From Verrucomicrobiales bacterium (GTDB lineage Bacteria; Verrucomicrobiota; Verrucomicrobiia; Verrucomicrobiales; DEV007): a DNA stretch of 37,099 bases. Below the pieces are notes generated by a model. It was not told where the DNA came from. It was given only the letters and a program-made list of their open reading frames with translations, and made no database searches. Position numbers and translations under genes: made by a program. Location of the stretch: positions 1 to 37,099 of the forward strand of contig JAHEJT010000029.1 in NCBI GenBank assembly GCA_024638765.1. Direction: 5' to 3'. Below, piece after piece: positions 1-37,099 of this stretch (positions within the stretch are counted from its first letter, which is position 1; each line of letters opens with the position of its first letter).

Positions 1-3000
1 CCGTCAGATTACTCGCGGGGGCACCGGGCTGGTCCTGCACATTCAGGGTCAGGAAGAGCAGGCTGCCCTCGACTGCGAGCCCCTCCGGCAGCGTGATCGC
101 TGCGTCCACCTCCAGCTCGTTCAGCGCCGAGGTGTCCAGGAAAAATCCGTCCGTCTTGCTGACGCCGAACCCTAGCGCCAGCTGCCACGTCAACGCCACC
201 TCCACCTTCGTGTCGACGTCGAGGCCCAGCCCGGGAATGCCGATGTCGAAGTCGATGTCGGCATCGTTCATGATGGTGTCGCCCAACAGAATGTCGAAGA
301 ACACCTCGTCCACACTGATGTTCAGGCCCACATCTTCCAGGTCGACCGTCGGAGCGCCGATTCGGTTACGCAGGATGTCCAGTCCTCCCGGACCCGGACC
401 CAAGGCGTCGAAGAGGGCTTGCCTCACCGTGGCCGCCCGCTTGTCGGGTTTCGCCTGGATCGCGGCGATGACCTGCGTCCGGAATCCCTCGATGAAGTCC
501 GCGACGTCCTTCAGGTTGTCGCCGACAAAAGGCAGATTGATCCCGAAGACCTCGCCCTGGAACGCGTCGCGAAGGAACTTCAGCAGCAGGTCGAGCCCGT
601 CGATGATGCCCTCGAGACTGTCCAGGGAGAAGTCGAAGCTGGCAATCTCCGTGGCGATGTCCGGCGAACTCATGGTCACCGCGTCGAGCTCGCCGAGGAA
701 CAGTCTCTGCAGACCGCTCACCATGGGCATCATGGACGGGACGGTCTCGATTTTCAAAGAATTACCCGGGACCGAACCGCCCAACGGGTCGGTCTCATCC
801 GGGTAGAACAGCGGAAGATCGATCTTCGCCTCGCCGGTCAGGCTGACTACCAGAAGATTCGTGTCCAACTCGCTCAGCAGGTAGCGCCCGTCACCGGAGG
901 GACCGGTATCGTCCATAATGCCGATCGTGAAGCTCGCCGGATCCGGGTTCGCCGGATTCCCGTCCGCATTCAGCGTCACCGTGCCGCCGCGGACGAATAA
1001 GTCCAGCGGACCGACGCCCGCGTCGATGTCGAGGTTGGTGCCCAGCACCTTCAAGGTCGCGGTGATGCCCGTGGTGTCGGAGACGAACGGCACCGGGCTG
1101 GCGGGGTCATTCAGATTGATGCCGAAATCGAGATCGAAACCGAACCCGGCGTCCACCGTCAACTGGCCCGTGGCCTTGACATCCACCAGGGACAGCACGT
1201 TGTTCAGCCCGGGCACCGCAGAGGTCGCCTGGGCGAGCAGCGACGCCAAATCGAGATTGAGATTGAGGTTTTCGTCGAACGCGTCCTCAAACGTGATGCC
1301 GATCAGCACGTCTTTCCCGCTCACGCTCAAATTGATCAGCGGACTGCCGGCCGGGAGACCCAGCGCCTGCTCGAGCCGGGTTTCCACCTCCTGAAGCACC
1401 GTCGCCGGATTCTTTTCGAGATCGTCGATCAGCATGGCGAAGTCATCGGCGTATCCCAGCACGTCGCTGATACTCAGGTTCAGACCCGGGATCTTCGCGC
1501 CCAGCAACGGAGTGCCGGCGATTTGCTCGAGATACTGCGCGATTTCCCGCAGCGCCGTGAGAATGTCGTCGAAGGTGAGCTGCTCAATATCCAGAACGGG
1601 ATTGAAATCGGTATTAAATTCCACCGTTGTTTTGGACAGATCGGAGAAGTCGGGCACGTCGATCGTGACCATGGCGCTCCCCAGGTCGCCCAGCAGCCCG
1701 CCGTCGACGGTAATATTCGAGAGATCGACCTGCGCCAACCCCGTGAAGGTCGTCTCGACCACCCGCGTGGGATCCGTGATCAGGTTTGCAAGCAGATCCG
1801 CCAGCGTGACCCGCCCGCCCGGCGTGCCGCTGGCGGGATCCGTCAAGTCCACCGCCAGCGTCCCCGTGCCCGACGCGCTGCCCCCGCTCACCGTGATGGC
1901 AATGAATCCCACGGAAGCGCTCGCGTTGATGGTGGTCGCCGAGAGTGTCACCGTGGCGTCGAATGACGCGTTCTCCAGGAAGAGCCGCTCGCTGAGCATG
2001 GCTCCCGCCGCCAGGTCCGACAAATCGAGGCCCAGCGTGAACGCCGCGTCCAGCATCGCCTCCAGCCGCACCGTGCTGCTGGTGCTGAGACCGGCCAGGG
2101 GCGAAAGATCCAAATTGAAATCCAGGGGCTCGTCCACCGGGGTGAACGCCTCGCTGAAGGCGAGATCGAAGCGCAGCTCATTGGTGGCCGGATCGTAGCG
2201 CGGATTGATCGCCGCCGCATCCAGCCCCGGGATCAGCGCCAGCCGGTCCACCAGCTCGTCGATCGAATCAAAGGAAGGCAGGCCTGGCGTCGCCGACGAT
2301 TCCAGCAATTCGAGGAGGTTCCTCGCGAAGGCTCCCGCCACGTCGATGATATCGCCGATGGTCCGGCCCTTGGTGAACGGGATATCCACGTCGAACAACG
2401 ACGCCAGCGGACCGCTGCCCAGTTGCGTCACCAGGAGATCCACCAGGTTGAGGATGTCCAGGGCCGAGAGGTTGTCGAAGTTTTGCAGTTCCTCGAAGCC
2501 GGTGGCGGTGAATGACGGCGGTGGATCCGAGAAAAGATCGTCGTCGCTGATCAATATCGTCCCCGTCGTCGCGAAGGCGCCTCCCACGGATGTGCTCACC
2601 GGAAGATTGACGTCGAGCATGGCGGTGACGTCGAAATCGACCAGGGTTCCCAGGCTCGTGCCCGCCAGCTCGGTGGCCGTGGTCTGGTTCTCGGGATCGC
2701 CGTCTACATTGTTGAAGTCGATCTCGAAACCCAGGTCCAGGTCGATGACCCCGCCACTGATGCTGCCCTCGACGATCCCGATATTCACACCGGCGGCGAA
2801 ATCCGTGGTGCTGACCCCGCCGGAAATGGAGAGTTGGTTCAGCTCCACGAAAAACGCGTCCGCGATCGGCAGCCCGGGCGTCAGATCGAGCCCGAACGCG
2901 AAATCGAACACGACGTCGAAATCGACGTCGAGAGTCGCGTCTAGGCTGATGCCGAGGGCGTCCGCGTCCGCGCCCAGCGACAGCGGGAGACTCCCCGCTG

Positions 3001-6000
3001 TGCGCGTCACCGCGACCGGCAGATCGAACCGCAGTTCGTTGAGATCCGCAAACGCCCCGCCCGACACGTCGCTCGGATTCACCGTCACCGCAAAGTCTCC
3101 GAAGTTGCGGCTCAACCCGCGCAGGGTCGCCAGCAACTCGTCGGTGTCCGGATCGGGATCACTGGTCAGGAAGGCCGCCACCGGATCCTTGATCGCCATG
3201 AGGATGATGCCGCCGAAGTCGAGCAGCTCGCCCACCGAGAGATCGACCAACGGCAGCGGCTCGGCCAGGAAACTGAAACTGTCGAACGACTGCGCCCAAT
3301 CCACCAGGGCCTGCAGGCCCGCGAGAATGGCGTCGATGTTATCGAGACTCAGCGAGCTCAGGCTGCCCACCACCGCGGAGGCGATGTCCGGCCCCGTCAT
3401 CGTCACCGAGCCGGGCACGCCGTTGAACACGTCCGTCAGGCTGGGGATATCGATGACCAGGTGATTCGCCGGCGCCGGCCCGCCGAGGGGCACGGTCGGC
3501 GCGGGAAAGAACACCGGCAATGTGGCGCTGACCCCCGCCGTCAGCGCAGGCGTTTCCAGGACGGAGAGACCCAGCTCGCTGATGAGGTAACGGCCGTCCG
3601 CCGCGTCGTCGGTGATCCCGAGCGTCAACGCAGCCGGGTCGCCGGTGGCGCGGTCGCCGTCAGCATCGATCCGCGCCACGCCGTCGATGACGTCGAGCCC
3701 GACCGGTCCCACCGCCGCCCGGAAATCGAGATTGGTCCCGTCGGCAAACAAGTCGAGCGTCACGCCCGTGGTGTCGCGCAGGAAAGGTGCGGGCGCCGCG
3801 GGATCGGAGAGATCGAACCCGATATCGAGATCGAGCTGGAAATTGGCGTCAATCGCGAGATCCCCGCTCGCTTCCACTCCCACCAGATCGTCGAGACCGC
3901 CCAGGCCCGGCGCCCCGCCGCTCACCAGCGCCACCAGGGAAGCCAGGTCCAGGTTAAAGCTTTCCATCCCGCTGAATCCCGCATCGAACGCGATGTCGAT
4001 GAGGAGATCGTCGCCCGACGGAGTGAACTCGATCAGCGGGCTGTCCGGCGTCAACCCCAACGCAATCTCCAGTTTTTCCTCGGCTTCCGCCAGCGTCGAC
4101 GCCGGATCGGATTCGAAGTCCTGGATCACCATGAGGAACTTATCCGCGTAATCGATGATGTCGCTGACGCTCTTGTTGACCAGGGGCAGCGGCTCGTTGA
4201 GGAACGAGAAGGTTTCGATATCGGCCAGGAAATCCTTGATCTGCCGCAGCATGGCCACGATGTCGTCGAAGGTCAGGTTTTCGTAATCGAGAAAGCCCTC
4301 GAAGGCCGCCGTCGCGGGAAGGGTCACCTCCACGTCGGTGGGCTTGCCCAGGTCCGCGATGGAAACCGTCAGGGTCGTGTCGGCCGACGCCGGCACGCCG
4401 AGGACGGGCGCCGCCAGCGGGAGACTGAAGTTCGCGGTGCCGGCAATCGCGGGACCGGAAATCAGGACACCCGGATCACTCCCGAGGGCGTCGATGAGCT
4501 CACTGACATCGATCCGTCCGTCCGCGAGATGGCTCCCGGGATCCTGGAGGTTGAGCGTCACCGAGAAATTCGCCGTGCCGATGCCATCCACCACTTCCAC
4601 GTCCAGGAAGCCGAAGCGCGCGGCGGCGTCGAGATCGCTGACGTCGAACTGGATGGATCCGCTGATGGAGGCATCCCGGATGAAAAGATTGTCGAGCAGC
4701 GAATCCACGTCGAAAGAAAGGTCGGAGAGATCGATGCCCAGCGTGAAATCGAACCCTGCCTCCACGTCGAGGCTCACCGCGCCTCCGGCGCTGAAATTGC
4801 CGAAGGCGTCGGCGGACCCGAGATCGAAGGAGAAAGTGTCATCGATCTCGAAGAACGTCTGGCCGTCCACCTGGTAAGTCAGCTCGCCGGTCGATTTGTC
4901 GAACGCCAGCCCCAGGTCTTCGAGATTGAAAATCACGTTGCGCAGTTCGCCGGTGACTTCTTCCGCTTCGCGTCCGTCGGCGATCGAGGAGGCGAGCACT
5001 TCCGCGAACTCCTGCGCGGTCCCGAAGCTGGCGACACTCTTGGAGGCGCCTTCAAACGAGAACCCCAGTTGGCTGAGGATCCGGGTGTCGAACGATTCGA
5101 GGACGTTGACCAGCTGGTCGAGGGTCTTGTCCAGGAACGGCACGTCCACGCCCAGCGCCGCGGTCACCGCGTTCAGCTGGTCACGCAATTCTTCCATCTT
5201 TCTCAGGAGATTCCCGGGGCGCAACGCCAGGAAATCCTCGAAGCTGGCGCCGTCCTGCGCGGCATCGTCGCTGATATCGACATTGAAGACGTCGCCGCCG
5301 ATGTCCGCCCACGTCAGGGTGATCCCGGTGTCGGCCAGGCCGAAGAAATCAAGTCCCTCCAGCACCACGCCGGCGCTCAAGGTCGCCGTGAAGACCACGT
5401 CCTTCGTCCCGGGACTGGAAATCCCGAACCCGAGCGCGGCGCCGCTGAACAGCGAGGGCAGTTCGGAAAGCCGGATCCGGCCGTCCAGCGCGTCCGTGCC
5501 GGGATCGCCCAGGTCAAAGCGCAGCTCGACGTTCTCGTCGAGGTTCAGCGTGACGTCGCTGAGCTCCACGCCCAGGAAACCGAAGCGCCCGCTGGCAATC
5601 GCGTCGCCCTGGATTTCGATGTTTGTCAGGACGATTTCCGGGCCGTCGAGGGTCGGCGCGATAAAGAAGCCGCTCTCATCGATGCCGAACCCGAAGTCCA
5701 GCGTCACGTCGACGCCGATCTCCATGCCGCCCTCGAACTGGATCACGTCGTCGAGTTCCAGGGCTTTGAGCAGGGCCATGCCGCCCACGTCGAGGTCGAC
5801 GATTCCTTTGAGCGTCTGGGTGAGGTTGATGTCGAACTGGAAAAACTCTTCGTCGCCGTCGCAGGGAAGTCCGGTGCCGAGATCCACGCAGGTCACGGAG
5901 GTGACGCCTTCCAGGGACGCCAGCGCGTCGCGCAGTGCCAGCGGGTCCTCGAGGATGCCGCCCGGGCGAATCTCGTCCAGGTCGAATCCGCTCTCCAGGA

Positions 6001-9000
6001 TGCGCAGCAGGAAGGAGCCCCCCACAAACTGCAGCGCGCCGCCCGGGGTCAGTTGCGCCGTTCCCTGGGTGGGAAAGAAGATCGGGTCCGCGCGCTCGAT
6101 GAAACTCCCGTTGAGCCCGCTGGCGAGGGTCCGCGCGTCCACCACCGCGAGGCTCTCCCCGCTCAGCCCGGCCGCCAGCAGGTCGCCCGCGCTCTCGGCG
6201 AAGGTCCTCAGCCCATCGCCCAATGTTGCAGTCACGCCGGCGCTGCCACCCGGCGGCGTCTCGATCCCAGGTGGCGCGGGTCCCGTCCCCTCGCCGGGAG
6301 CCGGCGCCGGAGGCGTGATGACGAGATCCGGGGCCGATTCGATCCCCCTAACTTCCAGCAGAAAGGATCGAGCCTTCCCCAGCGCTTCGGGAGCGCTGAC
6401 GGTAAACAACGTGCCGATCGGATCGTATCCGATGTCTTGCAGCATGCCGTAATCGATTTCCCCGGGCGTCAGCCGGAAGCCCTCCGTGAACGCCGGCACC
6501 ATGACACTGAGCCTGCTTCCCCCCTCGACCACACCCTCGCCGTCGCCGCGGACGTGGGCAATTCCGGTAGTGAACCCGATGGGCACCGGATTGCCGCCGT
6601 TCGCCGCGGTGGCGGCCGCGCCGGTGAAGTTTGTCTGAAAAGTTGGCAGAATCGGATTCGGCGGCTCGGGCAGTGCCGGATCCAGCAGTTCGGCAAAGGG
6701 CACCGCCCCGTTGTGCAGCCCCAGGATGTGGCCGATCTCGTGAATCGCGACGGAGAGAAAGTCGAGCTTACCGGAAGTCGCCAGCTCCACCAGATCGTCC
6801 ATCGGATCGTCGGGCGTGGCGTCGAAATACCAGGGTGTATCCTTGTTGAACGTCATGGATCCCGCCCACGGCTGAAAGTTGCCCCCTGTGACGCGCGCGA
6901 CCTGGTCCGCTCCCACGGCAGACGCAAACAGGGACTCCGCCACACCCGGCATCAGGAACTCGTCCGCACCGGGGTAAATGCGGAGATCATCGATCGTGCT
7001 TGCGCTGGTGAAAATGATCCGCGATCCTCCGCCCGACACCGAAGGAATCGGAATATTGATGGTCGCACCTTTGGGAAGATCCGGAAACTCGCTGCCGATT
7101 CTTTTGCTCCAGAAAGAGGCCGCGGCGTCGAGCAGTTTCCGCCGCAGGGGGTCGCTGAAGAAATTGCTCGCGTCCAAGCTGTAATCGAACTCGATGCTGA
7201 ATGTGGTGGCCGGGACCACGCCCAATTCGTTTTCCAACTCGAGAGTGTCCGCAGCCCCTGCCGAGTCGGCGACCACCACCCGGTCGCTCACCGTGATGGG
7301 ACCGTTGGCATTGTCGAGAATGACGCGGTCGTCGCCGCCGCCGCCGTCGATCTCGATCCTCAGGATCGTGGACAAATGGAAACTCTCGTCCGGCTCGCCG
7401 GGAACGGGACCGCCTTCGGGATACACGAACACGTCGAGCAGCCAGGGCTGCAATGCCCGGCGCACCAGGCGGATGACCTCGTCGGCGCCGTCGGTCCCTT
7501 CCACGCGCAAGACGCTCTCCGTGGTCAAGGTCGCTTTCGCATTCGAGACCATCCAGGCGCCACGGCCCAGGGTCCCCGCCACCAGCACGTCATCAGTCTC
7601 GTCGTAGCGCAGATCCATCACGATGGTGTTGGGCATCCCGCTGCCGTACTCGGTCCACTGCGCCTGCGAATTTTTCGGATCAATCGCGCGGAACACGCCT
7701 CCCAAACCGCCCGCCAGCACGACCGGCTTGTCATCGGCGGGATCCATCGTGTCGGCGCCCCGGTCGAGATAAAGTGCGATCGTCCGGGGCTGCTTGAGCT
7801 CGCGATTCCCCGTCAGGTTCCCCGTCAACTCCGTCCAGGTCGCTTCCCCCGTAACGGCGGCCCCGGTTTCCGCGGTCACGCCCTTGTCCAATTCGATCGT
7901 GTTGCTGGCCGGGTACAGTGTCGTAATCGTGCGGACCTCCGGCGCCCGGATGCCTGAGAGGTCCCGGATCACCACCGACATTCCCGGCGCAAACCCGTCG
8001 AGCGCGCCGACCGAAATCCGGGTCGCATTAACGGCCGCGGCGGAGAGCGTCTGCTCCACCTCGCCCAGAACGACGTCCCCACGCCACACTTTCCCGTTCG
8101 CATCCAGCACGAACACCTGGCGCCAGTTGTCGGGGTTGAGGACGAGATCGACCACCGCCGCGTCGTTCGGTCCCCCGGCCCCGGTCGCGACCCTCGACCA
8201 GCTCAACAGCTCCTGGAAATCCCGGTCCGCGGCCACGCGCACCCAGATCGCGCCGTCTCTTCCGTCGCCCACGCCCGCGTACCCAATACGCTCGTGATCC
8301 ACCAGCATTCCGGATGCGTCCCGCAGGCGGCCCCCGTACGCCAGGGTCGTAATCGACCCGATCTCCGCCGTCGCCGGCGGGCGCCAGGAAGAAGTAAAAC
8401 TCGTCCGATACGGCTCCCCGTTCCGCAGCGTGATGTCGTCCCCCGGATCACCCCCGAACAGATCCGGATCCTCTTCATACAGATAGTTCGTCCCGAAGAG
8501 CAGCAGGTTCGGATTCACCGTGTTCACGGCGAACTGCGGCGTGAATCGCGTCTTGACCGTGGAATCGAAATTCGTCAGTTCATCATCGTCAAACCCCAAA
8601 GCGCCGAACAAGGCCGTGCCATTGACCTCGAGATCGCGGAGGTCCCCGGAAGTCGACAGATCCTCGACGGCCTGGAAGTTGGAGAATTCCTGGGCGCTGA
8701 TGTACTTGGTGCTCTTGGTCGCCGTGTTCACCACCTGGACGATCCCGCCGTCCCCGCCCAGCAGGCTCACCCACACCTGCGAGCCGGGATTCTGGCGGAC
8801 CGTGCCGTTGTCCTGTGCCCCCCCGAAAATGACGTTGTTGACAGGGTCGTAGGCAATCGAAATGAATTCTGTAAGCCCCAGGTCCCCGACCACGGATTGC
8901 CACCGCAGGGCTACGCTGTCCGGTGCCTTCAGCCGGTAAATGCCACCGTCATCCGCCTCGAGGATGTTCCCGTTCCGGTCGTAGGTCATGAAGCGGGAGT

Positions 9001-12000
9001 CGGCATGCGGCGCCGTGCCGCCGGCTCCCGCGCCGACAATCAGCTCCCACGTCGTGGAACCGTCGCCAGGATTGAAAAAGCCTCGCATCAGTCTGCCCGT
9101 ATACGGCGGGACGGGTTGGGTATCGCCCCCCACATAGACCTCGTTTGCGTCGGTTGCCGAAGCCAGGATCGAGAAATGCGTCGAGCCCTGCGCGCCCGTC
9201 AAGAGAGTTTCTCCCCCCGCCCTGGGGTCATCCAAAGATTTCCAAGTGGATCCGCCGTCCCCGCTCCGGAAGACATTGAGCACCCTCGCGGCCTCTCCGG
9301 TGAGACGTAGCATCGCCCCGGCCTCGTGATTGTTCTCCAGACTGCTCCCAAAAGTGATCTGGTGCGTGGCTCGATCGATAGATGCGATTTTCAATGCATC
9401 TTTCGTCGTGGCTTCCACCCGCGTATCGATTCCCAGAGTTACCGGTTTATCCAGTTGGATCTCCTTGGATCCAGGGAAGACCTCGACGATCTTTCGCTTG
9501 CTTTCCCCCACCTTCACCTCCATCTCCGCGGCAAACCCTGCCACCGATCTCATCTCGAGGCGAGTGCCAATGGCGACCGCGGCAGTAAACTGCAACGCTC
9601 CCAGCTCGACGCTGTCCCCCGGTTCGAAAACAGAAGCATCGGCCACCGTAATCGTGCTCGTGCCCGAACTCGCGGCCGCCGCCAGCGGAGCGCGCTGTCC
9701 GACGGTGGCCGCGTAAACCGTCTCCGCGTCGTGCGCCGAGAGCACCACCTTCCAAGCATCCGAAACGTCGATGACATCCTCGTCCGAACCGTCGACCGGC
9801 GCCCAGGTCACGCCGAAGTCGTCGCTACGAAACACGCCGTGATCCGGAACCGCCGCGTAAACCCGCTGGCCGGAGCCGGCCCGTATCAGGCTCGACACAT
9901 CGAACGGCCGTCCGAGGAGGCCGTCCCCCACCAGGGTGAGGGGCGCAGCCGTGATGCGAATGGTCGAAGCGTTGGGAACATTCTGGATGATGTGCTCGCC
10001 GTTCAGGCTCGGCATGGAGCTGTTGCCGGAGACGATGATTTTCTCACCAGCGACGAAGTCGCTCCCGAGGCCGATGTAAGAGATCTCCACCTGGGTACCT
10101 GCCTGCGTCGCTGAAATAATGTTGTAATCCGCCAAGAGGGAGATGGCCGTGAACGTCATCCCGCCGTCGGTGCTGCGGAAGAGGCCGCCATCGCGAATCC
10201 AGTCAGGGAACGCACTTGGGAGGTGCCCGTTGGAGGCGACCAGCACCGTGTCGTTGTCCTGCCCGAAAGTGCTCGGCTCCACCAGGATCCCCGAAATCGC
10301 ACGATTGCCGAGCAGCGACCCCTTGGCGGTGCCCGCCGGCGGTTCCACGGCATCCAGCACCGTCCAGTTCCGGCCCCCGTCGATGCTCTTGATAACCCCG
10401 ATCTCGTCGCCGCCCTCACCCCGGTAACTGCTTGTCCGGCCCGTCCCGGCGTAGAGCACCAAATCCTCGATCGGGGTCGCCAGTGTCACCTCGGCGCCGA
10501 TCCGGTCGCGCGAACTGACCGTCAACGCCGTGATCGATAGGGAGGGCAATTGGTCGGTCAGCGGTTCCCAGTTCGGCGACGCCGCGATCGCGTTCTGCGT
10601 CCGCCAGATCCCGCCGTTGACCGATCCGATGAAGAGAATGTCCGGATCCACCGGGTGCGTCGCGATCACCTGGATGGCGCCCGACGCCGCGCCGCCGTCG
10701 GCGGTGGGCTGGCCGTCCTGGATCGCTCCGGGACCCTGCGGATCCCACGTGGGCACCCCCGTCAGCGTGATCGACTCCCCACCCGGCGTCTCGGCGCCCG
10801 GAGAAGAATCCGAAGAATCCCCGCTGACAGAATGAAACAAATCGGCGGCGTCGATATCGCCGTCGCCGTCGAAATCGTACTGCGGATGATAGCCTTCCTG
10901 GCCCACGCTCGTGAGGTAAGCCGCTTCAAACGAGGCTGCTGCACCCCCGGCAACTTCCAGCGACTTGTCCGGCGCAGGAAGCGTGACCACCACGTCGACG
11001 GTCACATTGGTGTCGTTGTAAGTCGCGGCCAGTTCGAGTCCACCGCCGATATCGGTTCCGGTCACCGCGTCGAACTCCGTCCCGCCACGCGAACCAAAGG
11101 TCATGATCTGGAAGCTGTTGCCTTCGACCGGCGTAAAGCCGCCGTCAATCTGCAGATCCAGGATCCCGGCAAGCGTCGCCGTCCCCGAGACGCTGATCCG
11201 CCCGAACTCGCTCGTCGAAGTGCCGGCAATCGCAACCGCGAGGGTTCCCGGGTCGACCGAATCCGTTTGCGTAAAGTCGCCGGCAAACGCCGCCGTCCGG
11301 CCCGCAGCGACATTGATTTCCCCGCTGTTGGCAAAGCTGGCGTGCCCGGTGACGTTAAGATTGCCCCCGCTCACGTTGATCGCTCCTGCGTTGACGTGGT
11401 CGGCTCCCGCTCCGTTGATCGTGAGGCCCACGTCCACCTGCACCGTCGCTCCCGCCTCGTTCTCCAGCTGCCCCGTGATCGTGCGCGTCCCCAGCGTCCC
11501 GCTCCCCGCCACCACCTCAATCACTCCCCCGGACTCGTTGACCAGCGCCGCCCCGCCGACCGCCAGCGTCGCGTTGCCCACGTTGTCCGCGCGGACTACG
11601 CCCTGCGTCAATTCCACCAATCCCCGGTTCACCACCTCGCCGTTCACGTTCAGCGTCAGCGATGTCACGAACCCCGTCGAGGCTCCGTTGTAGGTGTTGA
11701 ACGGCAGCACCCGCAGCGTCGCCCCGGCCTCGTTGGTAATGCTCCCGTTCACGCTCCCGCTCGCCCCGCCGCTTATCGCCGCATAGCGCGCCTCGAACTC
11801 ACCCTCGTTAACCACATCCGCGTTGATCTCCGACCCTGCGTTCATCGTGAGGACTGTGCCCACCGGATTAATCACTCTCGTCCGGTCCATTCCCGCTCCG
11901 GTGGCGTTGACCGTCACCCCGCTGGTGAAGATCACCGACGGCACGCTCGCATTCCAGTCAGTGAGCAGTTCCACCGTCGCCCTGGTGAGCAGCAACCTGC

Positions 12001-15000
12001 CTTCTCCTCCGACGGTCCCCCCATTCTGGGTGAACGTCCCGTCACGGACTTCCAGTTGCCTCCCGCTCGACACGCTGATCGTTCCGCTCTGCGTGATGTT
12101 CGAGCTGCTTTCCGGTAAAACCAGGTCGCCCCCGCTCACGTTGATCGCTCCCGCGTTGATGTGATCGGCTCCCGCCCCGTTGAGCGTAAGGCCCACGTCC
12201 ACCTGCAGCGTCGCTCCCGCCTCGTTCTCCAGCTGCCCCGTGATCGTGCGCGTCCCCAGCGTCCCGCTGCCCGCCAGCACCTGGATCACTCCCCCGGCCT
12301 CGTTGACAAGCGCCCCGCCGCTCACCGCCAGCCTCGCGTTGCCCACGTTGTCCGCGCGAACCACGCCCTGCGTCAATTCCACAACCCCCCGGTTCACCAC
12401 CCCGCCGTTCACGTTCAGCGTCAGCGATGTCACGAACGCCGTCGAGGCTCCGTTGTAAGTGTTGAACGGCAGCACCCGCAGCGTCGCCCCGGCCTCGTTG
12501 GTAATGCTCCCGTTCACGCTCGCGGACGCCCCCCCGCTTATCGCCGCATACCGCGCCTCGAACTCGCCCTCGTTGACCACATCCGCGTTGATCTCGGCGT
12601 TGCCGTTCGTGCGCAGCGTATTGCCCGCGGCGTTCGTCAGCACCCCGGCGGCACTCAGCGTGCTCCCGTTCACGCTCACATCCAGCAGGCTCGTCGCAAA
12701 CGCCCCCGCCAGCTCAACCGTCGCGCTACTCAAAGTCCACTGACCCCCGTCGCCGCTGCCCTGAAGCACCGCGGCCGCAGCCTGCCTCCACGCCGCGCGA
12801 TCCACCAGCAGCGTCCCGTCGATATCAATTGCCCCTCCATCATGCACAAACTCGCCGAACTCCACTTCCAGCTGCCTTTCCTGCCCAATCGTGATGGTCC
12901 CGGTATTGGTCGTGCTCGGAGTGTCTTCACTCTGGGTGATCTTCAGATTGCCCCCGCTCACGTTGATCGCTCCCGCGTTGAGGTGATCGGCTCCCGCCCC
13001 GTTGAGTGTAAGGCCCACGTCCACCTGCAGCGTCGCTCCCGCCTCGTTCTCCAACTGCCCCGTAATCGTGCGCGTCCCCAGCGTCCCGCTCCCCGCCAGC
13101 GCCTGGATCACTCCCCCGGCCTCGTTGACAAGCGCCCCGCCGCTCACCGCCAGCCTCGCGTTGCCCACGTTGTCCGCGCGGACCACGCGCTGCGTCAATT
13201 CCACCAGTCCCCGGTTCACCACCTCGCCGTTCACGTTCAGCGTCAGCGATGTCACGAACCCCGTCGAGGCTCCGTTGTAGGTGTTGAACGGCAGCACCCG
13301 CAGCGTCGCCCCGGCCTCGTTGGTAAAGCTCCCGTTCACGCTCGCGGCCGCCCCGTCCCTGATCGCCGCATAGCGCGCCTCGAACTCGCCCTCGTTGACC
13401 ACATCCGCGTTGATCTCCGCGTTGCCATTCAAAACCACTTCTCCGTGGTTGCGCAAAGGATCAAATTCCACCCCGATTACCGAACCGTTGCCGATTTCCA
13501 GCCGGCCATTTTCCGCCACCGTCACGAGGCGCTGACTGGCGAGATTGTGTCCGTTGGTCCGGAGGATCGCGGTGGCGCCGTCGGCCGCCCCTATCGTGAG
13601 GGTATTGACTGCAGCATCGCCGTTCAAATTGATCGTGACCGATTCGGTGACATCGGCGACAACGTCGTCAAACTCGAGCGGCGCGCGGCCTTCAGACCAG
13701 TTCGCATCGTCCTCCCAGTTCGTGCTGAACCCGCCGATCCAGGTATTCACGATCTCGACGACGGAAAATGCCCGCATTAATTCCGAGGCCCCCAACGGGT
13801 TTCCAGCCCTGTCCGTGATGGAATTCGCCGCCAGCGTAAATACGTATTCGCCTTCCGTCAGAGGATCGTAAGTGATCTGCACAACCCTGTCACCGTTGCG
13901 GGTCTGGATGTCGAGCGGCGCGATGAATGCGCCCGCCCCGTCACGCAGTTGGAAGTTGTCCGTCGAGACCGTGGCCGCATCCAGCGGTTCGTCAAAAACA
14001 AAGGTCACTCGCCTCAACCCGTGCGCCAGGGTCGCCCCGTCCGCGATCGTGGCATCGAGGATCATGGGCGCGAAGGTGTCGGGGATCAGCTCGAAAACGA
14101 TCTGCGCAGAGAGCCCGACGTTGCCTCCCGTATCCATGGCGCGCACCTGCGCCGTCGTCATGCTCCCGAGTTCCCCGGCCAGCGCGATGGCTTTCAAATC
14201 AAAGGGGAACGAGACATCGTTCCGCACGACTTCGCCGTTCACGAGGAGCTCCACGTTGCGCACCTGCACGTCATCGGTGATGCTGGCGGTAATCGGGACA
14301 GAAGACCCCTCAAGCACCTGGATGCCGGGAACGCCTGGATCGAGATCCGTCCCCGCCGGAAGGCCGATCGTCACGCTCGGGGGCGCGCCCTGGTTGTCGA
14401 ACGGGAGGTAGTTGACCACCTGCAGCCCGGCGCCGCCGTCGGCCACGTAAGCGATGCCCCCGCCAAGGGCAAGACTTTGCGGGACCGCGGGTAGCGTGAT
14501 CCGGGTCACGGAAGCGTTGGTGATCGCGGGGTCCGATACATCCATCAAGTCGAACGCGTTCTGTCCGAACGAATCCCCGACGAGAATGCCGATGCCCGAT
14601 CCGTTGAGCACGATGGCGTTGCCGGGCCCGAAGTTGGCGCCGGGTGGCAGGCTCGGGCCGGCGATGACTGCGGGGAAATCCGGATCGGAAACATCGACCG
14701 TGGTGAATCCCCCCGCAACCCCGTTGTTCTTCGCGGCAACGTAGGCGACGCTGTTCCCCACGAAGAGCTCGCCTCCGCCCAGGGCGAGTTGGACCGTTCC
14801 CCGTTTGCTCATATCGCGGTCCGCAAGGTCGACCACCGAGAGATTCCGGCTCGCATCCAGCGTATAGAGGAGCGAGCCTTCCCGCGCGATCTCGATGATT
14901 TCCCCCGAATTGAGGTTCAGTTTCTCAAGCCTTTCGCCGGTGAGCACATCGTAGCTGATCACCGATGTCAGACCGGCGACATAAGCCACACCCTCGAACA

Positions 15001-18000
15001 CTTCCACCGCGTTGACTCCGCCCACAAATTCCACCGTTTCGCGAAGGACCGGAAGCATGGGGTCGGATATGTCCACGAAATGGATGCCCGCCGTGCTTGC
15101 GAGGACCGCGGTGTTGCGCGCCGCATCGACGGCGACGTCGACGTTATTCCCGGGAAGATCGAGCTGGCCGAGCACGACTGGGTTATCGAATTCCGACGCA
15201 TCGACGATGGCGAGACCGTGAGACCCGGTGGCGACGTAAGCCGTCTGGTCTCGACCGTCGAGAATCGATCCGACCACCTCGACCCGGAGCGCTTCGCCCA
15301 TCAGCGGCAGGCTCGCGATGACGCCCGTGGGAAACGCCAGCCCCTCGAGCGGATCAAGGCCCTGCTGGATTTCGGCAAGGTCGCTGATGCCGTCCCCATC
15401 CGAATCCGCCACCGACGGCAGCGTGCCAATCACGTTTTCAATCTCGTCCGCAAGCCCGTCGGAGTCGGAATCCTCGTCCCCGGACTCCGCCAGGATGATA
15501 CTCGGCAAAGTCATGCTCGTTCCGCCGGGCCCCGTCGAGAACTCCGTCGAGCCCAACGTCAATGACTGGGTGTTGAAGAAGGTCAGGCGGTATCCCGTAT
15601 TGGGCGCGAGAACCAGTTTCCTCGCCAGATCAGGGAGGCTGTTCGAAGTGCCGCGTTGCGCAAATGCGGCGTCGAGATTCTCCAAGAGGAAATAATTCCC
15701 GCCGGTGACTTCCGCGAATCCAGGTTCGCCAATGAGAGATCCAAGGCGCGTGATCTCGACGGCGTTGACTGCCGCCAGCGTCGACCCGAGGCGTCCTATC
15801 GCCAGCCTGATTTGGCCGTCGGCAGCAGCGACCTGATAGCTGAACCTCCTGAATTCGCCGGCAACGCTCGAAATATTGCCTCGCAGCTCATTTTGAAAAC
15901 CGATGCCGGTCTGGTTCCGGGGCCGGTCGCTGTCACCGCTGACCACCACGACCTCGTAGAATCCAACGGGCACATCAATGAGAAAAACGGCAGCATCGGT
16001 TTCAACAAAATCCCGCTCCACCGCCGAAAGCCCGGGAAGATCGCCACGGTCGACACCCTGCAGGACTCGCGATCCCTCGACGGGCACGAACCCGTAACCG
16101 GTCGCCGGCGAATAGTTTGTGCCCGGGGAAACCGGAATGAACCCGGCCTCCACCGGCGACACGGCGGAACCAAAGTCGAATCCGGCGGGAATTGCAGGAG
16201 AAAAAACCAATCCTTCCTGAGGATCGCTTGAATCGGCATGGTTGCCGGGTGAATCCGGAAAATCGAGCGGACCCGGAGGCTCCTGAAGAGCCTCGTCGAA
16301 CATTGGATTGTCCCGGAGCGTCCTGCAGCTTATTCCACTACCAAGTGTCTGAGCGAAGTTATTACAATCCAAATTCGTGGTGTTCTGGTTCCCATGCCAC
16401 CCGGGTGCTTGAATGCCCACGCCGGGATCCGTCGTCACCGTCAAACCGTCTTGGCTCACGGTCATCGTTCCCACGATGACCCACTCCCCGCGGCCATGAT
16501 CGAATGACATGAGAAAAGTCTTCTCGCCCGGCGCCAGGCCCTCGAGATTCGGAAAGGTGATCGGCGCCGGTACATCGAAGTAATCCACGTCGGCCTGCAC
16601 CGTAATGTCGAACCGGTGGTCCAGACCGCCCGGCAAAGGCGCTGGAAGGCGATCCGAATCGACCCGGAAGATTCCTACCTTGGTTCCCGGCGTCCCGTCA
16701 GCCGCCACGAGGCTGCCGGCGGGCACCGTCAGTTCCACCAATGCCAGGTCCGGGTCGCCCTGGATCTGCGCATCCGGAAGGCGCACCACCGTGTCTTCCC
16801 CCGGGACCACCGGATGGATCGCTTCATCGAGAATAAACGGCAAATAGATATCGAAAGGCACCCCGTCCATTTGCAAGGGCGCGGTCTGGCCCGGGACACT
16901 GTGAAAGGGTTTGCCCACGATCGGGTAGAAGCCGTCGTCCGGCACGGGTTGACCGCCCATCGAAGTGACGGTCGACCCGTCGACATGGACGAAGAAAACC
17001 GGAGCGGGAACGTCTTCGAGGATAAACTCGCCGTTCGCATCCGTCACCGCGAACAGCCCGGGGAACCCGTCGACCCGAATCGTGACGCCTTCCAGCGGCA
17101 CGTCGTTCCCGAGATCGTCCGGCTCACTTGCGAGCACGCGGCCGGTTACGTTCGTCCCCGGGATGCGCGTGTTCGGGACGGTCCGGAAATCGGCCATCCC
17201 CGTTCCACCGGGCGCGTCGTCCCCATCCGCGTCGACCGGCAATCCGTCCCGCCCGGTGATGAGATCCCCCTCGACGACGATACGCACTTCGGTCGAGGAA
17301 GGCAGCGGATCGTCAAAGAAAAACGTCGCGAACCGCTCCGTGCTCGAGACCGCAATCCTTCCTGCAACCAACGCTCCATTCGCAATCGCATAGAAGGTGT
17401 CTTGGGTCACCGTCGCCGGATCCACGGGCTCATCAAACCGGACAATCGCTTCCCGCGTGAGGCTCACCATCTCCTCCCCGTTCCCCGGCGAAAACTCGCG
17501 GATGCCCGTGGGATCTCCGACGCTGAACGCCGTGGGACCGGGATTCGAAATCGGATTGCCCGCGATATCCCTGATCGCGGCATCGATCGTGAATTCGTAA
17601 TCTTGGTCCGGCAGCGCCGATGCCAGGTTGATCCGCGCCAGGCCGGCGCCCAGTTGTTCCACCGAGTCGATCCCGATCACCTGCCCGTCATTCGGACCGC
17701 CCATCACGGTCAATTCGTAACTCCCCGCATCGAAGCCATTCGGAGTAACTTCTTCACCGAAGCCGAGCTCGAACGAATTGAAGGTCACCCGCAAGGTGCC
17801 TGAGAGACCGCTGTCCGCCGCCGGCCCCTGCGTGTCGAGGGTAAACCCGATGTCCAGGGCGTCCATGACTCCGCCCGAACCGTCTTCGACCACGAGACGC
17901 AGCGCGATCAACCCGTCCTCGAGGGCGGTCCCCCCGTTGAGCGCCGTCAGCCGCGCCGCGTCGAACAGAAACCGTCCGTCGATCCCCAGATCGCCCGCCA

Positions 18001-19309
18001 CCGACACCGGTCCGGCGCCCGAGCCCACGATCTCCGCCATCACGTCAGCCGCTTCCCCGGCCTGGACCACCCGGCCGCCCACCGCGGGATCGAGGGTAAT
18101 GCCATCCAAAGGATCGACCCCCGAATCGGCCGCCAGGGACGCAAACACCCCGGCCTGGGGCGCCAGCGTGCTCAGCGCGTTCTGGGCAAAATCGAAGAGA
18201 TCGGCGTTATCGACGTCCCCATCGCCGTCGCGGTCGAAGCGGTCGTCATAGGCGGGATCGGTATCGGGCTTGAGATAGGTCTGGGCGAGGAAAAAGGTGT
18301 CGACGAAATCGACATCCGTATCGCCGTCGGCATCCCCGAAGTAAACGTGGAAGTCGGAGACGTAATCCCCGCCCGGCGCGCCGTCTCCGTCGCCGTCGAG
18401 GTTCTCTCCGGACGATGCTCCCGACACCGCAGCAGATTGCAGCGCCACCAGGTAATTGCCGTCCGGCAAGGCGCCCCCTTCAAACCCGGGAAAGGTCCAC
18501 GTGCCGGTGTTCGATCCGCCGTCATAGGCGAACGCCAGTGACGCCGGACCGACAATCGTGTCCGTGGTCAAGTTGCGCAGAATGAGATCGTCCACGGTGA
18601 GCGTCGTGGAGACGTCCTCCGAGAACATGATCTCGAGCGAAATAATGACCGAGCGCTGCGCTTCGCCCCCGTTGAGGGTCAACCCCGTCACACTCGTGAC
18701 CGGCACCAGCCCTTCTGCCAACAGTAAGGCACTCTCCCCCTGGGGCGGGGCATTCGCCGCCGTCAGCGTTTCCACCAATTGGGCGGGAATCGGGTTCGAG
18801 ATATCGGTCTGTGATAGTGACACAGGCGTCCCGCCTGTGATCTCCAAAGGTAACGCAGGCGTCTTGCCTGCGATGGGCAGGCGAGACGCCTGCCTCACAT
18901 TGCTCTCCTTCCCTGCCACGGCGAAGCCGTCAGGCGAAGTCGGGTCATCACTAGACACTCCCTCCTCGTCACTCGTCCCTCCTTCGGCGACCCCGTCAAA
19001 CATCCCGTCGACCACGTCCGCGGGATCATAGAGAATCTGCCCGGACGTGGATTCGCCTGCTTGATCGGTTTCCTCGTGGGGCTCGACGATGACCGCCTGC
19101 GGCTGATCATCCTCCGATTCGGGCTGCAGCGCCTCGGCGAGCGGATCCGCGGAAAGCAGAATGCGCGGCTCGAGCGCTTCCAGCTTGAAAGCGTCATCGC
19201 TTGCCCGCCCGCCGCGCCGGCCCCGAACGCCCTCGGAGGCGGGCGAGGCCACAGTGCCGCTTGGCCAACCTTCGAAGAGGCCGTCGTTAGATCGGGGGTA
19301 GTGCATCAT
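1..19309 (-). CDS. Giant gene A: LEPR-XLL multidomain extracellular protein, 3' end outside window
   Basis: One frame reads from an ATG-ATG pair at 19309 to the window edge, at least 6,436 codons. I checked the frame at about ten points and found no break. Order by residue: LEPR-XLL motif (46-54); in-frame REP-like insertion (138-167); dockerin-like calcium repeats (about 324-378); Ig-like, Big_5 and carboxypeptidase-regulatory-like domains (500-970); a possible galactose-binding-like sandwich (1067-1190); TSP3-like D-S-D-S-D-G repeats (1274-1331); LVIVD propeller; Ig-like and Big_5 domains; beta-solenoid (1964-2650); D-F-D-G-D-G-D motif near 2811; VPS10/BNR propeller (2850-3924); GGGGDDR calcium-like turn near 3987; metzincin-like domain (4037-4290); six ~305-residue modules to the edge. 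There is no conventional signal peptide, as is usual for LEPR-XLL proteins. No strong Shine-Dalgarno is seen; the start rests on the LEPR-XLL motif lying about 45 residues in. It is likely a secreted or surface adhesin with proteolytic potential; the substrate is unknown. Confidence 0.9.
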   Translation of the reverse strand, partial: MMHYPRSNDGLFEGWPSGTVASPASEGVRGRRGGRASDDAFKLEALEPRILLSADPLAEALQPESEDDQPQAVIVEPHEETDQAGESTSGQILYDPADVVDGMFDGVAEGGTSDEEGVSSDDPTSPDGFAVAGKESNVRQASRLPIAGKTPALPLEITGGTPVSLSQTDISNPIPAQLVETLTAANAPPQGESALLLAEGLVPVTSVTGLTLNGGEAQRSVIISLEIMFSEDVSTTLTVDDLILRNLTTDTIVGPASLAFAYDGGSNTGTWTFPGFEGGALPDGNYLVALQSAAVSGASSGENLDGDGDGAPGGDYVSDFHVYFGDADGDTDVDFVDTFFLAQTYLKPDTDPAYDDRFDRDGDGDVDNADLFDFAQNALSTLAPQAGVFASLAADSGVDPLDGITLDPAVGGRVVQAGEAADVMAEIVGSGAGPVSVAGDLGIDGRFLFDAARLTALNGGTALEDGLIALRLVVEDGSGGVMDALDIGFTLDTQGPAADSGLSGTLRVTFNSFELGFGEEVTPNGFDAGSYELTVMGGPNDGQVIGIDSVEQLGAGLARINLASALPDQDYEFTIDAAIRDIAGNPISNPGPTAFSVGDPTGIREFSPGNGEEMVSLTREAIVRFDEPVDPATVTQDTFYAIANGALVAGRIAVSSTERFATFFFDDPLPSSTEVRIVVEGDLITGRDGLPVDADGDDAPGGTGMADFRTVPNTRIPGTNVTGRVLASEPDDLGNDVPLEGVTIRVDGFPGLFAVTDANGEFILEDVPAPVFFVHVDGSTVTSMGGQPVPDDGFYPIVGKPFHSVPGQTAPLQMDGVPFDIYLPFILDEAIHPVVPGEDTVVRLPDAQIQGDPDLALVELTVPAGSLVAADGTPGTKVGIFRVDSDRLPAPLPGGLDHRFDITVQADVDYFDVPAPITFPNLEGLAPGEKTFLMSFDHGRGEWVIVGTMTVSQDGLTVTTDPGVGIQAPGWHGNQNTTNLDCNNFAQTLGSGISCRTLRDNPMFDEALQEPPGPLDFPDSPGNHADSSDPQEGLVFSPAIPAGFDFGSAVSPVEAGFIPVSPGTNYSPATGYGFVPVEGSRVLQGVDRGDLPGLSAVERDFVETDAAVFLIDVPVGFYEVVVVSGDSDRPRNQTGIGFQNELRGNISSVAGEFRRFSYQVAAADGQIRLAIGRLGSTLAAVNAVEITRLGSLIGEPGFAEVTGGNYFLLENLDAAFAQRGTSNSLPDLARKLVLAPNTGYRLTFFNTQSLTLGSTEFSTGPGGTSMTLPSIILAESGDEDSDSDGLADEIENVIGTLPSVADSDGDGISDLAEIQQGLDPLEGLAFPTGVIASLPLMGEALRVEVVGSILDGRDQTAYVATGSHGLAIVDASEFDNPVVLGQLDLPGNNVDVAVDAARNTAVLASTAGIHFVDISDPMLPVLRETVEFVGGVNAVEVFEGVAYVAGLTSVISYDVLTGERLEKLNLNSGEIIEIAREGSLLYTLDASRNLSVVDLADRDMSKRGTVQLALGGGELFVGNSVAYVAAKNNGVAGGFTTVDVSDPDFPAVIAGPSLPPGANFGPGNAIVLNGSGIGILVGDSFGQNAFDLMDVSDPAITNASVTRITLPAVPQSLALGGGIAYVADGGAGLQVVNYLPFDNQGAPPSVTIGLPAGTDLDPGVPGIQVLEGSSVPITASITDDVQVRNVELLVNGEVVRNDVSFPFDLKAIALAGELGSMTTAQVRAMDTGGNVGLSAQIVFELIPDTFAPMILDATIADGATLAHGLRRVTFVFDEPLDAATVSTDNFQLRDGAGAFIAPLDIQTRNGDRVVQITYDPLTEGEYVFTLAANSITDRAGNPLGASELMRAFSVVEIVNTWIGGFSTNWEDDANWSEGRAPLEFDDVVADVTESVTINLNGDAAVNTLTIGAADGATAILRTNGHNLASQRLVTVAENGRLEIGNGSVIGVEFDPLRNHGEVVLNGNAEINADVVNEGEFEARYAAIRDGAAASVNGSFTNEAGATLRVLPFNTYNGASTGFVTSLTLNVNGEVVNRGLVELTQRVVRADNVGNARLAVSGGALVNEAGGVIQALAGSGTLGTRTITGQLENEAGATLQVDVGLTLNGAGADHLNAGAINVSGGNLKITQSEDTPSTTNTGTITIGQERQLEVEFGEFVHDGGAIDIDGTLLVDRAAWRQAAAAVLQGSGDGGQWTLSSATVELAGAFATSLLDVSVNGSTLSAAGVLTNAAGNTLRTNGNAEINADVVNEGEFEARYAAISGGASASVNGSITNEAGATLRVLPFNTYNGASTAFVTSLTLNVNGGVVNRGVVELTQGVVRADNVGNARLAVSGGALVNEAGGVIQVLAGSGTLGTRTITGQLENEAGATLQVDVGLTLNGAGADHINAGAINVSGGDLVLPESSSNITQSGTISVSSGRQLEVRDGTFTQNGGTVGGEGRLLLTRATVELLTDWNASVPSVIFTSGVTVNATGAGMDRTRVINPVGTVLTMNAGSEINADVVNEGEFEARYAAISGGASGSVNGSITNEAGATLRVLPFNTYNGASTGFVTSLTLNVNGEVVNRGLVELTQGVVRADNVGNATLAVGGAALVNESGGVIEVVAGSGTLGTRTITGQLENEAGATVQVDVGLTINGAGADHVNAGAINVSGGNLNVTGHASFANSGEINVAAGRTAAFAGDFTQTDSVDPGTLAVAIAGTSTSEFGRISVSGTATLAGILDLQIDGGFTPVEGNSFQIMTFGSRGGTEFDAVTGTDIGGGLELAATYNDTNVTVDVVVTLPAPDKSLEVAGGAAASFEAAYLTSVGQEGYHPQYDFDGDGDIDAADLFHSVSGDSSDSSPGAETPGGESITLTGVPTWDPQGPGAIQDGQPTADGGAASGAIQVIATHPVDPDILFIGSVNGGIWRTQNAIAASPNWEPLTDQLPSLSITALTVSSRDRIGAEVTLATPIEDLVLYAGTGRTSSYRGEGGDEIGVIKSIDGGRNWTVLDAVEPPAGTAKGSLLGNRAISGILVEPSTFGQDNDTVLVASNGHLPSAFPDWIRDGGLFRSTDGGMTFTAISLLADYNIISATQAGTQVEISYIGLGSDFVAGEKIIVSGNSSMPSLNGEHIIQNVPNASTIRITAAPLTLVGDGLLGRPFDVSSLIRAGSGQRVYAAVPDHGVFRSDDFGVTWAPVDGSDEDVIDVSDAWKVVLSAHDAETVYAATVGQRAPLAAAASSGTSTITVADASVFEPGDSVELGALQFTAAVAIGTRLEMRSVAGFAAEMEVKVGESKRKIVEVFPGSKEIQLDKPVTLGIDTRVEATTKDALKIASIDRATHQITFGSSLENNHEAGAMLRLTGEAARVLNVFRSGDGGSTWKSLDDPRAGGETLLTGAQGSTHFSILASATDANEVYVGGDTQPVPPYTGRLMRGFFNPGDGSTTWELIVGAGAGGTAPHADSRFMTYDRNGNILEADDGGIYRLKAPDSVALRWQSVVGDLGLTEFISIAYDPVNNVIFGGAQDNGTVRQNPGSQVWVSLLGGDGGIVQVVNTATKSTKYISAQEFSNFQAVEDLSTSGDLRDLEVNGTALFGALGFDDDELTNFDSTVKTRFTPQFAVNTVNPNLLLFGTNYLYEEDPDLFGGDPGDDITLRNGEPYRTSFTSSWRPPATAEIGSITTLAYGGRLRDASGMLVDHERIGYAGVGDGRDGAIWVRVAADRDFQELLSWSRVATGAGGPNDAAVVDLVLNPDNWRQVFVLDANGKVWRGDVVLGEVEQTLSAAAVNATRISVGALDGFAPGMSVVIRDLSGIRAPEVRTITTLYPASNTIELDKGVTAETGAAVTGEATWTELTGNLTGNRELKQPRTIALYLDRGADTMDPADDKPVVLAGGLGGVFRAIDPKNSQAQWTEYGSGMPNTIVMDLRYDETDDVLVAGTLGRGAWMVSNAKATLTTESVLRVEGTDGADEVIRLVRRALQPWLLDVFVYPEGGPVPGEPDESFHLSTILRIEIDGGGGDDRVILDNANGPITVSDRVVVADSAGAADTLELENELGVVPATTFSIEFDYSLDASNFFSDPLRRKLLDAAASFWSKRIGSEFPDLPKGATINIPIPSVSGGGSRIIFTSASTIDDLRIYPGADEFLMPGVAESLFASAVGADQVARVTGGNFQPWAGSMTFNKDTPWYFDATPDDPMDDLVELATSGKLDFLSVAIHEIGHILGLHNGAVPFAELLDPALPEPPNPILPTFQTNFTGAAATAANGGNPVPIGFTTGIAHVRGDGEGVVEGGSRLSVMVPAFTEGFRLTPGEIDYGMLQDIGYDPIGTLFTVSAPEALGKARSFLLEVRGIESAPDLVITPPAPAPGEGTGPAPPGIETPPGGSAGVTATLGDGLRTFAESAGDLLAAGLSGESLAVVDARTLASGLNGSFIERADPIFFPTQGTAQLTPGGALQFVGGSFLLRILESGFDLDEIRPGGILEDPLALRDALASLEGVTSVTCVDLGTGLPCDGDEEFFQFDINLTQTLKGIVDLDVGGMALLKALELDDVIQFEGGMEIGVDVTLDFGFGIDESGFFIAPTLDGPEIVLTNIEIQGDAIASGRFGFLGVELSDVTLNLDENVELRFDLGDPGTDALDGRIRLSELPSLFSGAALGFGISSPGTKDVVFTATLSAGVVLEGLDFFGLADTGITLTWADIGGDVFNVDISDDAAQDGASFEDFLALRPGNLLRKMEELRDQLNAVTAALGVDVPFLDKTLDQLVNVLESFDTRILSQLGFSFEGASKSVASFGTAQEFAEVLASSIADGREAEEVTGELRNVIFNLEDLGLAFDKSTGELTYQVDGQTFFEIDDTFSFDLGSADAFGNFSAGGAVSLDVEAGFDFTLGIDLSDLSFDVDSLLDNLFIRDASISGSIQFDVSDLDAAARFGFLDVEVVDGIGTANFSVTLNLQDPGSHLADGRIDVSELIDALGSDPGVLISGPAIAGTANFSLPLAAPVLGVPASADTTLTVSIADLGKPTDVEVTLPATAAFEGFLDYENLTFDDIVAMLRQIKDFLADIETFSFLNEPLPLVNKSVSDIIDYADKFLMVIQDFESDPASTLAEAEEKLEIALGLTPDSPLIEFTPSGDDLLIDIAFDAGFSGMESFNLDLASLVALVSGGAPGLGGLDDLVGVEASGDLAIDANFQLDLDIGFDLSDPAAPAPFLRDTTGVTLDLFADGTNLDFRAAVGPVGLDVIDGVARIDADGDRATGDPAALTLGITDDAADGRYLISELGLSVLETPALTAGVSATLPVFFPAPTVPLGGPAPANHLVIDIPSLTDVFNGVPGSVTMTGPDIASAVVGSLSSLSLDNIDAILAGLQALVDWAQSFDSFSFLAEPLPLVDLSVGELLDFGGIILMAIKDPVAAFLTSDPDPDTDELLATLRGLSRNFGDFAVTVNPSDVSGGAFADLNELRFDLPVAVTRTAGSLPLSLGADADALGISLDATLDVDFDVVFDFAFGLDLTPGLPIADAFFVELNQLSISGGVSTTDFAAGVNIGIVEGSISGGVIDLDLGFEIDFNNVDGDPENQTTATELAGTSLGTLVDFDVTAMLDVNLPVSTSVGGAFATTGTILISDDDLFSDPPPSFTATGFEELQNFDNLSALDILNLVDLLVTQLGSGPLASLFDVDIPFTKGRTIGDIIDVAGAFARNLLELLESSATPGLPSFDSIDELVDRLALIPGLDAAAINPRYDPATNELRFDLAFSEAFTPVDEPLDFNLDLSPLAGLSTSSTVRLEAMLDAAFTLGLDLSDLAAGAMLSERLFLENASFDATVTLSATTINASASVGFIAITVSGGSASGTGTLAVDLTDPASGTPGGRVTLADLLANLITDPTRVVETTFTGLAQVDLSNITVDGGLLGDLGSAMVTIDVPDFSDLSKTTVEFNTDFNPVLDIEQLTFDDILTALREIAQYLEQIAGTPLLGAKIPGLNLSISDVLGYADDFAMLIDDLEKNPATVLQEVETRLEQALGLPAGSPLINLSVSGKDVLIGITFEDAFDENLNLNLDLASLLAQATSAVPGLNNVLSLVDVKATGQLTVDAGFGFDLDFGINLNDPASPVPFVSDTTGITATLKVLGTNLDIDAGVGPLDLFVRGGTVTLNADGNPANPDPASFTIGIMDDTGPSGDGRYLLSELDTNLLVVSLTGEAKIDLPLFYPDETDPLGGSVPGNSLKIETVPSMMPMVSGLQRLFLGELDAVTMSSPDIATEIASFDFSLDSLEGIIDGLDLLLKFLRDAFQGEVFGINLPFVGDNLKDVADFIEGFRTQVIAAIQAKPDKRAATVRQALFDALGPGPGGLDILRNRIGAPTVDLEDVGLNISVDEVFFDILLGDTIMNDADIDFDIGIPGLGLDVDTKVEVALTWQLALGFGVSKTDGFFLDTSALNELEVDAAITLPEGLAVEGSLLFLTLNVQDQPGAPASNLT
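460..5560 (-). repeat. Six tandem ~305-residue modules of unknown family in gene A
   Basis: Two landmarks recur about every 0.92 kb. One is a helical stretch of the form LP-x(5-6)-dll-D-x(4)-F at about 5125, 4165, 3230, 2360, 1462 and 508. The other is a (D)GR-x(3)-S/A-EL turn at about 5478, 4517, 3592, 2670 (degenerate), 1812 and 884. Between them lie beta-rich blocks with repeated D-x-D-x-G-F/L-x-L pattern. Modules 2 and 5, and 3 and 6, resemble each other most, giving a ~2.7-kb higher-order period. The array appears to continue past position 1. I do not recognise the family. Confidence 0.75.
6440..7205 (-). other. Metzincin-like metalloprotease domain of gene A
   Basis: Residues about 4036-4290. 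A segment with FSIEFDYS and SMTFNKDTPWYFDATP precedes a zinc-binding helix, HEIGHILGLHN, with His4190, Glu4191 and His4194. A candidate Met-turn, SVMVP (Met4270), is followed by LTPGEIDYGMLQDIGYDP. The combination fits a matrixin-like protease as found in large secreted bacterial proteins. The third His sits one position early (His4199), and Asn4200 occupies the canonical ligand place. Activity is therefore uncertain. Confidence 0.7.
7540..10760 (-). other. VPS10/sortilin-like BNR propeller of gene A
   Basis: Residues about 2850-3924 contain Asp-box motifs (S-x-D-x-G-x-T-W): SIDGGRNW, FRSTDGGMTF, FRSDDFGVTW and FRSGDGGSTW (the last from residue 3347). There is also a GGAQDNGT turn, and GTLGRGAW at the end, both typical of VPS10/xyloglucanase-like ten-bladed propellers. 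Extra short beta inserts interrupt some blades (for example 9940-10110 and 9320-9700). Carbohydrate or peptide binding is possible, but no catalytic pair could be assigned by eye. Confidence 0.75.
11363..11830 (-). repeat. Beta-solenoid repeat unit 3 of 3 in gene A
   Basis: This is the third 468-nt unit, after a 297-nt spacer. It is followed by a segment (about 11350-10990) with the pattern FTQ-x-GTL ... G-T-A-x-L-x-G-x-L, typical of the capping strands after autotransporter-like solenoids. A dockerin-like DFDGDGDIDAADL motif follows at about 10840-10876. Confidence 0.88.
12128..12595 (-). repeat. Beta-solenoid repeat unit 2 of 3 in gene A
   Basis: This 468-nt unit is nearly identical over long stretches to the units on either side. 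It is separated from unit 1 by a 354-nt spacer whose sequence is not conserved, although the spacer is also strand- and Gly/Asn-rich. All unit and spacer lengths are multiples of three. Confidence 0.88.
12950..13417 (-). repeat. Beta-solenoid repeat unit 1 of 3 in gene A
   Basis: This is a 468-nt (156-residue) unit closely matching 12128-12595 and 11363-11830 at the DNA level. It encodes stacked short strands rich in Asn, Gly and Ala, with landmarks EINADVVNEGEFEARYAA, NTYNGAST and LTLNGAGADH. It is first in the direction of translation and follows a W-x-G-G / W-x-D-x-x-N-W entry motif at about 13620-13750. Confidence 0.88.
14395..15325 (-). other. LVIVD-type beta-propeller of gene A
   Basis: Residues about 1330-1640 repeat a blade pattern in which a strand such as LAIVDASEFDNP or FVDISDPMLPVL is followed by a short VxVDAA or AYVA strand. 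This is the signature of LVIVD repeats, which fold as propellers on secreted proteins. It is preceded by TSP3-like calcium motifs and followed by an Ig-like and a Big_5-like domain (about 14390 down to 13760). The same cassette in the same order occurs in gene B. Confidence 0.75.
18132..18689 (-). repeat. Paralogous N-terminal segment, copy in gene A
   Basis: This segment is similar at the nucleotide level, and in the same orientation, to 36557-37099 in gene B, with identical runs of 25-39 nt and a net 15-nt length difference. It encodes a beta-rich domain containing TVDDLILRNLTTDTIV and the following dockerin-like repeats. The two copies are about 18.4 kb apart. Confidence 0.9.
18176..18343 (-). 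other. Dockerin-like paired calcium repeats in gene A
   Basis: Residues about 324-378 hold two EF-hand-like loops, DADGDTDVDF and DRDGDGDVDNADLF, with the usual Asp/Gly spacing of type I dockerin-like repeats. In non-cellulosomal bacteria such repeats are taken to bind calcium and perhaps to mediate protein contacts. No cohesin is recognisable in the window. Confidence 0.75.
18817..18898 (-). repeat. REP-like palindromic element inside the coding frame of gene A
   Basis: Three related units, each built on an (A)CAGGCGTC-CCGCCTG(T) type core, follow one another. The last two face each other as an imperfect inverted repeat. The core matches the intergenic element at 20593-20654. Here it is translated as residues 138-167 and includes GGTPVSL and RQASRLP strings, with no stop or frameshift. 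It lies in the low-complexity linker between the LEPR-XLL motif and the region shared with gene B. Confidence 0.8.
19142..19183 (-). other. LEPR-XLL N-terminal motif of gene A
   Basis: Residues 43-56 contain LEPRILLSA, followed by an acidic, low-complexity stretch. This motif marks the N-termini of very large proteins in Planctomycetota, Verrucomicrobiota and some Proteobacteria, and is thought to belong to an atypical export leader. It supports both the chosen start and export of the protein. Export itself is inferred. Confidence 0.85.
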
Positions 19310-19324
19310 GTTTGCCAACTGACC

Positions 19325-19342
19325 CGTGACGTGAAAGTCACG
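19325..19342 (-). promoter_or_regulatory. Short palindrome in the leader of gene A
   Basis: CGTGAC-GTGAAA-GTCACG is a perfect 6-bp inverted repeat with a 6-nt loop, lying 16 nt upstream of the gene A start. It could be an operator or an mRNA hairpin limiting translation of a very costly protein. It is short enough to be chance. Confidence 0.3.
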
Positions 19343-19749
19343 AGACAAGCATCCAGCCTGTAAGCTTAAGGCTTAGAGCCTAATGGACTACGCATATCTT
19401 GCACAAACCGGCAAAAAAATTGCCCCACCGCCACGAATGATCTGCTACAGGCAGAACTAATATCTGCCTCCCAATCCCTACCATCGTTCCCCGACATCAG
19501 ATCGCCGTCACGAAGTGCCGGCGCTAATTTTCTCTAATAAAGATAATTTCCATGAAAGTGTACGCGATTCCCCTAGGACAAGGTGTCGCCACTCCGCAGC
19601 GAGCTATCTCCAAAAGCCGCCGTCGCGCCGCCTTCGCCAAGGCTTCGTCGCCCCAGGGGAGCACCAGGGCTACTTTCCGCGGCGGGTCTCCCTCAAATCC
19701 CACGAGGCCAAGCAGACCCGACGCTCCGCGGGGCTACTCGTTTGGGCCG

Positions 19750-19810
19750 AGTAGCGGCGGCATCCTGCCGCCGTTTCAATTTGGTCCGGCGGCAGGATGC
19801 CGCCGCTACT
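19750..19810. repeat. Perfect 23-nt inverted repeat (REP-like, second family)
   Basis: The left arm at 19750-19772 (AGTAGCGGCGGCATCCTGCC plus GCC) and the right arm at 19788-19810 are exact reverse complements around a 15-nt loop. It lies about 87 nt downstream of the vapC stop. No T-tract follows, so it is not a classical intrinsic terminator, though it could stall or stabilise transcripts. Its sequence differs from the element at 20593-20654. Confidence 0.85.
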
Positions 19811-19896
19811 CTCCGTTCGATTCCGTTGAAGAGATTCTTCAGAACTAAATGTTACACCCCATGCACTGGATCTCTCCGAGAGTCTTCGTGATCCTC

Positions 19897-20313
19897 TCAA
19901 ACCAACGGATTCACCACCGTCACTCCGTCAAAATCCTGATCCGCGTTCAGATCTTCGGACCATAACGTGGAAACGCCGGCCTGCATGGCGGCTGCGACGA
20001 TGAGGGCGTCCCAGAACGAAAGTTGCCACCTCTGTTGCGCCTCCCATCCTTTGCGGAGCAAGGCGCGGGTGTTTTCCATGACGCGCCACGACAGGTAATG
20101 GGTGGTGGTGTCGACGGATTCATCCACAGTGGCACCGAGGCGCACCAGATTGACGTGCATTTCCTGGAGCACTTGGACGCTGACCACGGGCGATTCCCGC
20201 TGCTCCCAGAATCCGCGCACCAACGCGGCCGCTTTCGCGTGTTTGGCGCCCGCATCCAGGTCATGCGCATACACGAGGATGTTCGTGTCGATAAAGACGT
20301 CGGCCGCCGTCAT
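19897..20313 (-). CDS. vapC: VapC-type PIN-domain ribonuclease toxin
   Basis: This 138-residue protein has the full acidic set of PIN-domain RNases: Asp9 in FIDTNILVYAHD, Glu51 in VLQEMHVN, Asp102 in SFWDALI, and Asp121 in WSEDLN. VapC toxins cut RNA, often tRNA or rRNA, and are held in check by the antitoxin encoded just upstream. Its ATG overlaps the TGA of the upstream gene in an ATGA arrangement, so the two are translationally coupled. The length is normal for the family and nothing suggests inactivation. The RNA target cannot be told from sequence. Confidence 0.93.
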   Translation of the reverse strand: MTAADVFIDTNILVYAHDLDAGAKHAKAAALVRGFWEQRESPVVSVQVLQEMHVNLVRLGATVDESVDTTTHYLSWRVMENTRALLRKGWEAQQRWQLSFWDALIVAAAMQAGVSTLWSEDLNADQDFDGVTVVNPLV

Positions 20314-20540
20314 CGTTCGTAAATCGAATCCCGCGACAGAGGTTTCCCGCCCAGGTGAAAACCCTGATCCAGCACACGCATTGCCCCGATGCGCGATTCT
20401 TCGTAGCGGGCGCGTTCCTTGAGGGCTTCTTCGATGAGTTCCGCGACCCAGGCCGAAAGCGATTTGCGTTCATCCACTGCCAAATGCCGCGCCCGGGCGA
20501 GCAGTTCTTCATCGACCTTGAGCGTGAGATTCTTCGTCAC
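20310..20540 (-). CDS. vapB: VapB-type ribbon-helix-helix antitoxin
   Basis: This 76-residue protein starts at GTG. Its first half, with KNLTLKVDEELLARARHLA and then SLSAWVAELIEEAL, reads as a ribbon strand followed by two helices, the RHH DNA-binding fold of many VapB/CopG-like antitoxins. The C-terminal tail is charged and would wrap the PIN toxin encoded next, with which it overlaps by 4 nt. A GAGG lies only about 2-3 nt before the GTG, a short spacing, but no other start fits the conserved N-terminus. It likely represses its own operon through the palindromic site at 20576-20590. Confidence 0.88.
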   Translation of the reverse strand: MTKNLTLKVDEELLARARHLAVDERKSLSAWVAELIEEALKERARYEESRIGAMRVLDQGFHLGGKPLSRDSIYER

Positions 20541-20558
20541 TTCCTCAAGCTACGGGTA

Positions 20559-20592
20559 AGCACAATTTTTGTCCAGCACAATTTCTGTGCAA
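20559..20592 (-). promoter_or_regulatory. Candidate vapBC operator/promoter
   Basis: On the minus strand GCACA-GAAAT-TGTGC (20576-20590) is a perfect inverted repeat. The 10-nt half-site AAATTGTGCT recurs 16 nt further on (20559-20568 after 20575-20584). A weak -35-like TTGCAC (20587-20592) overlaps it. It lies 19-50 nt upstream of the vapB start, the usual place for an RHH antitoxin operator. The -10 element is poor, so promoter assignment is tentative. Confidence 0.45.
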
Positions 20593-20654
20593 TAGTGGGA
20601 CAGGCGTCCCGCCTGTCCATCCGAAATAAGACAGGCGGGACGCCTGTCTCACTA
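20593..20654. repeat. REP-like inverted repeat between the PHP gene and vapB
   Basis: Two 25-nt arms (20593-20617 and 20630-20654) match at 24 of 25 positions around a 12-nt loop. Each arm is itself palindromic, with a GACAGGCG/CGCCTGTC core. It begins 21 nt past the stop of the PHP gene, so it could protect that transcript's 3' end. The same core occurs inside gene A at 18817-18898. Confidence 0.88.
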
Positions 20655-20675
20655 TGAACGACGAACGCTTGTCCT

Positions 20676-21959
20676 CTAACGCCCCCGCCACCCCACGGGC
20701 TGGGTCCACGCCTGCTTGCGCTGTCCCTCAAACGACGGATTTGGATGCCGCGCGCTCGACGTGATCGACGCGCGGACATACAGCTCCTTCCCGCTCAGCC
20801 GGTAGACCACTTCGGTCCCCCCGATGGACGCCAGCACCTCGCCCACCTCCTTCGAATACGTGTGCCGCACCGCATGCGGATACTTGGACGGCGCGGCGAC
20901 GACCTCCACGGTCGAATCATACCCCTCCAGCGTGCCGATGATGTCGGTCGTATAGGTCTCATCCTGCTGCGGCTCAATCTCGATCCGCAATTCTCCCGAT
21001 TCGCGATCAAAGCGCACCTCGTGCAGCGTCACCCCGCTCGATGCATAATAATCCCCCGCCCGCATCGCGCCGATCAAGGCGTCGGCGCTCAATTCCGCCG
21101 CCCGCACCATCACCCAGCCGCGCCCCGGGGACACATCGCCCCCGTGATAGGTGTGCGAATCATCCGTGGCGACGCCGAACAGCGGTGGCGCCTGGAGCTC
21201 GGCGATCCGGAGGGTATTGGCGATATCCCAGATCCGCTCGACACCGGGCCTCCCCCCTTGTCCGAGGTGATTGACGATGGGATGGCCATTGTAAACTTCG
21301 TAAAACTGTTCCTCGACGACGTGCGCCAGGTCCTCGGCCGAGACCGCCCACTGGAAATTCGGATGATTCAAGTGGGCCAGGATCGGGCGGGACAACCGTG
21401 CCTCCTGTGCGCGAATCAACTGCAGGTTCTTGCGCAGGATCTCCCGGGCATTCGCGCCTTCCACCGGCTCGATCACTTCCCCGAGGTTCACCGCGTTGAT
21501 GTGGACAATGTGCGGTTTGAAATTGCAGCTGATCTCCTCGTCCTCAATCAGCAGAAATTTCCCCTCCTCCTCGAACAACGGCCGGAATTCCTCGAGAGTC
21601 TTCAATCGGAAGTAGGGCACTCCCTTGATGTCCTTCGTTTCGATCCAATCCTTGGGAAACCGTTCCCGGTATTTCTGGATCGCCGTCTTCCCCACCGCGC
21701 GCTGGCGCTTCTTGATGGTCGATTCCGCCGTCCACTTTTCTCCCCGGCTCAGAATATTGTGATCGGAGAGCCCGAGGAAGTGGTATCCCTGCGCCTTGTA
21801 CCAATCCACGATCATCTCCGGAAAATCGTTCCCATCGCTCCACAGCGAGTGCGTGTGGGTATTCCCCTTGAACCATTGTGTGCCGTCCTCCTCCGCGGCC
21901 ACGCATGAGACGCCCGCCAGGAAAATGAAAGCGATGAATTTCCAGGTTTTCACAGGCAT
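20676..21959 (-). CDS. Secreted PHP-domain metallohydrolase (CehA/McbA-like)
   Basis: This is a 427-residue protein with an N-terminal hydrophobic signal segment (residues about 8-18), likely cleaved after VAA near residue 22. The cysteine at 19 lacks a proper lipobox. The PHP metal site is well kept: His35 and His37 in NTHTHS, Asp66-His67 in GLSDHN, Glu141/Glu142 in EDEEIS, His153 in VHINA, His199 in LNHPNF, and Asp266/Asp267 with His269 in TDDSHTY. PHP enzymes use two or three metals to cleave phosphoester or related bonds. CehA/McbA members are known as carbamate/ester hydrolases, but the substrate here is unknown. The residues after about 290 form a beta-rich tail. The gene starts 73 nt after the giant gene B stop. 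A TTG at 21965 is an alternative start with better spacing to AGGTGA. Confidence 0.9.
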   Translation of the reverse strand: MPVKTWKFIAFIFLAGVSCVAAEEDGTQWFKGNTHTHSLWSDGNDFPEMIVDWYKAQGYHFLGLSDHNILSRGEKWTAESTIKKRQRAVGKTAIQKYRERFPKDWIETKDIKGVPYFRLKTLEEFRPLFEEEGKFLLIEDEEISCNFKPHIVHINAVNLGEVIEPVEGANAREILRKNLQLIRAQEARLSRPILAHLNHPNFQWAVSAEDLAHVVEEQFYEVYNGHPIVNHLGQGGRPGVERIWDIANTLRIAELQAPPLFGVATDDSHTYHGGDVSPGRGWVMVRAAELSADALIGAMRAGDYYASSGVTLHEVRFDRESGELRIEIEPQQDETYTTDIIGTLEGYDSTVEVVAAPSKYPHAVRHTYSKEVGEVLASIGGTEVVYRLSGKELYVRASITSSARHPNPSFEGQRKQAWTQPVGWRGR

Positions 21960-21968
21960 TACCAAAGT

Positions 21969-21984
21969 GTCACCTTTTGGCGAC
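21969..21984 (-). promoter_or_regulatory. Hairpin containing the PHP gene ribosome-binding site
   Basis: On the minus strand GTCGCC-AAAA-GGTGAC forms a 6-bp stem (one G-T pair) with a 4-nt loop, and its right arm holds the AGGTGA Shine-Dalgarno-like sequence. Folding would hide the ribosome-binding site. Regulation is a guess from the overlap alone. Confidence 0.35.
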
Positions 21985-22032
21985 CTGCTTTCAAGGACTT
22001 GGCGCGGCCACGCCGCCGATGCCGATGCTCCC

Positions 22033-25000
22033 CTAACTCTGGTTCAGCAGAATACTCAACGAGCCATCGTCATTGGCCGTCAGAATATCGAGGAAAAAGT
22101 CCTCATCCAAGTCCGCCAACACCAGCAACAGCGGCTCTCCCGACAACGCGAACCGCAGCGGATCCGCAAACACGCCGCCACCGATCCCCAGCAGGACATT
22201 CACCTCCGGATCACTGAAGGTCCCGTGGGCCGTGACGATGTCGAGAATTCCGTCGTTATCGACATCACCGATCGCAAGGCTCGTCAACTGATTGTGCACG
22301 GTGAAACTCCTCGTGAAATCAAAGGTCCCGTCTCCATTCCCCATCAGGACGGAGACCGAGCCTTCGGCTCCATTCCCATTGGAACCGGCAACCAGGTCCG
22401 GGTCCCCATCCCCGTTGAGATCCTCCAGGGCCAGCCTTTCCGCCGGCGGGATCCCGCGGATGAACTCAGGATCGGCAAACGTGCCGTCCCCAACCGCGAG
22501 GTGCACGGCGATCGACGCCCGTGCGCCGAAACTTTCGCCCCCATTGGCGATGATGAGATCGGGGATGCTGTCCTCGTCGATGTTGGCATTGCCGACGATG
22601 ATTTCTTCCGCGCCAAAGCCCGTGACGAAGACGCTGGGCGCGCCAAAAGTGCCGTCTCCGTTGTTCAAGAGCAGCCTGACGTTGTCCGGCGTGCCCGAAC
22701 TGAAATCATCCGTAATCACCGCGATGTCGAGGCCGTTCACACCGTCCGCATCGAGGAGCGCCAGGGATTTCCCGCCTCTGAATTCCACTGGGCTCTCGGC
22801 CAGGTTGATATTTGTCGCCGCCTGAAAGGTCCCGTCCCCGTTCCCCAACAGGATCCCGATGGCATCGGTCGACACCTGGGCGATCACCAGGTCCACGAAG
22901 GCGTCGCCATCGATCAGGCCCGCCGCCATGGCGACGCCGCGCCCGACCAATCCCGCGCCCTCGTTTCCGGTAAACGTCAGCGTCCCATCGCCGTTGCCGA
23001 GATAGATAAACACGCTGGTTCCGCTCGATCCCGCGCTCAAGGCCACATCGAGATCGCCATCCCCGTTGAAATCACCCTCCACAGCTGCCCGCGCCGTCTG
23101 TGCACCGATCGAGATCGTCTCCGGCGCCACCAGACCGCCCCCCTGGCGTCCCACCAGCACCATGGTCGTATCAAAGCCCGCGCCCATGAGCACGTCGTTG
23201 CGCCGGTCCCCGTTGATGTCCTCGATGAGGATGCCCTCGGGCCGCACGCCGATGGAGATGTTCCTCAGGAAAGTGAAATTCCCGGCATTGTCCGTGGCCC
23301 TCAGAATCGTCACGTCATTCGTGCTGCTGCTGGACCGCCCGCTGTTCGCGGTCACGATATCGGGCAAATCATCGCCCGTGACGTCCCCAACGGCCAGCGA
23401 TTCGGCTCCGCGCTCCACGATGAACGTCTTCGCGGTCGGGAAGGTGCCGTCTCCGACCCCGAGCAACACCCTGACTCGGGCCGAACCGGCGGAGCCCGGC
23501 GTGGCATCCACGGTTACCAGATCGAGGATGCCGTCATCGGAAAGATCGATCGCCACGAGATCATCCACCTCGGAACTCGTGCCGGTCGCAACCGTCCCGG
23601 GACCAAAGGTGTCGCCGCCGGCGATCCCGAGGAACACCTCGATGCCGGATGTTCCACCCAAAGCCAGGTCCACCGTATCACCCAGGTTGAACAAACCGGA
23701 CTCCAGCGCCCGCCCCTCGCCAACCGCTCCCGCGATGGCGTCGGGCGCCACGAAGGAGCCGTCCGCTCTGCCTTCGATCAGGTAACTTGTCACTCCGGAA
23801 GACTCCCGCAACCCCGCGAGAATATCGATCTCCGCGCCCGCGGTGAACACTCCCGGAAACAGGACGTTGTTGAAATTCCCGGGGCTGCCACCCGGACCGA
23901 ACACTGTCCCCGCCGAGGCGAACGATCCCGCGCCGTCGCCTTCCAGCAGGAGCACACCGGCCCGTGTCAGCACCGTCAGATCTGCCGTGGCGCCTGCGTC
24001 GAGGTTCGTCACCGCGGCAAAGCTCGCATCCAGACCCGCATCCGTGGCGATGCCCGCCTGGAAGGTGCCGTCGCCGTTCCCAAGAAAGACGATCACCTGG
24101 CCCGGGCTGAACGACGAACTGTCATCGGTAACCACCACCAGGTCAGCTGTCGCGTTTCCGTCGATTAGCGAAGCCATGAGATGCCGCGGCCGGGCAGTCA
24201 GCGGGAGGAGCGTCTGGGCGCCGAACGTGCCGTCCCCGTTCCCGATTCGAACGCCGATATTGTTGCCGACGCCGCTGATCGTCGCAAGGTCGGCCTCGTT
24301 GTCACCGTCAAAGTCGATCGCGACATCGGCCCCGAACGGCGCGGCGAAAAGCACCGGCGCCCCGAACGTGCCGTCTCCGTTTCCGAACAGCACGGCGCCG
24401 GCTTCCGCGATGAGATCTTCCTCGCCGTCGTTGTCGACGTCGGCGGCGAGTAGTTTTCTCGAACCAGATCCGCTGCTGACGTTGACCCCGAGATCGAACC
24501 GGGAGCCATCGGGAAAAACAGCTCCGTCCACCCCGGCGAGCAGCGATGAACGCCTCGACGCGCTCTCGTCGTGAAGCAACAGGTCGATGAAGGCATCGCC
24601 CGTGAATTCAGCCGGGACAATCCGGTCGGCCTGATTCCCACTCGCAATCATGACCGGCGCCTCGAAGGTGCCGTCGCCGTTGCCCAGCCTCACCACCACC
24701 TGCCGGTTGGTGCTGTCCAGGATCGCCACGTCGAGATTGGTGTCTCCGTCCACATCGATGACGTGCGCCTGCCGGTTCGAGAAGGCGCCCGTCTCGATAA
24801 TCAGGTCCGCGGCCCCGAAGGTGCCGTCCCCGTTGCCCGGAAGAATGGCGACCCGGCCGTTTGTCCCGCTCACCACCAGGTCGTCGAACGTGTCCGCGTT
24901 GATCCGGTGCGCTTCCACACGGAACGGAGCGTCGATTGCGTTCAGATTCTCCGGAACGGCAAACGTGCCGTCGCCATTGCTCAACAGGACGGAGATCTGG

Positions 25001-28000
25001 CTGGTCGAGAACCGGGAGTTCGCCGTCACCAGATCGGGAATCATATCGCCGTCCAGATCCGCCGCCTCGATGTCGTTGTTGTTGCCGACCGTGCTGAGAA
25101 CCAGGGGCGGAGCGAACCCGCGATTGCCGTCCCCGAAGAAAACGTTCACGTTGTCCGAACCACTGCCCAGTGCCACCGCGATATCGAGGACGGTGTCGTC
25201 GTTGAAATCGCCGACCGAGGTTCCCGTGGGCGGGAAGGTGCTGCTGAGCAGGGTGCTCGCGGGCGTGCCCGTGAAGGTGCCATCCCCGGCTCCCAGGAGA
25301 AGCGACGGCCCGGCAAGCACGTCGAGATTGGCATCGTCACCGAGGTCGAACGGAAGCGCCTTGAGCGACTGGAACCCGGTGATGTATCCGCCCGCGCGGG
25401 TGAATGTCCCGTCGCCGTTGCCCAGGGCCACCTCGATCCGGCTGATCGATCCGCCGATGTCAAACGCCCCGTCCCCGGCAACCACGTCCGGAATCGTATC
25501 CCCGTCAAAATCGGCAATGGCAACCGACAGCCGCGTGCTCACCGCCCCGGCCCGGCCGATCGCGACGCCGTCCACGCCCGCCGGCGCCAGGAACACCCCC
25601 GGCGTGTCCTGCAGCACGCTGAACAATCCCGAGGTGCTGCCCGCGAGAATGTCACGGTCGGTGTCCCCGTCCACGTTGGCGACGTCGAGAGCCAGCGCGC
25701 GCCCCGGCACGCCGAGGCCCGTCGGCGCTCCGAAGGTTCCGTCCCCGTTGCCCGGACGGTAGAAGACGTCCCCGCTCGAACTCCCGCTTTCCGCCGTAAC
25801 AAGGTCCACGATCGTGTCCCCGTCAACGTCGAGCGCCGCCAGGTCCCACACTTCGGCGCTCACCGCCAGCACTTCCCCTGCCTGTAACAAGCCGTTCCCG
25901 TTCCCCGGAAAAAGGAGGATGGCACCGCTGCGCAACGTCTGCGCTTCAATGCCCAGAAGCAGGTCCGCATGCGTATCGCCCGTCACCTCCGCAATGGCGA
26001 TCGCGTGGATGTCGCGCACCGTCGACTCGGTGATCTCCGTCAGCACGGGAGTCCCAAAGGTGCCGTCGCCGTTGCCAAGCGCCACGATGTAAGCGTTGAC
26101 GCCATCCCTGGTGGCGGTCACCAGGTCGAGGAAGCCGTCCCCGTTGAGATCCCCCGCGGTCAGCGCCAAGGGACTGCGTGGCAGCGAAACGACCGTAGGA
26201 TCGGCAAACGTGCCGTCGCCATTGCTCAACAGCACGACGATTCGACCGCCAAAACCGCTTCCTCCGCGATCAGTCGCAAACGCGAAATCCGGATCGTCGT
26301 CCTCGTTGAAGTCTCCAACCACCTCGCCCATGCTGATTCGGTTCGCGGGATCGCTGAGACTCGTGTCGAGGAGCGACGCAAACCCGAAGGAGCCGTCGCC
26401 GTTCCCGTAGAGCACGATCAGCTCCGAAGGGAACGACCCGGCCGTCACCACGACATCGAGAGCCCCGTCCTCATCGACATCGACGATATCGAGGCTCCGC
26501 ACGGAAGCTCCCCCCAGCGGATACTCCACCGCATCCCGGAAGGTCCCGTTCCCGTTGCCGAGATGGACATGCACCACCTGGTCGTCATCGGCAATCACCA
26601 GGTCCCGCGCCCCGTCCCCGTCGAGGTCCGCCACCGCGACCCGGTCCCCGGCCACGAGATTGCGCATGAACTGCGCCGCCACGAATGTGCCGTCGCCGTT
26701 GCCCAGGTAAACCACGGCATCGTCATTCCGGTCTTCACTCCCAACGAGGTCCGGATTTCCGTCCCCGTCGGCATCAAACACCTGCACGGAGGAAATACTC
26801 GGAAATTCACCGCCGAGATCCAGGTAAGCCACGGGCGGAGCGAAGGTCCCGTCGCCGTTGGCCAGCACCACCACGATTCCCTCGGTGAAGGCCGGCGTGA
26901 TGAAATCGTTCACGCCATCGTCGTTCAGGTCCGCGGAAACGGTCGCGGAATTCAATTCGAACCCGGGTCGCGACGGCGCGTCGAAGGTGCCGTCGCCGTT
27001 GCCGTAAACGATGGAGATCGAACCGGACTCGTTCGCCGTGACGATGTCCACACTCCCGTCCTCATCCACGTCCAGGACCACGAGGTCGACTGGCCTCTGG
27101 CCGATGAATACCTGGCCGGCCGGACCAAACATCCCCGTCCCGTCTCCAAGGAGAACCGAGAGCGAACCGTCGTTTTCGTTGCCGCTGATGATGTCCAGGT
27201 TCTCGTCGCCGTTGACATCCGCCGCGATCACCACGTTCGGGAAGCCGCCCACACCAAACTCCTTGGTTTCCGCGAACGATCCGTCGCCGTTTCCAAGGGC
27301 GACGAAAACGATGTCGTCGCCGTCGCCGTCGTCAAATGGCGCGGAAACCAAATCCGGCACCCCGTCCTTGTTCACGTCCGCCGTCGCCGTTCCCTTTCCG
27401 AAAGTAAAATCGAATTTCTGACCCGGGAAGATGGGGCCGATGATCACCGATTGCACCGTGAACCCGAGAATCACCGGGGCCGCCCCCAGAGGATTGCCCG
27501 CGCGATCGGTGACGTTGGCGGCGTCGATCTCGAAGCGGTATTCCGATGCCGCCAGGTCCGGATAGAGAATCTGCACGATACGATCATCGCTGCGCAGCTG
27601 GATATCGAGCGGGGCCACGGGATCGCCTCCGACGGGCCGCAGAAGGAAAGCGTCGGCATCGACAGTGGCCGCGTCCAGCGGCTCATTGAAGCGCACTTCC
27701 ACGGTGCGGAAGTTGGCGCCGAAGATAGGATTGCCGTCGACGTTCGTCTCCTCGAGCACCGGCGCCAGGGTGTCGGCTGTCAGCTCGACGAGCAGCGTAT
27801 TGGACAACGCGAAATTGCCGCCGGTGTCGGTCGCGCGCACCGTGATCTCGAGCATCATCTCGCCGGGCGCGCTGCTCACGGCCAGCGCGGCGAGATCGAA
27901 CGGGAAGGAAATCGCGGTGTCCACCACCACGCCGTTGACGATCAACTCCACGCTGCTCACCTGCACGTCGTCGGTGACGTCCGCGATCACCGGGATGGTG

Positions 28001-31000
28001 GTTCCCTCGAGGACTTGGATCCCCGGTGTCCCGCCATCGAGATCTTCCGCGGGCGTGCTGATGCTCACCACGGGAGGCACACCGGCGACATCCAGATCCC
28101 GGTAGTTGACCACCTGGAGCCCGCCGCCGCCCGCCGCCACGAAGGCGAACCCGGACGCCACCGTGACGTCCGCAGGCGCGTCGCTCAACACGACGGTGCC
28201 CAGCAAGAGATCGGTGACCGCGGGATCGGTGATCCCGTAGATTTCCAGGACGCCGCCCATTCCAGCGTCGGGCCCCACGGCGATCGCCTGGCCCGAACCG
28301 GTCGCCACGAGCGCGGAGAAGGCTTTAAAGTCCACGTTGTCCGGCCCGCTGATCTCGACGGGCGTCACCGGATTGCTCACGTCTGCGGTTGTGAATCCGT
28401 CGAGGGATGCCGACGGAGCGGTAGCCAGCGCCAATCCGTTCCCCACAAAGAGACTGCCCCCTCCTTCCGACAACCCGGTCGCACCCCGGAACACCAGCCC
28501 GTCGACCGTGACCTCGATGGCTGTCAGTTGCTTGGTCGCGCTCATGGTGTAGAGGAACTGCCCTTCCCGGGCGATGCCCGTCAGGATTCCGCCCCCGAAA
28601 TCGCGCGACTCCAGCACCGCCCCCGTGAGCAGATCCACCGACGCGACCTCGGGACCGCTGGTCACGTAAGCGCGCCCATCGAAAGCCACCACCGGGCCGG
28701 CGCCGGAGCCGAGACTCACGGTCGTGATCAGCGCCGGGTTGACCGGATCGGATATGTCGACGAGGTGCAGGCCGTCCGAGCGGGCCGACAGGGCGGCAAC
28801 CCCGCGCGCCATGTCCACGGCTACGTCGACGGAAGTGCCCGGCAACGCGAGCTCCGAAAGGATGATGGGCATCACCGGATCCGACACGTCGACGACGGCC
28901 AGCCCTTCCACGCCCGTGGCGACAAACGCGATTCGCCCTGCCGGATCGTCGAGGCGCGCCGCCACCTCCACCGCCTCGGCACTGCCGCCGGGAATCACAT
29001 TGGATAACACGCCCGGTGAACCGCCCAGCCCGCCGAGGGCATCGAGACCGAACTGGATCTCGATAAAGTCATCGATGGTGTCGCCGTCGGTGTCGATCCC
29101 GTTGGGATTCGTCCCGATGGCGAATTCGACGTCGTCGGGCAGACCGTCCCCGTCACTGTCAGTCACCAGGCTGGGACCGAACATCACGGGGTTGACCCCG
29201 GTGTTCTGCCCGCTCCGGTTCGTGGTCCCGGTCAGCGCGCCCACCAGGCCGCTCACCGGATCGAATTGGATCATCTCGTAGAGTTCCTCGGCCGGCAGGA
29301 AAAAGGAGTAACGTCCCGTCGAAGACGTGATCGCGCGAAACACCGGCGACCCTGGAAGGTTCGGCGTCTGCATCGCCACGAAGTCGTTGCCGAAGTCGAG
29401 CGCCGATCCCGCGGCAAGTGTCCCCGTGCCCGTTGCATTGATCCTGAACGGCGAGCCCGCGTCGTCGGACACGATCTCGATGGTATCGCGCTGCAACCCG
29501 GTCTTCTCGCTGGTGAACGCGACATCGAGGAGGAACTGTGCGCCCGGCGCCAGCACCAGGGGCTGCGCCGGCCCGAATCCGGCCGGCAGATTCACCGGCA
29601 GGAACAACCCGCCATTCACCTCCGTGATCGAGAGATCCGTGGCCCCGGTGTTCTCCAGGATGGCGAACCCGGTCACCTCCACCGCCGGCGTGCCCACGGC
29701 GTGTCCTCCAAAATTGTTGTTGGGGACGTCCACCGTGAGCTCGGCGACCGGGTGCACTCCCGTCCCGGTCAAACTCAGGGTCAGGGGCGCTCCGGTTTCG
29801 TTGGTCTCGAACGTCAGGACGGCCGCGAAATCACCGCTCACGGCCGGATCGAATACCAGGTCGAGAATCAGCTCCGGCGCACCCTCGGCAAACGACTGCG
29901 GCACCTGGATGGTGCCCGGCGCGATGCCCGATACCGTGAACGCGCCGCCCCCGCCCTCGAGCGCGAAGCTCTCATAGATGAGATTCTCGTCGCCGGCATT
30001 CACCAGCGCCACCTGCACCGTCTGCCGATCCCCGCCCGCTCCGTCGCTGAGCAGGCTTCCGAACTCGATGAGACCCTCGCCCAACCCCTCGCTCAGGTCG
30101 GCCACGAACACCTGGAGCAGCGGTCCGGTGCTGCCATCAGGATCCGTGATCAACGTAAAATCCACTCCAACTGTGTCAACATCAGCTCCCAGCGCCAGCG
30201 TCTGAGCGGCATCCCCCGCGGGATCGGTCTGTGAGAAGTCGTTCGGCACGCGCACGCGCACCACGTAGTTGCCGATCGCCAGTCCCGTGAAGGTGTAGCG
30301 CCCGCTCTCGTCCTCCCCGGCCGTGTCCGGATCATCCACGAGCGTCTCGGTCAGTGGCTCGCCATTCTCATAGTCGCCGCTGGCATTCTCATCGATGAAC
30401 ACCTCGACGAGGGAGAGTCCGGCGTCGCCGGTCCCGTCGAAATCGGTGTCGTGAAGAACCCGTCCGCTGATCGAGCCCTGCGCCGGGGCCCCGAACTGGA
30501 CATCGGCCACGTCCCCCGCAGCAAGCATGAGATAGACCTCTTCCACTTCCCGGCCGAAGACCCCCGCCAACCCCGCGTTGAACACCTCGCGCACCCGGTA
30601 ATCGCCCGGAGTCACATCCGGGAAACTGAAGAGACCGCCGCCCGCCGTCAGCGCCGAGTCCAGCACATCGCCGGTAATCGCATCGACCAGTTCGATGGTG
30701 ACCCCGTCCACGCCGGGCTCACCCGCATCCGGATCGCCGTCGCGATCGGTATCGTCGAATTTCCGGCCCGCGATGTCCGCGGTCCGCGGGTCCATCGAGT
30801 AGAGTTGGAAGCGTTGGGCCGTAACATTCCCGCTGCCGTCGGTCACGTGAATGATCACGTCGTTGAACCCGCTCTGCGCGGCCGGCACGTTCCACGCAAA
30901 CTCCCCGGTCCCGGCGTCGAGCGTGGCGCCGGCAGGAGCGTCGATCAGCGCCAGGGTGTCGCCCGCATCGAACACCACCTGCGCGGTGTAAAGCGTTCCC

Positions 31001-34000
31001 GGATCGGCAAACACGGGGAACTCTCCCGCACCCGGCGCCACCGCCGGAGCCGGCCCCAGCACCGTCGCCGTCCTCCCGCCGGGCGCGCCGATCCGGCCCG
31101 CGTCATCGATGGCAAATACCTCGACCCGATAGGTTTCGCCCGGCACCAGCGGCTCATCCAGATCCTCGCTGGCGATGATCACCTGCGTGTCCGTGCTGTC
31201 GAAGAAGAAACCGACATTGGTCCCTACCCCCGACGCGTTTTCCGCCAGGCGAATCTCGTGCTGCGCGGCGCCCGCGTTGGCATCCCAGGTTACCTCGATG
31301 CGCCCGTCGCCCAGCCACCGCGCCGTCACGTTGTCGACTGGGCCCGGCGCCAGCGGATCGGTCAAAGAAATCGCTCCCGTCGCGTAATGGCTCAGCACCG
31401 GGATGTTCTCCATGTCGTCGATGAGCGCATACACAAAATACTCGCCGGGCGGCAGCCCGGTCGCCGCGGTATCGATCGTGATGGTCCCGGCGCCATCCAA
31501 CTCCACGACGTCATCCCGCAGCAGCACGCCGTCGAAGCCCTCGAGATCGGTGTCCAGGTAAAAGCTGATCTGCGCGTCGGAATCCGCGTCAAACGCCTCG
31601 TAATCCACGTCCACCATGGCGCCGCTATCGTCCAGGACCGGATCCGTCAGCGTGATCTCGGGCGCTGCCGTCTGCGCCAGGGCAAAGAACTGCACCTCGC
31701 CCAGTCCGGCTGTGTCCGCCACTTCGTAAGTCCACGTTCCGGGCTCGGGCGCGTCGATCCGCACGATGCGCCGCGTGTCGTCGCTCAGCTCCGAGATGAT
31801 CGTGATGTTCGGATCCGCCGCAATCGCCGCCTCGTCGAGCAGGGTGCCGTCCGGTTTGCGCAAGCGCACCTCCACGGACGGATTCGCATTCTCCCAGCGC
31901 GCTTCCAGGGCGAGGAACCCCGGGGCGCCCGTCACTTCGAACATCTCCGCCGCGCCCGTGACCGGCCCGGCAAGCTCGATCCCGGCTCCGGACGGCGCGG
32001 GTGATCCGGTGACCGGCAATCCCGCGATCGCCACGGCGCCCAGGGTCTCGAACCGGCCGTCGAAGAACAGGCGGAATCCCTGTTGTCCCAGGCCCGGGAT
32101 CTCGCCCCAGCCCGCCTGGTAATCGTTGGAGAAATTGTCGTCATTGGTGAACTTCACCATGGCGTTCCCGCTCGCAATGACCGTGCCGCCGAACAGCGGG
32201 ATCGCGGTCGGGATCTTCACCGTGGCGCCGCCGCGCGCAAAGATGTTGAGACTGGTGTCGACTTTGAACTTGGTCGTCAGGGAGAAAAAGCCGCCGATCG
32301 ACGAGATGGTCTCGTCGAACGAAGCGGACCCGGTCGCAAAGTTCAGCTCCCGCTTCCCGATATCGGTGAACAACGCCACCGTCTTCGGCATCCCGCTCTC
32401 GATGACCTGGCCGACGAGGCCTTGCCCCCTCCCCTCGAGCACAAAGCTCTCCTTCGTGATCTTGGCGGTGACCTCGCCCTTGAGCAGCGTCGCCACCAGT
32501 TCCGTGACCTCCGGTTTGAGCCCGATAATTTCCGCGGTGGTCAGGGACACCGGCCCGGCGCTGAACACCCGGTCCAGCGGGATGGTGATCTGCGGTCCCA
32601 GGGTGAATCCGACCGTGCCCGACCACTCGAGCGGCTTCGCGGGATCGGCGATGTCGCTCACCGCCCCCTGCAGTTTCTGCAGGACGAAGGGCCCGATCTT
32701 GGCGTTGATCCCCTCGACGCCCAAAAGGATCTTGTTGAGTTCGGTGCCGAGAAATTCCAGTTCGCCCAACACCGCCAACTCCGGGTCCGGCGGCTTGCGT
32801 TTCAACACCACCACCTCCGCGCGCCCGCCCCACTTGTCGGCCACGGTGTCGAAATTCAGCCGGATCTTGCGAAGCTCCACAGGGCCCAGCTCCACCTTCT
32901 CCACGGAAAATGATCCGATGATATCCCAGTCGAACGGATCGTTGACGTTCACCGGCTCGCCGATCTCGAGGTAAGCATCCGAGGGCATGGGATCGAAGAA
33001 AGTCGGAGCCGGCTTGGAAAATTCCGCTTTGGCGGTGAACCGCTTGAACATCACGCTGGCGTTTCCGCGGAACCGCAACGCCTCGATGGTCGGCGGCAAC
33101 CCCGGCTCGGGCGCGGGCGCGCCCGCAATGTATTCCACCGAGAGTTTCGCGGCCTCCGCCTTGACTCCCCGGATGTCGAGTTTCACGTCGGGCAGGGTGA
33201 TCTTGCCTCCGGTCAAAGCGATGCCGTCCGCCGTGATCTCCAACCGGTAAGGATCGGCGATCTCGAGTTCGACCTTGCCCGCGCTGCTGCTGCGCCCGAT
33301 CAATCCCGCCGGCAGCGTGACCTTGCCCTGGAGGATCAGCTTGCCCGGGTCCATGGCCAATTTGGTCACCTCGACCGCCAGCCCCGCCAGGGTGAACCGG
33401 TCCGCCATCGTCCCCATCGGCGTGGCAGTGAGAGACGAACTCTGCTTCTCGCCGCGTGGGAAATAGAGCGAGCCCGCAAACAACGTCACGCCCTCGATCG
33501 AACCCGACGCGCCGGTGACCACGCCGAAGCCGCCCACCACCTTGTCGCCGATCTCGAACTTGCCATCGAAATTGAAGAGCGGTTCGAACGCCGGCCCCTT
33601 GAGCCCCACCTGGATCTTGCCTTCGATGGAGAACTTGCCGCTGGCGTCGGTCTTGCCCTTGGCGCTGATCAGCTTGACGGCCAACGGATCGAGATCGATA
33701 AAATCACCACCCACGGGGGCGGGGTTATTCATGAACCCGTTCGGCGTCTGGATATCGATGAATCCGGCGGGGGGATCCGCTCCCAGGTCGGTCACCTGTT
33801 CCGTCAGGGTGATGGTCGTGCCCGAGACGACCTCGGTGATCTCCGGATCGCCGATATACCCGGCCATCACCGTGTCGGCTTCCGGCCCCTTGATTTCGAC
33901 CCTGATCTGCTGTGCCGGAGGTGTTTCTCCTTCTTCCAGGAATTCGACGACGCGCTCGGGAAACTTGATTCCGTCGTCGGAGATGAGCAGCCCGTAATAG

Positions 34001-37000
34001 ATTGTCTTGGAAATGACGTCCAGGATCTCCTTCACCGGACCGTCATCTGTCTCCATGGTGACCTCCTTCTTCACGTCAATGAAGATGGATCCCGTGATGA
34101 TCTCGCCGGCGAGGGGAATCACCGGACCCGACGAAGCCGACTGCAACCGAAGGAGATCCGCTTCGGTCACCGCGCGCGGCCGCACATCGAAGAACTCGAA
34201 CTCGCCCGGCGGAAGGATTTCCTCGTACACATTCGTCGTGAAATTCGTCGTGATGTCGCGGACCTTGGTCACGTCGATGCTCACGAGGAACTGGGTGTCG
34301 GAATCCCGCGCGCTGTTATTAGTGATGCGCACGGTGGCGGAATTCCCCTGATTGAGAAAAATCGTGTCGTCCGCCTCGATGACGTCGCGGGGTGGACCGC
34401 CGCCACCTCCGCCGCCGCCTTCGTCGTCGTCATCTTCATCGCCGTCCTCTTCCGGTCCCTCGGTCTCGCTCCCCTCCGGCGTCACCCCGTGCCAGCCGGG
34501 GTGCGTGATCCCATACCCCGGATCCGTGGTCACCGACAACCCGTCCGCCGACACCGTGGCCGTGCCCTCGATCACGAGCCGGCCGGTGGTGTGATCGAAG
34601 CTCAGGAAATCGAGCTGCGTGCCCGGCGCCGAACCGAACACGTTGGGGAACGTCATCGGGGCGGGCGTCGAGAAATTGCTGATCCCCGGCGCCTGCACCG
34701 TGATGTCGAAGGTGTGCTGCAAAATCCCCGGCGGCAGCATGTCGCGCACCAGCTCGGGCGGGACCGTGGAGATCCCCACCTGCCCCGATGCCATCGACGA
34801 GCCGTCCGGCGCAATCAGGCTCCCCGGGAAAATGTCGATCTTGAGATTGGATCGCTGCTCGGGCGTCAGCTCGGGCGCGCCGGCGGCGGTGGTGACGATT
34901 TCCGTCATGACCCCGTTATCGACATTGGTGAGGACACTCGAGGCAATGCGCGGCAGGTAGACTTCCTCCATGTCCGCCATCGTGAAGTTGACCGCGCCCA
35001 CCGTCATGTCGGCGTCCATCACCATCTCGGGGAAGTAGACCCCCGCGTCGTCGGCCGGCGCGCCCGCCGTCATCCCGTCGATCACTACCTTGACGTTGCC
35101 GCCCGGCACCGGATCCAGGGTGAAACGTCCATCGGCGCCCGTGATCACCTTGTTCCCTTCGAGCCCCAACAGGTAGACTTCCACTCCCGCGATCGGCAGC
35201 AGGTAAATGTCGTCGGACGTGCCCTGTTCCCCGTCGCTTCCCGGATCGAAATCGTCCGCCGTGTGGGGCAAGAGGTCCGGGCCCGGATCCGCGATGATCC
35301 CCGTGAGCGACGTCCCCGGAATCGGCACCACGCTGCCGGTGGTAAACGAAAAGTTGAAGACACCGCCCGCGGCGCCATCCCCATCCGCATCCAGCGCCCC
35401 GGTCCCGTCCAGCGCCTCGATCGTGGAGCCGTCCACCGTCACCTGGATCAAAGCCCCGCCCGGCATGGCCTCATCGAAGAAGAGCCACGCAAAAAAGCCT
35501 TCATTCGACGGCACGATCGTGGCGGGCAGTTTTTCGCCGGCGTAACTCGCGTAAAAATTGGCGTCGCTCAGGGTCGATGCGTCGACCGGCTTGGAAAAGA
35601 AAATCTGCGGACGCACCAGCACCCCGACTTCGCCGTCGCCGTCTTGCGGCGTCACCGACTCGATCTCGAAGGGCACGCCGCTCAGGTCTACGGTCAGGTC
35701 CAGCGCCAGGACGGACTCGTTCCCGGCCAGGTCGCTCAAGGTCAACGTCAAGGTGCGCGCGCCGTTGCCCAGCACCTGGACAAACAATTCGCGATTGAAG
35801 CCGCCCGCGTTACTCAAGCCCACGGGCACTTCCGGTAGGCTGTCGAACTGGTAAAGGAGCATTTCAAGGTCCGATCCCGTCCCGTCCCCGCTGCCCTGGA
35901 GGCGCGCGCCGGGCAGGACGGTGTCGGTATTCGATGGCGCGGTGACATCCAGGGTCGGATTCGCGGTATCGACCGTCACCATCAGTGACGCCGTCTCCGC
36001 GATGTTCCCCGCCGCGTCCACCGCCCGCGCGATGATCTCGCGGATCCCGTCCGCCAACGCGGGCGTGAAATCGACCGCGCTGCTCGCGGTCGCCGAGCCG
36101 GCGGCCGCCCCGTCAACCAGCAACGTCACCAGGCTGCCGGTCTCCGCATCCACGGTAATCGTCGGGCTGCCGACGTTGGTGACGTCATCGCTGTCGCTGC
36201 TCCCGCTGTCGCCCCCTGCCAACAGATCAGGCACCGCGGACAGCGAGGGCGGCGTCGTATCCAGGTTGAAGCTCACCTCGAAAAGATCCGTCATCTCGCC
36301 GTCGGCATTCTCCACCCTCAGTTCGAGTGTCTGGAGACCGTCCGCCAGGGGCGCGCCCCCGTTGATCTGCACCAGGCGATCCCCGGTCAGCACGAAACGC
36401 CCGTCGTCTCCGAGATCGCTGGTCACCGAAATGGGCTCGCGCCCCGAACCCGCCAGACCGGCGAGCAATGTCGTCGTGAGTTCCGCATCCACCACCCGGC
36501 CCGCAACCGAGGCGTCATTGGTCAGCGTGTCGAGCGCATCCGAACCCGAGTCATTGGCCAGCGACCCAAAAACCCCCGCCTCGGGCGCCAACGTGCTCAG
36601 GGCGTTGCCCGCAAAATCGAAGAGATCGGCGTTATCGACATCCCCGTCGCCGTCGCGGTCGAAGCGGTCGTCATAGGCGGGATCGGTATCCGGTTTGAGA
36701 TAGGTCTGGGCCAGCAGGAAGGTGTCGATAAAATCGACGTCGCCATCCCCGTCGGCATCGCCGAAGTAAACCGCAAAATCGGCGACATAATCCCCGCCGG
36801 GCGCGCCGTCCCCATCGCCGTCGAGCCCTTCGGCCACGGTGGCCGACTGCAGGGCCACCAGGTAATTGCCGTCCCGCAGGACGCCATCGGTCAGACTGGG
36901 AAAGGTCCACGTGCCCGTATTCGATCCGCCGTCATAGGCTAACGCCAGCGACGCCGGATCGACAATCGTGTCCGTGGTGAGGTTGCGCAGAATGAGATCG

Positions 37001-37099
37001 TCCACGGTGAGCGTCGTCGAGACGTCCTCGGAGAACGCGATCTCGAGCGAGGAAATGACCGAGCGCTGCGCTGCGCCCCCGTTGAGCGTCAGCCCCGTC
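22033..37099 (-). CDS. Giant gene B: modular FG-GAP/VCBS-repeat extracellular protein, 5' end outside window
   Basis: The frame is open from the window edge to a TAG at 22033, giving 5,021 residues in the window. The GTG at 37005 is internal, since similarity to gene A continues upstream of it. By alignment with gene A (edge equals its residue 208), about 200 residues are missing. Order by coordinate, high to low: shared N-terminal domain; dockerin-like repeats (36780-36600); Ig-like domains (36260-35700); Big_5-like (to 35340); carboxypeptidase-regulatory-like (35320-35060); acidic/glycine hinge; uncharacterised beta-rich region; P-domain/PPC-like domain (31980-31660); Fn3; SdrD-B-like pair; choice-of-anchor D-like; TSP3-like (29165-29000); LVIVD propeller; Ig-like and Big_5; FG-GAP array. 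The protein ends directly after the array with LLNQS and has no sorting signal I recognise. It is probably a calcium-stabilised extracellular adhesin or matrix protein. Confidence 0.93.
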   Translation of the reverse strand, partial: TGLTLNGGAAQRSVISSLEIAFSEDVSTTLTVDDLILRNLTTDTIVDPASLALAYDGGSNTGTWTFPSLTDGVLRDGNYLVALQSATVAEGLDGDGDGAPGGDYVADFAVYFGDADGDGDVDFIDTFLLAQTYLKPDTDPAYDDRFDRDGDGDVDNADLFDFAGNALSTLAPEAGVFGSLANDSGSDALDTLTNDASVAGRVVDAELTTTLLAGLAGSGREPISVTSDLGDDGRFVLTGDRLVQINGGAPLADGLQTLELRVENADGEMTDLFEVSFNLDTTPPSLSAVPDLLAGGDSGSSDSDDVTNVGSPTITVDAETGSLVTLLVDGAAAGSATASSAVDFTPALADGIREIIARAVDAAGNIAETASLMVTVDTANPTLDVTAPSNTDTVLPGARLQGSGDGTGSDLEMLLYQFDSLPEVPVGLSNAGGFNRELFVQVLGNGARTLTLTLSDLAGNESVLALDLTVDLSGVPFEIESVTPQDGDGEVGVLVRPQIFFSKPVDASTLSDANFYASYAGEKLPATIVPSNEGFFAWLFFDEAMPGGALIQVTVDGSTIEALDGTGALDADGDGAAGGVFNFSFTTGSVVPIPGTSLTGIIADPGPDLLPHTADDFDPGSDGEQGTSDDIYLLPIAGVEVYLLGLEGNKVITGADGRFTLDPVPGGNVKVVIDGMTAGAPADDAGVYFPEMVMDADMTVGAVNFTMADMEEVYLPRIASSVLTNVDNGVMTEIVTTAAGAPELTPEQRSNLKIDIFPGSLIAPDGSSMASGQVGISTVPPELVRDMLPPGILQHTFDITVQAPGISNFSTPAPMTFPNVFGSAPGTQLDFLSFDHTTGRLVIEGTATVSADGLSVTTDPGYGITHPGWHGVTPEGSETEGPEEDGDEDDDDEGGGGGGGGPPRDVIEADDTIFLNQGNSATVRITNNSARDSDTQFLVSIDVTKVRDITTNFTTNVYEEILPPGEFEFFDVRPRAVTEADLLRLQSASSGPVIPLAGEIITGSIFIDVKKEVTMETDDGPVKEILDVISKTIYYGLLISDDGIKFPERVVEFLEEGETPPAQQIRVEIKGPEADTVMAGYIGDPEITEVVSGTTITLTEQVTDLGADPPAGFIDIQTPNGFMNNPAPVGGDFIDLDPLAVKLISAKGKTDASGKFSIEGKIQVGLKGPAFEPLFNFDGKFEIGDKVVGGFGVVTGASGSIEGVTLFAGSLYFPRGEKQSSSLTATPMGTMADRFTLAGLAVEVTKLAMDPGKLILQGKVTLPAGLIGRSSSAGKVELEIADPYRLEITADGIALTGGKITLPDVKLDIRGVKAEAAKLSVEYIAGAPAPEPGLPPTIEALRFRGNASVMFKRFTAKAEFSKPAPTFFDPMPSDAYLEIGEPVNVNDPFDWDIIGSFSVEKVELGPVELRKIRLNFDTVADKWGGRAEVVVLKRKPPDPELAVLGELEFLGTELNKILLGVEGINAKIGPFVLQKLQGAVSDIADPAKPLEWSGTVGFTLGPQITIPLDRVFSAGPVSLTTAEIIGLKPEVTELVATLLKGEVTAKITKESFVLEGRGQGLVGQVIESGMPKTVALFTDIGKRELNFATGSASFDETISSIGGFFSLTTKFKVDTSLNIFARGGATVKIPTAIPLFGGTVIASGNAMVKFTNDDNFSNDYQAGWGEIPGLGQQGFRLFFDGRFETLGAVAIAGLPVTGSPAPSGAGIELAGPVTGAAEMFEVTGAPGFLALEARWENANPSVEVRLRKPDGTLLDEAAIAADPNITIISELSDDTRRIVRIDAPEPGTWTYEVADTAGLGEVQFFALAQTAAPEITLTDPVLDDSGAMVDVDYEAFDADSDAQISFYLDTDLEGFDGVLLRDDVVELDGAGTITIDTAATGLPPGEYFVYALIDDMENIPVLSHYATGAISLTDPLAPGPVDNVTARWLGDGRIEVTWDANAGAAQHEIRLAENASGVGTNVGFFFDSTDTQVIIASEDLDEPLVPGETYRVEVFAIDDAGRIGAPGGRTATVLGPAPAVAPGAGEFPVFADPGTLYTAQVVFDAGDTLALIDAPAGATLDAGTGEFAWNVPAAQSGFNDVIIHVTDGSGNVTAQRFQLYSMDPRTADIAGRKFDDTDRDGDPDAGEPGVDGVTIELVDAITGDVLDSALTAGGGLFSFPDVTPGDYRVREVFNAGLAGVFGREVEEVYLMLAAGDVADVQFGAPAQGSISGRVLHDTDFDGTGDAGLSLVEVFIDENASGDYENGEPLTETLVDDPDTAGEDESGRYTFTGLAIGNYVVRVRVPNDFSQTDPAGDAAQTLALGADVDTVGVDFTLITDPDGSTGPLLQVFVADLSEGLGEGLIEFGSLLSDGAGGDRQTVQVALVNAGDENLIYESFALEGGGGAFTVSGIAPGTIQVPQSFAEGAPELILDLVFDPAVSGDFAAVLTFETNETGAPLTLSLTGTGVHPVAELTVDVPNNNFGGHAVGTPAVEVTGFAILENTGATDLSITEVNGGLFLPVNLPAGFGPAQPLVLAPGAQFLLDVAFTSEKTGLQRDTIEIVSDDAGSPFRINATGTGTLAAGSALDFGNDFVAMQTPNLPGSPVFRAITSSTGRYSFFLPAEELYEMIQFDPVSGLVGALTGTTNRSGQNTGVNPVMFGPSLVTDSDGDGLPDDVEFAIGTNPNGIDTDGDTIDDFIEIQFGLDALGGLGGSPGVLSNVIPGGSAEAVEVAARLDDPAGRIAFVATGVEGLAVVDVSDPVMPIILSELALPGTSVDVAVDMARGVAALSARSDGLHLVDISDPVNPALITTVSLGSGAGPVVAFDGRAYVTSGPEVASVDLLTGAVLESRDFGGGILTGIAREGQFLYTMSATKQLTAIEVTVDGLVFRGATGLSEGGGSLFVGNGLALATAPSASLDGFTTADVSNPVTPVEISGPDNVDFKAFSALVATGSGQAIAVGPDAGMGGVLEIYGITDPAVTDLLLGTVVLSDAPADVTVASGFAFVAAGGGGLQVVNYRDLDVAGVPPVVSISTPAEDLDGGTPGIQVLEGTTIPVIADVTDDVQVSSVELIVNGVVVDTAISFPFDLAALAVSSAPGEMMLEITVRATDTGGNFALSNTLLVELTADTLAPVLEETNVDGNPIFGANFRTVEVRFNEPLDAATVDADAFLLRPVGGDPVAPLDIQLRSDDRIVQILYPDLAASEYRFEIDAANVTDRAGNPLGAAPVILGFTVQSVIIGPIFPGQKFDFTFGKGTATADVNKDGVPDLVSAPFDDGDGDDIVFVALGNGDGSFAETKEFGVGGFPNVVIAADVNGDENLDIISGNENDGSLSVLLGDGTGMFGPAGQVFIGQRPVDLVVLDVDEDGSVDIVTANESGSISIVYGNGDGTFDAPSRPGFELNSATVSADLNDDGVNDFITPAFTEGIVVVLANGDGTFAPPVAYLDLGGEFPSISSVQVFDADGDGNPDLVGSEDRNDDAVVYLGNGDGTFVAAQFMRNLVAGDRVAVADLDGDGARDLVIADDDQVVHVHLGNGNGTFRDAVEYPLGGASVRSLDIVDVDEDGALDVVVTAGSFPSELIVLYGNGDGSFGFASLLDTSLSDPANRISMGEVVGDFNEDDDPDFAFATDRGGSGFGGRIVVLLSNGDGTFADPTVVSLPRSPLALTAGDLNGDGFLDLVTATRDGVNAYIVALGNGDGTFGTPVLTEITESTVRDIHAIAIAEVTGDTHADLLLGIEAQTLRSGAILLFPGNGNGLLQAGEVLAVSAEVWDLAALDVDGDTIVDLVTAESGSSSGDVFYRPGNGDGTFGAPTGLGVPGRALALDVANVDGDTDRDILAGSTSGLFSVLQDTPGVFLAPAGVDGVAIGRAGAVSTRLSVAIADFDGDTIPDVVAGDGAFDIGGSISRIEVALGNGDGTFTRAGGYITGFQSLKALPFDLGDDANLDVLAGPSLLLGAGDGTFTGTPASTLLSSTFPPTGTSVGDFNDDTVLDIAVALGSGSDNVNVFFGDGNRGFAPPLVLSTVGNNNDIEAADLDGDMIPDLVTANSRFSTSQISVLLSNGDGTFAVPENLNAIDAPFRVEAHRINADTFDDLVVSGTNGRVAILPGNGDGTFGAADLIIETGAFSNRQAHVIDVDGDTNLDVAILDSTNRQVVVRLGNGDGTFEAPVMIASGNQADRIVPAEFTGDAFIDLLLHDESASRRSSLLAGVDGAVFPDGSRFDLGVNVSSGSGSRKLLAADVDNDGEEDLIAEAGAVLFGNGDGTFGAPVLFAAPFGADVAIDFDGDNEADLATISGVGNNIGVRIGNGDGTFGAQTLLPLTARPRHLMASLIDGNATADLVVVTDDSSSFSPGQVIVFLGNGDGTFQAGIATDAGLDASFAAVTNLDAGATADLTVLTRAGVLLLEGDGAGSFASAGTVFGPGGSPGNFNNVLFPGVFTAGAEIDILAGLRESSGVTSYLIEGRADGSFVAPDAIAGAVGEGRALESGLFNLGDTVDLALGGTSGIEVFLGIAGGDTFGPGTVATGTSSEVDDLVAIDLSDDGILDLVTVDATPGSAGSARVRVLLGVGDGTFPTAKTFIVERGAESLAVGDVTGDDLPDIVTANSGRSSSSTNDVTILRATDNAGNFTFLRNISIGVRPEGILIEDINGDRRNDVLMGAGFDTTMVLVGRQGGGLVAPETISIGAQTARAAVEGDFNGDGDLDVALSAGSSGTSVFIYLGNGDGTLTFTGNEGAGLVGRGVAMAAGLIDGDAFVDLVIAQVSTDAIGILLGNGDGTFQAATNINLAESPVEFRGGKSLALLDADGVNGLDIAVITDDFSSGTPDNVRLLLNNGDGTFGAPSVFVTGFGAEEIIVGNANIDEDSIPDLIIANGGESFGARASIAVHLAVGDGTFADPEFIRGIPPAERLALEDLNGDGDPDLVAGSNGNGAEGSVSVLMGNGDGTFDFTRSFTVHNQLTSLAIGDVDNDGILDIVTAHGTFSDPEVNVLLGIGGGVFADPLRFALSGEPLLLVLADLDEDFFLDILTANDDGSLSILLNQS
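22036..27445 (-). repeat. FG-GAP/VCBS repeat array, about 35 blades
   Basis: About 1,800 residues repeat a ~51-residue unit of form D-x-N/D-x-D-G-x-x-D-(L/I)-V ... V-x-L-G-N-G-D-G-T-F. I count 34 complete G-x-G-D/N-G-x-F type loops, 16 of them exactly NGDGTF, plus a final half unit (DLDEDFFLDILTAN to LLNQS). The Asp-rich loops are calcium sites as in integrin alpha propellers. The unit boundaries vary in DNA sequence, so the array is old or diversified. Confidence 0.92.
28085..29010 (-). other. LVIVD-type beta-propeller of gene B
   Basis: Blades such as LAVVDVSDPVMPIILSEL and LHLVDISDPVNPALIT alternate with VDVAVDMARG-type strands and close with GGGGLQVVNYRDL. It follows a TSP3-like DSDGDGLPDD/DTDGDTIDD pair. 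It aligns in order and length with 14395-15325 of gene A, including the trailing Ig-like and Big_5-like domains at 28090-27450. Confidence 0.78.
29430..30130 (-). other. Choice-of-anchor D-like (ASH/HYDIN-type) Ig domains of gene B
   Basis: Two successive sandwiches show the pattern of a V-x-L-x-N-x-G strand, a hydrophobic core, then LTFETNETGAPLTLSLTGTG and VSDDAGSPFRINATGTG. The closing L-T-G-T-G strand is typical of choice-of-anchor D repeats in large secreted bacterial proteins. They are structural rather than catalytic. Confidence 0.65.
30150..30785 (-). other. Two SdrD-B-like calcium-binding Ig domains of gene B
   Basis: The first domain opens with GRKFDDTDRDGDPDAGEPGV, the second with GRVLHDTDFDGTGDAGLSLV. 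Each then runs to a G-x-Y/F-x-F-x-x-(V/L)-x-x-G-x-Y-x-V-R strand. This is the SdrD B-domain pattern, a calcium-rigidified stalk domain of surface adhesins. Confidence 0.8.
31060..31348 (-). other. Fibronectin type III-like domain of gene B
   Basis: The segment has VTARWLGDGRIEVTWDANAG, then HEIRLAEN, and YRVEVFAIDDAGRIGAPG, which are the B, C and F-G strands of an Fn3 fold. It is followed (31020-30790) by a putative-Ig (He_PIG-like) domain with LDAGTGEFAWNVP. Confidence 0.7.
32000..33560 (-). other. Uncharacterised beta-rich region of gene B
   Basis: About 520 residues alternate short amphipathic strands with patterns such as K-x-x-L-x-G-x-V-x-L-P and V-x-L-x-I-x-G-x-x-A-x. Lys and Glu are more frequent than in the rest of the protein, and no calcium motif is visible. 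It contains KVTLPAGLIGR, LELGPVELRKI-like strands and FGGTVIASGNAMVKF. I cannot assign it to a family. It has no counterpart that I could see in gene A. Confidence 0.5.
34391..34455 (-). other. Acidic and polyglycine hinge in gene B
   Basis: The sequence DEDDDDEGGGGGGGGPP joins a shared cassette (ending PGWHG near 34490) to the uncharacterised part. The low complexity points to a flexible linker, and the GCC-rich tract may vary in length by slippage. Confidence 0.8.
36557..37099 (-). repeat. Paralogous N-terminal segment, copy in gene B
   Basis: This matches 18132-18689 in the same orientation and is cut by the window edge. It carries the same TVDDLILRNLTTDTIV stretch and the same dockerin-like pair. 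Most differences are synonymous or conservative, so both copies have been kept under protein-level selection since duplication or are homogenised by conversion. Confidence 0.9.
36600..36780 (-). other. Dockerin-like paired calcium repeats in gene B
   Basis: FGDADGDGDVDFIDTF and DRDGDGDVDNADLFDF are two EF-hand-like loops spaced as in type I dockerins. They are nearly the same as in gene A. The intervening LAQTYLKPDTDPAYDD is identical in both proteins. Confidence 0.78.

Follow-up and report, generated by a model that had tools for sequence, protein, structure and literature searches.

Giant genes are already known in PVC bacteria (PMC12057145), and a Vibrio protein of ~8,000 residues combines the LEPR-XLL motif with RTX repeats (PMC10868602). 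In classical RTX proteins (PMC6891781), the repeats adjoin the secretion signal close to the C-terminus. Giant bacterial proteins remain mostly unannotated. Here, we describe a module family found in tandem in one such protein of a verrucomicrobial draft genome (5.4 Mb), which marks, together with the RTX repeats, a core shared by giant proteins of several unrelated phyla. The stretch of DNA analysed, hereafter the window, is the entire contig C74 (37,099 nt) of this genome.

The giant protein and its module array

The N-terminal motif of the window protein (Table 1) exceeds the curated cut-off of NF012209, which makes it a LEPR-XLL protein. Its residues 4366-6449 form seven modules (M0-M6), of which M0 is partial and M6 is cut by the contig end. 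The first-pass annotation had placed six tandem copies at 460-5560 with a period of 0.86-0.96 kb. The tandem array is real and the repeat is present there, but the coding strand is the minus one and the copies are seven, with an eighth on another contig. The period and its recurring anchors were confirmed: the exact DGR-x3-EL turn is found at residues 4622, 4943, 5251 and 6153, the equivalent spots of two other modules carry NQTTATEL near residue 5555 and GGRVTLADL near residue 5844, and successive anchors are 289-321 aa (867-963 nt) apart. Self-similarity near the expected distances of ~305 and ~900 residues is far above that of shuffled sequences, with a best 300-aa local score of 640 (shuffled maxima, 65-98); without gaps, the best lag is 899 aa at a score of 545, and the next one 311 aa at a score of 109.

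The protein probably continues on contig C14 of the same genome, a single open frame across all 14,591 nt that encodes the last (eighth) module, 26 RTX (HemolysinCabind) stretches and, behind them, beta-helix, malectin and further domains. Indeed, a conserved region of a relative matches the window end with its positions 3-247 and C14 with its positions 263-709. If this join, drawn by homology between contigs that share no sequence overlap, is right, the giant protein is probably about 11,300 residues long or more.

Several other features of the window were noted. The zinc-protease-like site upstream of the array (Table 1) is also present in the relative L002, and a Dolichospermum giant protein displays a Pfam matrixin (M10) domain at the equivalent place. 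The 15-residue stretch NADVVNEGEFEARYA occurs three times in the giant ORF (residues 1980, 2254 and 2509; about 11,800-13,400, minus), within longer, very similar repeats. A second giant ORF (22033-37098, minus, 5' end cut) with 20 FG-GAP_3 stretches is a paralogue of the first, with which it shares 71% over 290 aa and 44% over 618 aa. Between both giant genes lie a PIN-domain protein (19897-20313, minus) and a protein resembling, by eye and without Pfam hit, PHP-type metal hydrolases (20676-21965, minus).

Table 1. Features of the giant protein and its modules, with positions in the window.
Feature	Residues	Position	Strand	Basis
Giant ORF, 6,449 codons		2..19348	minus	open frame; 3' end cut by contig end
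LEPR-XLL motif (LEPRILL)	54-76	19121..19189	minus	NF012209, 32 bits vs cut-off 17
HExxHxxG zinc-protease-like site, directly upstream of array	4203-4213	6710..6742	minus	sequence pattern only
M0, incomplete (strand part present, helical part weak)		5270..6253	minus	HMM i-E 1.3e-21
M1	4696-5019	4292..5263	minus	HMM 3e-46
M2, p3 class	5020-5329	3362..4291	minus	HMM 5.1e-62; tree
M3, nearest p6 class (weak support)	5330-5622	2483..3361	minus	HMM 1.9e-49; tree
M4, nearest p5 class	5623-5919	1592..2482	minus	HMM 3.9e-55; tree
M5, p3 class, sister of M2	5920-6237	638..1591	minus	HMM 4.8e-53; tree; sliding identity
M6, contig-end cut, p2 class, penultimate module	6238-6449	2..637	minus	HMM 1.8e-41; tree
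EF-hand-like loop of M0, TDALDGRIRLSE, degenerate		5462..5497	minus	loop-pattern alignment
EF-hand-like loop of M1, SHLADGRIDVSE, degenerate		4499..4534	minus	loop-pattern alignment
EF-hand-like loop of M2, DDAADGRYLISE, D1, D5, G6, E12 kept		3575..3610	minus	loop-pattern alignment
EF-hand-like loop of M5, GPSGDGRYLLSE, D5, G6, E12 kept		869..904	minus	loop-pattern alignment

Spread of the module family

As the first reading of the sequence had proposed, the module belongs to no named family in the collections searched: no Pfam-A or NCBIfam model names the region (no hit in residues 4201-6449 of the window protein) and, among PDB sequences, nothing of it is recognisable apart from an EF-hand-like loop. 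A literature search, which left out most subscription journals and all bioRxiv preprints, returned no account of it. A profile built from the window modules only recovered 129 modules in 31 proteins (i-E<1e-3) from Verrucomicrobiota, Planctomycetota, Cyanobacteria and Alphaproteobacteria; run against reversed sequences and the neighbouring giant protein, it gave nothing better than E 0.14. Upon iteration, the profile levels off at about 162-163 domains, with one reversed-sequence hit at 7e-4. A 59-row alignment of mixed modules was badly fragmented (1,441 columns) and was left out of the analysis. Judged from these comparisons, the module is a previously unnamed, predicted extracellular domain family of ~300 residues.

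Counting its own genome, the module is present in six of 57 near genomes (window-only alignment) and, with a better profile, in six of 388 genomes across the phylum, and is therefore uncommon. Assemblies of Verrucomicrobiota provide the relatives at the order or family level. A scan of a genome collection yielded 26 loci, isolates included, in Verrucomicrobiota, Planctomycetota (including Rhodopirellula rubra), Cyanobacteria, Alphaproteobacteria and a few others, while modules also occur on plasmid records of Thalassospira, Microvirga, Geminocystis, Gloeothece and Dolichospermum. The viral contigs and phages searched contain no relatives of the module. Many of the giant exoproteins that bear an array are LEPR-XLL proteins.

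Order of the modules and adjacency to RTX repeats

Counting positions from the C-terminal end of the array (p1, p2, p3...), modules at the same position share 25.1% (p1), 26.5% (p2) and 21.6% (p3) identity between phyla, compared with 15.8% for unlike positions and 16.1% for modules within one protein. In the module tree, p1, p2 and p3 each group across phyla, by position and not by protein; the order of these last three modules is therefore old. From p4 to p7, raw identity displays no same-position excess and the tree groups for p5 and p6 are weaker, the sequence-based case for an old order being strong solely for the last three positions.

The RTX repeats begin 55-148 residues past the last module in every protein with sequence beyond the array (31/31), and RTX-like hits upstream of the array are rare. 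Since the scan query (A4) stopped before the RTX block, this adjacency was not built into the search. In the window protein, HemolysinCabind repeats are absent from the module region and reside on C14, its inferred continuation; they are present in the relatives. Arrays comprise two to nine modules per protein, and the smallest form seen, two modules and RTX, occurs in some Cyanobacteria, such as Geminocystis and Nostoc, and in Microvirga. In Geminocystis, Gloeothece and Microvirga, both modules are located near the ORF start and therefore need not support anything N-terminal.

As to export and a possible type I secretion, in Thalassospira (L050, 10646-29611; L073, 4982-22025) the giant genes are followed by genes for HlyD and for an M50-type protease fused to a biotin/lipoyl domain, and in T. 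marina also by adaptor and TolC genes; these neighbours perhaps constitute an export system that works without the usual ABC transporter. In the genome under study, a HlyD above cut-off is encoded on another contig than the giant gene. Two Verrucomicrobiota relatives have no export genes beside their giant genes. In two Verrucomicrobiota relatives (L083, 6334-10371; L084, 6038-10165), the giant gene is followed by a gene for a large IgGFc_binding/Laminin_G_3 protein.

Duplication within the array

The DGR-anchored pairs 2/5 and 3/6 of the first-pass annotation, considered there as the closest ones, correspond to M1/M4 and M2/M5 (2,703 and 2,706 nt apart). M2 and M5 are indeed close, with about 47% identity compared with 23-36% for the remaining pairs, but M1 and M4 share only 28%, which is not above what either shares with relatives. 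Along the 900-residue lag, identity is about 26% before residue ~5000/5900, then mostly 43-56% to ~5330/6240. This stretch has sharp borders that coincide with one module, ending with M2; the clear duplicate is therefore one module and not three. In the same line, the tree joins M2 with M5 (support 0.95), and places neither M1 with M4 nor M3 with M6. We therefore reject growth of the array by duplication of a three-module block, as initially proposed, and consider that the 900-residue lag mainly reflects a single duplicated module at that distance, besides which an older block event may have taken place. As synonymous sites are near saturation between M2 and M5 (dN 0.52, dS 1.16), their duplication is not young.

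Predicted structure and the EF-hand-like loop

AlphaFold modelled the last module pair of the relative L058 (27 rows, including M6 of the window) with a pLDDT of 71 and a pTM of 0.45; on the six window modules alone, the pLDDT was 37. In the L058 model, both modules are organised alike: helices come first and are followed by long strands of up to 23 residues, a loop and further long strands, while EF positions 7-9 form a short strand. The module is thus predicted as an amphipathic helical part, which contains the LP helix, followed by long antiparallel strands that form a sheet and two of which flank an EF-hand-like loop. The mixture of beta blocks and long amphipathic helices that had been read from the window sequence reappears in this model of a relative. 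Foldseek comparison of the L058 model, itself of moderate confidence, with the PDB gave no convincing match (best E 1.8e-3, best probability 0.51, TM below 0.2), and the best viral structure reached E 5.6e-4 with a TM of 0.12. Outer-membrane barrels, gasdermins, lipid-transfer proteins and levivirus maturation proteins were rejected as fold neighbours, being non-significant or without structural overlap. On this model, the fold may be new.

The DGR-x3-EL turn does recur, as first described, but aligns in relatives to D-x-N-x-D-G-x-V-x-x-x-E, and is better viewed as a putative EF-hand-like calcium loop on the basis of this alignment and of PDB and Pfam matches. A profile of the last module pair searched against all PDB sequences returned EF-hand type proteins only (among them neuronal calcium sensor, calmodulin-like proteins and obelin), aligned exactly at the loop (best E 0.0036), and Pfam EF-hand hits occur in six of 27 members. 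The strict pattern D-x-[DNS]-x-[DN]-G-x-[ILVFM]-x3-E is found in 50 of the 160 modules, compared with 0.35 expected from shuffled sequences. Canonical loops belong mainly to the last two modules of the relatives and, with either E or D accepted at position 12, are present in 24 of 31 last modules. None of the seven window modules has the strict loop, DG and E being kept in four of them. Because of this degeneration, calcium binding by the window copies is doubtful; by sequence, the main targets of calcium may be the last module and the RTX block, both encoded on C14.

Discussion

Without calcium, RTX blocks lack order, and they fold once outside the cell. Extending this behaviour to the modules, we propose that they form a calcium-dependent ordered scaffold joined to the RTX roll, a function that we consider the most likely one and to which we give an even chance. 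The family, the order of its last modules, their adjacency to RTX and the loop motif are established by the present data; calcium binding, folding on export and a rod shape are what we infer. The chain would remain loosely folded in the low-calcium cytoplasm and be exported in that state; outside calcium would then fill the EF-like loops, mainly those of the last two modules, together with the RTX roll, and induce folding. The folded array would be stiff and position-specific, and would hold the binding or enzyme domains next to it apart.

A bolder proposal, which we regard as unlikely, is that the modules adopt a new alpha/beta fold and, through their position-specific order, build one continuous calcium-locked structure in giant exoproteins of at least four phyla; this structure would be a mechanically stiff arm, or would take up hydrophobic material in a groove or conduit. 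Another reading, also quite unlikely, is that the modules bind or carry hydrophobic ligands, their long amphipathic strands and amphipathic helices creating a groove for lipids or pigments that perhaps runs along the whole array. The alternating D-x-D-x-F-x-L strands, with a predicted length of up to 23 residues, the amphipathic helices and the weak Foldseek neighbours (MTP, CETP, vitellogenin and outer-membrane barrels) point towards it, and a fixed module order would suit a shaped conduit better than a spacer; however, large sheets of any kind commonly have such alternating strands, and all these fold matches fall below significance.

That the array is a plain stalk of interchangeable spacer repeats grown by block duplication, as in large bacterial adhesins, would account for tandem modules in a giant protein and for the M2/M5 pair at the 900-residue lag. 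It is nevertheless improbable, as modules within one protein are about 16% alike compared with 22-27% at the same position across phyla (p1-p3) and the border of the duplicate matches one module. To the same degree, we doubt that the modules serve solely to cap the RTX roll or to nucleate its folding: the narrow range of distances to the RTX block and the sufficiency of two modules in some Cyanobacteria and Microvirga fit such a role, but capping alone hardly accounts for other lineages, which have up to seven modules more. Finally, the block occupies a position common for the working domain of RTX proteins, has weak gasdermin/perforin fold neighbours and recalls the Vibrio LEPR-XLL giant protein with RTX that was suggested to be cytotoxin-like (PMC10868602), but a role as the active part of an RTX-type membrane-acting protein is very improbable given non-significant fold matches, pore-forming families without sequence match and an adhesive or carbohydrate-related look of the remainder of these proteins.

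Beyond the window protein, the family and its two-module minimal form, whose small size allows expression, make the role of the unannotated middles of these giant proteins directly testable.

Comparison with known systems

Among described systems, Ig-like adhesin stalks (Big, Calx-beta, SdrD_B) similarly consist of tandem domains in giant surface proteins. The modules differ from them, as was suspected from the window sequence, by their larger size (about 300 aa), the helices in the model of the relative, an order that is fixed towards the RTX block, and the absence of any Ig-like model match. With EF-hands and EF-like loops (PF00036), they share the 12-residue loop D-x-N-x-D-G-x-hydrophobic-x3-E, but theirs is single, predicted to be entered from a beta strand, embedded in a large alpha/beta module and degenerate in the window. 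The LEPR-XLL giant proteins (NF012209, LEPR-8K) are close in that the window protein and several Verrucomicrobiota relatives, all giant, carry the motif near the N-terminus. However, NF012209 covers a 24-residue motif only and leaves the module array outside, and modules also occur in proteins that lack the motif by pattern search (Geminocystis, Dolichospermum). Finally, the RTX repeats (PF00353, HemolysinCabind) that directly follow the array link these proteins to the RTX family, yet, compared with the classical members, their RTX block is often placed mid-protein, with thousands of residues after it.
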